Source: Paracoccaceae bacterium (lineage in GTDB: Bacteria; Pseudomonadota; Alphaproteobacteria; Rhodobacterales; Rhodobacteraceae). Taken from it: a stretch of DNA of 64,000 nucleotides. Positions 1 to 64,000 of this stretch are shown piece by piece (within the stretch, counting starts at the first letter, position 1; each line of letters starts with the position of its first letter). The notes beneath the pieces are model-generated. The model was not told the DNA's origin. It saw nothing but the letters and a program-made list of their open reading frames with translations, and made no database searches. Position numbers and translations under genes: made by a program. The stretch is from the NCBI GenBank assembly GCA_014879735.1, contig JACSRN010000062.1, forward strand, positions 1-64,000. Reading direction: 5' to 3'.

Positions 1-177
1 GTGCGGCCCCGGGAAAGCGGCCGGGCGGGGGGGCGGTGGTCTTGCAGGCCCGTCTCCCGGGCAGTTTCCGGCGGTCTTGGCCGGGCCGGTGATGGCTGGG
101 ATCCTGCGCGATCGGGATGGCGCAAGCGCCGGGTGATCCGGTCCGCAAAACGCATCAAGGCTTTGGGTCCGCGGGTC

Positions 178-864
178 TCAGCCGAGGGTGCCGCCGCCCA
201 CATTCAGTGCCGGAAGATGCTCCAGAAACGAAGCGCGGGCGTCGATGATATGGCGTTCCGTCAGCTCGGCTGCCAGTTCGGCGTCTCCGGATTCGCAGGC
301 CTGAAGGATCGCCATGTGTTCGCGGGCGGCCAGCGACATGCCGTCGCTCAGCACCAGCTGCGCGCGCAGGTAGCGGTCGATCCGGTCCAGGGCATTGTCC
401 AGTGCCTCGAGGTGATAGGTCATCCCGCTGGATTGGTACAGCGAGGTGTGGAACGCCCGGTTCAGATCACCCCATTCCATCGGATTGGTCGAGGCAGCGA
501 AGGTCAGGCAGAACCCCCGGGCCCGGCCGAGATCCTCGGGCGTGATGGACGGTACCGCCCGCCGGATGAGGGCGGGTTCGATCAGGGTGCGAAAATCGAA
601 AATCTCCACCGCTTCTTCGGCGGCAAGGCCGGACACCACGGCGCCCTTGTAGCGCTGCGTCCGCACCAGACCCAGTTCCTCAAGCCGCATCAGGGCTTCA
701 CGCACCGGAATCCGACTGGCGTTGAACTGCCGGGCAATCTCTTCCTGGCGCAGCGGCTGGCCCACGCCCAGTTGCCCCTCGATGATCGCGCGGCGAAGCG
801 CGTCGAAGATCACCGAAGAGGCCGAGGCCGTCTGCGAAATATCGACCGATCTGATCTTCATCAT
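178..864 (-). CDS. GntR-family (FadR-like, FCD domain) transcriptional regulator
   Basis: Internal Met at 864 (MMKIRSVDISQT) followed by a winged HTH (RQEEIARQFNASRIPVREALMRLEELGLV) and an FCD-like C-terminus; divergent from the hydroxyproline operon. Confidence 0.85.
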   Translation of the reverse strand: MMKIRSVDISQTASASSVIFDALRRAIIEGQLGVGQPLRQEEIARQFNASRIPVREALMRLEELGLVRTQRYKGAVVSGLAAEEAVEIFDFRTLIEPALIRRAVPSITPEDLGRARGFCLTFAASTNPMEWGDLNRAFHTSLYQSSGMTYHLEALDNALDRIDRYLRAQLVLSDGMSLAAREHMAILQACESGDAELAAELTERHIIDARASFLEHLPALNVGGGTLG

Positions 865-920
865 GTCCAACTCTCGCCCCCCTCTAACCGTTTGCCCTTG
901 TCGGGCAAAGCGAAACTTAT

Positions 921-939
921 ATTGCATATTGGATACAAT
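921..939. promoter_or_regulatory. Candidate GntR operator (ATTGCATATTGGATACAAT, imperfect palindrome)
   Basis: ATTGnATnnnnnATnCAAT dyad between the divergent GntR gene and the epimerase; its 14-mer TGCATATTGGATAC matches TGCACATTGCATAC at 18826 in 12 of 14 positions. Confidence 0.5.
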
Positions 940-1000
940 CGTGGCAGAACAAGGCCAAGGCATGGCCGCGAGCAGGGGGAAGCGCGATGGAGCCAATTGC

Positions 1001-1936
1001 ATGATCCGGGTCATCGACAGCCATACCGAGGGAGAGCCGACCCGCGTCGTCATCGCGGGCGGGCCGGACCTGGGGTCGGGGCCGCTGGCGGACCGCGCCA
1101 GGCGCCTGAACGAAGATCACGGCGACTTTTGCGCCGCCTTGCTGCGCGAACCGCGTGGGGTGGTGGCGATGGTGGGTGCGCTGCTGGTGCCGCCCGCAGC
1201 ACCGGGTTGCGAGACCGGCGTCATCTATTTCAATGCCGCCGGCAACCTTGGCATGTGCGGCCATGCCACCATCGGCCTGGCCGTCACGCTGGCCCATCTT
1301 GGCCGTATCACCGTGGGCAACCATCGGTTCGAGACGCCGGTGGGCGTGGTCGAGGCCGATCTGGTCGATGCCAATACCGTGACCGTGGTCAATGTCGAAA
1401 GCTATCGTTTTCGCAAGGATGTGGCGGTCGAGGTGCCCGGCCTTGGCACCGTCACCGGAGATATCGCCTGGGGCGGCAACTGGTTCTTCCTGACGGGGGA
1501 CAATCCCGTGCCGCTGACGCCGGACTGCACCGCACCGCTGACCGAGGCGGCGCTGGCCATCCGCCGCGCCCTGCATGCCGCCGGCATGACCGGCCGGGAC
1601 GGCGCACCGATCGATCATGTGGAGTTCAACGGCCCGCCCGACGGTCGCGATGCGCAGGGGCGGAACTTCGTCCTTTGCCCCGACGACGCCTATGACCGCT
1701 CGCCTTGCGGCACCGGGACCTCGGCCAAGGTCGCCTGCCTTGCTGCCGACGGAAAGCTGGCGCCGGGTGCGCCATGGGTGCAGGAAAGCATCATCGGCAG
1801 CCGCTACAGTCTGACTTACCGCCCGGGCGCCACGGGCGGCGTGATCGCCTCGATCACCGGCCGCGCCTTTGTCACCGCCGAGGCGACGCTGCTTCGGGCA
1901 CCTTCCGATCCTTACCGCAACGGCATTTCGGCCTGA
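1001..1936 (+). CDS. 4-hydroxyproline 2-epimerase-like proline racemase family protein (Cys/Cys)
   Basis: [22 protein letters not shown]; active-site motifs MCGHATIG and [12 protein letters not shown]. Confidence 0.85.
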
Positions 1937-1949
1937 AAGGGCGAGTTTC

Positions 1950-2978
1950 ATGCGCAGCAGCCGGACCATCCATGTAATTTCCTGCCATGCCGAGGGCGAG
2001 GTCGGCGATGTGATCGTCGGCGGCGTGTCGCCGCCCCCCGGAAACACGCTCTGGGACCAGCGCGCATTCATTGCCAATGACGGTGCCCTGCGGGCCTTCG
2101 TCCTGAACGAGCCGCGCGGCGGCGTCTTCCGGCATGTGAATCTGCTGGTGCCGCCAAAGCACCCCGAGGCCGATGCCGCCTTCATCATCATGGAGCCGGA
2201 AGATACCCCGCCGATGTCGGGCTCGAACTCGATCTGCGTGGCCACCGTTCTGCTGGAAAGCGGCATCGTGCCGATGACAGAGCCGGAGACGACGCTGGTC
2301 CTGGAGGCCCCGGGCGGCCTGGTGCGGGTGCGCGCCCGGTGCCGGAACGGCAAGGCGGAGCTGATCTCGGTCGAGAACCTGCCCAGCTTTGCCGACCGGC
2401 TGGATGTTGCACTTGAGGTTGAGGGGCTGGGCACGCTGACCGTTGACACGGCCTTTGGCGGTGACAGTTTCGTCATGGTGGATGCGACAGCCCTTGGCCT
2501 GTCGCTGGTGGCGGATGAGGCGGCCGATATCGCCCGGCTGGGCGTGCGCATCACCGATGCCGCGAACCGCCAGCTTGGCTTTGCCCATCCCGAACGGCCA
2601 GACTGGGATCATATCTCGTTCTGCGCCTTTACCGGCCCGCTGGCCGCCACGGCCGAAGGCTGGGAAACACGTTCGGCCGTGGCGATCCAGCCCGGCAAGG
2701 TTGATCGTTCGCCCACGGGCACGGCGGTTTCGGCGCGGATGGCGGTGCTGGCCGCCCGCAAGCAGATGCAGGTCGGGCAGAAGCTGCTGGCCCGCTCGAT
2801 CATCGACTCCTGCTTTACCGGCGCCATACTGGGCGAAACGACAGTTGCCGGCCGCCCCGCGATTCGCCCGCAGGTCAGCGGCCAGGCTTGGATCACCGGC
2901 ATCCACCAGCACATGCTGGATCCGACAGACCCCTGGCCGGGCGGCTATCGGCTTGGCGACACCTGGGGGGTACGCTGA
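1950..2978 (+). CDS. Proline racemase superfamily protein, trans-3-hydroxy-L-proline dehydratase-like (Ser/Thr signature)
   Basis: [37 protein letters not shown] and [13 protein letters not shown] replace the two catalytic Cys motifs. Confidence 0.75.
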
Positions 2979-3088
2979 CGGATCGACCGCCCTTTGCCGG
3001 CCCCGTGCCGGGTTTCGAAACGTTTGATGAAAGCCGCCAGCAGCAGCGGTGACGATTTTCGATCACGACGACAAGGAGGAGGACAAGA

Positions 3089-4825
3089 ATGGAACGACCC
3101 ATGATCAAGGCCGCGCTGGGCGCGGTTGCATTGACGCTGGCCGCGGTGCCGGTGCTGGCGCAGGATCCACAGACAGGAGGCACCCTGCGCATTCTGGCCA
3201 CCGGCGAGCCCGACCATCTGGACCCGACGACGGGTGCCATGGTGAACACCAACAACTTTCTCCGCGCCGTGTCGCGCCAGCTGATCAGCTATGAATCGTC
3301 GAACGACGAGACGGTTGCGCTGGCGCCGGTCGGCGATCTGGCGACCGAAGTGCCCCTGCCCACCGACGACGGGCTGACCTATACCTTCACCCTGCGGCAG
3401 GGTGCGATGTGGGATGCGCCCTCGGGGCCGCGCCAGATCACCGCCGCCGATGTCGAACGCGGCATGATGCGCAACTGCAACCCCGTGCTGGGGTCGTTCT
3501 CGCTCAGCTATTACACCATGCTGATCGACGGCATGGCCGAGTTCTGCGATGGCTTTGCCAAGGTGGAACCCACCGCCGAGGCGATGAAAGCCTATATGGA
3601 GGCCAACGACATCTCGGGCATCGAGACCCCCGATGACATGACCGTGGTCTTCCACCTGAAGGAAAAGGCGGGTGACTTCATCTACATGCTGTCGCTGGCC
3701 AATACCGCCGCGGCGCCGGTCGAGGTGATGGACTATATCCCCGACAGCCCGGAATACCGCGAGAACTTCATCGCCAGCGGGCCCTATACCATCGGCGAAT
3801 ACGTGCCCGACACGCTGCTTCGGCTGGTGCGCAACCCGGCCTGGGATCCCGCCAGCGATCCGCTGCGCGCAGCCTATGTCGACGAGATCGAGATCACCAT
3901 GGGCATGCAGGCCGATGCGATCATGCAGCAGCTGCAGTCGGGCGATGCCGATCTGGCCTATGACATCAACATTCCGCCGGCGATCCTGGCCATGCTGACC
4001 GCGGCTGGCGATGAAAAGCTGGTGGCGATTTCGGCCGGCAACACCAACTTCCTGTTCATCAACACCGTCTCGGGGAACAACAACGGTGCGCTGAAGGATC
4101 TGCGCGTCCGCCAGGCGCTGCAATATGCGGTCGACAAGGCCGCCATCGTGCAGCAATGGGGCGGGCCGACCGTCGCCGAGCCGGTGAACGGAATCTTCGG
4201 CCTGGGCGTGCTCGGGCACCACGCCTTTGATCTCTATCCCTCGGCCGAGGCCAAGGGCGACCCGGAGAAGGCCAAGGCGCTGCTGGCCGAGGCCGGCTTC
4301 CCCGACGGCATCACCCTGAAGATGCCCTATCGCAACAAGGATCTGGAAGTGGCCACCGCCCAGACCCTGCAGGCAAGCCTGGCCCGTGCCGGCATCACGC
4401 TGGAACTGATTCCGGTGACGGCGGCGGATTACTATTCCAAGTTCATGACCAACCCGGCCAACACCAAGGACGGCGTCTGGGATATCGCGCCGGTCGGCTG
4501 GACGCCCGACTGGGTGGGCGGCGCCGCGCGCTCGGTCTTCCAGCCGCAATTCACCTATGACGGCACCAATCACCAGACCTACAATTACACCGACTACAAC
4601 AACGATGCGGCCAATGCCCTGGCGGCCGAGGCGATCAACGCCACCACGCCGGAAGAAACCGCAACGCTCTGGGGTCAGGTCGACGAGATGGTGATGGCGG
4701 ATGCGCCGGTGGTGCCGCTGATTGCCAACAAGAACCCGCGCTATCATGGCGAGGCGGTGCAGAACTATCGCATCTACGCGCTGGGCGTCGAAGGCGACTG
4801 GACCAACATCTGGCTGGATCGCTGA
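3089..4825 (+). CDS. Dipeptide/oligopeptide-type ABC transporter substrate-binding protein (SBP family 5)
   Basis: Signal peptide MIKAALGAVALTLAAVPVLAQ; DppA/OppA-like body; AAGGAGGAGG RBS upstream. Confidence 0.88.
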   Translation: MERPMIKAALGAVALTLAAVPVLAQDPQTGGTLRILATGEPDHLDPTTGAMVNTNNFLRAVSRQLISYESSNDETVALAPVGDLATEVPLPTDDGLTYTFTLRQGAMWDAPSGPRQITAADVERGMMRNCNPVLGSFSLSYYTMLIDGMAEFCDGFAKVEPTAEAMKAYMEANDISGIETPDDMTVVFHLKEKAGDFIYMLSLANTAAAPVEVMDYIPDSPEYRENFIASGPYTIGEYVPDTLLRLVRNPAWDPASDPLRAAYVDEIEITMGMQADAIMQQLQSGDADLAYDINIPPAILAMLTAAGDEKLVAISAGNTNFLFINTVSGNNNGALKDLRVRQALQYAVDKAAIVQQWGGPTVAEPVNGIFGLGVLGHHAFDLYPSAEAKGDPEKAKALLAEAGFPDGITLKMPYRNKDLEVATAQTLQASLARAGITLELIPVTAADYYSKFMTNPANTKDGVWDIAPVGWTPDWVGGAARSVFQPQFTYDGTNHQTYNYTDYNNDAANALAAEAINATTPEETATLWGQVDEMVMADAPVVPLIANKNPRYHGEAVQNYRIYALGVEGDWTNIWLDR

Positions 4826-4835
4826 TACCGAAGCC

Positions 4836-4861
4836 CTGCGCCGGCCGACCGGCCGGCGCAG
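4836..4861. other. Perfect 11-bp stem, 4-nt loop hairpin downstream of the SBP gene
   Basis: CTGCGCCGGCC-gacc-GGCCGGCGCAG between SBP and ATPase genes, no T-tract. Confidence 0.8.
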
Positions 4862-4893
4862 CCCCCCGCGTTCCCGAACCGCGAGGTTTTGCC

Positions 4894-6747
4894 ATGCCCA
4901 TCCTGCAAGTCGACGGCCTGACCGTCGAAATCCCCACCGAGGACGGCACCGTGCATGCCGTCCGCGATGTCTCCTTCTCTATCCGCCAGGGCGAGCTGTT
5001 CGGCATCGCCGGTGAATCCGGCTCGGGGAAAAGCGTGCTGACCCAGGCCATTCTCGGCCTGCTGCCCACCGCTGAAATCTCGGGCAAGGTGCTGTTTGAC
5101 GGGCGCGATCTGATCGGCCTGCCGCAGGACGAGTTGCGCCGGCTGCGCGGCAAGGACATCGGCATGATCTTTCAGGATCCGCTGTCCAGCCTGCATCCTT
5201 TCTATACCATCGGCGCCCAGATCGCCGAGGTGCTGCACACGCATGAGACCATCAGCCGCCAGGATGCCCGCGCCCGCGTTGTCGAGATGCTGGGCAAGGT
5301 CGGCATCCCCGACGCCGCCAGCCGTTACGACGATTACCCGCATCAGTTTTCCGGCGGCATGCGCCAGCGGGTGATGATCGCCATGGCGTTGATCATGCGC
5401 CCGGCACTGCTGATCGCCGACGAGCCGACAACCGCGCTGGACGTGACGGTGCAAGAGCAGATCGTCGCGCTGATCGACGAGATGCGCCGTGAATTCGGCA
5501 CCACCGTGATCCTGATCACCCATGATCTGGGCCTGCTGGCCTCGGTCGCCGACGATGTGATGGTCATGTATGCCGGGCATCGCATGGAATATGGCCCCGC
5601 CGCGAACCTGTTCCGCGCGCCGGCCCATCCCTATACGGCCGGGTTGCTGCGGTCGTCCCCGGCGAATTATTCCCCGGGGGCCGATCTGCAGCCGATCACC
5701 GGCCGCCCGCCCAGCCTGCTGGAACTGCGCAACGCCTGCGTCTTTGCGCCGCGCTGCGCCGAGGCCCTGCCGGCCTGCGCCAGCGCCACGCCGCCGCTGC
5801 GCGTTTTCGACGACAAGACGCAATCGCTGTGCTGGTTGCCGGACGGCGCCCGCCGGCAGCCGGCCACGGAGCCGGCCGCCCGGGTTCATGCCGCGGCCGC
5901 GGCCACCGTCGCTGCGCCGGTTGTCGAGGCAAGGGATGTGCGGCTGACCTATACGATCGGCAGCTTTCTCGGCCACAAGCGCCAGCACGAGGTGCTGAAG
6001 GGTATCGACCTGACCGTGCACCGCGGCGAAACCGTTGGTCTTGTTGGCGAAAGCGGCTGTGGCAAATCGACCCTTGCCCGCGTGATCGCCGGTCTGGCCC
6101 CGGCGACGGGCGGCACGGTCAGCCTGCTGGGCCGCGATCTGACCTCGCTTGACCGGGCGGAATGGCGGCAGATGCGCCGCGAGGTCCAACTGGTGTTTCA
6201 GGATCCGTTCGGCAGCCTGAACCCGCGACGCCGCGTCGGCTCGATCATCGGCGATCCGTTCCGCCTGCACGGGGTGGCGGCGGGCGATGCGCGCAAGGAC
6301 AAGGTCCGGCAGCTGATGGAACTGGTCGGGCTGAACCCCGAACACTACAACCGCTTTCCTTCGGAATTTTCCGGCGGTCAGCGCCAGCGGATCGGCATAG
6401 CACGGGCGCTGGCGCTGAACCCCTCGCTGATCATCTGCGACGAACCCGTCTCGGCGCTGGATGTGTCGATCCAGGCGCAGGTGTTGAATCTGTTGCGCGG
6501 CCTGCAGCGCGACCTTGGCCTGACCTATCTGTTCATCTCGCATGACCTTTCGGTTGTCCGCCATGTCTGCAACCGCATTGCGGTGATGCAGGGCGGCAAG
6601 ATCGTGGAACTGGCCGATTCCGAGACGCTGTTTGCACATCCGCAGCATCCCTACACCCGCACGCTGCTGGCGGCTGGCAAGACGCCGCCGCAGATGACGG
6701 GTGAACGGGTGCGCAACCTGATGCCGACAACGGAGGTGGGGCCATGA
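4894..6747 (+). CDS. Fused dual-domain dipeptide ABC transporter ATP-binding protein (DppD-DppF type)
   Basis: Two complete NBDs: GESGSGKS / SGGMRQRVMIAMAL and GESGCGKS / SGGQRQRIGIARAL. Confidence 0.92.
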   Translation: MPILQVDGLTVEIPTEDGTVHAVRDVSFSIRQGELFGIAGESGSGKSVLTQAILGLLPTAEISGKVLFDGRDLIGLPQDELRRLRGKDIGMIFQDPLSSLHPFYTIGAQIAEVLHTHETISRQDARARVVEMLGKVGIPDAASRYDDYPHQFSGGMRQRVMIAMALIMRPALLIADEPTTALDVTVQEQIVALIDEMRREFGTTVILITHDLGLLASVADDVMVMYAGHRMEYGPAANLFRAPAHPYTAGLLRSSPANYSPGADLQPITGRPPSLLELRNACVFAPRCAEALPACASATPPLRVFDDKTQSLCWLPDGARRQPATEPAARVHAAAAATVAAPVVEARDVRLTYTIGSFLGHKRQHEVLKGIDLTVHRGETVGLVGESGCGKSTLARVIAGLAPATGGTVSLLGRDLTSLDRAEWRQMRREVQLVFQDPFGSLNPRRRVGSIIGDPFRLHGVAAGDARKDKVRQLMELVGLNPEHYNRFPSEFSGGQRQRIGIARALALNPSLIICDEPVSALDVSIQAQVLNLLRGLQRDLGLTYLFISHDLSVVRHVCNRIAVMQGGKIVELADSETLFAHPQHPYTRTLLAAGKTPPQMTGERVRNLMPTTEVGP

Positions 6748-7709
6748 CCGGAACAGGGGCACCGACGGGCGAGGAGGACGGCGCGGTTGTCCAGCGTGGA
6801 TCGCTGGATTTGACGCTGCGCCGGCTGACGCGCGACAGGGCGGCGATGGTGGCGCTGGCCGTGATCGTGCTGGTCGTTGCCATGGCGATCTTCGCGCCGG
6901 TTTTTGCCAGCCTGACTGGCCATTCCCCGATCACCCAGTTTCGCGATACCGGATTGTCGCCGATGGGCATTCCGGTCGGCCCGAATGCCGAATTCTGGCT
7001 GGGCGCCGACCAGTTGGGTCGCGATGTCCTGGTGCGGCTGGCCTATGGCGCCCGCGTGTCCTTGCTGGTCGGTGTGCTGGCCGCCTGCTGTGCCTCGGCC
7101 ATTGCGGTGATTGTTGGCACCACGGCCGGATTTTTCGGCGGCTGGGTCGACCTGGCGCTGAGCCGGCTGATCGACCTGGTCATGTCGGTGCCCTTCCTTC
7201 TCTGCGCACTGGCGCTGGTCTCTGTGCTGGGGCCCAGCCTGATGCTGTCGGTTTCGGTGATCGTGTTCTTTTCCTGGGCCGCCATGGCGCGGGTGATCCG
7301 TGGGCAGGTGATCTCGCTGTCGCGGCAGGAATTCGTGCAGGCCAGCAGGTCGCTGGGCGCCGGCCCGCTGTCGATCATGGTGGTCGACATCCTGCCCAAC
7401 CTGACCGTTCCGATCATCGTCTACACCACGATGATGATCCCCAGCGCCATCGTCTTCGAGGCGACGCTGTCCTTCCTGGGCATGGGCATCGTGCCGCCGA
7501 CGCCCAGCTGGGGCGGGATGCTGGCTGATGCCTCGTCGAACTCGCTCTATCTGGTGGCCTGGTGGATGGTCTTCTTCCCCGGCACTGCGCTTTTGATGAC
7601 GACGCTGGCCTTCAACATCTTTGGTGACAGCCTGCGCGATGCGCTGGACCCGAAAAGCCTTCGGACCGCGCGGCGGCTGAAGCGCGACAGGAAAGGGGCT
7701 GCAAAATGA
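6744..7709 (+). CDS. Dipeptide-type ABC transporter permease (DppC-like)
   Basis: Multi-TM; EFVQASRSLGAGPLSIMVVDILPN permease motif; overlaps upstream gene by 4 nt. Confidence 0.9.
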   Translation: MTGTGAPTGEEDGAVVQRGSLDLTLRRLTRDRAAMVALAVIVLVVAMAIFAPVFASLTGHSPITQFRDTGLSPMGIPVGPNAEFWLGADQLGRDVLVRLAYGARVSLLVGVLAACCASAIAVIVGTTAGFFGGWVDLALSRLIDLVMSVPFLLCALALVSVLGPSLMLSVSVIVFFSWAAMARVIRGQVISLSRQEFVQASRSLGAGPLSIMVVDILPNLTVPIIVYTTMMIPSAIVFEATLSFLGMGIVPPTPSWGGMLADASSNSLYLVAWWMVFFPGTALLMTTLAFNIFGDSLRDALDPKSLRTARRLKRDRKGAAK

Positions 7710-8659
7710 CCCGCTTCATTCTGCAGCGGCTGGCCTTCGGCGCGGTGGTGCTGCTTGTTCTGTCGTCCTTCGTCTTCTTCCTGTTCTTTGTCGCGCCCGG
7801 CGATCCGGCGCGGATGATCGCCGGCGACAAGGCGACCGAGGCGCAGTTGCAGCAGATCCGCACCAATCTTGGCGTCGACCGCCCGATGATCGAGCAATAT
7901 GCAACCTTCATCGGCCGTGCCGTACAGGGCGACCTGGGCTATTCCTATCGCAACCGCCAGCCGGTTGCCGAGATCATCGTGCGCCGCATTCCGGCCACGC
8001 TCTCGCTGGTGATCGGTGCTGTGGTGCTGTGGCTCGCGATCGGCATCCCCATCGGGCTGATGTCGGCCCGCCACCCGGGGTCGCTGCGCGACAGGCTGGG
8101 GCAGGCCTTCATCCTGGTCGGGTTGTCATTCCCCACCTTCGTTCTGGGGATGATGTCACTGTACCTACTGTATTTCCTGCCCAAACAGGCCGGCTTTACC
8201 CTGTTTCCCGCCGGCGGTTACAAGGCCTTCAGCCGCGACCCGCTGATCTGGGCCTGGCATCTGGCTCTGCCCTGGACGACACTGGCGCTGACCATGGCCG
8301 CCTTCTACGCCCGCCTGACCCGCGGCCAGATGCTGGATGTCATGGGCGAGGATTATATCCGCACCGCCCGTGCCAAGGGCCTGTCCGAACGCAAGGTGGT
8401 CTGGAAACACGGCATGCGGGCGGCCTTGACGCCGCTTGTCACCCAGCTTGGCGCCGATATCGCCTTGCTGCTGGGCGGCGCCATCGTGATCGAGCAGGTC
8501 TATGGCCTGCAGGGCGTGGGCGCGCTGGCCGTGCAGGCGGTGAACAATCAGGACCGGCCGATCATCATTGGCGTCGTGCTTCTGGGTGGCCTGTTCATCG
8601 TGACGGCAAATATCGTTGTCGATCTTTTCTACGTCCTGCTTGACCCAAGGATCCGCTAG
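7706..8659 (+). CDS. Dipeptide-type ABC transporter permease (DppB-like)
   Basis: MTRFILQRLAFGAVVLLVLSS; DYIRTARAKGLSERKVVWKHGMRAALTPL motif. Confidence 0.9.
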   Translation: MTRFILQRLAFGAVVLLVLSSFVFFLFFVAPGDPARMIAGDKATEAQLQQIRTNLGVDRPMIEQYATFIGRAVQGDLGYSYRNRQPVAEIIVRRIPATLSLVIGAVVLWLAIGIPIGLMSARHPGSLRDRLGQAFILVGLSFPTFVLGMMSLYLLYFLPKQAGFTLFPAGGYKAFSRDPLIWAWHLALPWTTLALTMAAFYARLTRGQMLDVMGEDYIRTARAKGLSERKVVWKHGMRAALTPLVTQLGADIALLLGGAIVIEQVYGLQGVGALAVQAVNNQDRPIIIGVVLLGGLFIVTANIVVDLFYVLLDPRIR

Positions 8660-8666
8660 GCCCGCC

Positions 8667-9956
8667 ATGTCCGAATATACCATTCCCGGAATGCATGTCC
8701 GCGACCGCTTTTTCCCCGTGCCGCTGGATTGGGCGCGGGCCGATGGCGGCAGCATCGAGATCTTCGTCCGCGAGGTGGTCGACCCCAGCCGCAGGAACGA
8801 AGACCTGCCGATCCTGTGCTTTCTGCAGGGCGGCCCCGGCGGCAAGTCGCCCCGACCGATGCGCGAGGGCCCGGTCTGGCTGCATGAGGCGCTCAAGACC
8901 CACCGCGTCCTGTTGCCAGACCAGCGCGGGACGGGGCGGTCCAGCCCCGTCACAGCGGCAACCATGGCGCGGTTTGCCGATGGCGCGGCCGGCGCCGATT
9001 TCCTGGCGCTGTTTCGCGCCGATGCGATCGTGGCCGATTTCGATCACATTCGTCGCCGGCATTACGGTGGCGGGCGCTGGTCGACGCTGGGGCAAAGCTA
9101 TGGCGGCTTTCTCACCCTGACCTGGCTGTCGCGCGCGCCAGAGGGGCTGGCGGCCTGCTATGTCACCGGCGGGCTGCCCTGGATCGGCGCTGCGGCGGAC
9201 GATGTCTATCGCCTGACCTATCCGCGTGTCGCAGGCAAGAATGCCGCCTATTTCCGTCGTTATCCGCAGGATGCTGCCCGGCTGTCGGCCATCGCCGACC
9301 GGCTAGAGGCCGAAGACGTGCGACTGCCCGACGGCGACCGGCTGACGTTCCGGCGGCTGCAGACCCTGGGGCTGGATCTTGGCATGGGGCCGGGTGCCGA
9401 GCGCATCCACTGGCTGCTGGACGAGGCGTTCGAGGGCAACGGCGGCCGCCTCTCGGACCATTTCCTGGCCCAGGTCATGGTGCAGACCGCCTTTCATTCC
9501 AACCCGCTTTTCGCGGCCATTCACGAGGCGATCTACGGGCAGGGGCAGGGCGCGACGGACTGGTCGGCGCAGCGCCTCCGGGCCGAGTTTCCCGCCTTCG
9601 ACCCCGGCGCGCGTCCACCGCTGTTCACCGGCGAGATGATCTATCCCTGGATGTTCGAGGACATCGCCTCGCTGCGCCCGTTCCGCGCTGCGGCCGAGGC
9701 GCTGGCAGCCCGCCCGGTCTGGCCGGCGCTTTACGACCCGGCAAGGCTTGCCGCGAACGAGGTGCCCGTGGCGGCGGCGATCTGGCATGACGACATGTTC
9801 GTGGACGAGGGTCTGTCGCGGCGGACGGCGGCGGCTACCGGAAATCTCGACTACTGGATCACCAATGCCTATGAGCATGACGGTCTGCACCAGTCGGCCG
9901 GCGTCTTCGGCCGCCTGCGCGACATGGTCCTGCACAGGGGCGGGCCGCTGGCCTGA
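8667..9956 (+). CDS. Alpha/beta hydrolase, proline iminopeptidase-like (S33)
   Basis: FLQGGPGGKSPRP oxyanion region, LPDQRGTGRSSP, GQSYGGFLTLTWL nucleophile elbow. Confidence 0.8.
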   Translation: MSEYTIPGMHVRDRFFPVPLDWARADGGSIEIFVREVVDPSRRNEDLPILCFLQGGPGGKSPRPMREGPVWLHEALKTHRVLLPDQRGTGRSSPVTAATMARFADGAAGADFLALFRADAIVADFDHIRRRHYGGGRWSTLGQSYGGFLTLTWLSRAPEGLAACYVTGGLPWIGAAADDVYRLTYPRVAGKNAAYFRRYPQDAARLSAIADRLEAEDVRLPDGDRLTFRRLQTLGLDLGMGPGAERIHWLLDEAFEGNGGRLSDHFLAQVMVQTAFHSNPLFAAIHEAIYGQGQGATDWSAQRLRAEFPAFDPGARPPLFTGEMIYPWMFEDIASLRPFRAAAEALAARPVWPALYDPARLAANEVPVAAAIWHDDMFVDEGLSRRTAAATGNLDYWITNAYEHDGLHQSAGVFGRLRDMVLHRGGPLA

Positions 9957-9961
9957 CAAAT

Positions 9962-11749
9962 ATGAACATGATGACCGATATCCCGATTTCGCGCTTGCGG
10001 GCGTTTCTGGCGGCGCAATCTCTCGACGGCATGATCGTGCCCCGCGCCGATGTGTACCAATCCGAAGTTACCGCGCCGCATGATGATTGCCTGGCCTTCC
10101 TGACCGGCTTCACCGGCTCTGCCGGGATGGCGCTGGTACTGCCGCAAGAGGCGCTGCTCTTCGTCGATGGCCGGTATAAGGTGCAGGCCCGCCAGCAGGT
10201 GGACGCCGCGCTGTTTGCGCTGCACCATCTGCATGACGAGCCGCCCGAGATGTGGTTGCGGGCCAATGGTCGATCCGGCTGGCGCATCGGCGCAGATCCG
10301 TTGCGGCTGACGCTGGCGCAATACGACCGGCTGTCGGCGGCCTGCAGCTTGGTGGGCGCCGAATTGGTGCCGCTGCAAAGCGACCCCTTCGATATCATAT
10401 GGCCCGACCGGCCGCCGCCGCCGCTTGGTCCGGTGCGCGGCATGCCGGCCGCGAAAGCGGGTGCGACCTCGGCCGAAAAGCGCGACCGCATCGCCGCAAC
10501 GCTGCGCGGCGACGATGCCGATCTGCTGGTGGAAACCCAGCCCGACAATATCGCCTGGTTGCTGAACGTGCGCGGATCCGACGTACCGATGAACCCGGTC
10601 CCGCAATCCTTCCTGATCCTTCATGCCGATGGCCGCTGCGAATGGTTTGTCGACAGCCGCAAGCTGGGCAACCGCATCGGCGCGCTCGACCTTGGAGATG
10701 TCGTTCTGACCGGGCCGGAGAGTTTCGCAAGCCGCTTGGGCGAGGCGGTACAGGGCCGCAGGGTGCTGGCCGACCCGGATTTTGCCCCCGCCGCGCTGCG
10801 GGCCTGGGTCGACAGGGGCGGCGGCACGCTGGTGCCGGCGAGTGATCCGATCACCCTTGCCAAGGCCATCAAGACCCCGGCCGAGCTTGCCGGTTTCCGC
10901 GAGGCGCATCTGGCCGATGGCGTGGCGCTGACCAGTTTTCTGGCCTGGCTGACGGCCGAGGTGCCGCGCCGCGAAGCCGCAGGGCACCCGGTGACGGAAC
11001 TGGAGGCCGAGGCCCGCCTGCATGCCTTTCGCGCGGCGCAACCGGGCTTTCTGGAAGACAGTTTCCGCACCATCTCGGCGGCCGGCGCCAATGCGGCGAT
11101 GTGCCACTACGCCGCCACCACCGCCTCCGATGCGGTCATCGTCACCGGCCGGCCCTACCTGGTGGATTCGGGCGGGCAATATGCGACGGGCACCACCGAC
11201 GTGACCCGGACGGTCATGTTCGGTGTCCCCGACCGGCAGATGAAAGATGCCTGCACCGCCGTGTTGAAGGGGTTTCTGTCGCTGCTGACGGCCCGTTTCC
11301 CGGTCGATACCAAGGGGCATCAGCTGGATGCCTTTGCCCGTCGTGCCCTGTGGGACATCGGGCTGGACTATGATCATGGCACCGGCCACGGCGTCGGCCA
11401 CAACCTGCTGATCCACGAATATCCGTTCCGTTTTGCCAAGACGGCCAATCCGTTCGGGTTGCGGCCCGGCGCAATCATGACCATCGAGCCGGGGTTCTAT
11501 GCCGAGGGCGCGTTCGGCATCCGGATCGAGAACCAGGTTGAGGTGGTGGCCGACCCGGAAGCGCCTGGCTTCTGTCGCTTCGTCTCGCTGACGTTGGCGC
11601 CCATCGATCTGACCATGGTCCACCGCGACGCCTTGACCGCCGCCGAGACGGCCAAGCTTGACGCCTATCACGCCGAGGTCCGGCGCAAGCTGGCACCGCT
11701 GGTCGATGACGCGACCAGGGACTATCTGGCGCGCGTCTGCCCGGGCTGA
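9962..11749 (+). CDS. pepP: Xaa-Pro aminopeptidase (M24B)
   Basis: FLTGFTGSAGMALV N-domain; pita-bread motifs YLVDSGGQYATGTTDVTRT, HGTGHGVGHNLLIHE, MTIEPGFY. Confidence 0.88.
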   Translation: MNMMTDIPISRLRAFLAAQSLDGMIVPRADVYQSEVTAPHDDCLAFLTGFTGSAGMALVLPQEALLFVDGRYKVQARQQVDAALFALHHLHDEPPEMWLRANGRSGWRIGADPLRLTLAQYDRLSAACSLVGAELVPLQSDPFDIIWPDRPPPPLGPVRGMPAAKAGATSAEKRDRIAATLRGDDADLLVETQPDNIAWLLNVRGSDVPMNPVPQSFLILHADGRCEWFVDSRKLGNRIGALDLGDVVLTGPESFASRLGEAVQGRRVLADPDFAPAALRAWVDRGGGTLVPASDPITLAKAIKTPAELAGFREAHLADGVALTSFLAWLTAEVPRREAAGHPVTELEAEARLHAFRAAQPGFLEDSFRTISAAGANAAMCHYAATTASDAVIVTGRPYLVDSGGQYATGTTDVTRTVMFGVPDRQMKDACTAVLKGFLSLLTARFPVDTKGHQLDAFARRALWDIGLDYDHGTGHGVGHNLLIHEYPFRFAKTANPFGLRPGAIMTIEPGFYAEGAFGIRIENQVEVVADPEAPGFCRFVSLTLAPIDLTMVHRDALTAAETAKLDAYHAEVRRKLAPLVDDATRDYLARVCPG

Positions 11750-11930
11750 CGGTTCTGTCGGTCCGGACGCGACGATGCCGCGCCGCCGCCCGGCCCGGTT
11801 TATGGCCCTGACGGGTGGCCAATCCGCGGCGAGCGGTGCGGGGTGGGGGGTGCGGGCAGGGCGCCTCTTGCTTTCCGCGGCAACCATCTGCGGGTAGGCA
11901 AGACACGGGCTGGCCGCGATCACCCTGTCG

Positions 11931-13613
11931 CTAATCCGCCGGCCGGTCCAGCCAGCGGGGCAGGCGGCGTGGTGCCTGGCCGGTGATTGCCGCCGCCGCA
12001 CAGTCTTCAAGCGCACCGAAGCGGACGGCGCGGCCGGAAAGGCCGGGGCCGTAATGGGCGTATTTGCCGGAATTGGTCATCAGCGCGCGGGTGGCCGGCG
12101 GGAAGACGGGTTCCGAGATCGAACACCAGCAGAGGTCGGGCAGGACCTGCACGCCTGCCGCCTCCAGCCGGGCCAATGTGCCATCGCTGCGCGCCTGCGC
12201 GATGACGGCGCGGCCGGCGGTCAGGATGGTGGCGATGGCGACGCGCCGCCCCTTCAGCGCCGCCGCCAGCGCGCGGCATTCCGGCAGGCTGGCATGCGGG
12301 CTGCCGATGGCGACCAGATCCACCGCCTCCGGCCCGTCATTCAGGATCTGCCAGCCCGCCGCCATATCGGCGCGAGAGATGTTTGCGTGGTCGGCATCGG
12401 GGGCGATCGACCCGGCCTCGGGGGTCACACCCTGAACATGCAGCATCGGCGCGGCCGAGGTGGTGCCGAAGGCCGCGCAAAGCGCCTTCAGATCGTCGGC
12501 CGAAGGCCTCGCCCCGGCCAGTCCGCGCAGAAGCGGAATGCGGTCAGGCGCGGCCTGCCCGGCCAGCCAGCCGATCAGCGGCCAGAAGGCATCGTCGATA
12601 TTCTGTGGCAGATCAATGTCGATGATCCGCTGCGCCCGGCGGTTTTCATCCAGATAGACACCCGCCAGCGGCGCCCGGCCAGTGATGGCGATGCAGAGGT
12701 CAAGGAAATCCGGATGCTTGGCGGTGCGCGCGCCCAGGACCGAATTGGCATAGATCACCGCGTTGGATTCCGCCCAGGCGATGGCCTCGCCCTGAGCCGG
12801 CGCCGTATCCAGGAGATAGGGCGAGCAGGTAAAGCTCGGCTGGCACCCCATGGTCACATAGGCATCGGCCAGCCGCGCCGCCGGGCCGCCGAAATCGGGC
12901 GGCACGCCCTGGCGCTGCCAGTTGGCGCGGTCAACGGAGATGGCGTTCATCGTGGTCGGGATGCGGACCTTTGCCCCCATATCGGCCATGGTCTGCGCGA
13001 AGGTCAGGTTGGCCGGGCTGGCATAGATGCAGCCGTCGATATGGCCCTGCGTCACGTCGATCAGCCGCGAAGCCCCCTGCTGCGCCGCCATGGCACAGAT
13101 GATGCGCATGGCCTGTTGCGCGGCAGGCCCTTCGGCACCATCCAGCATCGCGCGGTCATTGGCTGTCAGGTCAAGCGTTGCCGTGGCGGGCGGGGCCAGC
13201 GGCAGGGTCAGGCCGCCGGCGATCAGGGCGGTATCCGTAACCTGCACCTGCGGCTCTGCCGCCAGTGCCGCGAAATCGGCAGGCGACAGCCGCAGGACCG
13301 GAAGGGGATGGCCGAACATCTCGGCCGCAATCAGCGCACCCAGAGTCACCACGTCTTCGGCTTCGGAAAACACCAGCGCGGCCGGCGCGCGGCCCGACAA
13401 GGCCATGTCCAGCAGCACGCCCGAGCCGGTGCAGGAGCCCCGGGTCGAGGGCATCAGCACCACCGCGCCGGTCAGGCAGCGCCCGTGCAGCGGGTGGTGG
13501 ACGTCGATCACGCAGCCCGTGGCCGGATCGATCCCGCCCCAGAAGCTGAGCGGTTCGGTCGTGGCGATGACCGGGCCATCGGCAGTGCCGGCAAGGATCG
13601 CGCGGGCGGTCAT
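11931..13613 (-). CDS. Aconitase X (fused DUF126 + DUF521), cis-3-hydroxy-L-proline dehydratase type
   Basis: N-terminal swivel domain ([34 protein letters not shown]) fused to AcnX catalytic domain. Confidence 0.82.
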
Positions 13614-14611
13614 TTCACCACAAAGCCATGGGCATAGGGGTCGCGGTCGTCGATGAAGATGGTGTTGATGCCGGTCTGCCGCGCCCAGCCGCCGACCGAG
13701 GGGATGATGGCGGGGATGTTGCCGGCCGAGGCCGCCGCCTCGACCCTGCCCTTGAAGATCGAGCCGATGATCGATTCATGCCAGAATTCATCGCCCACTT
13801 TCAGCCGCCCCTTGGCCACCAGTTGCGCCATGCGCGCCGACGTGCCGGTGCCGCAGGGTGAACGGTCAATCGCCTTGTCACCGTAGAACACCGCGTTGCG
13901 GGCATGGGCGCCCGGTTGCGTCGGCTGGCCGGTCCAGAGGATATGGCTGAGGCCATTGATGGCCGGGTGCTCGGGGTGGATGAACTGGTATTTCTCGTTC
14001 AGTGCCCGGCGCAGTTTCGGGGAAAAGCCGATCAACTCTCCGGCCGTGAAATCGGCCATGTCGCGGAAATTCTTCTGCGGCTCGACGATGGCGTAGAAAT
14101 TGCCACCGTAAGCGACGTCTACCACGATCTCGCCCAGGCCCTCGACATGCGCACTTAACCCCTCGGCATGCAGATAGGCGGGCACGTTGGTCAGCCGCAC
14201 TTCCTCGACAAAGCGGCCTTGCTGCACATAGCTGATATCCACCTTGCCGGCGGGGGCGTCGATCGACAGGCGGCCCGGTTCGCGCGGGGTGATCAGGCCG
14301 TTCTCCAGCCCCATGGTGATGGTGCCGATCGTGCCATGGCCGCACATCGGCAGGCAGCCCGAGGTTTCGATGAACAGCACGCCCACCTCGCAATCGGGGC
14401 GCGTGGGCGGGTAGAGGATGCTGCCTGACATCATGTCATGGCCGCGCGGCTCGAACATCAGCCCGGTGCGGATCCAGTCGAATTCGCGCAGGAAATGCGC
14501 GCGGCGTTCCAGCATGGTGGCGCCCTCCAGCCGTGGGCCGCCGCCGGAAACGAGGCGGACCGGGTTGCCGCAGGTGTGCCCGTCAAGGCAAGAGAAGGTG
14601 TGGACGGCCAT
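13610..14611 (-). CDS. 4-hydroxyproline 2-epimerase (LhpA/HyPRE-type proline racemase family, Cys/Cys)
   Basis: [46 protein letters not shown]. Confidence 0.88.
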
Positions 14612-14615
14612 GACG

Positions 14616-15854
14616 CTAGAATCTCTGCGGGCTGAAGGGCGCAAGATCGAGAACAGGTGGGGCGCCGGTCAACAGATCGGCGATCAACCGGGCGGTGCCC
14701 GCCGATTGGGTCAGGCCAAGGTGGCCGTGGCCGAAGGCATAGGCGACGCGCGGCGTGGCACGAGCCTGGCCGATCACCGGCAGGCTGTCGGGCAGCGAGG
14801 GGCGGAAACCCATCCATTGTACGCCGCCCTGCGGGTTCAGGCCGGGCAGGAAGGACTGTGCCTTCCTCAGCATCGCCTCTGACCGCTTGAAATTCGGCGG
14901 CAGCTTCAGCCCGCCCAGTTCAACTGCCCCGCCGACCCGGATGCCGGTGGACAGGCGCACCACGACAAAGCCATGTCCACCGAACGTTACCTGGGTGCGC
15001 AGATCGAAGGCGGTTTCGGGCAGCGTCGTGTTATAGCCGCGCTCGGTTTCCAGCGGCACCCGGTCGCCCAGCCCGGCGGCCAGCGGTTTCGAGAAGGCGC
15101 CGGCGGCGACCACGACCTGCGTGCCACGCAGCGGCTGTCCCTTGGTGACGATCTCGACGCCTTTGTCATCGGGCAGCAGGGCCGTGACTTCGGCCCGCTC
15201 GATCCCACCGCCATTGGCGCGGAAACGGTCTGCCAGCGCCAACGTGTACAATTCGGGATCGGCGATGGAATACCAGCCGGGGGTAAAGGTGCCATGGGTA
15301 AAGCGCGGGGCAAGGCCGGGTTGCAACGCGGCCATCTCGGCGGCATTCATATGGGTGAAGGCGATGCCGTGGTCTGCCCGTGCCTGCCAGCCGGGCAGCG
15401 AGGCGCGAAACTCACCTTCGCCCTCGTAGACCTGCAGGTTGCCGTCCTTGCGCAGCATGGCCGCCGTGCCGGTGGCGGCCAGAAACGGCTCAAGCTCTGC
15501 CCGGGACAGATCCATCAGCGCGGTCTGCGCCAGCGTTGACGCCGCGACATTGGCCGGCAGACAGGCGCGGGAAAAGCGCAACATCCACGGCGCGATCTGC
15601 AGGGCATAGGCGGGCGGGATCGACAGCGGTCCCAGCGGATCCATCAGCCATTTCGGCGCCTTGCGCAGGATGCCGGGCGAAGCGAGCGGCAGGATGTCCG
15701 TGAAGGCAAAGGCGCCGGCATTGCCGGCCGATGCGCCGGCCGCAGGCCTGTCGCGATCCACGACCACAACGGCCAAGCCCCGCGCCTGCAGCGCCAGCGC
15801 GACGGAAAGACCCACCACGCCCGCGCCGATCACCACGACGTCAGTCTGCATCAT
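14616..15854 (-). CDS. FAD-dependent D-amino acid dehydrogenase-like (candidate D-hydroxyproline dehydrogenase)
   Basis: VVVIGAGVVGLSVALALQARGLAVVVVDRD; DadA-like C-terminus GFRPSLPDSLPVIGQ...YAFGHGHLGLTQSAGTARL. Confidence 0.82.
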   Translation of the reverse strand: MMQTDVVVIGAGVVGLSVALALQARGLAVVVVDRDRPAAGASAGNAGAFAFTDILPLASPGILRKAPKWLMDPLGPLSIPPAYALQIAPWMLRFSRACLPANVAASTLAQTALMDLSRAELEPFLAATGTAAMLRKDGNLQVYEGEGEFRASLPGWQARADHGIAFTHMNAAEMAALQPGLAPRFTHGTFTPGWYSIADPELYTLALADRFRANGGGIERAEVTALLPDDKGVEIVTKGQPLRGTQVVVAAGAFSKPLAAGLGDRVPLETERGYNTTLPETAFDLRTQVTFGGHGFVVVRLSTGIRVGGAVELGGLKLPPNFKRSEAMLRKAQSFLPGLNPQGGVQWMGFRPSLPDSLPVIGQARATPRVAYAFGHGHLGLTQSAGTARLIADLLTGAPPVLDLAPFSPQRF

Positions 15855-15858
15855 GCCC

Positions 15859-16581
15859 TCAATGCGTCGCGGCGAGGAAAGTTTTCAGCGACTCGGTCTG
15901 CGGTGCGTCGAACAGCTGCGCCGGCGGGGCGATTTCCGCCATCACCCCCTTGTCGAAGAAGGCCACGCGGTCCGACACCTCGCGCGCGAATTTCATCTCG
16001 TGCGTGACGCAGATCATCGTCATGCCTTCGCTGGCCAGCAGGCGCAGGGTATCCAGCACCTCGCCCACAAGCTGCGGGTCAAGGGCGGATGTCACCTCGT
16101 CGAACAGCATGTAATCGGGCGACATCGCCAGCGCGCGGGCAATCGCCATGCGCTGCTGCTGGCCGCCCGACAATCGGCTGGGGTAGACATCCAGCTTGTC
16201 GCCCAGGCCCACATGCGACAGCTGCTTCACCGCCATCTCGCGCGCCTGTTCCTTCGACTGGCCCAGCACCTTGCGCGGGGCAAGGGTGACGTTTTCCAGC
16301 ACGGTCAGATGCGGGAAGGCGTTGAACTGCTGGAACACGATGCCCAGCTTCTGCCGAAGCTTGTTCAGATCGGTCGATTTGGCATGCACATCGGTGCCAT
16401 CCACCAGTATCCGCCCGCTGTCGATCTTCTCCAGCCCGTTGATGCAGGTCAGAAGCGTCGATTTCCCCGAGCCGGAGCCGCCGATCACGGTCAGCACCTC
16501 GCCATTCGGGACAGTCAGGTTGATGCCTTTCAGAACCTGCAGCGCACCAAAGGACTTGTAGACGTTCTCGATCTCAATCAT
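15859..16581 (-). CDS. Polar amino acid ABC transporter ATP-binding protein
   Basis: MIEIENVYKSFG; GGSGSGKSTLL; LSGGQQQRMAIARAL. Confidence 0.92.
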   Translation of the reverse strand: MIEIENVYKSFGALQVLKGINLTVPNGEVLTVIGGSGSGKSTLLTCINGLEKIDSGRILVDGTDVHAKSTDLNKLRQKLGIVFQQFNAFPHLTVLENVTLAPRKVLGQSKEQAREMAVKQLSHVGLGDKLDVYPSRLSGGQQQRMAIARALAMSPDYMLFDEVTSALDPQLVGEVLDTLRLLASEGMTMICVTHEMKFAREVSDRVAFFDKGVMAEIAPPAQLFDAPQTESLKTFLAATH

Positions 16582-17227
16582 TGGACCACCGCTTTTCGAG
16601 ATACCCGCCAAACCGGGCAAGGGGGAAGCTGATCACGAAGTAGAACAGCCCACAGATGAGCAGAAGGAACAGCGGTTCCTGCAGGCGGGTGATCAGGATT
16701 TGCGTCGATTTCATCAACTCTACCACCTGCACCACATAGACCAGCGCCGAATCCTTCATCACGCCGAGCGCCAGCCCGATCCAGGACGGAAGTGCGACGC
16801 GGGTGGCCAGCGGCATCACGATATAGCGCATGTCCTGGGCCCAGGTCATGCCCAGTGACCGCGCGGCGCGGCGGGTGTTCAGCGGTACCGCGTCGATGCC
16901 GCCACGCACGATCTCGGCGCAATAGGCGGCCGTGTACAGCGTCAGCACCATGCAGGCGACGGTGAAGCCCGACATCTGCAGCCGCAGCACGGTGCCAAGG
17001 AAGGCATTGGCCAGCACCAGCTGGATGAGCAGCGGAATCGAACGCGAGACATCAAGCACGAATGTGACCGGCGCGGCCCAGATCGCGCCGAGCTGATAGC
17101 GGAAGACACCGAAGACGATGCCAAGCACGGTACCGAAGACCACCGAAACCGCGGTGACGAGGATGGTCATCCCCGCGCCCTTGGTCAGGAACCACAGGTC
17201 GGCGGCGCTGAGGGCAGTGTCAAACAT
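16574..17227 (-). CDS. Polar amino acid ABC transporter permease (HisM/GlnP family)
   Basis: AAYCAEIVRGGIDAVPLNTRRAARSLGM EAA-like loop; TM pattern. Confidence 0.88.
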   Translation of the reverse strand: MFDTALSAADLWFLTKGAGMTILVTAVSVVFGTVLGIVFGVFRYQLGAIWAAPVTFVLDVSRSIPLLIQLVLANAFLGTVLRLQMSGFTVACMVLTLYTAAYCAEIVRGGIDAVPLNTRRAARSLGMTWAQDMRYIVMPLATRVALPSWIGLALGVMKDSALVYVVQVVELMKSTQILITRLQEPLFLLLICGLFYFVISFPLARFGGYLEKRWSND

Positions 17228-17239
17228 GGCAGCGCCCCC

Positions 17240-17908
17240 TCAATACCGGAACAGGCGCGCGGCGACGAGCCGTGCACCCAGTTGGATGATCTTGGTGATC
17301 AGATAGAAGATCACCCCCGCGATGGCGAACAGTTCGAACGTGCGGAAGGTCAGCGCGTTCAGATCCTGCGTGACGCCATAGAGATCGATGTTCAGGCCGA
17401 CGGTGACGCCAAGCGAGGTCATCAGGATGGCCCAGACCATCTGGTTCGTCATCGGCAGGAAGGCGATGCGCAGCATCTGCGGCATGACGATATAGCCGAA
17501 GGCCTCCAGCGGCGTCATGCCCAGCGACCGGCCGGCGCGGGTTTGCGTCTCTGGAATGGCCTTCAGCGCGCCGCGGAAGTTTTCCGCCAGATAGCCCGCG
17601 TTGTTAAAGGTGATTCCAATCAGCAGCGACGTGAAGGGGCTGAAATGAATGCCAAAACTGGCAACCCCGAAATGCGCCATATAGATCTGGAAAAGCGCCG
17701 GCGTATTGCGCGCGACCTCGACCCAGGTCACGGCAAAGCCGTTCAGCACCCGGTTGCCTGACAGGCGGAACAGTGTCAGCAGCACGGCAAGCGCGATGCC
17801 GATCGCCATCGACAGCAGCGCGATCTCCATCGTGACCAGCGCACCGTCAAGCATCTGCGGCAGCTTTGACAGCGCCTGCTTCCATTGAAACGTATAGCCG
17901 AACATCAC
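17240..17908 (-). CDS. Polar amino acid ABC transporter permease (HisM/GlnP family)
   Basis: NAGYLAENFRGALKAIPETQTRAGRSLGM loop; TM pattern. Confidence 0.88.
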   Translation of the reverse strand: MMFGYTFQWKQALSKLPQMLDGALVTMEIALLSMAIGIALAVLLTLFRLSGNRVLNGFAVTWVEVARNTPALFQIYMAHFGVASFGIHFSPFTSLLIGITFNNAGYLAENFRGALKAIPETQTRAGRSLGMTPLEAFGYIVMPQMLRIAFLPMTNQMVWAILMTSLGVTVGLNIDLYGVTQDLNALTFRTFELFAIAGVIFYLITKIIQLGARLVAARLFRY

Positions 17909-17930
17909 CGCCTCCCGTCGGAGATGAAAT

Positions 17931-17956
17931 GCGGCGCGAGGGGACCCCCGCGCCGC
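17931..17956. other. GC hairpin between SBP and permease genes
   Basis: GCGGCGC-ga-GGGG-ac-CCCC-GCGCCGC. Confidence 0.7.
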
Positions 17957-17964
17957 GACGGATC

Positions 17965-18774
17965 TTAGCGGTCGACGCCGGGAACGCTGAGGTTCGCCGG
18001 CTCACCATCGCCGACCCACTTCTTGTAGAGTTCGGCATAGCGGCCGGTGCGGACTTGCTGGTTCACGAACAGGTCGAGATAGTTGATCAGCCCATATTCG
18101 TTGCGCATCGTGAACAGCGCCACATAGTCTGGCACCATCGGCGCCTTGTCGACGATCTTGATGCCCGGGAAATTGCCAGACTTCACATTGGCTTCGGCCA
18201 CTTCGACGGTGGAGACAGTGGCGTCAAGCTGGCCCTGGCTCAGCGCCAGGAAGACGTCGGCCTGGGTCTGGTAGGGGCGGAACTCGCCCTCGCCCCATGC
18301 CTTGACCTGACCCTCCAGCCAGATCGCCTCATAGGTGCCGGCGGTGGCACCGACGGTCTTGCCCTTCATGCCTTCCCAATCGGCCATCTCGACCTTGTCA
18401 TTGGCGACGACGGCGTTCTCGAAAGCATAGTAGGGGATCGAGAAGCCCACGGTCTTGGCGCGCTCCAGCGTATCGGAGGTGGAGGCGACGCCCACATCGA
18501 CGCGGCCAGACATCAGCGCCGGAATCCGCTCGGGGAAGGGGGTGTCCACAATCTCGGCGGTGACGCCAAGGGCCGCGGCCAGGTCGTTGCAATAATCCAC
18601 GTCAAAGCCGATCGGGTTGTTCGAGGCATCGCGCATGCCCATCGGCGGGAAATCCAGCGTTACGGCGCAGCGCAGCGTGCCCGAGGCGATGATGTCATCC
18701 AGCTTGTCGGCCTGTGCGGCGGTGGCCAGAACGACGGCGGCGGCAATCCCGCCCAGTGTCAGCCCAAGTTTCAT
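17965..18774 (-). CDS. Polar amino acid ABC transporter substrate-binding protein (SBP family 3)
   Basis: Signal peptide MKLGLTLGGIAAAVVLATAAQA; GFDVDYCNDLAAALG, SBP_bac_3 fold. Confidence 0.9.
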   Translation of the reverse strand: MKLGLTLGGIAAAVVLATAAQADKLDDIIASGTLRCAVTLDFPPMGMRDASNNPIGFDVDYCNDLAAALGVTAEIVDTPFPERIPALMSGRVDVGVASTSDTLERAKTVGFSIPYYAFENAVVANDKVEMADWEGMKGKTVGATAGTYEAIWLEGQVKAWGEGEFRPYQTQADVFLALSQGQLDATVSTVEVAEANVKSGNFPGIKIVDKAPMVPDYVALFTMRNEYGLINYLDLFVNQQVRTGRYAELYKKWVGDGEPANLSVPGVDR

Positions 18775-18823
18775 CTTTCTCTCCCATGTTGAACTTTGTT
18801 TCGGCGACTCGTAACGAACTCGT

Positions 18824-18839
18824 TATGCACATTGCATAC
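18824..18839. promoter_or_regulatory. Candidate GntR operator (TATGCAcatTGCATAC)
   Basis: Perfect 6-bp dyad TATGCA-cat-TGCATA upstream of the amino acid ABC operon; related to the site at 921-939. Confidence 0.5.
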
Positions 18840-19045
18840 TGTTTGTGTTTTTGGCGATAGCCCGTTTGTATGTGGCATGGATTTTCTTTTTGACGCCTTG
18901 GCATGAACGGGCGACGCTTGGGCGACTGTAGCCCCCTCCTGTCGGTTGGGGAACCCTTCTTTGGCGCGGCTTGTGCCCTGCGACATTCGGCCTGCGCCGC
19001 CAGTGACTGTATCGATGCGACAACCAACGACAAGGGCCCCGCACC

Positions 19046-20077
19046 ATGACCGAAGCCGTCAACCTTTCGATCCCGCAACTATTCGATGCGGTTGAAGCGA
19101 TCTTTCTGCGCTGTGGGCTGACCCCGCAGCAGGCGGGGGCCGTCGCGCGGGTCATTACCGCGGGCGAGCGCGATGGCTGCAAGTCGCATGGCGTCTACCG
19201 CATCGAGGGGTGCCTGCGGACGCTGAAGGCCGGCAAGGTGGTGCCCCAGGCGCGGCCCGAACTGGCCGATGACGGCAGCGCCGTGATCCGCGTCGATGCC
19301 GGGGGGGGCTTTTCGCCCGCCGCTTTCGAACTGGGCGCGCCGGTGCTGGCAGAGCGGGCGCGGGCGCAGGGCGTGGCGGCCCTGGTGATCAATTCCTGCG
19401 TGCATTTCTCGGCACTCTGGCCCGAGGTCGAGGTACTGACCGGCCAAGGCTGCGCCGCGATGGCAATGTGCCCCAGCTATGCCACGGTTGCCCCCGCGGG
19501 TGGCACGAAGGCGCTTTTGGGCACCAATCCCTTTGCCTTTGGCTGGCCGCGCCCGGGCCGGATGCCCTATGTCTTTGATTTTGCTACCAGCGTTGCCGCC
19601 CGCGGTGAGATCGAGCTGCACCGCCGCGCCGGCACGCCATTGCCCGAAGGCTGGGCCATCGATGCGCAGGGCCATCCCACCACCGACCCGGCGGCTGCGC
19701 TGGGCGGGGCGATGCTGCCCTTTGGCGGGCACAAGGGCTCGGCCATCTCGACCATGATCGAGTTGCTGGCGGGCGCGATGATCGGCGACATGACCAGCCC
19801 CGAGGCGCTGGCCTTCCTTGGTTCGGACAAGCTGTTGCCGCGCCATGGCGAATTGATCCTCGCCTTCAGTCCCGAACGCTTTGCCAGTGGCCTGGGCGAT
19901 CCTTTCGCCCGGGCTGAAACGCTGCTGGACGCCATCGCCGGCCAGGGTGCCCGCCTGCCCTCGTCACGCCGCTTTTCTGCCAGGACCCGGGCAGAGGCCG
20001 ACGGCATCGTGCTGACTGCGGACGAGATGGCGATGCTGGTCCGCCTGCGCGATCAGGGGCTGGATGCGGTGCAATAA
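19046..20077 (+). CDS. Ldh-family (malate/L-lactate dehydrogenase-like) oxidoreductase, candidate delta1-pyrroline-2-carboxylate reductase
   Basis: SHGVYRIEGCLRTLKAGK, GTNPFAFGWPRPG, PFGGHKGSAISTMIELLAGAM; context with hydroxyproline genes. Confidence 0.75.
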   Translation: MTEAVNLSIPQLFDAVEAIFLRCGLTPQQAGAVARVITAGERDGCKSHGVYRIEGCLRTLKAGKVVPQARPELADDGSAVIRVDAGGGFSPAAFELGAPVLAERARAQGVAALVINSCVHFSALWPEVEVLTGQGCAAMAMCPSYATVAPAGGTKALLGTNPFAFGWPRPGRMPYVFDFATSVAARGEIELHRRAGTPLPEGWAIDAQGHPTTDPAAALGGAMLPFGGHKGSAISTMIELLAGAMIGDMTSPEALAFLGSDKLLPRHGELILAFSPERFASGLGDPFARAETLLDAIAGQGARLPSSRRFSARTRAEADGIVLTADEMAMLVRLRDQGLDAVQ

Positions 20078-20116
20078 CCGGCGGCGCTACCGGCCCGGTG
20101 GCCAGCGTGGCGCCGG

Positions 20117-20506
20117 TCAGTCCGGACGACGATATGCCCGGTTCGCCGCGATTTCCGGCAGGCTGGTTTCGATCCAGTCGGCCAGAAGGCGGACCCGGCT
20201 TGCCGCCTCCACGCCCAGCGGGGTCAGGCAGTAATCGACATGGGGCGGCACCACATCATGTGCCGTGCGCAACACCAATCCATCGCTTTCCAGCCATTGC
20301 AGCGTCTGCGCCAGCATCCGCTCGCTGACACCGCCGATCTTGCGCCGCAACTGGCTGAAACGATGCGTTCCCGTCTCAAGCGCCAAAAGCACCAGCACGC
20401 CCCAGCGGCTGGTGACATGCTTCAAAACCTCGCGCGAGGGGCATGCCGCCGACATGAGATCTCCGCGCATAACCTTTTCCGACAGCGTCATCAGGCGACT
20501 CTCCAA
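20117..20506 (-). CDS. HxlR-family transcriptional regulator
   Basis: CPSREVLKHVTSRWGVLVLLALETGTHRFSQLRRKIGGVSERMLAQTLQWLESDGLV. Confidence 0.92.
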   Translation of the reverse strand: MESRLMTLSEKVMRGDLMSAACPSREVLKHVTSRWGVLVLLALETGTHRFSQLRRKIGGVSERMLAQTLQWLESDGLVLRTAHDVVPPHVDYCLTPLGVEAASRVRLLADWIETSLPEIAANRAYRRPD

Positions 20507-20520
20507 GTGATTTCATACTT

Positions 20521-20553
20521 ACATTAATGTGCGTACTTCTAAAAAGTAAGTAC
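20521..20553. promoter_or_regulatory. Candidate HxlR operator region
   Basis: ACATTAATGT palindrome and GTACTT-n9-AAGTAC dyad between divergent HxlR and NmrA-like genes. Confidence 0.5.
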
Positions 20554-20594
20554 ACCCTCTACATCAATCGCATCGGAATCGAAAGGACAATGAC

Positions 20595-21443
20595 ATGACG
20601 ATTGCTGTTTCAGGATCCACGGGCCAGCTTGGCCGTCTCGTGATCGACGCCTTGCAGGAAAAATCCCCGGATGCGGCAATCGTCGCTCTGGCCCGCAATC
20701 CCGAAAAGGTTGCGGCCCGCGGGATCGAGGTCAGGACGGCCGATTACAGCGCGCCCGATACCCTTGGCCCGGCATTGCAGGGTGTGGACACGCTGCTGCT
20801 GATCTCGTCGAGCGAGGTCGGGCAGCGGGCGGTGCAGCACCGTGCCATCATTGCCGCCGCCCGGGCGGCGGGGGTGCGTCGCATCGTCTATACCAGCCTG
20901 CTGCATGCCGACACATCCGTCCTCAGCCTTGCCGATGAGCATCGCGATACCGAACGGGCGCTGCAGGACTCGGGCATGGACTTCACGATTTTGCGCAATG
21001 GCTGGTATACCGAGAATTACACCGGCTCGGTTCCGGCGGCAGTGGTCAATGGCGGCTTCATCGGTAGCGCGGGCGATGGCCGCATCTCGTCGGCCGCACG
21101 GGCGGATTATGCCCGGGCCGCCGCCGAGGTGCTGCTGAGCGAGGGCCATGACGGCAAGATCTACGAACTTGCCGGCGACAACAGCTATACCCTGGCGGAT
21201 CTTGCCGCCGAGATCTCGCGGCAGACCGGCCGCGACATTCCCTACAGGGATCTGCCGCCGGCCGATTATGCCGGCATCCTGAAGGGCGCGGGCTTGCCCG
21301 ATGGTCTGGCGGAGGCCATTGCCGGCTGGGACGTCGCGGCATCGCAGGGTGCGCTGCAATCCGGGGACAAGCGCCTGTCCGGACTGATCGGCCGTCCGAC
21401 GACACCAATGCGCGATACGGTCGCCGCAGCACTTGCGGCATAG
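20595..21443 (+). CDS. NmrA-like/SDR NAD(P)H quinone oxidoreductase (QorB-like)
   Basis: MTIAVSGSTGQLGRLVIDAL; DFTILRNGWYTENY. Confidence 0.87.
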   Translation: MTIAVSGSTGQLGRLVIDALQEKSPDAAIVALARNPEKVAARGIEVRTADYSAPDTLGPALQGVDTLLLISSSEVGQRAVQHRAIIAAARAAGVRRIVYTSLLHADTSVLSLADEHRDTERALQDSGMDFTILRNGWYTENYTGSVPAAVVNGGFIGSAGDGRISSAARADYARAAAEVLLSEGHDGKIYELAGDNSYTLADLAAEISRQTGRDIPYRDLPPADYAGILKGAGLPDGLAEAIAGWDVAASQGALQSGDKRLSGLIGRPTTPMRDTVAAALAA

Positions 21444-21465
21444 CCGCAGGACAGGAAAATAGGAA

Positions 21466-21489
21466 AAGGCCCTTCGGCAGAAGGGCCTT
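21466..21489. terminator. Bidirectional intrinsic terminator-like hairpin
   Basis: AAGGCCCTT-cggcag-AAGGGCCTT followed by T-rich ctcttgctttc; between convergent genes. Confidence 0.75.
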
Positions 21490-21513
21490 CTCTTGCTTTC
21501 GCTTCCGTCGCGG

Positions 21514-22473
21514 TCAGGCCGCGAACTTGATCGCCCCGGTCGCTTTCGACCAATCGGCATACCAGGCGTCGAACAGGGCCAGTTGCGCCTCGATGAAGCC
21601 CTGCTGGCTGGGCGACAGCACGTCGGTCTCGTTGAACTGCAGGCTGTATTCCGCCTCGCCGCGCAGCACCATCATATGCTTGAAGTACAGCACCAGATCC
21701 GGCCCGGCATCGACCTTCGACAGCACCTGCAGCGCATCGTCCAGTTCTTTCGCCAGCCGCCGCGCCGTGGCATCGCCCTTGACGGCAGCCCGGCACAGCG
21801 CGCCCAGATGCAGCACCTCACGCGGCAGCACGTTGCCGATGCCGGTGATGGAACCCGTGGCGCCGCAATTGACGAAACCGTGGTAGACCGCGGTATCGAC
21901 GCCGATCATCAGCGTGACGCTGGCATCCTGCGAGGTGATGTTCTCAGCCGCATAGGACAGGTCATCCGTGCCGCCGAATTCCTTGAAGCCCAGAAGGTTC
22001 GGGTGCTCTGCCCGCAGGGCGAAGAACAGGTCGGCGCGGGTGGCAAAGCCGTAATAGGGGCTGTTGTAGATCACCGCCGGCAGATCGGGTGCGGCGGCGA
22101 GGATCGCCTTGAAATGCGCCTTCTGCGCGGCGATGACCGATCCGCGCGACAACACGCGCGGGATGACCATCAGGCCCTTGGCCCCCACCTTCTGCGCATG
22201 GGCCGCATGGGCCACGGCGCTGGCCGAATTCACTGCCCCGGTGCCGACGATGACGGGGACGCCGGCCTTGACCAGCCGCTCCACGCCTTCCATCCGCTGC
22301 GCATCGGTCAGAAGCGGCCAGTCGCCCATCGAGCCGCAATAGACGACCGCCGACATGCCAAGCCCGATCAGTTGCTTCGCCTTGGCGACCAGCTTGTCAT
22401 AGTCCGGCGTGCGGTCCGCCTTGCAGGGCGTCATCAGTGCGGGGATCGTTCCGTGAAAAATCTGCGTGTCCAT
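21514..22473 (-). CDS. DHDPS-family lyase, likely 1-pyrroline-4-hydroxy-2-carboxylate deaminase (LhpC-like)
   Basis: MDTQIFHGTIPALMTPCKADRTPDYDKLVAKAKQLIGLGMSAVVYCGSMGDWPLLTD...FKEFGG; context with 4-Hyp epimerase and D-amino acid dehydrogenase. Confidence 0.75.
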   Translation of the reverse strand: MDTQIFHGTIPALMTPCKADRTPDYDKLVAKAKQLIGLGMSAVVYCGSMGDWPLLTDAQRMEGVERLVKAGVPVIVGTGAVNSASAVAHAAHAQKVGAKGLMVIPRVLSRGSVIAAQKAHFKAILAAAPDLPAVIYNSPYYGFATRADLFFALRAEHPNLLGFKEFGGTDDLSYAAENITSQDASVTLMIGVDTAVYHGFVNCGATGSITGIGNVLPREVLHLGALCRAAVKGDATARRLAKELDDALQVLSKVDAGPDLVLYFKHMMVLRGEAEYSLQFNETDVLSPSQQGFIEAQLALFDAWYADWSKATGAIKFAA

Positions 22474-22535
22474 CTCGGCTCTCCTCTGACCCATGGGCAG
22501 GCGACAGGATGTCGCGACTCTGCCCTTGCCGTCAC

Positions 22536-22566
22536 AATACACTATTTGTATTTTATTTGTCGACAA
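22536..22566. promoter_or_regulatory. Candidate GntR operator region upstream of the LhpC-like gene
   Basis: AATACA-ctatt-TGTATT dyad (22536-22552) and TTGTCGACAA palindrome (22557-22566). Confidence 0.45.
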
Positions 22567-22590
22567 GAAAAGAGCCCAGGCGGAAATCCG

Positions 22591-23295
22591 CTACAGCGCC
22601 AGTTTCTGCCGGCCATCGCGGGCCACGAAGCTGCGGATCTGGCTGACGATGCCGTCGGCATGCGCAGTGGCCAGCCGGTCGGCCGCCGCGATGTCGCGCG
22701 CCTCGATCGCGGCGATCATGCCGGCATGTTCGACCACGCCTAGATCGGCCGGCTGGCTGTCGTAGGACGAATAATAGAGCGGCATGATCCGCCGGCCCTC
22801 GTCCATCAACCGGGTGAACAGCATGGTGTAATAGGGATTGCGACCGGCCTCGGCGATGGTGACATGGAATTCGCGATTGGTGGCGATCATCGCCAGGGCG
22901 TCGCCCGCGGCGGCAGCGGCCACGTAATCCGCCGCGCGCGCCCGGATCAGCGCCATGTCCTCTGGGCCGCGATATTCGGCCGCAAGCCGCGTCGTCACCC
23001 GGTACATCAGCGTGATCGCGTCGAAAAAGGTGTAGAGATTCAGGAAATCGATCGGCGTTACGATGGTCGAGCGGTTGGGCAGCGTCGTCACCAGCCCTTC
23101 GCCCGCCAGCCGCACCAGCGCCTCGCGAATGGGCGTACGCGACATCTTCAGCCGCTCGGCCAGTTGCACCTCGTCGATGGAGCTGCCCGGCGGCAGTGCC
23201 AGATCGAGAATCTCCTCGCGCAATATGTCATAGGCGAACTTCACCCCCGAGCCGCGCTTGCGGTCGGGCGTGACGGTCTTTGGCTTGTTCGTCAT
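22591..23295 (-). CDS. GntR-family (FCD domain) transcriptional regulator
   Basis: YDILREEILDLALPPGSSIDEVQLAERLKMSRTPIREALVRLAGEGLV. Confidence 0.9.
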   Translation of the reverse strand: MTNKPKTVTPDRKRGSGVKFAYDILREEILDLALPPGSSIDEVQLAERLKMSRTPIREALVRLAGEGLVTTLPNRSTIVTPIDFLNLYTFFDAITLMYRVTTRLAAEYRGPEDMALIRARAADYVAAAAAGDALAMIATNREFHVTIAEAGRNPYYTMLFTRLMDEGRRIMPLYYSSYDSQPADLGVVEHAGMIAAIEARDIAAADRLATAHADGIVSQIRSFVARDGRQKLAL

Positions 23296-23304
23296 GTCGG
23301 GGTC

Positions 23305-23320
23305 CTTGTGTCGACACGAG
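23305..23320. promoter_or_regulatory. Candidate autoregulatory operator CTTGTGTCGACACGAG
   Basis: Near-perfect 16-bp palindrome 10 bp upstream of the GntR start; core TGTCGACA shared with 22557-22566. Confidence 0.45.
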
Positions 23321-23398
23321 GGATACGGAAAAGCCGGCGGCCGATCAATGGCCGGTCTCCGGCGGCATCAGTGCCGGCCGGGCCGCTGTCGCGCGGGG

Positions 23399-24439
23399 TC
23401 AGGGCCGGGCCTCCAGGGCCGCGGTGGCCAGTGCATGTGCCTTTCGCATCACCGTGGGCAGGCTGGAGGCGGTGAGGCCCGGGTCGACGCTGCCGCGCAG
23501 GGGTGCGAGGTCGGCCTCTGCCACCATCACCCGCAGGATCAGGTGAAAATGGGTGAAGGTGTGGCGAATCTCGCCCGCGTCGCGCCAGGGGGCGGCCGCG
23601 GGCGCGACGCCGCCCGGCGATCCGTCCCAGCCATCGCCGGGAAAGCCGGTCATGCCGCCCAGAAGGCCGTGGCCGGGCCGCCGCTCCACCACCCAGCCCT
23701 GGGGGGTGCGCAGCGCCCAGACGGTGCCGCGGCGGGTGGGCTTCACCGCCTTTGGCGCCCTGACGGGCAAGACCGCGGCAACCCCGCCCGCCCGGGCGGC
23801 GCAATCGTCAAGCAACGGGCAGATCCCGCAGGCCGGCGACTTCGGCGTGCAGATCGTGGCGCCCAGATCCATCATTGCCTGCGCGAAATCGCCGGGCCGG
23901 GTGGCGGGCGTCAGGCCGGCCGCCAGATGCGTGAGGTCCTGCTTCGCCTGCGGCAGCGGGATCTGCACCGCGAAGAGGCGGGCCACCACCCGCTCGACAT
24001 TGCCGTCGACCACGGTCGCGGCCTCGTCGAAGGCGATGGCCGCGATGGCGGCGGCGGTATAGGGGCCGATGCCGGGCAGGTGGCGCAGGCTTTCGGCCGT
24101 ATCGGGAAAGCCGCCGCGCGCCACCACCGCGCGCGCGCATTTCAGCAGGTTGCGCGCCCGGGCATAATAGCCAAGTCCCGCCCATTCGGCCATGACATCC
24201 TCGTCCCGCGCCGCGGCCAGCGCCGCGATATCGGGCCAGCGGTCGATGAAGCGGCGGAAATAGTCGCGCACGGCGGCGACCGTGGTCTGCTGCAGCATCA
24301 CCTCGGACAGCCAGACGCGATAGGGGTCGGGCCGCACCCCGGCGGCGCGTTCGGCCGGGCCGATGCGCCAGGGCATCACCCGGGCGTGGCGGTCGTACCA
24401 GGCCAAAAGGCGGGCGGCGGTCGGGGCTGTGTCACGCAA
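23399..24439 (-). CDS. mutY: A/G-specific adenine glycosylase
   Basis: MPWRIGPAERAAGVRPDPYRVWLSEVMLQQTTVAAVRDYFRRFIDRWPD; C-terminal Cys cluster CTPKSPACGICPLLDDC. Confidence 0.93.
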   Translation of the reverse strand: MRDTAPTAARLLAWYDRHARVMPWRIGPAERAAGVRPDPYRVWLSEVMLQQTTVAAVRDYFRRFIDRWPDIAALAAARDEDVMAEWAGLGYYARARNLLKCARAVVARGGFPDTAESLRHLPGIGPYTAAAIAAIAFDEAATVVDGNVERVVARLFAVQIPLPQAKQDLTHLAAGLTPATRPGDFAQAMMDLGATICTPKSPACGICPLLDDCAARAGGVAAVLPVRAPKAVKPTRRGTVWALRTPQGWVVERRPGHGLLGGMTGFPGDGWDGSPGGVAPAAAPWRDAGEIRHTFTHFHLILRVMVAEADLAPLRGSVDPGLTASSLPTVMRKAHALATAALEARP

Positions 24440-24520
24440 GTTTTATAGTCCTTGGTTCGGTCGCGGGGTGGCGGGGCGCTGGGCTTGGGCTAAGATAGCG
24501 GCAATCAAGGTAAGGACCAG

Positions 24521-25048
24521 ATGGCCCGCAAGCCCGGCATCCCCTCCGCACAGCACCGCATGCGCGGCTTCGAGCCGGCCTTTGCGCTGGTGTCGGGCCA
24601 GATCCGCACGGCCGGAGAGGCCCGTGGCTTTGCCGTGGCCCGCCTTGTCACCCATTGGCCCGAGGTGGTGGGCGAGGATTTGGCGCGCATCACCCGCCCG
24701 GTAAAGGTGGCCTATGGCCGCGAGGGGCTTGGCGCGACGCTGACGCTGCTGGTGCAGGGCGCCAGCGCCCCGATGATCGAGATGCAGAAGGCCAGGATTC
24801 GCGAGCGTGTGAATGCCGTCTATGGCTACAACGCGATTTCGCGCCTGGTGCTGACCCAGACCGCCGCAAGCGGTTTTGCCGAAGGGCAGGCCCGTTTCAC
24901 CCCTGCACCAACGCCACAAGCCCCGCCGCCGGATCCTGCGATCACCGAAAAAGCCGCCAGATCGGCCGAGGGCGTCGCCGATTCCGGACTTCGGGCTGCG
25001 CTTGAACGACTGGCCGAAAATATCTTAACTCGCCCCGCAAAGAAATGA
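24521..25048 (+). CDS. DUF721 (DciA-like) protein
   Basis: LVTHWPEVVGEDLARITRPVKVAYGREGLGATLTLLVQGASAPMIEMQKARIRERVNAVYGYNAISRLVLTQT. Confidence 0.8.
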   Translation: MARKPGIPSAQHRMRGFEPAFALVSGQIRTAGEARGFAVARLVTHWPEVVGEDLARITRPVKVAYGREGLGATLTLLVQGASAPMIEMQKARIRERVNAVYGYNAISRLVLTQTAASGFAEGQARFTPAPTPQAPPPDPAITEKAARSAEGVADSGLRAALERLAENILTRPAKK

Positions 25049-25058
25049 GGACGACGCA

Positions 25059-25706
25059 ATGACGACGATCACCCGCCGGGTTCTGCTGGCCATGGCCGCG
25101 GCACTGGCCGCCTCTCCGGTTCTGGCCCAGGATACGGAAACCTCAGCGCCGGCCGATCCGGCACCTTCGGTCGATCCGGCCACGGTGAAGGATTTCTCGA
25201 TCGGCAGCGCCGACGCACCGATCAAGATCACGGAATATGCCAGCTACACCTGCCCGCATTGCGCCCGCTTCCATGCCGATGTCTTCGCGCAGTTGAAGCT
25301 GGATTATATCGACACCGGCAAGGTGTATTTCACCATGCGCGAGGTCTATTTCGACCGCTACGGTCTCTGGGCCGCGCTGGTGGCGCGCTGCGGCGGCGAC
25401 ATGAAGTATTTCGGCATTCAGGACATGCTGTTCGACCAGCAGCAGGACTGGGCCGCGCAGCAGGATCCGAGTCTGGTGGTGCAGAAGTTGCGCGGGATCG
25501 GCCTGGCGGCCGGGCTGACCAACGAACAGCTCGACGCTTGCCTGCAGGATACCGCAATGGTCGAGGCCATGGTGAAACACTTCGAAGAGGGCATGCAGGC
25601 GGATGCGATCGAGGGCACGCCGACGCTGATCATCGACGGCGAAAAGCATCCGAACATGTCCTATGGCGACCTGAAGACGATTCTTGACGCCAAACTCGGG
25701 GGCTGA
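25059..25706 (+). CDS. DsbA-family thiol:disulfide oxidoreductase
   Basis: Signal peptide then ITEYASYTCPHCARFHADVF (CPHC) and EGTPTLIIDG cis-Pro region. Confidence 0.9.
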   Translation: MTTITRRVLLAMAAALAASPVLAQDTETSAPADPAPSVDPATVKDFSIGSADAPIKITEYASYTCPHCARFHADVFAQLKLDYIDTGKVYFTMREVYFDRYGLWAALVARCGGDMKYFGIQDMLFDQQQDWAAQQDPSLVVQKLRGIGLAAGLTNEQLDACLQDTAMVEAMVKHFEEGMQADAIEGTPTLIIDGEKHPNMSYGDLKTILDAKLGG

Positions 25707-25707
25707 G

Positions 25708-26850
25708 ATGGCCGCACCTTTGGAAGGGCTGCGCGTCGTCGAGCTTGCGCGGATCCTGGCCGGCCCCTGGGCCGGACAGACGCTGGCCGATCTGGGCGCC
25801 GAGGTGATCAAGGTCGAGGCGCCGGAAGGCGACGACACGCGCCGCTGGGGACCGCCGTTCATCGAGCGCGAGGACGACCGCAGCGCTGCCTATTTTCATG
25901 CCTGCAATCGCGGCAAGAAAAGCATCACCTGCGACTTTCGCACGCCCGAAGGCCAGGAGGTCGTCCGCGATCTGGTGGCCGGGGCGGATGTGGTGATCGA
26001 GAATTTCAAGGTGGGCGGGCTGGCGAAATACGGCCTGGACTGGGAAAGCCTGCGTCGGGTGAACCCGCGGCTGATCTATTGCTCCATAACCGGCTTCGGC
26101 CAGACCGGACCCTACGCCCATCGGGCGGGCTACGACTTCATCATCCAGGGCATGGCGGGGTTGATGAGCGTGACCGGCGAGCCCGAGGGGCAGCCGCAAA
26201 AGGTGGGTGTTGCCGTGACCGATGTCTTCACCGGCATCTATGCGGCGACGGCGATCCTGGCTGCGGTCGTGCAACGGGCACGCACCGGCGAGGGTCAGAT
26301 GATCGACATGGCGCTGATGGATGTTGCAACATCCATCATGGCCAACCAGGCGATGAACTATCTGGCGACCGGCACGCCGCCGCGCAAGATGGGCAATGCG
26401 CATCCCAATCTTGCGCCCTATGCCGTCTTCGACTGTGCCGACGGCTGGATCATCCTTGCGACCGGAAACGACAGCCAGTACCGCAAGCTTTGCGGTATCC
26501 TGGGGCTTGCCGACATGGCCGAGGCGCCGGAATTCCTGACGAATGCCGACCGGGTGACAAACCGCGCGGCGATGACCGAACGGATCCTGGCAGCAACGAA
26601 GGGCTGGCAGAAGGATGCGCTGCTGGCGGCCTGCGAGGCGGCAGGCGTGCCCGCCGGGCCGATCAACGACATGGCCGAGGTCTTCGCCGACCCGCAGGTG
26701 ATTGCGCGCGGCATGCGGATCGACCCCGAGGGCGTGCCGGGGGTGCGAACGCCGATCACATTCTCGGACGCGGATCTGGCGCTGGACCGTGCCTCGCCGC
26801 GGCTGGGCCAGCATCAGGACGAGATTCTGGCGGGCTCCAAGGGATCGTGA
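25708..26850 (+). CDS. CaiB/BaiF family CoA-transferase
   Basis: LEGLRVVELARILAGPWAGQTLADLGAEVIKVEAPEGDDTRRWGPP. Confidence 0.93.
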   Translation: MAAPLEGLRVVELARILAGPWAGQTLADLGAEVIKVEAPEGDDTRRWGPPFIEREDDRSAAYFHACNRGKKSITCDFRTPEGQEVVRDLVAGADVVIENFKVGGLAKYGLDWESLRRVNPRLIYCSITGFGQTGPYAHRAGYDFIIQGMAGLMSVTGEPEGQPQKVGVAVTDVFTGIYAATAILAAVVQRARTGEGQMIDMALMDVATSIMANQAMNYLATGTPPRKMGNAHPNLAPYAVFDCADGWIILATGNDSQYRKLCGILGLADMAEAPEFLTNADRVTNRAAMTERILAATKGWQKDALLAACEAAGVPAGPINDMAEVFADPQVIARGMRIDPEGVPGVRTPITFSDADLALDRASPRLGQHQDEILAGSKGS

Positions 26851-26861
26851 AAATAAATTAC
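26849..26861 (+). promoter_or_regulatory. RpiR-like operator A1 (GAAAATAAATTAC)
   Basis: 11-12/13 match to the other sites; 73 bp upstream of site A2. Confidence 0.6.
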
Positions 26862-26890
26862 ATGCATGCGGCTCGACGCTCGCATGCATG
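26861..26890. repeat. Perfect 10-bp inverted repeat, 10-nt loop
   Basis: CATGCATGCG-gctcgacgct-CGCATGCATG. Confidence 0.85.
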
Positions 26891-26921
26891 CTTGATCTTG
26901 CGCCAACCCTGCGGGTATCGT

Positions 26922-26934
26922 GAAAACGAATTAC
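26922..26934 (+). promoter_or_regulatory. RpiR-like operator A2 (GAAAACGAATTAC)
   Basis: 16-nt CGTGAAAACGAATTAC identical to 40614-40629. Confidence 0.7.
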
Positions 26935-26952
26935 TCTGCATCGGAGCGCGCC

Positions 26953-27345
26953 ATGTCCGACCCCCGTCTTGTTCGCTATGACACGGCCGACCCGCAGGCG
27001 GGCGGCACCCGACGGCCCTTTGCCAAGGCGGTGCGGGCGGGTGATTATGTCCATGTTTCCGGGCAGGTGCCCACCGTCAACGGCGAGGTGGTGCAGGGTG
27101 GCATCGTCGCCCAGACCGAACAGGTGATCGAGAACATCAAGGCGGTTCTGGCGCTGGCGGGCTGCGGGCTGGAAGATGTGATCAAGGTGACATGCTGGCT
27201 GGACGACCCTCGGGACTTCTCCAGCTTCAACGCGGTGTTCGAACGGCATTTCGGTCCGAACCCGCCTGCACGCTCCACCGTCCAGTCGAGGCTGATGGTC
27301 GATGCCAGGGTGGAAATCGACGCCATCGCCTGGAAGCCGCTGTGA
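26953..27345 (+). CDS. RidA/YjgF family protein
   Basis: DYVHVSGQVPTVNGEVVQGGIVAQTEQVIENIKAVLALAGCGLEDVIKVTCWL. Confidence 0.92.
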   Translation: MSDPRLVRYDTADPQAGGTRRPFAKAVRAGDYVHVSGQVPTVNGEVVQGGIVAQTEQVIENIKAVLALAGCGLEDVIKVTCWLDDPRDFSSFNAVFERHFGPNPPARSTVQSRLMVDARVEIDAIAWKPL

Positions 27346-28121
27346 AGGTCTTGATCCACCCGACGCCCGAGGCCGGTGCCGATTGCGTAGCGGCGCTGAT
27401 CGCCGCACGGCTGCGGCGGCGGTCCGCGCCGGTGCTGGGCCTTGCGACTGGGGGCACCATGGAGGCGGTCTATGCCCGGCTGATCGCGCAGCACCGCGCC
27501 GGCCGCTGCAGCTTTGCCCAGACCGAGACCTTCAACCTTGACGAATATGTCGGGCTGGCGCCGGATCATCCCTGTTCCTACTGGCACTACATGCGGGCGC
27601 AGTTGTTCGACCATGTCGATATCGCGCCGGGCCGCTATCATCTGCCGCGCGGCGATGCCCCTGACCCCGAGGCCGAGGCGGCGCGCTACGAGGCGGCGAT
27701 CTTGGCGGCCGGCGACATCGGGCTGCAGCTTCTGGGCCTTGGCGCCAACGGCCATATCGGCTTCAACGAGCCGACCTCCAGCCTGTCGTCGCTGACCCGG
27801 ATCAAGACGCTGACCCGCTCCACCCGCGAGGCGAATGCGCGCTTTTTCGACCGGCCCGAAGACGTGCCGCGGCTGGCGATCACCATGGGAATAGGCACCA
27901 TCCTGCGCGCAGAGGAAGTGGTGCTTCTGGCCTATGGCGCGGGCAAGGCCCGCGCTGCGGCGGCAATGATCGAGGGGCCGCTGTCCGCGGCCTGCCCGGC
28001 CTCGGTGCTGCAGATGCACCGCAGGGCCACCGTGGTGCTGGACGAGGCGGCGGCGGCCGAACTGAAGCTGCGCGACTATTACGAGGATATCCACCCCGAA
28101 GGCCGCGACCGGCCGATCTGA
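27342..28121 (+). CDS. nagB: Glucosamine-6-phosphate deaminase (GTG start)
   Basis: VLGLATGGTMEAVYARL; FNLDEYVGLAPDHPCSYWHYM; LGLGANGHIGFNEP; start overlaps RidA stop. Confidence 0.88.
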   Translation: MKVLIHPTPEAGADCVAALIAARLRRRSAPVLGLATGGTMEAVYARLIAQHRAGRCSFAQTETFNLDEYVGLAPDHPCSYWHYMRAQLFDHVDIAPGRYHLPRGDAPDPEAEAARYEAAILAAGDIGLQLLGLGANGHIGFNEPTSSLSSLTRIKTLTRSTREANARFFDRPEDVPRLAITMGIGTILRAEEVVLLAYGAGKARAAAAMIEGPLSAACPASVLQMHRRATVVLDEAAAAELKLRDYYEDIHPEGRDRPI

Positions 28122-28837
28122 TCCAGCGCCTGCCGCAGCGCCTGCACCTTGGCGACATCCGTTCCGCGTGCCCCGGGAAGCTGAAAGCCGAAGGCCGCGA
28201 TCCGCGAATCTTCCGGATCGGGCAAAGCGGAGGCGCAAGAGGCGTGAACCTCGGTCACGGGCAGCCATTCTGCCAGCAGCGATGCGTTCGCGGCGGTGAT
28301 GCCGCCGCCGGGCATCACCGTGACGCCCATCGCCGCGGCCGCCATCTGCAACAGTCGCGGCAGCCCCTGTACCGCGGTTCCCGCGCCGCCCGAGGACAGC
28401 ACCCGGCGGATACCGAGGTCGCGGCAAAGCTGCATCGCCGCAGCCGGATCGGGCGCAAGGTCGATGGCGCGGTGCAGCGTGATATCCATGCCGCCGGCCG
28501 CGGCGACAAGCCGTGCCAACGCGGCGGCATCCAGCCGTCCGTCGGGGTATGAGGCGCCGATCACCACGCCGGCCAGCCCGAAGTCCCGCGCCGCGGCGAT
28601 TTCGACCTCCATCGCGCGCAGATCGTCGGGCGACCAGACGAAAGCGCCGGCGTGCGGCCGGATCATGGCCAGGACCGGCAGGCCGCAGTCCGCCGCCTGC
28701 GCCATCAGCCCCGCCGAGGGCGTCAGCCCGCCCATCGCCAGCGCCGCGCAAAGTTCGATCCGGTCTGCCCCGCCCGCCACGGCGGCGGCAATCCCGGCGC
28801 AATCATCGACACATACTTCCAGCAGGATGCGGCTCAT
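28079..28837 (-). CDS. cutC: CutC family protein
   Basis: LLEVCVDDCAGIAAAVAGGADRIELCAALAMGGLTPSAGLM; MIRPHAGAFVWS. Confidence 0.9.
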   Translation of the reverse strand: MSRILLEVCVDDCAGIAAAVAGGADRIELCAALAMGGLTPSAGLMAQAADCGLPVLAMIRPHAGAFVWSPDDLRAMEVEIAAARDFGLAGVVIGASYPDGRLDAAALARLVAAAGGMDITLHRAIDLAPDPAAAMQLCRDLGIRRVLSSGGAGTAVQGLPRLLQMAAAAMGVTVMPGGGITAANASLLAEWLPVTEVHASCASALPDPEDSRIAAFGFQLPGARGTDVAKVQALRQALDQIGRSRPSGWISS

Positions 28838-30171
28838 CCGCGCCTCCGTTCAAGACCGACAAGCAGCGCCGCCCCGGCGACGCCTGTGATGCCCGACAGC
28901 ACGGCGGCCAGGCCATAGCTGCCGACGGCGGTTCCAAGTGCAAAGATGCCCGCGCCGAGCGCACCGCCGGCAAACATGTTCACCGCGATCAGCGAGGCGG
29001 ACAGCCCCGGCCGATCTCGGATCAGGTCGAGCAGATAGGAGATCGGCAGCGAGATGATTCCGGCGGCAGCAAATCCGGCGATGACGCTGGCGGCATAAAC
29101 CTGCCAGGGCGATGTGGCCAGCGCCAGCGCCGCATCATATGCGAGATAGAACACCGCCGTGATCAGCAGCGCATGGGTCAGCGCCAGCCGTCGCGTTGCC
29201 TGGACCCAGAAGATCATGAACACGACCTCCAGCCCCGCCACCATGCCGACGATCAGCCCGATATCCTCGGCCCGTCCGCCGGCCTGGCCGGTCAGGATCA
29301 TCGGCAATACCGTGCTGTTCACATGCAGAACCTGGCTGATCAGCGCCACGCCCAGGATGCGAAGCGCCACGCCGGGCGAAAACAGCAGGGCCATCCCGGC
29401 CGGCGGCTGGGCCAGCCGCACCTGCGCCGGCCGGTCCGGGCGCCCGGCGGTGGGGGCGACACGGGCGGTTCCCGTGCCACCTTCCGGCAAGGCCTCGGGT
29501 CCCGGCGCGTGATCGGGTCCCGGCACGTGATCGGCCTCGGGGGCGTGATCGGACCCGGATGCGTGATCGGCTCCCGGTGCCTGATCGCGTGGCAGCCAGA
29601 ACACGACGATCGCCAGCAGGCAACCGGCCAGCCCCGTGGCGATGGCCCAGGCGCCGATCATCGAGCTGCGCCCGGCCAGCGCCAGCCCCACCGCCCCGGG
29701 GACCAGAACCCAGGACAGCGAAATCATGATCCGCATCAGCGCGTTGACGACATGCGCCTCCTCGGGCGCCAGCCGGTCGGCCTGCGCCCGGACATTGCCG
29801 AACAGCATCGAGTTGGTGGCATGGAACAGCGCCAGCGGACCGATGGTCGCCAGCGCGAAGACCGCCGGCGTGGGGAAGGCCCAGATCGCGCCATAGCCGA
29901 GAACGCCGAAGGCCGAGACGAAGATCAGCGGGCGGCGATAGCTGCGGAAGCGGTCTGACAACATGCCGAAGGCGATGGACAGCACCACGTTCGAGATCGA
30001 GGCGGCCAGCGCAACAGCGGCATAGGTTGCATCCGACAGGCCGAGTTCGGTGATTCCCAGCACGGCCTGGTAGGGCGAGGTCGCTGCACCCGCAACGCCA
30101 TAGAAGAAGATTGCCGCCGCAGAGGCGCGCACAAAGGCGTGCCGCCCGAGTATGGAAAGCCAGAGCCGCAT
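28834..30171 (-). CDS. MFS transporter with central His-Asp repeat loop
   Basis: 12-TM-like hydrophobicity; FGMLSDRFRSYRRPLIF MFS loop; DQAPGA-DHASGS-DHAPEA-DHVPGP-DHAPGP between the two halves. Confidence 0.85.
   Translation of the reverse strand: MRLWLSILGRHAFVRASAAAIFFYGVAGAATSPYQAVLGITELGLSDATYAAVALAASISNVVLSIAFGMLSDRFRSYRRPLIFVSAFGVLGYGAIWAFPTPAVFALATIGPLALFHATNSMLFGNVRAQADRLAPEEAHVVNALMRIMISLSWVLVPGAVGLALAGRSSMIGAWAIATGLAGCLLAIVVFWLPRDQAPGADHASGSDHAPEADHVPGPDHAPGPEALPEGGTGTARVAPTAGRPDRPAQVRLAQPPAGMALLFSPGVALRILGVALISQVLHVNSTVLPMILTGQAGGRAEDIGLIVGMVAGLEVVFMIFWVQATRRLALTHALLITAVFYLAYDAALALATSPWQVYAASVIAGFAAAGIISLPISYLLDLIRDRPGLSASLIAVNMFAGGALGAGIFALGTAVGSYGLAAVLSGITGVAGAALLVGLERRRG
29497..29586. 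repeat. Five tandem 18-bp units in the MFS gene
   Basis: GGGTCCCGGCGCGTGATC, GGGTCCCGGCACGTGATC, GGCCTCGGGGGCGTGATC, GGACCCGGATGCGTGATC, GGCTCCCGGTGCCTGATC. Confidence 0.9.
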
Positions 30172-30174
30172 GCG

Positions 30175-31608
30175 CTAGCCCATGAAGCGGGCCGAGGCCT
30201 GCGGCTCGGGCAGAAAGTTGTCGCGGCGGTCGAAGGGCAGGATGCCCGGGCTGCGATGCAGGTTCTGCAGTCGCGGGATGTCCTGGTTCACCGTGCCGTC
30301 GGTCAGGGCCATCAGGTTCGGATTGGCAAGAGGTGCCAGTTCCGGCGACAGATAGCCCGATTTCACCACCAGAAGTGCGGCGGACGATGGATCGAGGCCA
30401 AGCCGGGTGAAGTCGGCGATGTTGTGATAGGGCCGGCGGCGCGCGGCCAGAACGACGCTGATTCCGCCGATCCGCACCACCGCTTGCCGATCCGCGGCCG
30501 CCTCGCCCTCGTCCAGCCGGACCACCTCGGCCTGGGTCCTGACCGAGGCACCCGCCGGATCGAGGCTTGCGCCGATCGTCAGCAGCAGCTGCGCGCCCGG
30601 GCCGGCGGCGAAACAGGCGTCGACGGCGGGGGCATCGGCAATGCCGGCAACCAGCGCCTCGGGCCAGTGGCGTTCCAGCAGCGCGACCAGCACGTCGGCG
30701 CGGTCGCCGGCGCCACCGCCCGTGGGATTGTCGCCGGAATCTGCCAGGATGACCGGGCGCGAACCGGCATGGGCGGCCGCGTCGAGCATCTTGTCAAGCG
30801 GGCCGGTCTCGGGGCCGAACCGAAAGCGGTCGCGGGCGGCCCAGAAACGGGTGGCAATGGCGCCGCCCGCCATCTGCGCTGCCGCGCGGTCTGTGCCGGT
30901 CACGATGGCCGCCGCGGTGGCCCGTGGTTCGTCGGCCCAGACATAGCCGATCATCAGATCGGCCCGCCACACCCCCGGCCCCTCCTCTGCCGGCAGCGCC
31001 GCGTAAAGCGACCGTGCCGGTTCGTCCTCGGTCGAGGAGCGCTCGCCCGGCAGCAGAAGCGGCACCGGAACCCGCACCACCCCCGGCCGTGCCCCGGTCT
31101 CCAGCGCGCGGATCAGCATCGCGACGGCGGCATCCATGGTTTCGGTCACATCGATATGCGGTGCGGTACGGTAGGCCGCAAAGATGTCGATGGCATCGAC
31201 GATGGCCTGCGAGACGTTGCCATGCAGATCGTAGCTGGCGGCGATCAGCATGTCGGGGCCGATCGCCGCGCGGACAGCAGCGATCCAGTCGCCTTCGGCA
31301 TCCCACATGCCCTCGACCTTCATCGCGCCATGCATCGCCAGATAGACCGCGTCGAAGGGTTTCGCCGCCTCCAGCCGTTCCAGGAATTCGGCCTTGAAGG
31401 CGTCGTAGGTGGCGCGGGACACCGGCCCGCCGGGAACGGCGCGGGCATGCAGCAGCGGTGCGATTCCGGCCGGATGGCGGCGCAGAAAGGCGAAATAGTC
31501 GTGCGCGGCCAGCGCCTCGCCGCGCAGCACGCGGAAATCCCCGGTCTGGGTCAGCACGGGGGAGTAGGTCGAAGATTCGGTATGGATTCCGCCGACAGCG
31601 ATGCGCAT
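30175..31608 (-). CDS. M81-family metallopeptidase (MlrC-like)
   Basis: MRIAVGGIHTESSTYSP; YLAMHGAMKVEGMWDAEGD; YDLHGN; DSGDNPTGGGAGD. Confidence 0.88.
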   Translation of the reverse strand: MRIAVGGIHTESSTYSPVLTQTGDFRVLRGEALAAHDYFAFLRRHPAGIAPLLHARAVPGGPVSRATYDAFKAEFLERLEAAKPFDAVYLAMHGAMKVEGMWDAEGDWIAAVRAAIGPDMLIAASYDLHGNVSQAIVDAIDIFAAYRTAPHIDVTETMDAAVAMLIRALETGARPGVVRVPVPLLLPGERSSTEDEPARSLYAALPAEEGPGVWRADLMIGYVWADEPRATAAAIVTGTDRAAAQMAGGAIATRFWAARDRFRFGPETGPLDKMLDAAAHAGSRPVILADSGDNPTGGGAGDRADVLVALLERHWPEALVAGIADAPAVDACFAAGPGAQLLLTIGASLDPAGASVRTQAEVVRLDEGEAAADRQAVVRIGGISVVLAARRRPYHNIADFTRLGLDPSSAALLVVKSGYLSPELAPLANPNLMALTDGTVNQDIPRLQNLHRSPGILPFDRRDNFLPEPQASARFMG

Positions 31609-31618
31609 GGATCCGTCC

Positions 31619-33523
31619 TCAGAGTGTCGGGTGCAGCCTGGCCTGCACGGCAAAGCGCAGCCAGTCCTTGTTGGCGGAATGGGTCCAGCCGGCCTCGGCC
31701 ACCGCGGAAAGCCGCGGAAAGACCAGATCGTTGAACCAACCCGTCGTGGTGAAATGTTCGCACCAGATGCAGGCCTGGATGCCGCGCATCCGGTCGCGCA
31801 GCGCTTCGGGAAAATCGCCTTCGGCCTCATAGGCATAGGTCTGCGCCGGCGGTACCGGCCCGGCCCAGCCGGCGCCATTTTCCAGCCAGTCCGGCCCCTG
31901 CACCATGTCGAGGTAATAGGCCTGCCCCGGCGTCATCACCACGTCATAGCCCTGACGGGCGAGTTCGATCCCCACCTCGGGCTTTTCCCAGGCCATCAGT
32001 ACGGTATCCTCGGGCGGGACACCGCCGCCATGGGCGACCTCGTTCCAGCCGACAAGCACCTTGCCGCGTGCCGTCAGCATGGCCTTGATCCGCTTCAGGA
32101 ACCAGCTTTGCAGTTCGAAGGTGCTGGCCAGCCCCTCGCGCTGCATCAGGATCCTGGCCTTCGGGCTTTCCATCCAGGCATTCTTTGCCACCTCGTCGCC
32201 ACCGATATGGAAATGGCGCGACGGAAAGATGGTGCAAAGCTCGTCGATGACGGCCTCGAGAACGGTGAAGGTCTCCGGCACGCCCGGATTCCAGGAATTG
32301 TTCGGATAGCCCTGCACCGGATGATAGCTGTCGGGCGTTTCGTCCGGATCGACAAGGAACGGCAGGGCCGCGACGACGCAGGCGGCATGTCCCGGCGTCT
32401 CGATCTCTGGCATCACCTCGATGCCAAGGGCGCCGGCATGGGCCACGACCTCGCGCATCTGATCCTGCGTGTACCAGCCGCCTTGCCGGCCTGGCCCGTC
32501 GCCCAGCTGCGGCAGCATCGCCGGCGTGGCGGCGCTGCGGTGGGCGCCGGCTTCGGTCAGTTGCGGATAGGCCTTGATCTCGGCCCGCCAGCCCTCATCG
32601 TCCGTCAGGTGCCAGTGAAACAGGTTCAGCCGGTGCCATGCAAGGATGTCGATGACCCGCTTGACCTCGGACAGGCTCCAGAAATGGCGCGAGACATCGA
32701 GGTGGCAGCCGCGCCAGCCATAGCGCGGGGCATCCTCGATCGTGCCGGTGGCGGGGAAGCGGAACGTCGGATCGGCAAAGGCGCCGTGCAACATCTGCGC
32801 CAGCGCGACCAGCCCCCAGCGCCGTCCGGCCTCGGTGCCGGAGGCAAGGGTGATCGCGCTGCCGAAGGTCAGGCGATAACCTTCGGCGGGAAGGGTGGGA
32901 TCGTCGGCAAAGGCCAGTTGCCGCGTGCCCGGCGCGGCAGAGATCTGAAACAGCCGGCGCGCGGCGGGAAAGAGCCGGCGGTGCAGCGCATCGACCGACA
33001 GCGCCAGCCGCTTGTCGGCCAGAGTTGCGGCGGGCGACAGGTGCAGCATCACCGGCGCGTCGCCCGGCACGGCCGAAATCGAATTCGGCCAGGGCAGCAA
33101 GGCGAAGGGCAGGGTCAGGCGGCCTTCGGGCAGGCGCGGCGGCGGCAGGGCGGGGATTTCATGCCCCTGGATCAGATCGCCGGTCATCACCTCGGCATTT
33201 GTGCCATCGGGAAAGGTGATCCACGCGGTCTTTGCCGCGTCGTTGCGATGGAAGGGCGAGCGGAACAGACCCTTGGCCTCGAATTCCCACACCGCACCGG
33301 GGGAAAGCTCCGTCCCCTCGAAGGGTGCAAATTCGTGATAATTCGCCACGCGGCGCAGAAAGCGGGCGCCGCGGACCTCGTGCACCGGCATGATGCGGGT
33401 GATGGTTGTCACCGACAGGCTGAAATCCGACAGCGTCCGGTCCGACAGGTTGATCAGCCGCAAGTGCCAGGTGCCGGCGGGCAGGGGGTCGGGTGTCCAG
33501 CGGTTTTCGAGAAGGAAGGTCAT
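31619..33523 (-). CDS. Beta-N-acetylhexosaminidase (GH20), no signal peptide
   Basis: Catalytic FHIGGDEVAKNAW; LDVSRHFWSL; NLFHWHLTDDEGWR; MPEIETPGH. Confidence 0.92.
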   Translation of the reverse strand: MTFLLENRWTPDPLPAGTWHLRLINLSDRTLSDFSLSVTTITRIMPVHEVRGARFLRRVANYHEFAPFEGTELSPGAVWEFEAKGLFRSPFHRNDAAKTAWITFPDGTNAEVMTGDLIQGHEIPALPPPRLPEGRLTLPFALLPWPNSISAVPGDAPVMLHLSPAATLADKRLALSVDALHRRLFPAARRLFQISAAPGTRQLAFADDPTLPAEGYRLTFGSAITLASGTEAGRRWGLVALAQMLHGAFADPTFRFPATGTIEDAPRYGWRGCHLDVSRHFWSLSEVKRVIDILAWHRLNLFHWHLTDDEGWRAEIKAYPQLTEAGAHRSAATPAMLPQLGDGPGRQGGWYTQDQMREVVAHAGALGIEVMPEIETPGHAACVVAALPFLVDPDETPDSYHPVQGYPNNSWNPGVPETFTVLEAVIDELCTIFPSRHFHIGGDEVAKNAWMESPKARILMQREGLASTFELQSWFLKRIKAMLTARGKVLVGWNEVAHGGGVPPEDTVLMAWEKPEVGIELARQGYDVVMTPGQAYYLDMVQGPDWLENGAGWAGPVPPAQTYAYEAEGDFPEALRDRMRGIQACIWCEHFTTTGWFNDLVFPRLSAVAEAGWTHSANKDWLRFAVQARLHPTL

Positions 33524-33530
33524 CGCGGTC

Positions 33531-34292
33531 TCAGTAATCGGCGGATTGGGTGAAGGTGCGGGCCAGGGCCGGCACGCCGGCGGTCAGGCCGCAATCGACG
33601 GGCAGGCAGATGCCGGTGATCGCGGCGGCAAGGGGCGAGGCCAGAAAGCCGACCGCCTCGGCCACGTCCTGCGGGGCGACGATCCGGCCCAGCGGGTAAT
33701 GGGCGGCGGCCTCAGCGAAGACATCGGGGTTCTGGGCCGCCCGTGCCTCCCAGGCCTGGGTGCGGACGGTGCCGGGGGCGACCGCATTGGCGCGGATGCC
33801 GAAGCGGCCGTATTCCACGGCGATCAGCCGCGTGAGATGAATCATCCCGGCCTTGGCCGCGGCATAGGCCGGATGACCGTAGACGCCGAAGCCATTGACC
33901 GAGGCGATGTTGACCACCGCGCCATGGGTGGCCTTCAACTGCGCCTCGAACGCGCGGAAGACATAGAACGGCGCGTCAAGGTTCAGCGCCCGGTCGGCCT
34001 GCCAGTCGGCGGCCGAGGTCGATTGCAGGCTGGCCGCCTGCACGCCGCCGGCGTTGTTCACCAGGGTCGCCACCTGCCCCAGCGCCGCGCAATCCGCGGC
34101 CGCACGGGTGCAGCTTTCCGGGTCGGTCACATCCATCTGCAGTGCCACCGCACCCAGCGCATCCGCGGCAAGCTGCACCGCCGCAAGATTGCGGTCGGTC
34201 ATCACCACCAGATCATGGTCTGGGGCCAGCCGGGCCGAGATGGCACGGCCGATGTCCCCGGCTGCTCCGGTCACAAGGGCCAGACGCTTCAT
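33531..34292 (-). CDS. SDR-family oxidoreductase
   Basis: LVTGAAGDIGRAI; LVNNAGG; YAAAKAGMIHLTR. Confidence 0.92.
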   Translation of the reverse strand: MKRLALVTGAAGDIGRAISARLAPDHDLVVMTDRNLAAVQLAADALGAVALQMDVTDPESCTRAAADCAALGQVATLVNNAGGVQAASLQSTSAADWQADRALNLDAPFYVFRAFEAQLKATHGAVVNIASVNGFGVYGHPAYAAAKAGMIHLTRLIAVEYGRFGIRANAVAPGTVRTQAWEARAAQNPDVFAEAAAHYPLGRIVAPQDVAEAVGFLASPLAAAITGICLPVDCGLTAGVPALARTFTQSADY

Positions 34293-34361
34293 GGAAAACT
34301 CCGGTCTGCGGCAGGAAGGATGCGCCGGGGCGGGCCGCCTGCCGCCACCGGCCGCAGGGGT

Positions 34362-35273
34362 CTAGTCACCCAGAAGCTGACGGTCGTCGCCATCGCGATG
34401 CAGGATCAGCTGTTCCTTGATGCCGCGCAGGATTCGGGCTGACCGCGGTCTGTTGGCATAGGCGACAAGGTTGGCAAGGATGTCGATCACGGCAAGAAAG
34501 GCGTAACGGGTGGATGTGGCACGAAAGATGTTCTTCCCCTCGGGCAGATTCACCGGGATCACGACGTCGGCCGCCCGGGCAACGGGCGAGTCGCTTTGCG
34601 TCAGGGCGATGGTCGGGATGCCGCGCCGCTGCAGCAGCTGAAAGCAGCGCACCAGTTCCATGTTGCGGCCCGAGAAGGACGACCCGAAGACCACTGTTCC
34701 CGGTTCCGCCGCCGCCGAAAGCATGAGGTTCATGCCGTGATCGTTCGAGGCCGAGATCCGGCAACCCAGCCGGAACAGCCGGTTCTGCAATTCGTTCACG
34801 ATCATGCTGGAATTGCCGCCGGCGCCGAATCCGTAGATCGACTGGGCCCCGGCCAACATCCGTGCCGCCCTTTCGATCAAGGGCAGATCCAGCGCCCGAT
34901 GCACTTCGTAAAGCGCGTTCTGCGCCTTGGTCACTATGTCCTCGGCCACCTCGGCCGGGGTCGAGGTCACGGCCTCGGGCTTCAGGTAGCGCAGGCCGAC
35001 ATAGGCGCTTTTCGCCAGCCGGACCTTGAAGTCGGAAAAGCTGGCGCAGCCAAGCCGGCGGCAGAACCGGGTGACGGTCGGTGGCGAGACGCCGGCGCCG
35101 GCGGCGATTTCGGTGATCGAGGCATTGGTGGCGGCGTTGACGTCCGACAGCACATATTCCGCCAGCTTCTTTTCCATCGTCGAAAGCCGGCCCTCTTCGT
35201 CGGCAAGGGCAAGGATCAAATCCGGGGTGGCCACGGATCCCGGCTGCAGTGCAATGGCGTCGTCTTCCGGCAT
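34362..35273 (-). CDS. MurR/RpiR-family transcriptional regulator
   Basis: ITEIAAGAGVSPPTVTRFCRRLGCASFSDFKVRLA HTH plus SIS domain; start at 35273 favoured by AGGGAGAGG RBS over the 35384 ORF start. Confidence 0.92.
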   Translation of the reverse strand: MPEDDAIALQPGSVATPDLILALADEEGRLSTMEKKLAEYVLSDVNAATNASITEIAAGAGVSPPTVTRFCRRLGCASFSDFKVRLAKSAYVGLRYLKPEAVTSTPAEVAEDIVTKAQNALYEVHRALDLPLIERAARMLAGAQSIYGFGAGGNSSMIVNELQNRLFRLGCRISASNDHGMNLMLSAAAEPGTVVFGSSFSGRNMELVRCFQLLQRRGIPTIALTQSDSPVARAADVVIPVNLPEGKNIFRATSTRYAFLAVIDILANLVAYANRPRSARILRGIKEQLILHRDGDDRQLLGD

Positions 35274-35356
35274 GGACACCTCTCCCTGCGGCCGGGCGCC
35301 AGTCACTCCACGCGAACCCGGGGCTTTCTTCTGCGCCCCCAAAATCCGGGGTTGCA

Positions 35357-35369
35357 GAAATTCATTTTC
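35357..35369 (-). promoter_or_regulatory. RpiR-like operator B1 (GAAAATGAATTTC on minus)
   Basis: 14-nt GAAAATGAATTTCT identical to 40690-40703; dyad GAAAnTnAnTTTC. Confidence 0.65.
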
Positions 35370-35377
35370 GTTCTTCC

Positions 35378-35407
35378 TTGACATTTAGCCATGTCTCTCC
35401 CGATTAT
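35378..35407 (+). promoter_or_regulatory. Possible sigma70 promoter (TTGACA-n18-GATTAT)
   Basis: Perfect -35 hexamer, 4/6 -10 between B1 and B2. Confidence 0.35.
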
Positions 35408-35429
35408 TCCAGAAGATACGCAGCTGGGA

Positions 35430-35442
35430 TAAAATTTTTTTC
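35430..35442 (+). promoter_or_regulatory. RpiR-like operator B2 (TAAAATTTTTTTC)
   Basis: 7/8 match to the GAAAnnnnnTTTC dyad; 73 bp from B1. Confidence 0.45.
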
Positions 35443-35456
35443 AAGAGGCGTCCAAG

Positions 35457-35963
35457 ATGACGGCAGAGCGTGATCCTTTCCTGAACCCCTTCCCCGACAG
35501 CGATGCGGACCGCCGGGCGATCTGGGAAATGCTGGTCCCTCGTGACATCGACGCTTTCGTATCGGCCGATTGGGGAATGGTCGAGGATGATTTCATTCCG
35601 GCCGGCTTCACCGGCGTCTCGGGGCATTTCCAGTCCGATCCGCAGGGCTTCACCTTGGCTTTCCCGACACTGGATGTCTATCGGGCGGAATGGTTGCGCC
35701 AGGCGCGCAGCTTTGGCGCGGATCGGGCGGCCGGGCGCTTTGCCGGCGACCCGCGCGCCGGCATCTTCGCCGCCACCCGACTGGAAGAGATCGATATCGC
35801 CGGTGATGCCGCGCTTGTGCGCAAGAAATTCGACGGGCGGCTGGCGAAAGCCGACGGCGGTTTCGACCGGATGAACTGGCAGACACTTTATATCTGTCGC
35901 AGGCAGGGCGGGCGGTGGAAGATCGCCGGCTTCGTCGGCTACTTGCCCCATATCAAGGAATGA
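35457..35963 (+). CDS. Small hypothetical protein, NTF2/SnoaL-like
   Basis: 168 aa; first gene of plus operon, ATGA-coupled to next gene; C-terminal YICRRQGGRWKIAGFVGYLPH. Confidence 0.7.
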   Translation: MTAERDPFLNPFPDSDADRRAIWEMLVPRDIDAFVSADWGMVEDDFIPAGFTGVSGHFQSDPQGFTLAFPTLDVYRAEWLRQARSFGADRAAGRFAGDPRAGIFAATRLEEIDIAGDAALVRKKFDGRLAKADGGFDRMNWQTLYICRRQGGRWKIAGFVGYLPHIKE

Positions 35964-37471
35964 TCATGCCCGGTGCGGCCCAGAAGCGGATTTTCACCGC
36001 GGCCCTTGCGACGGAAACGAATACCTTCGCCCCCATCGTCATCGATCGGCGGGGGTTCGAGGGCTCGCTCTACGCGCTGCCCGGCCAGCACCCCGCGACG
36101 CCAACCCTGTGTACCGCGCCGATTCCCGTGGGCCGCCGGATCTGCGCCGAGAGGGGCTGGACCCTGATCGAGGGGACCGCCGCCTGGGCCGATCCTGCGG
36201 GCCTCGTCTCCCGCGGGGCCTACGAATCGCTGCGTGACGAGATCCTCGGCCAGTTGCGCGCCGCCCTGCCGGTGGACGGGGTGGTGCTGGGCCTGCATGG
36301 CGCGATGGTGGCGCAGGGCTATCTTGACCCCGAGGGTGATTTCCTGTCGCGCGTGCGGGAAATCGTTGGCCCCGACATCCTTGTCTGCGCAGAGATCGAC
36401 CCGCACAGCCACCTGACTGCCGCCCGCGTCGCCGCGGCCGATTTCTTTGTGGCGTTCAAGGAATTTCCCCACACGGATTTCGTCGACCGGGCCGAGGACC
36501 TGTGGCGCATCGCCGTCGATACGCTTGAAGGCCGGGTGCATCCGGTCATGTCGGTGTTCGATTGCCGGATGATCGATGTCTTTCCAACGTCACGCCAACC
36601 GATGCGCGGCTTCGTCGACCGGATGATGGAGATCGAGCGGACCGACCCGAAGGTGCTGTCGCTTTCGGCCATCCATGGGTTCATGGCCGGCGACGTGCCA
36701 GAGATGGGCACCAAGATGATTGCCGTCACCGACGGCGATCCCGGTCACGGCGCCGCCCTGGCCGCGCGGCTGGGCCGGGAACTGTTCGCCAACCGCGGCC
36801 GTCACATGATGCCGCAGATCGACGAGACCGAGGCGGTGGCCCGCGCCATGGCGGCATCTGCACATCCGGTGGTGATCGCCGACATGTGGGACAATCCCGG
36901 CGGCGGCACGGCCGGCGATGCGACGGTGGTGCTGAAGGAGCTCATTTCGTGCGGCGCGACCGGGGTGGCGATCGGTACGATCTGGGATCCCGTGGCGGTA
37001 CAATTGTGCTTTGTCGCCGGCGAAGGGGCCGAGATGCCCCTGCGGTTCGGCGGCAAGTCGGCGCCCCTGACCGGCGAGCCCTGCGATGCCCTGGTTCGCA
37101 TCGTGGCGCTGAGCGAGACCGCCGAGATGAAGTTCGGCGAAAGCGTCGTGCCGTTCGGCCCCGCGGCGCGCATCGCGCTTCTGACATCGGAGGGCGCAGA
37201 GACCGGGATCGAGGTCATCCTCAACACGATCCGCGCGCAAAGCTACGACCCCTCGCTGTTTCTCGCGCTGGGCATCGACCCGGTCACGCAGCGGATCCTG
37301 GTCATCAAATCGACCAATCATTTTTATGCGGCCTTCGCGCCGATCGCGGCGGAAATCCTGTACTGTTCGGCCGGAAAGCCCTATCCCAATGATCCGGCAA
37401 CCAACCCCTACCGGCTGGTCCGCAAGGACATCTGGCCGCGCATGGCCGACCCGTTCGGCGAGGAGTCCTGA
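35960..37471 (+). CDS. M81-family metallopeptidase (MlrC-like), second paralogue
   Basis: IFTAALATETNTFAPI; VLGLHGAMVAQGYLDPEGD; EIDPHSHLT; MWDNPGGGTAGD. Confidence 0.88.
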   Translation: MIMPGAAQKRIFTAALATETNTFAPIVIDRRGFEGSLYALPGQHPATPTLCTAPIPVGRRICAERGWTLIEGTAAWADPAGLVSRGAYESLRDEILGQLRAALPVDGVVLGLHGAMVAQGYLDPEGDFLSRVREIVGPDILVCAEIDPHSHLTAARVAAADFFVAFKEFPHTDFVDRAEDLWRIAVDTLEGRVHPVMSVFDCRMIDVFPTSRQPMRGFVDRMMEIERTDPKVLSLSAIHGFMAGDVPEMGTKMIAVTDGDPGHGAALAARLGRELFANRGRHMMPQIDETEAVARAMAASAHPVVIADMWDNPGGGTAGDATVVLKELISCGATGVAIGTIWDPVAVQLCFVAGEGAEMPLRFGGKSAPLTGEPCDALVRIVALSETAEMKFGESVVPFGPAARIALLTSEGAETGIEVILNTIRAQSYDPSLFLALGIDPVTQRILVIKSTNHFYAAFAPIAAEILYCSAGKPYPNDPATNPYRLVRKDIWPRMADPFGEES

Positions 37472-38556
37472 TGTTTCCCTGGCCCGAACCCGGACAGAAC
37501 CTGTCTGACGTGCCGACGCCGATGGCGGTGATCGACGAAGACCGCCTTGCCGCCAACATCGCCCGCGCGCAGGCCTATATGAATGCCCATGGCAAAGCGT
37601 TCCGTCCCCATATCAAGACGCACAAGATCCCGGCCGTGGCGCGTGCGCAGATGGCGGCCGGCGCCTGCGGCCTCAACTGCCAGAAGCTGACCGAGGCCGA
37701 GGTCTTTGCGGCCGCCGGCTTTCAGGACATCCTGATCACCTACAATATCCTTGGCCCGGCACGCCTGGCCCGGTTGCGCGCGCTGAACGATGCGGTGCCC
37801 CGGCTTGTGGTCTGTGCCGACAGCGAGACCACGGTCGAGGGTTATGCGCGCACCTTCGCATCGGCAAAACCACTGCATGTGCTGGTTGAATGCGACACCG
37901 GAGCCGGCCGGGTCGGCGTGCAGTCGCCCGCTGCAGCCGCGGCGCTGGCCGGGCAGATCGCTGCCGCGCCGGGGTTGGTCTTCGACGGCCTGCTGACCTA
38001 CCCCCCCGTGGGCGGTGCCGAACGGGTGGAGGCCTTCCTGTCGGAAACCATGGCACTGCTGGCGGCCCAGGGGATCGACTGCCCGGTGCGGTCGAACAGC
38101 GGCAGCCCGGATCTGTGGAAGGCGCATCTGGTGCCTTCTGCCACCGAACACCGCGCCGGCACCTATGTCTACAACGACCGCAGCATGGTGCGTGCTGGCG
38201 AATGCAGCCGCGACGATCTGGCGATGCATGTGCTGGCCACCGTCGTTTCACGCCCGACACCGACGCGCGCCGTGCTGGATGCAGGGTCAAAGGCGCTGAC
38301 CTCGGATCTGCTGGGCTTCACCGACCATGGCGAGATCGAGGAACTGCCCGGCGCCCGCATCCTGTCGTTGTCCGAGGAACATGCGGTGGTCGACCTGTCG
38401 GCCTGCACCGCGGCCCTGCCCGCGGTGGGGGATGTGGTCCGGGTGATTCCGAACCATACCTGCGTGGTGTCGAATCTGTTTGACCGCATGGTGTTTCATC
38501 GCGACGGCGTGGTGACGCGGGTCGAGGATGTCGCCGCGCGTGGTACGGTCTGGTAG
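37471..38556 (+). CDS. DSD1/D-threonine aldolase-like PLP enzyme
   Basis: FRPHIKTHKIPAVARAQMAAGACGLNCQKLTEAEVF; PNHTCVV metal-site motif; ATG overlaps preceding stop. Confidence 0.85.
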   Translation: MFPWPEPGQNLSDVPTPMAVIDEDRLAANIARAQAYMNAHGKAFRPHIKTHKIPAVARAQMAAGACGLNCQKLTEAEVFAAAGFQDILITYNILGPARLARLRALNDAVPRLVVCADSETTVEGYARTFASAKPLHVLVECDTGAGRVGVQSPAAAAALAGQIAAAPGLVFDGLLTYPPVGGAERVEAFLSETMALLAAQGIDCPVRSNSGSPDLWKAHLVPSATEHRAGTYVYNDRSMVRAGECSRDDLAMHVLATVVSRPTPTRAVLDAGSKALTSDLLGFTDHGEIEELPGARILSLSEEHAVVDLSACTAALPAVGDVVRVIPNHTCVVSNLFDRMVFHRDGVVTRVEDVAARGTVW

Positions 38557-38562
38557 GTTGCG

Positions 38563-39687
38563 ATGGAGCAGGCGTTTCACGCCGAACGCATCTTCGACGG
38601 CGCGGTCTGGCACCGGGATGCCGCGCTGCTGGTGAAGGCCGGGCGGGTGGCGGCGATCCTGCCCTCGGCCGCCGCGCCGGCGGGCGAGCGGGTGGCGGAC
38701 TGGCTGGTTCCCGGGCTGATCGACCTGCAGGTGAATGGCGGCGGCGGCGTGCTGTTCAACAACGACCCCACGCCCGAAGGCATCGCCACGATCTGCGCGG
38801 CGCATGCCCGGTTCGGGACCACGGCAACGATGGTCACGCTGATCACCGATCGCCCCGACGTCACCGCCCGTGCCATCGCGGCGGCCGAAGCCGCCCCGCG
38901 GACGCCCGGGTTTCTGGGTCTGCATCTTGAAGGCCCGCATCTGTCGCAGGCCCGCAAGGGCACCCACGATCCCGCGCTGATCCGACCGATGGCGCCGGCC
39001 GATCTGGCGCGGCTGGCCGGGGCGGCCCGCAGCCTGCCGTTCCTCATCTGCACTATCGCGCCTGAGGCGGTAACGCCGGCACAGGTGGCGGCCCTGGCAG
39101 AGGCGGGGGCCGTGGTCAGCCTGGGTCATACCGATTGCAGCGCCGAAACCGCCATGGCCCATGCCGCGGCGGGTGCGCGCATGGTGACGCATCTTTTCAA
39201 CGCCATGAGCCAGTTGCAGCACCGCGCCCCCGGGCTTGTGGGGGCAGCGCTGGATGACGGACGGCTGCATGCCGGGCTGATCGCCGATGGCTTTCACGTC
39301 GCCGATGCTGCGTTGCGGGTGGCACTGCGGGGGAAACAGGGGCCGGGGCAGATGTTCCTGGTCTCGGACGCGATGTCGACCATCGGCACCGATCTGGGAG
39401 GCTTCACCCTGAACGGACGGCAAATCTTCCGCCGGGGGGGGCGGCTGACGCTGGCCGACGGCACGCTGGCCGGGGCCGATATCGCGCTGATCGATGCGGT
39501 GCGCCATTGCCATATGGCGCTGGGTCTGCCGCTGGAGCGGGCGCTGGCGCTGGCTACCGCCGCGCCCGCCGCCGCAATGGGCATCGTGGACCGCGGCCAC
39601 CTGCGCCCCGGCGCGGCAGCCGATTTCCTTGCCCTGACGCCGGGCGTCGAGGTGGCCGCCACCTGGATTGCGGGGGTGCGCGCGTGA
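38563..39687 (+). CDS. nagA: N-acetylglucosamine-6-phosphate deacetylase
   Basis: VPGLIDLQVNGGGGVLFN; LGLHLEGPHLS; TDCSAETAMAHAAAGARMVTHLFNAMSQLQHRAPG; LVSDAMSTIG. Confidence 0.93.
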   Translation: MEQAFHAERIFDGAVWHRDAALLVKAGRVAAILPSAAAPAGERVADWLVPGLIDLQVNGGGGVLFNNDPTPEGIATICAAHARFGTTATMVTLITDRPDVTARAIAAAEAAPRTPGFLGLHLEGPHLSQARKGTHDPALIRPMAPADLARLAGAARSLPFLICTIAPEAVTPAQVAALAEAGAVVSLGHTDCSAETAMAHAAAGARMVTHLFNAMSQLQHRAPGLVGAALDDGRLHAGLIADGFHVADAALRVALRGKQGPGQMFLVSDAMSTIGTDLGGFTLNGRQIFRRGGRLTLADGTLAGADIALIDAVRHCHMALGLPLERALALATAAPAAAMGIVDRGHLRPGAAADFLALTPGVEVAATWIAGVRA

Positions 39688-40589
39688 TCCTGTGTTTTGA
39701 CATCGGCGGCACAGCGATCAAGTCGGCCGAAGCCTTCTCGCCCACCGACATCCGCCCTGGCGCCCGCGTCGCCACGCCGGCGCAGGATTACGGGCTGTTC
39801 GTGCAGGCCCTGCGCCTGGCCGTGGCTGGCGCTTCGGTGCCGCCGTCAGGCCTGGCCTTCTCGATTGCCGGGGTGATCGACCCGGAAACCGGCCGCGCCA
39901 CAGTGGCGAACATTCCCTGTCTGATGGGCCGGCGCCTGCAGGCGGATCTTGAAGCCGATCTCGGCCTGCCGGTGGTGCTGGCGAATGACGCCGACTGTTT
40001 CGCACTTGCCGAGGCTACCGTCGGTGCCGGGCGCGGGCATGACGTCGTCTTCGGAATCATCCTGGGCACCGGGGTCGGCGGCGGTATCGTGGTCGGCGGC
40101 AGGCTGATCAACCCCGCCGGTGGCTTTGCCGGTGAATGGGGCCATGGGCCCATCGCGCAGCGCATCGTCGGCGATGTTACCCTGCCTGCCTTTCCCTGCG
40201 GCTGCGGGCAGGTTGGGTGTCTCGACGCCATCTGCTCGGCCCGCGGCATGGAAAAGCTGCATGCGCATCTGTCGGGCGAGATGCTGGATTCGGTCGGCAT
40301 CGTCGGTGGCTGGGAGGCGGGCGCGCCTGCCGCCTCGCGGACCGTGGCGATCTGGCTGGAACTTCTCGCCGGACCGCTGGCCATGGTCGAGAACATGCTG
40401 GGTGCCGGGATCATGGCGGCCGGTGGCGGGCTGTCGAATTCTGCGCGGCTGATCGCAGCGCTGGATCTGGCGGTACGGGCCCGCACCCTGCGCCGATTCG
40501 ACCGGCCGCTGATCGTTCGTGCGGAGTGCGACATCGAGCCCGGTCTGGTCGGGGCCGCGGTTCTTGGCCTGGGGCGGTTCATCTCCTGA
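39684..40589 (+). CDS. ROK-family kinase, likely N-acetylglucosamine kinase (GTG start)
   Basis: LCFDIGGTAIKSAE; ANDADCFALAEA; GTGVGGGIVVGG; CGCGQVGCLD Zn motif. Confidence 0.88.
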   Translation: MILCFDIGGTAIKSAEAFSPTDIRPGARVATPAQDYGLFVQALRLAVAGASVPPSGLAFSIAGVIDPETGRATVANIPCLMGRRLQADLEADLGLPVVLANDADCFALAEATVGAGRGHDVVFGIILGTGVGGGIVVGGRLINPAGGFAGEWGHGPIAQRIVGDVTLPAFPCGCGQVGCLDAICSARGMEKLHAHLSGEMLDSVGIVGGWEAGAPAASRTVAIWLELLAGPLAMVENMLGAGIMAAGGGLSNSARLIAALDLAVRARTLRRFDRPLIVRAECDIEPGLVGAAVLGLGRFIS

Positions 40590-40616
40590 TCCGGCGGGGA
40601 TCTCCGTCGCGAACGT

Positions 40617-40629
40617 GAAAACGAATTAC
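40617..40629 (+). promoter_or_regulatory. RpiR-like operator C1 (GAAAACGAATTAC)
   Basis: Identical to A2; 73 bp upstream of C2. Confidence 0.7.
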
Positions 40630-40689
40630 ACAGATGGCGGCAGTGTTATAAATTTTCTTGACGCAGCCTGTGGTATGTCGCATGTTTTA

Positions 40690-40702
40690 GAAAATGAATT
40701 TC
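40690..40702 (+). promoter_or_regulatory. RpiR-like operator C2 (GAAAATGAATTTC)
   Basis: Identical to B1; 18 bp upstream of the Gfo/Idh start codon. Confidence 0.7.
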
Positions 40703-40719
40703 TTCGACGGGGAGGCGGC

Positions 40720-41877
40720 ATGAAAGTCGCGATCATCGGTCTGGGCTACCGGCTCGGCTATCTCGGCCATGTGTTCCGCGAGCTGGATCCCGACTTCCAG
40801 ATCGTCGGCTATGTCGATCCCAACCCCGCCGGCATGGAAACCCTGCAAAATTACGGCATTTCTGCCGGCACGGCCCATGACACGCCGGAAAGCCTGATCC
40901 GCGCCGGCGGGTTCGACCTGCTGATGATCGGCTCGCCCAACCATATGCACCTCGACCATATCCGGCTGGGACTGGAGGCCGGGCTGAAAGTGTTTTCCGA
41001 AAAGCCCATTGTCGCCTCGATCGAGCAGACCTATGCGCTGGCCGGCCTTCTCGGTCGCTATGGCCATGAGAACCTCTCGGTCGGCCTTGTCCTGCGTTAT
41101 GCGCCGCTCTACCGCGACCTGCTGAAGGCCCGCGACGACGGGATCCTCGGCAGTATCGTCTCGGTCGAGGCGGCGGAGCATATCTATCCCTACCACGGCG
41201 CCTTCTTCATGCGGGACTGGCGGCGCTATGAGAAATGGTCGGGCAGCTTCATGCTGGAAAAATGCTGCCATGACCTTGACCTCTACAACGGCCTGATTGG
41301 CGCGCGGCCGGAGCGGGTTGCCAGTTTCGGCGGCAGGAAGACCTTTGTCCCGGCGAACGATCCCCGCACCTATGGGGTGAACGACCTGGCGCTGTTCCAC
41401 CGCAAGCCCTCGGGCTGGAACGGGTCGGACAAGGTGTTCGATTCCGATGGCGACATCATCGACTATCAGGTGGCCATCGTCGAATATGCCAATGGCGTGG
41501 GGATGAACTTCCACACCAACCTGAACGCCCCCGACCAGTTCCGCCGCTTTGCCGCCTTCGGCACCAAGGCGCAGGCCGAGGGCGATTTCATCCGCGGCTA
41601 CTTCAACGTGACCGACGTTCTGAGCGAGAAGCGGGTGATCGAGAAGGAATACAAGGCAACCGCCCTGTCGCAGCACTATGGCGCCGACGAGGAGATGGCC
41701 GCAGGCATCATCGCCAATGTGATGCGCGGCGCGGCGCTGCCGGTCTCAACGCTGGATGCGCTGGAGGCGGGGATCCTGGCGCTGACGATGGACGATGCGC
41801 GGCGCACGCGCAGCGTGGTCGATCTGCGCCCGATCTGGGACCGTTACGACAACGCTTTCCACAGCAAGGCGGCGTGA
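40720..41877 (+). CDS. Gfo/Idh/MocA-family oxidoreductase
   Basis: MKVAIIGLGYRLGYLGHVFRELDPDFQIVGYVDPN; SEKPIVASIEQTYAL. Confidence 0.9.
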   Translation: MKVAIIGLGYRLGYLGHVFRELDPDFQIVGYVDPNPAGMETLQNYGISAGTAHDTPESLIRAGGFDLLMIGSPNHMHLDHIRLGLEAGLKVFSEKPIVASIEQTYALAGLLGRYGHENLSVGLVLRYAPLYRDLLKARDDGILGSIVSVEAAEHIYPYHGAFFMRDWRRYEKWSGSFMLEKCCHDLDLYNGLIGARPERVASFGGRKTFVPANDPRTYGVNDLALFHRKPSGWNGSDKVFDSDGDIIDYQVAIVEYANGVGMNFHTNLNAPDQFRRFAAFGTKAQAEGDFIRGYFNVTDVLSEKRVIEKEYKATALSQHYGADEEMAAGIIANVMRGAALPVSTLDALEAGILALTMDDARRTRSVVDLRPIWDRYDNAFHSKAA

Positions 41878-41880
41878 GCC

Positions 41881-42765
41881 ATGATCCGGAACCGCCAGAA
41901 CATGATCTTTGCCTGGCTTCTTCTGGCGCCGGCGATCGCCTATGTGGCGGTGATCGTGGCCTGGCCCCTGGTCGAGACGGTGCGGCTTTCGTTCACCGAT
42001 GCCTCGCTGAAGAAGGTGACGAATTACGTCGGCTGGAAGAACTATGCCAGGATCTACAACGACACCTTCTTCGAGGTGATCGTCCGCACCTTCACCTGGA
42101 CCTTCTTCTCGGTTCTGCTGAAGATGGTGATCGGCACCTTCGGCGCGGTCCTTCTGAACGCGGCCGTGCCGGGACGGCATCTGTTCCGCATCCTGACGAT
42201 GCCGCCGTGGATCGTGCCCATGGCCATCGGCATCTTCATGTGGGGCTGGATGTACAACGGCCAGTTCGGCATGATCTCGGGCCTGTTGCAGCGCTTCGGG
42301 CTGGTCGACGGGCCGGTGGCCTTCCTGGCCTATGGCAACAGCGCCTATTGGGCGACCATCGTGACCGATGTGTGGATCGGCGTGCCGATGGTGACGATCT
42401 ATTTCCTGGCCGCGATCCAGTCGATCCCCAAGGATCTGTACGAAGCGGCCTGGACCGACGGCGCCAGCCGCTGGACGCGGTTCCGCCGCATCACCCTGCC
42501 GCTGATGATGCCCGCCATCATCACCATGTCGATGCTGTCGCTGATCGCCACCTTCAACAGCTTTGACATCATCTGGATCCTGACCCGCGGCGGACCCTCG
42601 GGAGAGACGACGACGATGATCATCGACACCTACCAGACCGCCATCGGTTCGAAGAAATATGGCGAGGGCGCGGCCCGGGCGGTGGTGATCTGCATCTTCC
42701 TGTCGCTGTTCTCGCTGGCCTATTTCCGTGTCACCCGCCGCCTTGCGGCCACCGAAAAGGCCTGA
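41881..42765 (+). CDS. Sugar ABC transporter permease (MalF-type)
   Basis: LYEAAWTDGASRWTRFRRITLPLMMPAI EAA loop; TM pattern. Confidence 0.92.
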   Translation: MIRNRQNMIFAWLLLAPAIAYVAVIVAWPLVETVRLSFTDASLKKVTNYVGWKNYARIYNDTFFEVIVRTFTWTFFSVLLKMVIGTFGAVLLNAAVPGRHLFRILTMPPWIVPMAIGIFMWGWMYNGQFGMISGLLQRFGLVDGPVAFLAYGNSAYWATIVTDVWIGVPMVTIYFLAAIQSIPKDLYEAAWTDGASRWTRFRRITLPLMMPAIITMSMLSLIATFNSFDIIWILTRGGPSGETTTMIIDTYQTAIGSKKYGEGAARAVVICIFLSLFSLAYFRVTRRLAATEKA

Positions 42766-42769
42766 TGCC

Positions 42770-43639
42770 ATGGCCCGTTCCGACGACAGCCGCGCGATGA
42801 TCGACCGCTACCGCTGGTGGGAGGTGGTGCTGATCTACCTGGGCATCGCTGCCTTCCTGTTCTTCCTGCTTGCCCCCTTCCTTGAGGGCTTTCTCGTCAG
42901 CCTGAAACCGCTGGCGCAGCTTTTCTCGTCGCCCTATCGCTTCTGGCCCGAGAACGGCAGCTTCAGCGCCTATGTGACGATGTGGCAAAGCGTGCCGGGC
43001 TTTGCACGCTACATCTTCAACTCCTTCCTGATCTCGACCGTGGCAACGGTGATCGTGCTGATCCTGGTGGTTCCTGCCGCCTATGCCTTCGCGCGGTTCG
43101 ACTACAGGGGCATGGGGTTGGTGCTGGGTGCCTTTCTGGCCGTCAGCATGTTCTCGGGCGCCGTGCTGCTGATTCCGCTGTTCCGGCTGATGCGGACCCT
43201 GGGCCTGCTGAACACCTATTTCGCGATGATCGTGCCGGGCGTGGCCTTCCTGATCCCCTCGGCGATCTGGCTGCTGCGCACCTACATGATGCGCATCCCG
43301 GTCGAATTGAACGAGGCGGCCTATATGGATGGCGCGTCGCAGTTCTATACCTTCCGCCGGGTGATCCTGCCGATCGCGCGGCCCGGTATCATCGTCGTCG
43401 CCATAACCACCTTCATCGGCGCCTATGCCCAGCAGTTTGTCTTCGCGCTCTCGTTCAACTCAAAGACCGAATACATGCCGCTGCCGGTGGGCCTGTTCGC
43501 CTATTTCGGCAAGCAGGAAGTGATCTGGAACGAGTTGATGGCGGCGTCCTTCGTGGGGATCACGCCGGCACTGATCATCATCTTCTTCCTGCAACGCTAT
43601 CTCGTCGGCGGGCTGACCGCCGGCGCGGTGAAACAATAA
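42770..43639 (+). CDS. Sugar ABC transporter permease (MalG-type)
   Basis: ELNEAAYMDGASQFYTFRRVILPIARPGI EAA loop; TM pattern. Confidence 0.92.
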   Translation: MARSDDSRAMIDRYRWWEVVLIYLGIAAFLFFLLAPFLEGFLVSLKPLAQLFSSPYRFWPENGSFSAYVTMWQSVPGFARYIFNSFLISTVATVIVLILVVPAAYAFARFDYRGMGLVLGAFLAVSMFSGAVLLIPLFRLMRTLGLLNTYFAMIVPGVAFLIPSAIWLLRTYMMRIPVELNEAAYMDGASQFYTFRRVILPIARPGIIVVAITTFIGAYAQQFVFALSFNSKTEYMPLPVGLFAYFGKQEVIWNELMAASFVGITPALIIIFFLQRYLVGGLTAGAVKQ

Positions 43640-43666
43640 GTCCAATCACAACCGGGAGTAAGTGAC

Positions 43667-44884
43667 GTGACAACCTATATCCGCAAGGGCCTTGCCGCCA
43701 TGGTGCTGGCCGGCACCACGGCCCTGCCGAGCTTTGCCGAGGAGATCAGCTGGATCTACTGCGGCGATGCGATCGACCCCGTGCACGAGAAATACATCAA
43801 GGACTGGGAGGCCGCGAACGAAGGCTGGACCATAGCGGTCGAAGTCGTGGGCTGGGAGCAGTGCCAGGACAAGGCCACGACGCTGGCCGTGGCGGGCAGC
43901 CCTGCGGGCATGGCCTATGTCGGTTCGCGCACGCTGAAGGAGTTTTCCGAAAACGACCTGATCGTCGAAGTGCCGATGACCGACGAAGAAAAGGCCGCCT
44001 ACTACCCGCATATCGTGGATACCGTCACCATCGGCGGCACCCAGTGGGGCGTGCCGATCGCATTCTCGACCAAGGCGCTCTACTGGAACAAGGATCTCTT
44101 CCGCCAGGCCGGTCTCGACCCCGAGAAGCCGCCGACCACCTGGGCCGAGGAAATCGAGATGGCCAAGACCATCAAGGAAAAGACCGGCATCCCGGGCTTC
44201 GGTCTCTCTGCCAAGACCTTCGACAACACCATGCACCAGTTTCTGCACTGGGTTTATTCGAACGATGGGCAGATCATCGACGCCGATGGCAACATCGTGA
44301 TGGACAGCCCGCAGGTTCTGGCTGCCCTGACGGCATACCGGGACATTACCCCCTTCGCCGAGGAAGGCCCGACCGCCTACGAACAGAACGAAGTGCGCGC
44401 GATCTTCCTCGACGGCAAGGTGGCGATGATCCAGGCCGCCGTGGGCGCGGCCTTCCGGCTGAAGGAAACCGGCATCGACTGGGGCGTGACCGACCTGCCG
44501 CTTGGTCCCGATGCCAAGGGCAAGGGCACGTTGCTGATCACCGATTCGCTGGCGATCTTCCAGGGGTCGGGCGTCGAGGAAAAGGCGGTGGAATTCGCCA
44601 AATACATCACCTCGCCCGAGGTGCAGGAGGCCTATGAAGGCGGCGGCAAGGCCGGTCTCACGCCGCTGCGCCCCTCGGCCGCGGTCGACAAGATGGTCGC
44701 CGAGGCGCCCTACTGGCGGCCCTTCATCGACGGTATCGCCTTCGGCGGCCCGGAGCCCCTGTTCACCGATTACAAGGGTTTCCAGAACGTCATGATCGAG
44801 ATGGTCCAGTCGGTCGTGACCGGCAAGGCCGAGCCTCAGGCGGCGCTGACCAAGGCCGCCGCTGCGCTGGAAGAGTACAAGTAA
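43667..44884 (+). CDS. Sugar ABC transporter substrate-binding protein (GTG start)
   Basis: Signal peptide RKGLAAMVLAGTTALPSFAEE; SBP family 1 body. Confidence 0.9.
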   Translation: MTTYIRKGLAAMVLAGTTALPSFAEEISWIYCGDAIDPVHEKYIKDWEAANEGWTIAVEVVGWEQCQDKATTLAVAGSPAGMAYVGSRTLKEFSENDLIVEVPMTDEEKAAYYPHIVDTVTIGGTQWGVPIAFSTKALYWNKDLFRQAGLDPEKPPTTWAEEIEMAKTIKEKTGIPGFGLSAKTFDNTMHQFLHWVYSNDGQIIDADGNIVMDSPQVLAALTAYRDITPFAEEGPTAYEQNEVRAIFLDGKVAMIQAAVGAAFRLKETGIDWGVTDLPLGPDAKGKGTLLITDSLAIFQGSGVEEKAVEFAKYITSPEVQEAYEGGGKAGLTPLRPSAAVDKMVAEAPYWRPFIDGIAFGGPEPLFTDYKGFQNVMIEMVQSVVTGKAEPQAALTKAAAALEEYK

Positions 44885-44892
44885 CCCCCCCC

Positions 44893-44918
44893 GGCCGCGC
44901 CCCCTTCGGGACGCGGCC
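44893..44918. other. GC hairpin downstream of the sugar SBP gene
   Basis: GGCCGCG-(ccccctt cggga)-CGCGGCC with inner CCC/GGG pairing. Confidence 0.7.
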
Positions 44919-44944
44919 ACCCACGTCCAAGGAGTGCGCGCCGC

Positions 44945-46069
44945 ATGGGGCAGCTTTCGCTCAAGAGTGTTGTCAAGACCTTCGGCCTGATCGAAGTCGT
45001 CAAGGGCGTGAACCTCGATGTCGGGGAGGGCGAGTTCATCGTCTTCGTCGGCCCCTCGGGTTGCGGCAAATCCACCCTGCTGCGGATGATCGCCGGTCTG
45101 GAACATACCTCGGCCGGCGATATCGTGATCGATGGCCGGCGGGTGAACGATCTGCCGCCGGTCCAGCGCGGTATCGCCATGGTGTTCCAGAGCTATGCGC
45201 TTTACCCGCACATGTCGGTGTTCGAGAACATCGCCTTTCCGCTGCGGGTGGAAAAGGCACCGGAAGAGGTGATCCGCAAGAAGGTACAGGCCGCGGCCGA
45301 GATCCTTCACCTCGACCAGCGCCTGCAGCAGCGGCCGGGTCAGTTGTCCGGAGGCCAGCGCCAGCGCGTCGCCATCGGCCGCGCCATCGTGCGCGAACCC
45401 GAGATCTTCCTGTTCGACGAACCGCTGTCGAACCTCGACGCCGCGCTGCGCGCCGACATGCGGATCGAATTGACGCGCCTGCACAAGCAGTTGGGCGCCA
45501 CGATGATCTACGTCACCCATGACCAGATCGAGGCCATGACCATGGCCGACCGGATCGTGGTGCTGAATGCGGGCTACATTGCCCAGGTCGGCGCGCCGCT
45601 GGAACTGTACCACAAGCCCGACAACACCTTTGTTGCGGGTTTCATCGGCAATCCGCGGATGAACCTGCTGCCCGTCACCTGCACCGCGGTCGGATCCGAG
45701 GGCGTGACCGTGATGCTGGACGGGCAAAGCCTGACGCTGTCGGTCGAGCCTCGTCCCGAAGCCGTGGGCCAGACACTCAGCCTCGGCATCCGGCCCGAGC
45801 ATATCCGGATCGGTGCCGATGACGCGGTGCTGGAGATCGTGCCCTCTGTCGTGGAGCGGCTGGGCCAGCAGACGATTGCCTATGCGAACCAGCCCGGCCG
45901 CAGTGAGACATTCTGCATGGTCCTGCCAGGCACCCAGACGCTGCAGGTCGACCAGCCGATCCGCACCGGCTTTCGCGCGGCCGATTGCCATCTTTTCGAC
46001 GCCGAGGGACGGGCCTTCCCGCGCCGGATCGACCTGACCGGGGCCGAAATGCCCTCAACCGCCGCGTAG
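44945..46069 (+). CDS. Sugar ABC transporter ATP-binding protein (MalK/UgpC-like)
   Basis: GPSGCGKSTLLRMIAGLEHTSAGDIVIDGRRVNDLPPVQRGIAMVFQSYALYPHMSV; C-terminal TOBE region. Confidence 0.93.
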   Translation: MGQLSLKSVVKTFGLIEVVKGVNLDVGEGEFIVFVGPSGCGKSTLLRMIAGLEHTSAGDIVIDGRRVNDLPPVQRGIAMVFQSYALYPHMSVFENIAFPLRVEKAPEEVIRKKVQAAAEILHLDQRLQQRPGQLSGGQRQRVAIGRAIVREPEIFLFDEPLSNLDAALRADMRIELTRLHKQLGATMIYVTHDQIEAMTMADRIVVLNAGYIAQVGAPLELYHKPDNTFVAGFIGNPRMNLLPVTCTAVGSEGVTVMLDGQSLTLSVEPRPEAVGQTLSLGIRPEHIRIGADDAVLEIVPSVVERLGQQTIAYANQPGRSETFCMVLPGTQTLQVDQPIRTGFRAADCHLFDAEGRAFPRRIDLTGAEMPSTAA

Positions 46070-47026
46070 CCGGTCCATCACGCCCACCAGCGCCGCGCTG
46101 ATCCCGGGTTCCGACAGGGCATGGCCGGCCATCGGCACCATGTTCAGCCGGCATCGCGCCCAGCCGTCGGCCAGCTTCCAGGCCGAGGCCGGTGGGCAGA
46201 CGATGTCGTAGCGGCCCTGCACGATGTCTGCCGGGATATGTTCGATCTTCGCGCGGTTCTGCACGATCCAGCCGTCACGGTCGAGAAAGCCGTGATGGGC
46301 GAAATAATGGTTCTCCAGCCGGGCGAAGGCGCGGGCATAATCGGCCGGACCCTCGCCGAAGGCGCCTTCGTTCTGGATCGAGGCAAGCGCATTTTCCCAG
46401 CCCGCCCAGATCCGGCCGAAGCGTACCTCTTCGGCCATGTCGCCGCAGAACAGGCGCCGGTGATAGGCCGCGACCAGATCCTCGCGCTCTTCCGGCGGGA
46501 TCGGTGCAGTGAACCGCGCCCAGAGATCGGGAAAGAACAGTCCCGCCCCGCCGCCATAGAACCACGACAACTCTGCCTGGGTCATCAGGAAGACCCCCCG
46601 CAGGACAAGGTGCTGCACCCGGTGGGGATGGGTGATCGCATGGGTCAGGGCCAGCGTTGCGCCCCAACTGCCGCCGAACGAGATGAAACGGTCGATTCCC
46701 AGGCAATCGGCGATCTGTTCGGTGTCGGCAACCAGGTGCCAAGTGGTGTTTGCCTCGACCGAGGCCTGCGGCCGTGACCGGCCGCAGCCGCGCTGATCGA
46801 ACAGGATCGCGCGGTAATGCGCCGGATCGAAGTAGCGCCGCATCGCCGGGCTGCAACCGCCGCCCGGACCGCCATGGAACACCATGACGGGAACGCCTTG
46901 CGGGTTGCCGCATTGCTCGACATAGATCTGATGGCCGTCCCCGACGTCCAGAAACCGCCGATCGAAGGGTTCGACCAGCGGGTAAAGATAGTCGGCTGCG
47001 CGCTTTTGGCCTGATCTATGATCCAT
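46055..47026 (-). CDS. pip: Proline iminopeptidase
   Basis: [53 protein letters not shown]. Confidence 0.92.
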
Positions 47027-47083
47027 CGCGTCCTGTATACTGCAGGCAAAAGCCGAAGTCGAAGCCGAACAAGGAGCCGCCGC

Positions 47084-47824
47084 ATGCAGGCCACAGCCAC
47101 CGTCGATCCCGCCGAAGTCGAGAAATTCCAGGCCATGGCCAGCGAATGGTGGGATCCGAACGGCAAGTTCCGCCCGTTGCACCTGATGAACCCCTGCCGG
47201 CTGGATTACATCACCAGCCAGATTGCCGCCGAATTCGGCCGCGACCTGACGGCGCCACGCCCGTTCGCGGGGATTCGGGTTCTCGACATCGGTTGCGGCG
47301 GGGGGCTTCTGTCCGAACCCATGGCGCGGCTGGGTGCCGATGTGGTTGGCGCCGATGCTGCCGAGCGCAACATCCCGGTCGCGCGGCTGCATGCCGAACA
47401 ATCGGGGCTGGCGATCGACTATCGCGTCACCACGGCCGAGGCGCTGGCCGAGGCGGGCGAACAGTTCGATGTCGTGCTGAACATGGAGGTGGTCGAGCAT
47501 GTGGCCGATCCACTGGCCTATCTGACCGCCTGCCGGCAACTGCTGAAACCGGGCGGGCTGATGGTCTGCTCGACCCTGAACCGCAATCCGAAATCCTTTC
47601 TGATGGCCATCGTCGGGGCGGAATGGGTGATGCGCTGGCTGCCGAAGGGCACGCATGACTGGCAGAAATTCATCACCCCGGACGAGCTTTGCGATCTTGT
47701 CCGCCGCGCCGGACTTGACCCGGTCGATCGCAAGGGCATGGTCTTCAACCCCGTCACCTGGCGGTGGAGCCTTTCGGATCGCGACCTTACGGTGAACTAT
47801 GTCACGACGAGCCTGAAGCGGTGA
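47084..47824 (+). CDS. ubiG: Ubiquinone biosynthesis O-methyltransferase
   Basis: [59 protein letters not shown]. Confidence 0.94.
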
Positions 47825-48768
47825 GCGGGCTGCTGTTCTGGCCGGCCCTGGCGCTGACTGCGCTGCTGACGGGACTTGCGCTCTGGGTGCAGTTTCCCCA
47901 GGCGCGCTGGGTGGTTGCGGGGCTGCTGCTGGCCGTGGCCTGCATCGTCGCGCTGCGGCTGGCGACGCCTTGGGGGTGGGTCGGGCTGCTGGCGCTGATC
48001 CTGATTGCGGGGGGGTGGTATGCCACCCTGCGGCCAATGGCCCATCGCGACTGGGCGCCCGATGTGGCGCGCATCGTGCGGGGCCAGGTGTCGGGCGATC
48101 TGGTGACACTGGAAAACGTCCGGGCCTTCCGCTGGGCAACAGCCGATACCGCCACCGTGCAGGACTGGACGACGCGCACCCTCGATCTGCGCCGGCTGGA
48201 GGGCGCGGACATGATCACCTCGGTATGGGGCAATCCCGACATTGCGCATCTTCTGGTCAGCTTCCGCTTCACCGGCGAGGATCCCATCGTCTTTTCGGTC
48301 GAAATCCGGCGGGAGCGGGATGAGAGCTTCTCGGCTCTCGGCGGCTTTTTCCGTCAGTTCGAACTGGCGCTGATCGCGGCGGACGAAGAGGATATCGTCC
48401 GATGGCGTGCCGTCCCCCGGGGCGAGGAGGTGCGGCTCTATCCGCTGGCGCTGACGCCGGATCAACTGCGCCCGGTGTTTCTTGGCTATGTCGAGTTGGG
48501 CAATGCGCTGAACGAACGGCCGATGTTCTACAACACGGTCACGTCGAACTGCACCTCGGTGGTCTGGCAGTTGTCGAAGGCGATCAGCCCGAACCTGCCG
48601 CTGGACCGCAGCCTGCTGCTGTCCGGCTACCTGCCGGAATATCTCGACAGGCTGGGGGCGCTGGCCGGTCCGGGGACGCTGGCCGAGAAGCGGCAACGGG
48701 CGCTGATTTCGCCCCGGGCGGCGGACTGGCCACCCGGAACCTCGTTTTCGGCCTGGATCCGGGGTTAG
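47821..48768 (+). CDS. DUF4105 (Lnb N-terminal domain-like) membrane protein
   Basis: N-terminal TM helices; [27 protein letters not shown] start overlaps ubiG stop. Confidence 0.8.
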
Positions 48769-49802
48769 TGATCGGTCTCGGACGACCGCGCCCAGAGGTT
48801 GACGGCGGGTTCCTCGGCCAGCGTATCGATCAGGGCCAGTTCTTCGTCGCTGAAATCAAGCCGCGCCACCGCGCCGGCGCAATCGCGCACCTGTTCCGGT
48901 TTCGAAGCGCCGATCAGCGCCGAGGTGATGCCGCCGCCGCGCAGCACCCAGGCCAGCGCCATCTGGGCCAGCGTCTGCCCGCGCGCCCCGGCCATATCGT
49001 TCAGGGCCCGCACGGTGGCCAGCGCCTGCGGGCTGATCAGCCCGGGATCGAGCGACTTGCCCTGTGCGGCCCGGCTTTCGCCCGGGATGCCCTTCAGATA
49101 CTTGTTCGTCAGGATGCCCTGCGCCAGCGGCGTGAAGGCGATCGAGCCGATGCCAAGATCGGCCAGCGTTTCCTTCAGCCCGTCATGTTCAACCCAGCGG
49201 TTCAGGATCGAATAGCTGGGCTGGTGGATCACGCAAGGCGTGCCCAGATCCTTCAGGATCGCCGCCGCCTCGCGCGTGCGCCGGCTGTTGTAGCTGGACA
49301 GCCCGACGTAAAGCGCCCGGCCCGAACGGACGATGAAGTCCAGCGCCTGCATGGTTTCCTCAAGCGGCGTATCGGGGTCGTAGCGGTGCGAATAGAAGAT
49401 GTCGACATAGTCGAGGCCGATGCGCTTCAAGCTCTGATCGCAACTGGCGATCAGCGACTTCCGGCTGCCCCATTCACCATAGGGTCCGTCCCACATCCGG
49501 TAGCCGGCCTTGGAGGAGACGATCATCTCGTCGCGCAGCCCGCGGAAGTCGGCACGGAGCAGATCGCCAAAGGCTTCTTCGGCAGAGCCGATGGGTGGGC
49601 CATAGTTGTTGGCCAGGTCGAAATGGGTGATGCCGAGGTCGAAGGCCGTGCGGCAGATGGCGCGCTTTACCTCATGCGGCGTATCCTGGCCAAAGTTGTG
49701 CCACAGCCCAAGACTGATGGCCGGCAGCATCAGGCCGCTTCGCCCCGAGCGGCGATAGGGCATGCGGCCGTCGTAGCGGCCCGGATCAGGGAATTGTGTC
49801 AT
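48765..49802 (-). CDS. Aldo/keto reductase (YghZ-like)
   Basis: PYRRSGRSGLMLPAISLGLWHNFG; DYVDIFYSHRYDPDTPLEETM. Confidence 0.9.
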   Translation of the reverse strand: MTQFPDPGRYDGRMPYRRSGRSGLMLPAISLGLWHNFGQDTPHEVKRAICRTAFDLGITHFDLANNYGPPIGSAEEAFGDLLRADFRGLRDEMIVSSKAGYRMWDGPYGEWGSRKSLIASCDQSLKRIGLDYVDIFYSHRYDPDTPLEETMQALDFIVRSGRALYVGLSSYNSRRTREAAAILKDLGTPCVIHQPSYSILNRWVEHDGLKETLADLGIGSIAFTPLAQGILTNKYLKGIPGESRAAQGKSLDPGLISPQALATVRALNDMAGARGQTLAQMALAWVLRGGGITSALIGASKPEQVRDCAGAVARLDFSDEELALIDTLAEEPAVNLWARSSETDH

Positions 49803-49887
49803 GTGCATCTCCTTCTGCCGCAAAATCTCATGCTTGCCTGCAGGCGGCAAGTTGCACCTCTGCCCAAGGCATAGGATGGTGTAAGCC

Positions 49888-50739
49888 ATGATGGGTGTTG
49901 TAAAACAGCCGTGGCGCTTTGTCCTGGCGGTCTGGGCTCGGGTCGGCGACGGTCATTTCGGCCTGGTCGCTGCCGGTGTAGCGTTCTGGGGCATGTTCTC
50001 GGTCTTTCCCGGCATCGCGGCCGTCGTGGCGGTCTGGAGCTTGATGGCCGATCCCGCACTGATCGCCGGCTATCTGCAGGTGGTGGAGCGTTTTCTGCCA
50101 CCCGAGGCGGAAGAACTGGTCCACGATCAGGTGATGGCGCTGGTGACGGCACCGGCCTCGACCCTGGGCTGGACGACCTTTGTCTCGCTGGGCGTGGCGC
50201 TTTATTCGGCGCGAAATGGCGTGTCGGCATTGGTGCAGGGGCTGGACGTGGTGCACCGGACCACCAGCCGAAGCTGGCTGCGCGGGCTGGGCCGCGATCT
50301 CCTGCTGACGCTGGCGCTGGTGGCTGCGCTGCTGGTTGCGCTGGCGACGGTGGTGATCGTGCCGATCGTGTTCAGCTACATGCGGCTGGATGCCCTGGCC
50401 TCGGCGCGGCTGCTGCCCTGGATCGCGATGTTCCTTCTGGTGCTGACCTGCCTGTCGATCCTGTATCATTTCGGGCCCAATGTGCCGCGGCAGGGACGGG
50501 CCGGCTGGTTCAGCGTGGGCGTGATCTTCGCCGCGCTGGCCTGGTCGGGCGTATCGATCGGGTTTTCGGTCTATCTCGACAACTTCAACAGCTACAACCG
50601 GATCTATGGCTCGATCGGGGCGGTGATCATCCTGATGATGTGGCTTTATCTGTCGGTCTGGACGGTTCTGGTCGGCGGCGCGATCAATGCGGAACTGGAA
50701 TCGCGGGCGATCATGCTGCGACAGATGGGCCGGCGCTGA
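49888..50739 (+). CDS. YihY/BrkB family membrane protein
   Basis: AAGVAFWGMFSVFPGIAAVVAV; SYNRIYGSIGAVIILMMWLYLSVWTVLVGGAINAELE. Confidence 0.9.
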   Translation: MMGVVKQPWRFVLAVWARVGDGHFGLVAAGVAFWGMFSVFPGIAAVVAVWSLMADPALIAGYLQVVERFLPPEAEELVHDQVMALVTAPASTLGWTTFVSLGVALYSARNGVSALVQGLDVVHRTTSRSWLRGLGRDLLLTLALVAALLVALATVVIVPIVFSYMRLDALASARLLPWIAMFLLVLTCLSILYHFGPNVPRQGRAGWFSVGVIFAALAWSGVSIGFSVYLDNFNSYNRIYGSIGAVIILMMWLYLSVWTVLVGGAINAELESRAIMLRQMGRR

Positions 50740-50742
50740 GGA

Positions 50743-52179
50743 TCAGGCCAGCCCCGCTATGGCATCGCGCGCGGCACGGAACCGGGCGTGGCCGGCGTCG
50801 AATGCGGCGGCCAGTGCGGGGTCGGGCGTGATGACCCGCGCGATGTCGGGCGGGGTGGCGATCTCGGCTCCGGCGCCGGTTGCGGCCATCAGTGCCAGCC
50901 GGGCCGCGCCAAATGCCCCGCCGAAATCGCCCGCCACCGGCACCTCTACTGGCACCTCCAGCGCGGTGGCGATGGCGCCCAGCCAGTAGTCCGAGCGTGA
51001 ACCGCCGCCCACGGCAAGCAGCCGGGTGATCCGCGTTCCCGTGACCGCCAGAGCATCGCGGCAGTCGCGCACGGCGAATGTCACGCCTTCCAGCACGGCG
51101 CGGGTGGCGGCGGCGCGGTCGGTCGCATGCTCCAGCCCGGTGAAGGCGCCGCGGACAGCCGCACTGTTCAGCGGCGTTCGTTCGCCGCCAAGATAGGGCA
51201 GGAAGGCGGTCTTGCCCGGCGCCTGCAGCCGGCCCAGTTCCCCGGTCAGCGCGGCGGCATCTGCGCCCACCAGCCGGGCGTACCAGTTCAGCGCGTCGGT
51301 GGCAGCCAGGATCACGCCCATCTGGTGCCAGGTGTCGGGCAGCGCATGGCAAAAGGTATGGATCGCCGTTGCGGGATCGGGCCGGTAGCCATCATTGGCG
51401 GCGAACAGGACGCCCGAGGTGCCGAGCGACACGAAGGCCTCGCCGGCGCGGACCACGCCGACGCCGACGCCCGAGGCGGCATTGTCGCCGCCGCCGCCCG
51501 CCACGACCACGCCGGCAGGCAGGCCCCAGCGCGCCGCCAGCGCCGTGCGCAGCACGCCCGAGACGGCCGAACCCTCGATCAGCCGCGGCATCGCCGCCGG
51601 CGACAGGCCGGTTGCCGCCAGCAACACCTCCGACCAGGCGCGCGCGCCCGTGTCGAGCCAGCCCGTCCCCGCCGAATCCGACATGTCCGAGACCTTCTCG
51701 CCTGTCAGCCAGAGGCGGAGATAGTCCTTTGGCAGCAGCACTGTGGCCACCTTCTCGCGCAGTGCGGGCTCATGGCTGGCCAGCCACATCACCTTGGGTG
51801 CGGTGAAACCCGGGAAGATGATATTGCCCGTGATGCGGCGAAAGCGGGGATCGACGTCCAGCGCCGCGGCCTCGGCATGGGCGCGGGTATCGTTCCACAG
51901 GATGCAGGGGCGCAGGACCCGATCGCCGCCGTCAAGCAGGGTTGCGCCATGCATCTGGCCCGACAGCCCGATCCCCCGCACCGCGCCGAGGCCGCGGGCG
52001 GCCAGCCGGTCCATCACCGCCTCGACCGCGGCAATCCAGTCGGCGGGGGCCTGTTCGCTCCAGCCGTCATGCGGACGGCTGACGGTCAGCGGTGCCGCAG
52101 CCTCGGCCAGCACCCGCTGCGCCTCGTCGATGAGGATGCCTTTCAGCCCCGAGGTGCCGAGATCGAGCCCGATGAACAT
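50743..52179 (-). CDS. xylB: Xylulokinase
   Basis: MFIGLDLGTSGLKGILIDE; GLSGQMHGATLLD; FLPYLGGERTPLN. Confidence 0.9.
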   Translation of the reverse strand: MFIGLDLGTSGLKGILIDEAQRVLAEAAAPLTVSRPHDGWSEQAPADWIAAVEAVMDRLAARGLGAVRGIGLSGQMHGATLLDGGDRVLRPCILWNDTRAHAEAAALDVDPRFRRITGNIIFPGFTAPKVMWLASHEPALREKVATVLLPKDYLRLWLTGEKVSDMSDSAGTGWLDTGARAWSEVLLAATGLSPAAMPRLIEGSAVSGVLRTALAARWGLPAGVVVAGGGGDNAASGVGVGVVRAGEAFVSLGTSGVLFAANDGYRPDPATAIHTFCHALPDTWHQMGVILAATDALNWYARLVGADAAALTGELGRLQAPGKTAFLPYLGGERTPLNSAAVRGAFTGLEHATDRAAATRAVLEGVTFAVRDCRDALAVTGTRITRLLAVGGGSRSDYWLGAIATALEVPVEVPVAGDFGGAFGAARLALMAATGAGAEIATPPDIARVITPDPALAAAFDAGHARFRAARDAIAGLA

Positions 52180-52237
52180 CCAGGTGTCCCCTGCCGCGAC
52201 GGATATTGCCGCAGCCTGCCGGGAAGCCGGGCGAAAG

Positions 52238-53089
52238 TCAAAGCGCGCCGGCCGCCCGTTCGGCCGCGAGGATTGCCGCCAACCCCTCGCGGTAGGTCGG
52301 GTGGTTCAGCCGCACGCCCAGCTCCTCGCGGATGCGGCGGTTCGAGACGCGGCGGTTCTCTTCATAGAAGCTGCGCGCCATGGGCGGCAGTTGCGCATCC
52401 TCGAACCGCAGCGCGGGGGGGTCGGGCAGGCCCAGCAATGCCGCGGCATGCGACAGGACGACATCGGCGGGCGCGGGTTCGTTGTCGCAGACGTTGTAGA
52501 TGGCTCCCGGATTCGGCTGGCGGATCGAGGCGAGCAGGACCTCGGCAATATCCTCGACATGAATGCGGCTGAAGACCTGGCCGTCCTTCAGGATGCGCCG
52601 GGCGGTGCCGTCCTTCACCTTCTGGAACGGGCCGCGGCCGGGGCCATAGATGCCCGACAGCCGGAAGATGTGGACCGGCAGGCCGGTTGCCAGCCATTCG
52701 CGCTCTGCCGCTGCCCTGTCGCCCGAACGGCCGCGGGCGGGGGTGGGCGCCGCCGTCTCGTCGACCCAGCCGCCGCCCCGATCGCCATAGACGCCGGTCG
52801 TGGAAAGATAGCCCAGCCAGTCCGGCCTTGCGTCGCGCAGCGCCGGCCAGCCCTGCAGGAACGGATCGCCTCCGGCCACGGGTGCGGCCGAAAGCAGGAT
52901 ATGGGTTGCCCGCGCCAGCGCCGGGCCGATGTCGCCGGGCCAGAGAACCGGCTCCACCCCGGTTGCAGCCAGCGCGGCCATCGCCTCGGGCTGGCGCGTG
53001 GTGCCGATGACGGTCCAACCCTCGGGGATCAGCCGACGGGCCAGGGTGGCGGCCGAATAGCCGTGTCCAAGCGAAAGCAGCGTTGTCAT
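52238..53089 (-). CDS. NAD(P)-dependent epimerase/SDR-like (YeeZ-like)
   Basis: MTTLLSLGHGYSAATLARRLIPEGWTVIGTTR; GYLSTTGVYGDRGGGWVDE. Confidence 0.88.
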   Translation of the reverse strand: MTTLLSLGHGYSAATLARRLIPEGWTVIGTTRQPEAMAALAATGVEPVLWPGDIGPALARATHILLSAAPVAGGDPFLQGWPALRDARPDWLGYLSTTGVYGDRGGGWVDETAAPTPARGRSGDRAAAEREWLATGLPVHIFRLSGIYGPGRGPFQKVKDGTARRILKDGQVFSRIHVEDIAEVLLASIRQPNPGAIYNVCDNEPAPADVVLSHAAALLGLPDPPALRFEDAQLPPMARSFYEENRRVSNRRIREELGVRLNHPTYREGLAAILAAERAAGAL

Positions 53090-53229
53090 GGGGCGGACTA
53101 TCGACCGCCGCGCGCGCCGCCGCAAGCCCCGCTCCGGCACCTGCCCGTCGCAGCTTTACCAAGCCTTCACTTGCGCCCCCCCCGGGGATGCGCGTTATAT
53201 GCGCCGATCACCCGATCAAGGGACCGATC

Positions 53230-54708
53230 ATGCAGGACGACGCCACCCCCTTCCTTCTTCCCGACCATCCCCCGACCGAAAGCTATACCGAGGCAGCGCC
53301 CGCCGTCGCCCGGCTGGAACAGCTTTATGCCGAGGCAACCGATTTTCTGACCGGCTGGTTCAACCGCGCCCTGATCAGCGGCCGGCCACCGGGGCGGGTA
53401 CGCGCCTTCTATCCGGAAATCCGGCTGACCGTGACCAGCTTCGACAAGGTCGACACCCGGCTGTCCTTTGGCCATGTCAGCCATCCCGGCGTCTATTCGA
53501 CCACGGTCACGCGACCCGATCTCTTTCGCCAGTACCTGACGCAGCAGATCAATCTTCTGCTGGAAAACCATGGTGTTCCGGTGACGATCGCGGTGTCCTC
53601 GACGCCGATTCCGGTGCATTTCGCCGTGGCGGGCAACCCCGATGTGGTGATCCCGCAGGAGGGTGCGCTGGATTTTCCGCTGCGCGACGTGTTCGACGTG
53701 CCCGATCTGGCCACGACCAACGACGACATCGTGAACGGCACGCTGGCGCGGTTCCACGATGGATCGATGCCTCTGGCCCCCTTCACGGCACAGCGCGTGG
53801 ATTATTCGCTGGCCCGGCTGTCGCATTACACCGCCACGGCGGCCGAGCATTTCCAGAACTACGTCCTTTTCACCAACTACCAGTTCTATGTCGACGAGTT
53901 CGAGACCTACGCCCGCGCCATGCTGGCGGATGACAGGTCGGGCTATACCGCCTTCGTGGCGACAGGAAATCAGGAAATCACGACGCATGACGGGGTGATC
54001 CAGGTCGTCACCAAGATGCCGCAAATGCCGACCTACCATCTGAAACGGCCGGACGGGCAGGGGATCACGCTGGTCAACATCGGCGTCGGCCCGTCGAATG
54101 CCAAGACCGCCACCGACCATATCGCCGTCCTGCGCCCGCATGCCTGGCTGATGGTCGGCCATTGCGCGGGGCTGCGGAATACCCAGGCGCTGGGTGATTT
54201 CGTGCTGGCCCATGCCTATCTGCGCGAAGATCATGTTCTGGACGACGACCTGCCGGTCTGGGTGCCGATCCCGGCGCTGGCGGAAATCCAGATCGCGCTG
54301 GAGCGCGCCGTGGCCGATGTGACGCAACTGGAGGGCTACGAGCTGAAGCGGATCATGCGGACCGGGACCGTGGCCACCATCGACAACCGCAACTGGGAAC
54401 TGCGCGACCAGTCCGGCCCGGTACGCCGGCTGAGCCAGTCGCGCGCCGTGGGGCTGGACATGGAATCGGCAACCATCGCGGCCAACGGCTTCCGCTTCAG
54501 GGTGCCCTACGGCACGCTTCTGTGCGTGTCCGACAAGCCGTTGCACGGCGAGCTGAAGCTGCCCGGCATGGCAAGCGATTTCTACCGCACCCAGGTCAGC
54601 CGCCATCTGCTGATCGGGGTCAGGGCGATGGAACTGTTGCGGGAAATGCCGCTGGCGCGGATCCACAGCCGCAAGCTGCGCAGCTTTGACGAGACGGCAT
54701 TCCTGTGA
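53230..54708 (+). CDS. amn: AMP nucleosidase
   Basis: LISGRPPGRVRAFYPEIRLTV; VGPSNAKTATDHIAVLRPHAWLMVGHCAGLRNTQALGDFVLAHAYLR. Confidence 0.92.
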   Translation: MQDDATPFLLPDHPPTESYTEAAPAVARLEQLYAEATDFLTGWFNRALISGRPPGRVRAFYPEIRLTVTSFDKVDTRLSFGHVSHPGVYSTTVTRPDLFRQYLTQQINLLLENHGVPVTIAVSSTPIPVHFAVAGNPDVVIPQEGALDFPLRDVFDVPDLATTNDDIVNGTLARFHDGSMPLAPFTAQRVDYSLARLSHYTATAAEHFQNYVLFTNYQFYVDEFETYARAMLADDRSGYTAFVATGNQEITTHDGVIQVVTKMPQMPTYHLKRPDGQGITLVNIGVGPSNAKTATDHIAVLRPHAWLMVGHCAGLRNTQALGDFVLAHAYLREDHVLDDDLPVWVPIPALAEIQIALERAVADVTQLEGYELKRIMRTGTVATIDNRNWELRDQSGPVRRLSQSRAVGLDMESATIAANGFRFRVPYGTLLCVSDKPLHGELKLPGMASDFYRTQVSRHLLIGVRAMELLREMPLARIHSRKLRSFDETAFL

Positions 54709-54867
54709 TGGCGCGATCGGGGCCGCGAAAAGCGGCGCATTTGCGCGATTAGGCGGCGACAGGCCTTGATTTCGGGGAAAAAAGCAGATGATTGATCGCA
54801 GTTCCCGATCCGGGTGCCGGCCGCCGGGCCGCACTCTGCGGGTTTCTGACGCACAAAGGAGACGAAA

Positions 54868-55155
54868 ATGTCCAAGCCGATGACCAAGACCCAGCTCGTT
54901 GCGGCGCTTGCCGATACCATGGGCAGCGACAAGAAGACCGCATCCGCTGCGCTGGACGGCATCGCCGCGGTGGTCGCGCGCGAAGTGGCCGCCGGTGGCG
55001 CGGTCACGCTGCCGGGCCTTGGCAAGGTGGTCTGCAAGGCCCGCCCCGAGCGGCAAGTCCGCAACCCCGCTACCGGTGACACGATGACGAAGCCGGCCGA
55101 CAAGCAGGTGAAGTTCGCCATCGCCAAGTCGCTGAAGGATCTGGTGAACAGCTGA
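54868..55155 (+). CDS. HU-family DNA-binding protein
   Basis: MSKPMTKTQLVAALADTMGSDKKTASAALDGIAAVVAREVAAGGAVTLPGLGKVVCKARPERQVRNPATGD. Confidence 0.93.
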   Translation: MSKPMTKTQLVAALADTMGSDKKTASAALDGIAAVVAREVAAGGAVTLPGLGKVVCKARPERQVRNPATGDTMTKPADKQVKFAIAKSLKDLVNS

Positions 55156-55181
55156 GCCGCCGTTTCGGGTTAGACGGTTTC

Positions 55182-55215
55182 AGGGCTGCCCGCGGGCAGC
55201 CCTTTTTTCTTTTTG
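55182..55215. terminator. Intrinsic terminator downstream of HU gene
   Basis: AGGGCTGCCCG/CGGGCAGCCCT stem then TTTTTCTTTTT. Confidence 0.9.
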
Positions 55216-55228
55216 CCGCTCAGGTTGC

Positions 55229-55855
55229 TCAGGCCGCTTTGGCCATCAGCGCGGTGTCTTCGGCCAGTTGTGCCAGCCGGGCCGGGCGTCGCTTGCAGCG
55301 GTCCACCCAATCGCGGATCAGCGGGTCGTCGGGCGTCGCATCCTCGAACCAGGCGAAGGGGGAATGCAGCAGCAGGTCGGCCGCGCTGTAGCTGTCGCCC
55401 ATCAGCCAGGGACCACGGCTCAATGCGTCGTGCAGGCGGGCTGCCACGGCATCCGGGCCGCGGAAGGTGGATTGCAGCCAGGGATGCGTCAGCCCGGCGC
55501 GGGACAGGATCAGCACCGGCTCCAGCACGCCCTGATACCAGGTCATCCAGGTGGCAAGACTGCCCCATTCGGCTGTGCCCGGTGCGGGCGCCAGCCCGCC
55601 CTGGGGAAAGAGCGCGCAGAGATGCAGCAGGATGGCGCCACGCTCGGTGATCACATGGCCATCATGGACCAGCACGGGCACCTTCTTCTCCGGATGCGGG
55701 TTCGCGGCGTCGGGATGTCCCGTGCCATCGGCGCGCGGGATGCAGACGATCCGCGTCTCGATCCGGTCGGCAGCACCGAGTTCGCGGATCAAGGTGGCAA
55801 CCGCGGTCGAGCGACTGTTCGGGGCGTGGTAGAAGGTTAGCACGGGATCCTCCAT
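55229..55855 (-). CDS. Glutathione S-transferase family protein
   Basis: LTFYHAPNSRSTAVATLIRELG; KKVPVLVHDGHVITERGAILLHLCALFP. Confidence 0.88.
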   Translation of the reverse strand: MEDPVLTFYHAPNSRSTAVATLIRELGAADRIETRIVCIPRADGTGHPDAANPHPEKKVPVLVHDGHVITERGAILLHLCALFPQGGLAPAPGTAEWGSLATWMTWYQGVLEPVLILSRAGLTHPWLQSTFRGPDAVAARLHDALSRGPWLMGDSYSAADLLLHSPFAWFEDATPDDPLIRDWVDRCKRRPARLAQLAEDTALMAKAA

Positions 55856-55916
55856 CGGGGTTGACGATGCCCCCGGTCTAGCTGAAGGCTACTGTCAGAA
55901 CCTGACAGGATACCGC

Positions 55917-56606
55917 ATGGCCCGTGCCGACCGGCTGTTCCGCCTGCTGTCTGCCTTGCGCAGGCTGCCGCAGCCGGCGACGGCGGCGCGACTGGCAGAG
56001 GAGACCGGGGTTTCGCCCCGCACGCTGTATCGCGACATCGAGGCGCTGCGTGTTGGCGGCGCGCTGATCGATGGCGCGCCCGGCTATGGCTATACGCTGA
56101 CCGAAGACCCCGCCCTGCCGCCGCAGATGCTGAGGCGGATCGAGGTCGAGGCGCTTGCCCTCGGCTTGGCTGAGATTCGCCTGTCCGGCGACCCCGAGCT
56201 TGCCGAGGCGGCCGACAGCGCGCTGGCGAAGATCGTCGCCACCCTGCCCGACCGTGTGCAGGCGCAGGCGCTGCATACGGCGCATCAGCTTTATCGCTTC
56301 GAGACGCGACCGCCCGCCCCGCCGCATCTGGCCATCGTCCGTGCCGCGATCTGGGAGGAACGGGCGCTCGACATCGGCTATTGCGACCGCGACGGCGCGG
56401 TGACGCGGCGGCGGATCTGGCCGTTGTCGGTGGTCTTTCTTGACCGCAGCCTGCTGTGCCTTGCCTTTTGCCAATTACGTCAGGACTTTCGCCGCTTTCA
56501 TCTGCGACAGATGGTCGAGGTCGCAACCGCCGACGAGAGCTTTCGCCCGCGCCGCGCCGCCCTGTTGCGCCAGGTTCTTGCAGAGATGCGCCAGCGCAGT
56601 CGCTAA
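55917..56606 (+). CDS. YafY-type HTH/WYL transcriptional regulator
   Basis: [60 protein letters not shown]. Confidence 0.9.
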
Positions 56607-57598
56607 AGGCCAAGCCGGCGCAGCAGCGCGTCGAAAGGGGCCCAGTTGTCGATCTGCAGCCGGACGACCAGGATCAGCACCTTTGGCCGGAACGAGGCCG
56701 GCAGGCGGGTTGCATCCTTTTCGGTTGTGACAAGTTGGGCGCCAAGGGATTGTGCCTCGGCCTCAAGTCGCGCCAGCAATGCGGGGGCCAGCGGCTGGTG
56801 ATCGTCCAGCGGTTCGGCCCGCAAGACCTCGGCCCCTTCGGCGCGCAGGGTGGCGAAGAACTTGGCCGGATTGCCGATGCCGGCGAAGGCCAATACCTTC
56901 TCGCCCCGCCAGTCCATGCCCATCTGCAGCGGCGCAAGATGGCCGGTCAGATGCGGCAGTCCCCCCAGCGCGCCGCCCCAGCGGGAGCGGAAGGTCGCCT
57001 GTGCCGGCTCCTCGCCGATCGACAGCACAGCCTGGGCCCGGGCAAGCCCGGTCGTCACGGGCTCGCGCAGCGGGCCTGCGGGGATGCAGCGCCCGTTGCC
57101 GAACCCCTGCGCGGCATCGACCACGATCAGCGACACGTCCTTCACGACCGAAGGATTCTGGAACCCGTCGTCCAGAAGAATGACAGCCGCACCCGCGGCT
57201 TCGGCGGCGCGCACGCCGGCTGCGCGGTCCTTTGCCACCCAGACCGGGGCGAAAGGCGCCAGAAGCAGCGGCTCGTCCCCGACATCGGCTGCGGAATGCC
57301 GCATCTCGTCAACCCGGACGGGGCCGGAAAGCCGCCCGCCGTGACCCCGGCTGACGACATGGGCGGCATGCCCGCGCGAGGCCAGCCGTTCGATCAACGC
57401 AATCACCGTGGGGGTTTTGCCGACGCCGCCGGCGTTCAGATTGCCGATGCAGATGACCGGAACGCCCGCCCGGTGGCCGGGGTCCGAGGCCAGCCGCCGG
57501 GCCGTTCCCAGGGCATAGACCCGGCCGAGCGGCGACAGCAGCCGGGCAAGGGCGCCCGGCGCCCGGGGGTCGTTGAACCAGAAGCCCGGTGCCCGCAT
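56603..57598 (-). CDS. lpxK: Tetraacyldisaccharide 4'-kinase
   Basis: [48 protein letters not shown]. Confidence 0.93.
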
Positions 57599-58791
57599 CA
57601 GCGCCCCCCGTCCAGTTTGGCGCGGATCCGGTCCATGATGTCCTGCGTCACCTCGGCCCCGTCGGATGCCACGGCCCAGGCCGCCTGTGCCAGCCGGGCC
57701 GCGCGGTCGGGGGCAAGGATATCCGACAGCGCCGCCGCCAGATCGGCGGTGGAGGAGACGGAGCGCGCCGCCCGGGCCAGCCCGAGCCGCCCCAGCGCCG
57801 TACCATGCGCTCCGGGTCGCGGCCCGTGCAGGATGGCCGATCCCAGCGCCGCTGCCTCCAGCGGGTTGCGGACGGCGCCTTCCCCGGCGAGGCTGCCGCC
57901 CAGAAAGGTTACGGGGGCCAGCCGATACCAGAGGCCGATCTCGGCGGGATTGTCGACAACGTAGATTTCGGTATCCCGCTCCGGCTCCTGATCCAGCGCG
58001 CGTTGCGCCACCAGCCAGCCCTCGGCCTCCAGCCGCTCGGACAGGGGTCCGGCCCGCTCGGGCCGCTCCGGCATCAGGATCAGCAGCAGCCGGTGCGCCA
58101 GCCGCAGCGCGGCACGGTTGGCGGCCAGGACCGCCGGTTCGCCCGCCTCGGGAACGGCGGCGGCAAACCAGACCGGCCGCGCCGCAACCAGTCGCGCCAG
58201 CGCCTCGCGCTCGGCCTCAAGACCGGGAAGCGCCGCAGACCGTTCCGCCATCCGCCCCGATAGGATGACCGCGGCGGCGGCGGCTCCGGCCTTGCGGAAG
58301 GCCCGCGCCGCGGCTTCGTCCAACGCCAGGATCGCGGAAAACGCCGCCAGAGCGCTGCGCAGCCGGCCCGGAAACCAGCCGCCGCGATCCCTGGGCAGTT
58401 CCGGCATCCGCGCCTCGACCATCAGAAGCGGCACTTTCCGCGCAGCCGCCTCAAGCACCAGTGCCGGCCGTACCTCGCCCTCGGCAAAAACCCCGGCATC
58501 GGGGCGCCAGTGGTCCAGAAAGGCCCGTGCCTCGCCCGGCGCATCGGTGGGCGGCGGTTGGACGATCATGCCGTTCTGCGGCGCAAACGGCTGGTCGGTG
58601 GTGACAAGAATCGAGATGCCATCCTCTTCGACCAGACGTCGCGCCAGCTCCGCCATCCCCGGCGCCGAAGTCGCGCCCGGAACGTTCAGCCAGACCAGAG
58701 TGCCGTCAGGCCGGGGCGGTGGCGCCACCTGGTTGCCAGGCTGTGGCCGCCGGCCCAGATTGTACAGCGTCCGCCCCAGCGAGACGGCCAT
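57598..58791 (-). CDS. kdtA: 3-deoxy-D-manno-octulosonic acid transferase
   Basis: Position next to lpx[49 protein letters not shown]. Confidence 0.9.
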
Positions 58792-58794
58792 GGA

Positions 58795-59037
58795 TCAGCC
58801 CAGTTCCTCGGTGGCCGAGGCGGCCTGCGCCTCGTCGCGCAGCCGGTGGATATGTGCAATGAAATAGCGGGTATGCGCATTGTCCACTGTGCGCTGCGCC
58901 TCGGCCTTCCAGGCGGCATGCGCGCTGGCATAGTCGGGGAACATGCCGACGATATGGATATTGTTCACGTCCTTGAAGGTGGTCTTGTCCGGCGAGACCA
59001 GCTCGCCTCCGAACACGAGATGCAGGCGTTGCGTCAT
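58795..59037 (-). CDS. DUF4170 protein
   Basis: MTQRLHLVFGGELVSPDKTTFKDVNNIHIVGMFPDYASAHAAWKAEAQRTVDNAHTRYFIAHIHRL. Confidence 0.85.
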   Translation of the reverse strand: MTQRLHLVFGGELVSPDKTTFKDVNNIHIVGMFPDYASAHAAWKAEAQRTVDNAHTRYFIAHIHRLRDEAQAASATEELG

Positions 59038-59203
59038 GGCTTCCTTCCCACTGCGATGGCCCAGACTATCCTGCCGCGGGGCCGGGGAAAAGCCGGTCTG
59101 CGCCGCATTGCAGCACGGGGGTGTTCCTGCCCTTGCGGCGAACCGGCGAAGAGGCCAGACTGTCGGTGCCGCATGCGGCCACGGATTTGGACAGGAGCTT
59201 TTC

Positions 59204-60082
59204 ATGGAACTGCAGACGTTTGCCGGATGGAACGCCGTCTATCTTGCCATTGCGATCCTTATCGTGGTTTCGATCTTTCTGGCCGTCCGGATCGTGCCGC
59301 AATCCGAGAAACATGTGGTGGAACGCTTCGGCCGGCTGCGGGCCGTGCTCGGTCCCGGCATCAACTTTGTCGTTCCGTTCTTCGACCGCGTGGCCCACAA
59401 GGTTTCGGTGCTGGAGCGTCAGTTGCCGAGCGCAAGCCAGGATGCGATCACCGCCGACAACGTGCTGGTCAAGGTGGAAACCTCGGTCTTCTACCGCGTG
59501 ACGGAGCCGGAAAAGACCGTCTACCGCATCCGCGATATCGATGGTGCCATTGCCACGACGGTTGCCGGGATCGTCCGGTCGGAAATCGGCAAGCTGGAGC
59601 TGGACCAGGTTCAGTCCAACCGCTCGCAATTGATCGAATGGGTGCGCGAACAGGTGGCGGCCATGGTCGACGACTGGGGGGTCGAGGTGACGCGGGCCGA
59701 GATTCTCGACGTCAATCTTGATGATGCCACCCGGGCGGCGATGTTGCAGCAGTTGAACGCCGAACGTGCCCGCCGTGCCCAGGTGACAGAGGCCGAGGGG
59801 CGCAAGCGCGCGGTGGAACTGGCGGCAGATGCCGCGCTTTACCAGGCAGAGCAGCAGGCCAAGGCCAAGCGCATCACCGCCGAGGCCGAAGCTTTTGCCA
59901 CAACGGTGATTGCCGTGGCGATCCGCGAAAACGGCCTTGAGGCGGCGCAGTATCAGGTGGCGCTGAAACAGGTCGATGCGCTGCAGGCGGTGGCCATGGG
60001 CGAGGGCAAGCAGACCTTGATCCTGCCGGCCACCGCGCTGGAAGCCTTCACCGATGCCTTCAGGATGTTCAGGCCGAAATAG
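59204..60082 (+). CDS. SPFH/Band 7 domain protein
   Basis: N-terminal TM; VPQSEKHVVERFGRLRAVLGPGINFVVPFFDRVAHKVSVLERQL. Confidence 0.92.
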   Translation: MELQTFAGWNAVYLAIAILIVVSIFLAVRIVPQSEKHVVERFGRLRAVLGPGINFVVPFFDRVAHKVSVLERQLPSASQDAITADNVLVKVETSVFYRVTEPEKTVYRIRDIDGAIATTVAGIVRSEIGKLELDQVQSNRSQLIEWVREQVAAMVDDWGVEVTRAEILDVNLDDATRAAMLQQLNAERARRAQVTEAEGRKRAVELAADAALYQAEQQAKAKRITAEAEAFATTVIAVAIRENGLEAAQYQVALKQVDALQAVAMGEGKQTLILPATALEAFTDAFRMFRPK

Positions 60083-60095
60083 ACGGAGGACCAAA

Positions 60096-60383
60096 ATGCC
60101 GGACCAGATCTGGACTGTATGGTGGGCCTGGATCGCGCTGGGCGTTGCGCTGGGTGTGATCGACCTCGTCATGCCGGGGTTCATCTTTCTTGGCTTCGCC
60201 ATTGGCGCGGCAGTGACGGGGGGGCTGATCGGGATCGGCATCCTCGGCTCTGCCGGGTTGCCCCTGGTTCTGCTTGTCTTTGCCGTCCTGTCGCTTGTGG
60301 CCTGGGTCGCCTTGATCCGGGTGCTTGGCAGGCGCCCGGGCCAGGAAAAGATCTGGGACCGCGACATCAATGACAACCCCTGA
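60096..60383 (+). CDS. Short NfeD-family membrane protein
   Basis: 95 aa; MPDQIWTVWWAWIALGVALGVIDLVMPGFIFLGFAIGAAVTG; downstream of SPFH gene. Confidence 0.85.
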   Translation: MPDQIWTVWWAWIALGVALGVIDLVMPGFIFLGFAIGAAVTGGLIGIGILGSAGLPLVLLVFAVLSLVAWVALIRVLGRRPGQEKIWDRDINDNP

Positions 60384-60843
60384 CCTCAAGGCCGCGGCAT
60401 GCGGGGCCGAGGCTGCCTTCATCGGCGCCAAGGCGGCGCTGTTCTGCGGCCCGTGCCTGCTTGCCCTGCAGCGCGACGACCTTCCCGGCCTGCGGTGGTC
60501 GGGGATGTGGGACCTGCCCGGCGGCGCGCGCGAGGCCGGTGAGACACCTGAAGCCTGCTTCCTGCGCGAACTGCAGGAAGAGCTTGGCCTGATCCTGCCG
60601 GCGGACCGGCTTGAAACCCGGCTCTGCCTGCCGGCGATGTCCGATCCCGCGCAACACGCTTGGTTTTTTGCCGGCCGCATCACCGCGGCCGAGGTCGCCA
60701 CCGTCCGTCTTGGGGAAGAGGGTCAGGGCTGGGCGCTGATGCCGGTTGCCGATTTTCTCGCCCATCCCGATGCCATCCCCGCGCTCAAGGATCGCGTGCG
60801 CCGTGTCCTTTCGCCGGGGCTGATGGCCCCCTTGGCCCCCTGA
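60370..60843 (+). CDS. NUDIX hydrolase
   Basis: LPGGAREAGETPEACFLRELQEELGLIL Nudix box. Confidence 0.92.
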   Translation: MTTPDLKAAACGAEAAFIGAKAALFCGPCLLALQRDDLPGLRWSGMWDLPGGAREAGETPEACFLRELQEELGLILPADRLETRLCLPAMSDPAQHAWFFAGRITAAEVATVRLGEEGQGWALMPVADFLAHPDAIPALKDRVRRVLSPGLMAPLAP

Positions 60844-60892
60844 CCCATGTCCGGGGCGGCAGGCATGGTTCGGGATGGTCGCGGCCTGTGGG

Positions 60893-61681
60893 CTACGGCC
60901 TTAGCCGGGCCATCAGCCCGGCATGCAGCGCGGCCGGGGCTGCGATCACCCCGGCGGCCTGCGGCACCGGCCGGTTGAACCGCAGCGGCGCGCCGTGCCG
61001 GTCGCTGACCACGCAGCCGGCCTGCGCCGCGATCAGGCTTCCGGCCGCACAGTCCCATTCCCAAGTGTCGCGCAGCGTCAGCATCGCATCGTGCCGCCCC
61101 TCGGCGGCCAGGCACAGCCGCCAGGCCAGCGAGGCGCGGAAGCTGCGCTTCAGATCGGGAACCCCGCCGGGCCAGGCCTCGGGTGCCAGATTGGCGCGGG
61201 TGGTCAGGACATCCGCGCCGTCGACCTCCCGTCGCGGGCTGGCGTGCAGGATCCGCCCGTTCAGCCGGGCCTCGCCGTCCAGATGGGCCGCATAGGTCTC
61301 GCCGCGCGCCGGCAGATGCACGACGGCGGCCGTCACCAAGCCCGCCGTGGCAACCGCCAGCGATACGGAGAATGTTTCCTCCCCCGCCAGAAACGCCCGG
61401 GTGCCGTCGATCGGATCCAGAATGAAGACCCGGTCGCGGGACAGCCGCGCCGGATCGTCGGGCGTTTCCTCGGACAGCCAGCCGTAGTCGGGCCGTGCCG
61501 CGCGCAGGCCCGCGGCCAGGGCGGCATCCACCGCCAGATCGGCCTCGGATACCGGGCCGGCCTCGGCCGCCTTTTCCCAGGCTTTCGGCGCCTGCCGCCA
61601 GTAGGACAGCGCAATCCGGCCCGCGGCCTCGGTGGCCTCGATCAGCAGCGCCAGGTCGGTTGCGGGGTCAGGCGCCGGCAA
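60893..61681 (-). CDS. cysQ: 3'(2'),5'-bisphosphate nucleotidase / inositol monophosphatase family
   Basis: FILDPIDGTRAFLAGEETFSVSLAVA; WEWDCAAGSLIAAQAG. Confidence 0.88.
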   Translation of the reverse strand: MPAPDPATDLALLIEATEAAGRIALSYWRQAPKAWEKAAEAGPVSEADLAVDAALAAGLRAARPDYGWLSEETPDDPARLSRDRVFILDPIDGTRAFLAGEETFSVSLAVATAGLVTAAVVHLPARGETYAAHLDGEARLNGRILHASPRREVDGADVLTTRANLAPEAWPGGVPDLKRSFRASLAWRLCLAAEGRHDAMLTLRDTWEWDCAAGSLIAAQAGCVVSDRHGAPLRFNRPVPQAAGVIAAPAALHAGLMARLRP

Positions 61682-63017
61682 GGGTCATGCCGTCGATCAG
61701 GATCGAGGGGACGCGCAGGGACAGATGCGGGCGGGCGTCGTTCGCCGGCACGATCCGCCGCAACATCTCGCGCAGGTTGCCGGCGACGGTGCATTCCTGA
61801 ACCGGATGCGACAGCCTGCCGCCCTCTACCCACCAGCCGGAAGCACCGCGGGAATAATCGCCGGTCGTGGCGCTGATCGTCTGGCCGATCATCGACGTGA
61901 CCAGAAGCCCGGTGCCCATCTGCGCAATCAGCTCCGCCTTCGTCGCCGACCCCGGGGTCAGATCGATATTGGTCGTCACCGGAGAGGGCGGGGCGCCGGT
62001 TCCACGCCCGGCGTTTCCGGTCGAAGCCAGACCCAGCTTGCGCCCCGTTGCCAGGTCGAGCACCCAACTCTGCAGCACCCCGTCCGCGACCAGCAACTTC
62101 CTGCGACAGGCCAGCCCCTCGGCGTCGAACAGGCGCGAGGCCGGCCCGCGCCGTCGCAGCGGGTCTTCGATCAGATCGATCCCCGCGGGCAGCACGGCCT
62201 GCCCCATCAATTCGCGCGCCCAACTGGCGCCGCGTGCAATCGCGGTGCCGTTGATCGCGGCCAGCAGGTGCCCCACCAGCGAGGCTGCAACCCTTTCGTC
62301 GTAGAGCACCGGATAGGTGCCGGTCGGGGGCTTCACGCCACCCAGCCGCGCCAGCGCCCGCTCGGCGGCCTGGGCGCCGATTTCGGCGTTGTCGGGCAGA
62401 TCGGTGGCGAAAAGCCGCGATTCTCCCGCGAAATCGCGCTGCATCCCGGTTCCTTCACCGCAGAAGGCCGTGACTGACCGTGAATGCCCGGTCCGCCCGT
62501 ATCCGCCGGAAAAGCCGTTCGATTGCGCGATGGCGATGGACCGGCGCGAGAATGCGGCGGAGGCCTCGGCCTGGGTGATGCCCTTTGCCTGCAGCGCGGC
62601 CGCCTCCAGTTCGCGCGCCGCCTCCTCCAGAGCCGCGGCCCCGGGGTCACGGGCGGGGTCTTCCAGTTCCAGCCCGCCGGCGTCGCGGTCGGTGGCCAGA
62701 TCGGCCGGGTCGGCCAGCCCGGCCGTCGGATCCTCGGGCGCTTCGCGGGCCATTGCGACGGCGCGTTCGGCCAGCACGGCCAGCGTGGCCGGCGAGGTAT
62801 CGGATGCGGAAACACAGGCCTGCCGCCGCCCGATCAGGACGCGCAATCCGACCTCGGTGCCTTCGGCCCGTTCGGCCTGCTCCAGCTGGCCCTGCCTGAT
62901 GTCGATCGACAGCGAGGTTCCCGTCACCGCCAGCGCATCGGCGGCTTCGGCGCCCGCTTTCAGCGCGGCGCTGATCAGGGCTTCGGCAAGATCGGGCAGG
63001 GGGGGCTGGCTCATCAC
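61668..63017 (-). CDS. TldD/PmbA family metallopeptidase (TldE/PmbA-like)
   Basis: GTEVGLRVLIGRRQACVSASDTSPATLAVLAERAVAMAREAPEDPTAGLAD; YSRGASGWWVEGGRLSHPVQECTVAGNLREML. Confidence 0.9.
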   Translation of the reverse strand: MMSQPPLPDLAEALISAALKAGAEAADALAVTGTSLSIDIRQGQLEQAERAEGTEVGLRVLIGRRQACVSASDTSPATLAVLAERAVAMAREAPEDPTAGLADPADLATDRDAGGLELEDPARDPGAAALEEAARELEAAALQAKGITQAEASAAFSRRSIAIAQSNGFSGGYGRTGHSRSVTAFCGEGTGMQRDFAGESRLFATDLPDNAEIGAQAAERALARLGGVKPPTGTYPVLYDERVAASLVGHLLAAINGTAIARGASWARELMGQAVLPAGIDLIEDPLRRRGPASRLFDAEGLACRRKLLVADGVLQSWVLDLATGRKLGLASTGNAGRGTGAPPSPVTTNIDLTPGSATKAELIAQMGTGLLVTSMIGQTISATTGDYSRGASGWWVEGGRLSHPVQECTVAGNLREMLRRIVPANDARPHLSLRVPSILIDGMTLAGA

Positions 63018-63082
63018 ACTCTCCTTCCGCGGGGCATCCTGTCAGGTAGCCTCGCGCACCATCCCGCGCAAGTCTTGCCGGG

Positions 63083-64000
63083 TCAGCGGATCTTCTGACC
63101 GTTGATCAACAGCCCCTTGTCCTTGAACTCGACCTCCGAGACCAGTTCGCCGGGGCCGGCACCGGGCTTGGCGAACATCGCCAGCATCATGCGGGCCGTC
63201 ATCAGTTGATCTTCGGGCAGAAGGCCGATCTGCACCAGCCTGTCGAGCAGTTCATTCACGCCCTTCATATTGGCGTTGATCTTGCCGGTGGGGGTCGGAA
63301 ACCCCTCCCAGGTTGCAAGATCGGTGTTGTCGAAGGTAAGCGCGCCGGTTGCTGCCGCTTCGGCACCGACGAATTTCAGCAGAAGCTGTGTCAGATCGGC
63401 CGAATGGAGCAGTACCGGCATCTCCGGCACCTCGGTCATTCCGCCCGCGGCCTGATCGAATATGTCGATCGCCCAGCCCATCTTGCCCCTGATGTCGAGG
63501 ATCGCGGTCATCGGGTCGTGCGGCAATCCCGCGGCCGGGCCAGCCATGGCCCAGACCATGTCAGAGGCCGCCACGTCCACCAGCCGCAGCAACACCAGAA
63601 AGTCCTGCGGCGCATCGGTCTTGGCCAGCGGGCCGGCAAGGCGCAGCGTGATTTCGCCAAAGGACCCGTCCATGGGCGGCAGTCCCTCGGACGGCATGCT
63701 GGCGGCGAGCTTGCCGCCCTTCATCCCGAAGCCAAAGTCCAGCCGCGCCTTGTCCGCCATGACCGTCAGGTGGTGCTCGGACAGTTCACCCTGCCAGGTG
63801 TTCACGCCACCCCGGTCGGTGAATTCGAGCGAGGCGCTCATCGCGCCACCCGTGGTTCTGGTCTCGGTCGTGAAACCCGCGGCCAGGGCCTTGGCCAAAT
63901 CCTCCATCGTCTCGGCCGGCAGGACCAGACCTTTCGACATGCTGCCCAGGTCGGCGGCGTTGAAGGTCGCCTTGAACTTCTCCGCGCCGTCGGGGTTGGC
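63083..64000 (-). CDS. DUF2125-like protein, partial (5' end outside the window)
   Basis: Frame stays open past the listed Met at 63940 to the window edge; C-terminus GLLINGQKIR. Confidence 0.75.
   Translation of the reverse strand, partial: ANPDGAEKFKATFNAADLGSMSKGLVLPAETMEDLAKALAAGFTTETRTTGGAMSASLEFTDRGGVNTWQGELSEHHLTVMADKARLDFGFGMKGGKLAASMPSEGLPPMDGSFGEITLRLAGPLAKTDAPQDFLVLLRLVDVAASDMVWAMAGPAAGLPHDPMTAILDIRGKMGWAIDIFDQAAGGMTEVPEMPVLLHSADLTQLLLKFVGAEAAATGALTFDNTDLATWEGFPTPTGKINANMKGVNELLDRLVQIGLLPEDQLMTARMMLAMFAKPGAGPGELVSEVEFKDKGLLINGQKIR

What the first reader, a model, noticed from the sequence alone, without database searches (positions are those of the whole stretch)
26849..40702. Three promoter regions share paired RpiR-like operators, each pair exactly 73 bp apart
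Seen directly: GAAAATAAATTAC at 26849 and GAAAACGAATTAC at 26922; GAAATTCATTTTC at 35357 and TAAAATTTTTTTC at 35430; GAAAACGAATTAC at 40617 and GAAAATGAATTTC at 40690. Start-to-start distance is 73 bp in all three, about 7 turns of B-DNA, which puts both sites on the same face. The sites fit GAAAAYRAATTWC with a GAAAnnnnnTTTC dyad, and each pair sits in front of one of the three transcription units of the amino-sugar island (ridA-nagB; the divergent rpiR / plus operon; Gfo/Idh-ABC). Inference: the RpiR protein (34362-35273) binds as a multimer and represses by DNA looping. The fixed 73-bp geometry would be a new regulatory architecture for this island.
Basis: partly seen in the sequence, partly recalled or inferred. 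Interest (0 to 1): 0.88.

Follow-up and report, generated by a model that had tools for sequence, protein, structure and literature searches.

The report
Paired sugar-repressor sites, phased for looping
A bacterial amino-sugar gene island carries pairs of probable repressor-binding sites set about seven turns of the DNA helix apart, and in dozens of related species the spacing stays fixed or changes by whole turns, which suggests the repressor clamps two sites at once and bends the promoter into a small loop.

Summary
Five of the six sites are the only exact GAAAAYRAATTWC matches in the 4.39-Mb genome, at the stated coordinates. The sixth (35430) is a degraded form of a conserved site. All three pairs are 73 bp apart.

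The spacing is not chance. In 80 orthologous loci (Rhodobacteraceae, Rhizobiaceae and relatives), partner sites sit at 73 bp (53 cases), 72 (13) and 74 (11), against about 0.03 per distance elsewhere. It recurs at the ridA, rpiR/ORF168, Gfo/Idh, nagA and mlrC2 promoters.

Two natural experiments favour a rigid operator pair. First, departures are close to whole helical turns: 83/84 bp in one clade (73 at its other promoter), 95 bp in one genome, 63 bp in another whose other pairs are 74. Second, the pair sits about 20 bp differently relative to the -35 box at ORF168 than at Gfo/Idh, yet the spacing stays 73.

Best explanation: RpiR dimers on the two operators join as a tetramer and hold the promoter in a roughly 7-turn loop, relieved by an amino-sugar phosphate. 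Binding, tetramers and looping are inferred, not shown. New variant of a known kind: E. coli MurR and S. pneumoniae NanR are the nearest precedents, with different geometry.

The parts
26849..26861 (+). distal operator of ridA-nagB, GAAAATAAATTAC; its first two bases are the end of the upstream CaiB-like gene's stop codon
   Evidence: exact consensus match, one of five in the genome
26922..26934 (+). proximal operator of ridA-nagB, GAAAACGAATTAC, 73 bp from the distal one
   Evidence: exact consensus match; phased pairs at orthologous ridA promoters
26892..26897 (+). candidate -35 of ridA (TTGATC), 43 bp from the distal and 30 bp from the proximal operator start
   Evidence: read from sequence; tentative, the -10 is poor
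34362..35273 (-). RpiR-family regulator (HTH_6 + SIS), the presumed binder
   Evidence: Pfam; nearest solved structures 8ju9, 8k3b, then 4ivn and MurR
35357..35369 (-). strong operator between rpiR and ORF168, GAAAATGAATTTC on the minus strand; distal operator of the ORF168 operon
   Evidence: exact consensus match; conserved in orthologues
35378..35407 (+). ORF168 promoter core: TTGACA (35378-35383), 18-bp spacer, GATTAT (35402-35407); -35 begins 21 bp after the distal and 52 bp before the proximal operator start
   Evidence: read from sequence; TTGAC position conserved in about 36 loci
35430..35442 (+). degraded proximal operator of the ORF168 operon, TAAAATTTTTTTC; orthologues have GAAAN4TTTC
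   Evidence: weak match, clear dyads at the orthologous place
40617..40629 (+). distal operator of the Gfo/Idh-ABC operon, GAAAACGAATTAC
   Evidence: exact consensus match
40658..40686 (+). Gfo/Idh promoter core: TTGACG (40658-40663), 17-bp spacer, CATGTT (40681-40686); -35 begins 41 bp after the distal and 32 bp before the proximal operator start
   Evidence: read from sequence; TTGAC position conserved
40690..40702 (+). proximal operator of the Gfo/Idh-ABC operon, GAAAATGAATTTC, overlapping the predicted transcription start
   Evidence: exact consensus match; position relative to the promoter inferred
26953..28121 (+). target unit 1: ridA-nagB
   Evidence: Pfam and NCBIfam
35457..40589 (+). 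target unit 2: ORF168, M81/MlrC-like, D-threonine-aldolase-like PLP enzyme, nagA, ROK kinase
   Evidence: Pfam and NCBIfam
40720..46069 (+). target unit 3: Gfo/Idh dehydrogenase and a sugar ABC transporter
   Evidence: Pfam and NCBIfam, ORF list

Best explanation
Each target promoter is flanked by two operators for the island's own RpiR-family protein. One dimer binds each operator, and the two dimers join through their SIS domains into a tetramer. The roughly 73 bp (7 helical turns) carrying the promoter core become a small closed loop or wrap that excludes RNA polymerase. A phosphorylated amino sugar from the pathway (GlcNAc-6-P or GlcN-6-P are the candidates) binds the SIS domain and relieves this. 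The pair acts as one rigid module: its spacing can change by whole helical turns, and it can sit about two turns differently relative to the promoter. Shown by computation: the sites, their rarity, their conservation, the spacing distribution and the two kinds of displacement. Inferred: RpiR as the binder, tetramer bridging, repression, the effector.
For: Five exact sites in the genome, all here. Spacing peak at 73 +/- 1 over 80 loci against 0.03 per other distance; 92 of 142 distinct regions at 71-75 bp against 8.9 for shuffled patterns. Same spacing at several different promoters in one genome: 41 loci with at least two phased regions, 13 with at least three, a few of which count one shared intergenic region twice. 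Near-whole-turn variants 63, 83/84 and 95 bp; in the 83/84 clade the rpiR promoter keeps 73 wherever scored. Compensated shift relative to the -35 box: 42+31 at Gfo/Idh, 22+51 at ORF168, total 73 in both. The operators flank the rpiR gene itself in most loci and, in the family, occur in genomes that carry the island. Even a 46%-identical RpiR (G095) has a 72-bp pair next to it. Family precedent: RpiR structures are tetramers with the effector at the tetramer interface; MurR is proposed to bridge two operators (PMC12713135). Lac loops of 6-8 turns repress in a phase-dependent way (PMC5081198).
Against: No binding, oligomer or expression data. Only three independent whole-turn jumps were seen. 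The second ORF168 operator is degraded in the window itself. In the Yoonia clade the ridA promoter shows no clear pair, so the pair is not needed at every target. About a third of distinct regions have no clear phased pair; some lack sites or were mis-bounded. A 73-bp loop is short and needs bent DNA or an extended tetramer. The bhcR-bhcA intergenic region of an IclR system shows similar 71-74 bp dyads, so spacing of this size is not unique to RpiR.
Confidence: 0.72

Rival explanations
1. Two independent dimers: the proximal one blocks the transcription start, and the distal one acts on RNA polymerase from a helically phased upstream position, as class I regulators do. The constraint would be site-to-promoter, not site-to-site.
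For: Distal-site distances to the -35 box (about 22, 42, 52 and 65 bp) are themselves roughly in phase. At Gfo/Idh and mlrC2 the proximal site keeps a fixed distance of about 30-31 bp from the -35 while only the distal site moves.
Against: At ORF168 the proximal site also moves by about 20 bp, so that the total stays 73; this model has no reason for that.
Confidence: 0.15
2. The spacing is conserved only by common descent of the promoter regions and has no function.
For: Gene order and promoters are orthologous across the loci, and the 83/84 state is a single clade.
Against: Promoters of different genes in one genome share the spacing, the DNA between the sites has diverged widely while the length is held within about 2 bp, and the length changes seen are near whole turns.
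Confidence: 0.05
3. Another regulator, for instance an IclR-family protein, binds these dyads rather than the RpiR protein.
For: The bhcR(IclR)-bhcA intergenic regions have similar paired GAAAN5TTTC dyads at 71-74 bp, so the motif and spacing are not unique to RpiR.
Against: The dyads lie in front of and around rpiR and its conserved island in most loci, and GAAA...TTT-type dyads fit a known RpiR site (S. pneumoniae NanR TCTGAAAGTACTTTTAGA, PMC12713135).
Confidence: 0.05

Closest known systems
E. coli MurR (RpiR family) at its adjacent operator pair
   Same: RpiR-family repressor; a tetramer is proposed to bridge two operators overlapping the promoter (PMC12713135)
   Different: Sites separated by only 17 bp, about 47 bp in total; a side-by-side clamp rather than a 7-turn loop
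S. pneumoniae NanR
   Same: RpiR-family; similar GAAA...TTT dyad; effector-stabilised tetramer; DNA looping proposed (PMC12713135)
   Different: An activator with single sites spread over the cluster plus a half-site about 23 bp away; no phased pair
Caulobacter crescentus IolR (RpiR family) at iolC
   Same: Two palindromic operators in one promoter of an alphaproteobacterium, one shown to matter for repression (PMC2597717)
   Different: Motif GGAA-N6-TTCC, 59 bp apart by the published positions, no reported conserved spacing
Lac repressor short loops
   Same: Tetramer bridging two operators around a promoter; in-phase loops of 6-8 turns repress best (PMC5081198)
   Different: Different protein family; the length series was engineered, not evolved
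IclR-family tandem sites
   Same: Comparative genomics shows helically phased site pairs that fit tetramer binding (PMC8222616)
   Different: Preferred distance about two turns (18-22 bp), different family
Pseudoalteromonas ong cluster and its RpiR repressor OngR
   Different: Acts on oxidised GlcNAc with an SSS transporter; no paired operators mentioned in the passages read; the island here has NagA, NagB and an ABC transporter

Membership tests
RpiR/MurR family regulator | N-terminal RpiR-type HTH | tested here: met
   HTH_6 PF01418, E 1.1e-17
RpiR/MurR family regulator | C-terminal SIS sugar-binding domain | tested here: met
   SIS PF01380, E 9.3e-13
RpiR/MurR family regulator | binds a phosphorylated sugar | not testable with these tools
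   inferred from family precedent and the nagA/nagB content
named RpiR equivalogs (HexR, MurR, AlsR) | passes the curated score of a named subfamily | tested here: not met
   HexR 159.7 of 296 bits, AlsR 108 of 400, MurR 57.5 of 408
looping repressor with paired operators | two operators flanking one promoter | tested here: met
   promoter cores are predicted, not mapped
looping repressor with paired operators | helically phased spacing | tested here: met
   63, 71-75, 83/84 and 95 bp; three independent jumps
looping repressor with paired operators | tetramer or other bridging form | not testable with these tools
   only family precedent
looping repressor with paired operators | phase-dependent repression in vivo | not testable with these tools
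   needs reporter assays

The most novel reading that the evidence does not exclude
A clade of RpiR regulators uses a rigid two-operator module held at about 7 helical turns (6, 8 and 9 also used), found at several promoters per genome and able to sit at different whole-turn positions relative to the promoter core: a naturally evolved series of DNA-loop sizes for one repressor family.
Probability: 0.55. Interest if true: 0.72.

Novelty: new variant of a known kind. Interest (0 to 1): 0.63.

Why it matters
Loop-size and phase rules were worked out mainly with engineered lac constructs. Here evolution appears to have run a comparable experiment many times: one regulator, several promoters per genome, dozens of genera. 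If true, the RpiR tetramer works on DNA as a bridge, which the recent NanR preprint suspects for the family but could not show. The natural 63-, 73-, 83/84- and 95-bp promoters are ready-made test constructs, and a phased pair is a strong rule for annotating amino-sugar regulons in Rhodobacteraceae and Rhizobiaceae.

Tried and rejected
(1) Chance: rejected by genome-wide rarity and by the background rate at other distances. The shuffled-pattern control is imperfect because a few shuffles reach up to 84 of 142, probably by keeping a similar palindrome; the mean is 8.9. (2) Pairs as one operator per divergent promoter: rejected for ridA and Gfo/Idh in the window, whose upstream neighbours point the same way. 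(3) A general RpiR rule: I searched for phased IolR-type GGAAN6TTCC pairs in 192 alphaproteobacterial genomes and saw no preferred distance. The sample was thin, so this is uninformative. (4) Excess of 71-74 bp pairs in genomes without the orthologue: 11 of 12 such pairs whose loci were checked are the bhcR-bhcA intergenic region, a different (IclR) system, and one is a fragment of this island in an 86%-complete genome. The rest were judged from their sequence only. (5) Apparent 78-bp pairs in four Rhizobium regions: overlapping alternative readings of one A/T-rich stretch; the weighted matrix picks 72 or 73 in most such loci. (7) Genus-level searches added one new genome, with two more pairs, both 73; two earlier attempts failed on the handle format.
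Full report
WHAT IS THERE. The strong consensus GAAAAYRAATTWC occurs exactly five times in the 4.39-Mb genome, always in this island: 26849, 26922, 35357 (minus), 40617, 40690. The sixth site at 35430 is a degraded copy: orthologues carry a clear TGAAAN4TTTCA dyad there at the same distance. The gene at 34362-35273 is an RpiR-family regulator (HTH_6 plus SIS); its closest solved relatives by sequence are 8ju9 and 8k3b, followed by 4ivn and MurR structures.

SURROUNDINGS. The three transcription units are ridA-nagB; ORF168, M81/MlrC-like, D-threonine-aldolase-like, nagA and ROK (divergent from rpiR and the genes behind it); and Gfo/Idh with a sugar ABC transporter. NagA and NagB pass the cutoffs of TIGR00221 and TIGR00502. 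The gene order is strongly conserved in related loci.

COMPARATIVE TEST. I fetched 80 named orthologous loci from Rhodobacteraceae, Rhizobiaceae and relatives and nine from the family sample, which partly overlap them. Anchoring on sites with at least 12/13 matches, a partner with at least 11/13 lies at 73 bp in 53 cases, at 72 in 13, at 74 in 11 and at 83 in 8; distances from 15 to 200 bp outside the peaks average 0.03. Taking simply the two best sites upstream of each gene, after removing similar regions, 92 of 142 regions give 71-75 bp, against 8.9 on average for shuffled patterns. Forty-one loci have at least two phased gene-flanking regions and thirteen have at least three; in L065, L067, L068 and L072 the shared nagA/Gfo intergenic region is counted twice.

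UNBIASED FAMILY SCAN. A search of 298 Rhodobacteraceae genomes for any two GAAAN5TTWC-type sites 58-88 bp apart gave a flat background apart from an excess at 71-74. In the ten genomes with the RpiR orthologue, 14 of 16 listed pairs are at 72-74; the other two are 63 and 83. In the other genomes I checked the loci of 12 pairs at 71-73: eleven are the bhcR-bhcA intergenic region, a separate IclR system, and one is a piece of this island in an incomplete genome. The remaining such pairs were judged from their sequences only.

NATURAL PHASING EXPERIMENT. Departures from 73 are close to whole helical turns. At Gfo/Idh, a single well-supported clade (Yoonia, Loktanella, Pacificibacter, Salipiger and others; 11 rows, support 100/99) has 83 or 84 bp, made by 10-11 extra bases between the distal operator and the -35 box. 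The same genomes keep 73 at rpiR/ORF168 wherever that pair was scored. L069 has 95 bp in front of its mlrC-like gene. G260 has 74 at three promoters and 63 at a fourth, between a GMC oxidoreductase and a TIM-barrel gene. That makes three independent jumps: only suggestive on their own, persuasive together with the sharp main peak.

RIGID PAIR, MOVABLE PROMOTER. At Gfo/Idh and mlrC2 promoters with 71-75 bp pairs, TTGAC begins 41-44 bp after the start of the distal 15-mer. At ORF168 promoters it begins 21-23 bp after, in about 36 loci including Rhizobium. The proximal operator moves the other way by the same amount, so the total stays 73. In the window the values from the 13-mer start are 41+32, 21+52 and, for ridA, 43+30. 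This compensation is the best evidence that the constraint is between the two operators and not between each operator and RNA polymerase.

MECHANISM. The most likely mechanism is bridging by an RpiR tetramer. [quoted passage not shown] Loops of 6-8 turns repress in phase in the lac system (PMC5081198). At Gfo/Idh the proximal operator overlaps the predicted start point; at ORF168 it lies at about +15 to +29 (my estimate from the predicted promoter). In both, the promoter core is inside the loop. The inducer is likely an amino-sugar phosphate, by analogy with the family and from the nagA/nagB content; this was not tested.

WHAT IS NOT SHOWN. There are no data on binding, oligomeric state, transcription or looping for this protein. 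A model in which each dimer acts alone from a phased position keeps about 15%.

NOVELTY. Searches of the open-access library found no report of this operator geometry for an RpiR protein. The library misses most subscription journals, so this is weak evidence of absence. Paired RpiR operators are known (MurR; Caulobacter IolR at 59 bp, PMC2597717), as are tetramer-phased tandem sites in the IclR family (PMC8222616). I therefore call this a new variant of a known kind.

Noticed in passing
L109, L110, L119, L124, L126, L129, L132, L133, L134, L136, L137 (near position 1500): The bhcR(IclR)-bhcA intergenic region of many Rhodobacteraceae carries two GAAAN5TTTC dyads 71-73 bp apart in these loci. 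The Paracoccus BhcR paper (PMC11323563) mentions one potential palindrome only; a phased pair may act there too.
   Followed up: partly
L025:2860-2935: A 63-bp pair between a GMC oxidoreductase and a xylose-isomerase-like TIM-barrel gene, a likely extra target of the regulator in that genome and one helical turn shorter than its other pairs.
   Followed up: yes
window 26861-26890: A perfect 10-bp inverted repeat, CATGCATGCG-N10-CGCATGCATG, inside the ridA operator loop, right behind the upstream gene's stop codon; possibly a terminator or another protein's site.
   Followed up: no
L035, L037, L040, L044, L050, rpiR/ORF168 intergenic region: Yoonia/Loktanella-clade promoters share a CTGGAN4TCCAG dyad between the two operators, which may be a site for a second regulator.
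   Followed up: no
Gfo/Idh promoters of Rhodobacteraceae; in the window about 40645-40657: A weak third GAAA/TTTC-like element lies just upstream of the -35 box (offsets 33 and 40 from the two operators in relatives), absent in Rhizobium; it may be a half-operator or an UP element.
   Followed up: partly
L035, L037, L042, L044, L047, L050, L053, ridA upstream: The 83/84-bp clade shows no clear operator pair in front of ridA, so ridA-nagB may have left the regulon there.
   Followed up: partly
window 37471-38556: The D-threonine-aldolase-like enzyme is distantly related to BhcC, 3-hydroxy-D-aspartate aldolase. With RidA and RpiR the island recalls the ong cluster for oxidised GlcNAc (PMC9537276).
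   Followed up: partly
window 30175-31653 and 35948-37471: Two M81/MlrC-like (microcystinase-family) proteins in one amino-sugar island, kept together in many relatives; their substrate is unknown.
   Followed up: no
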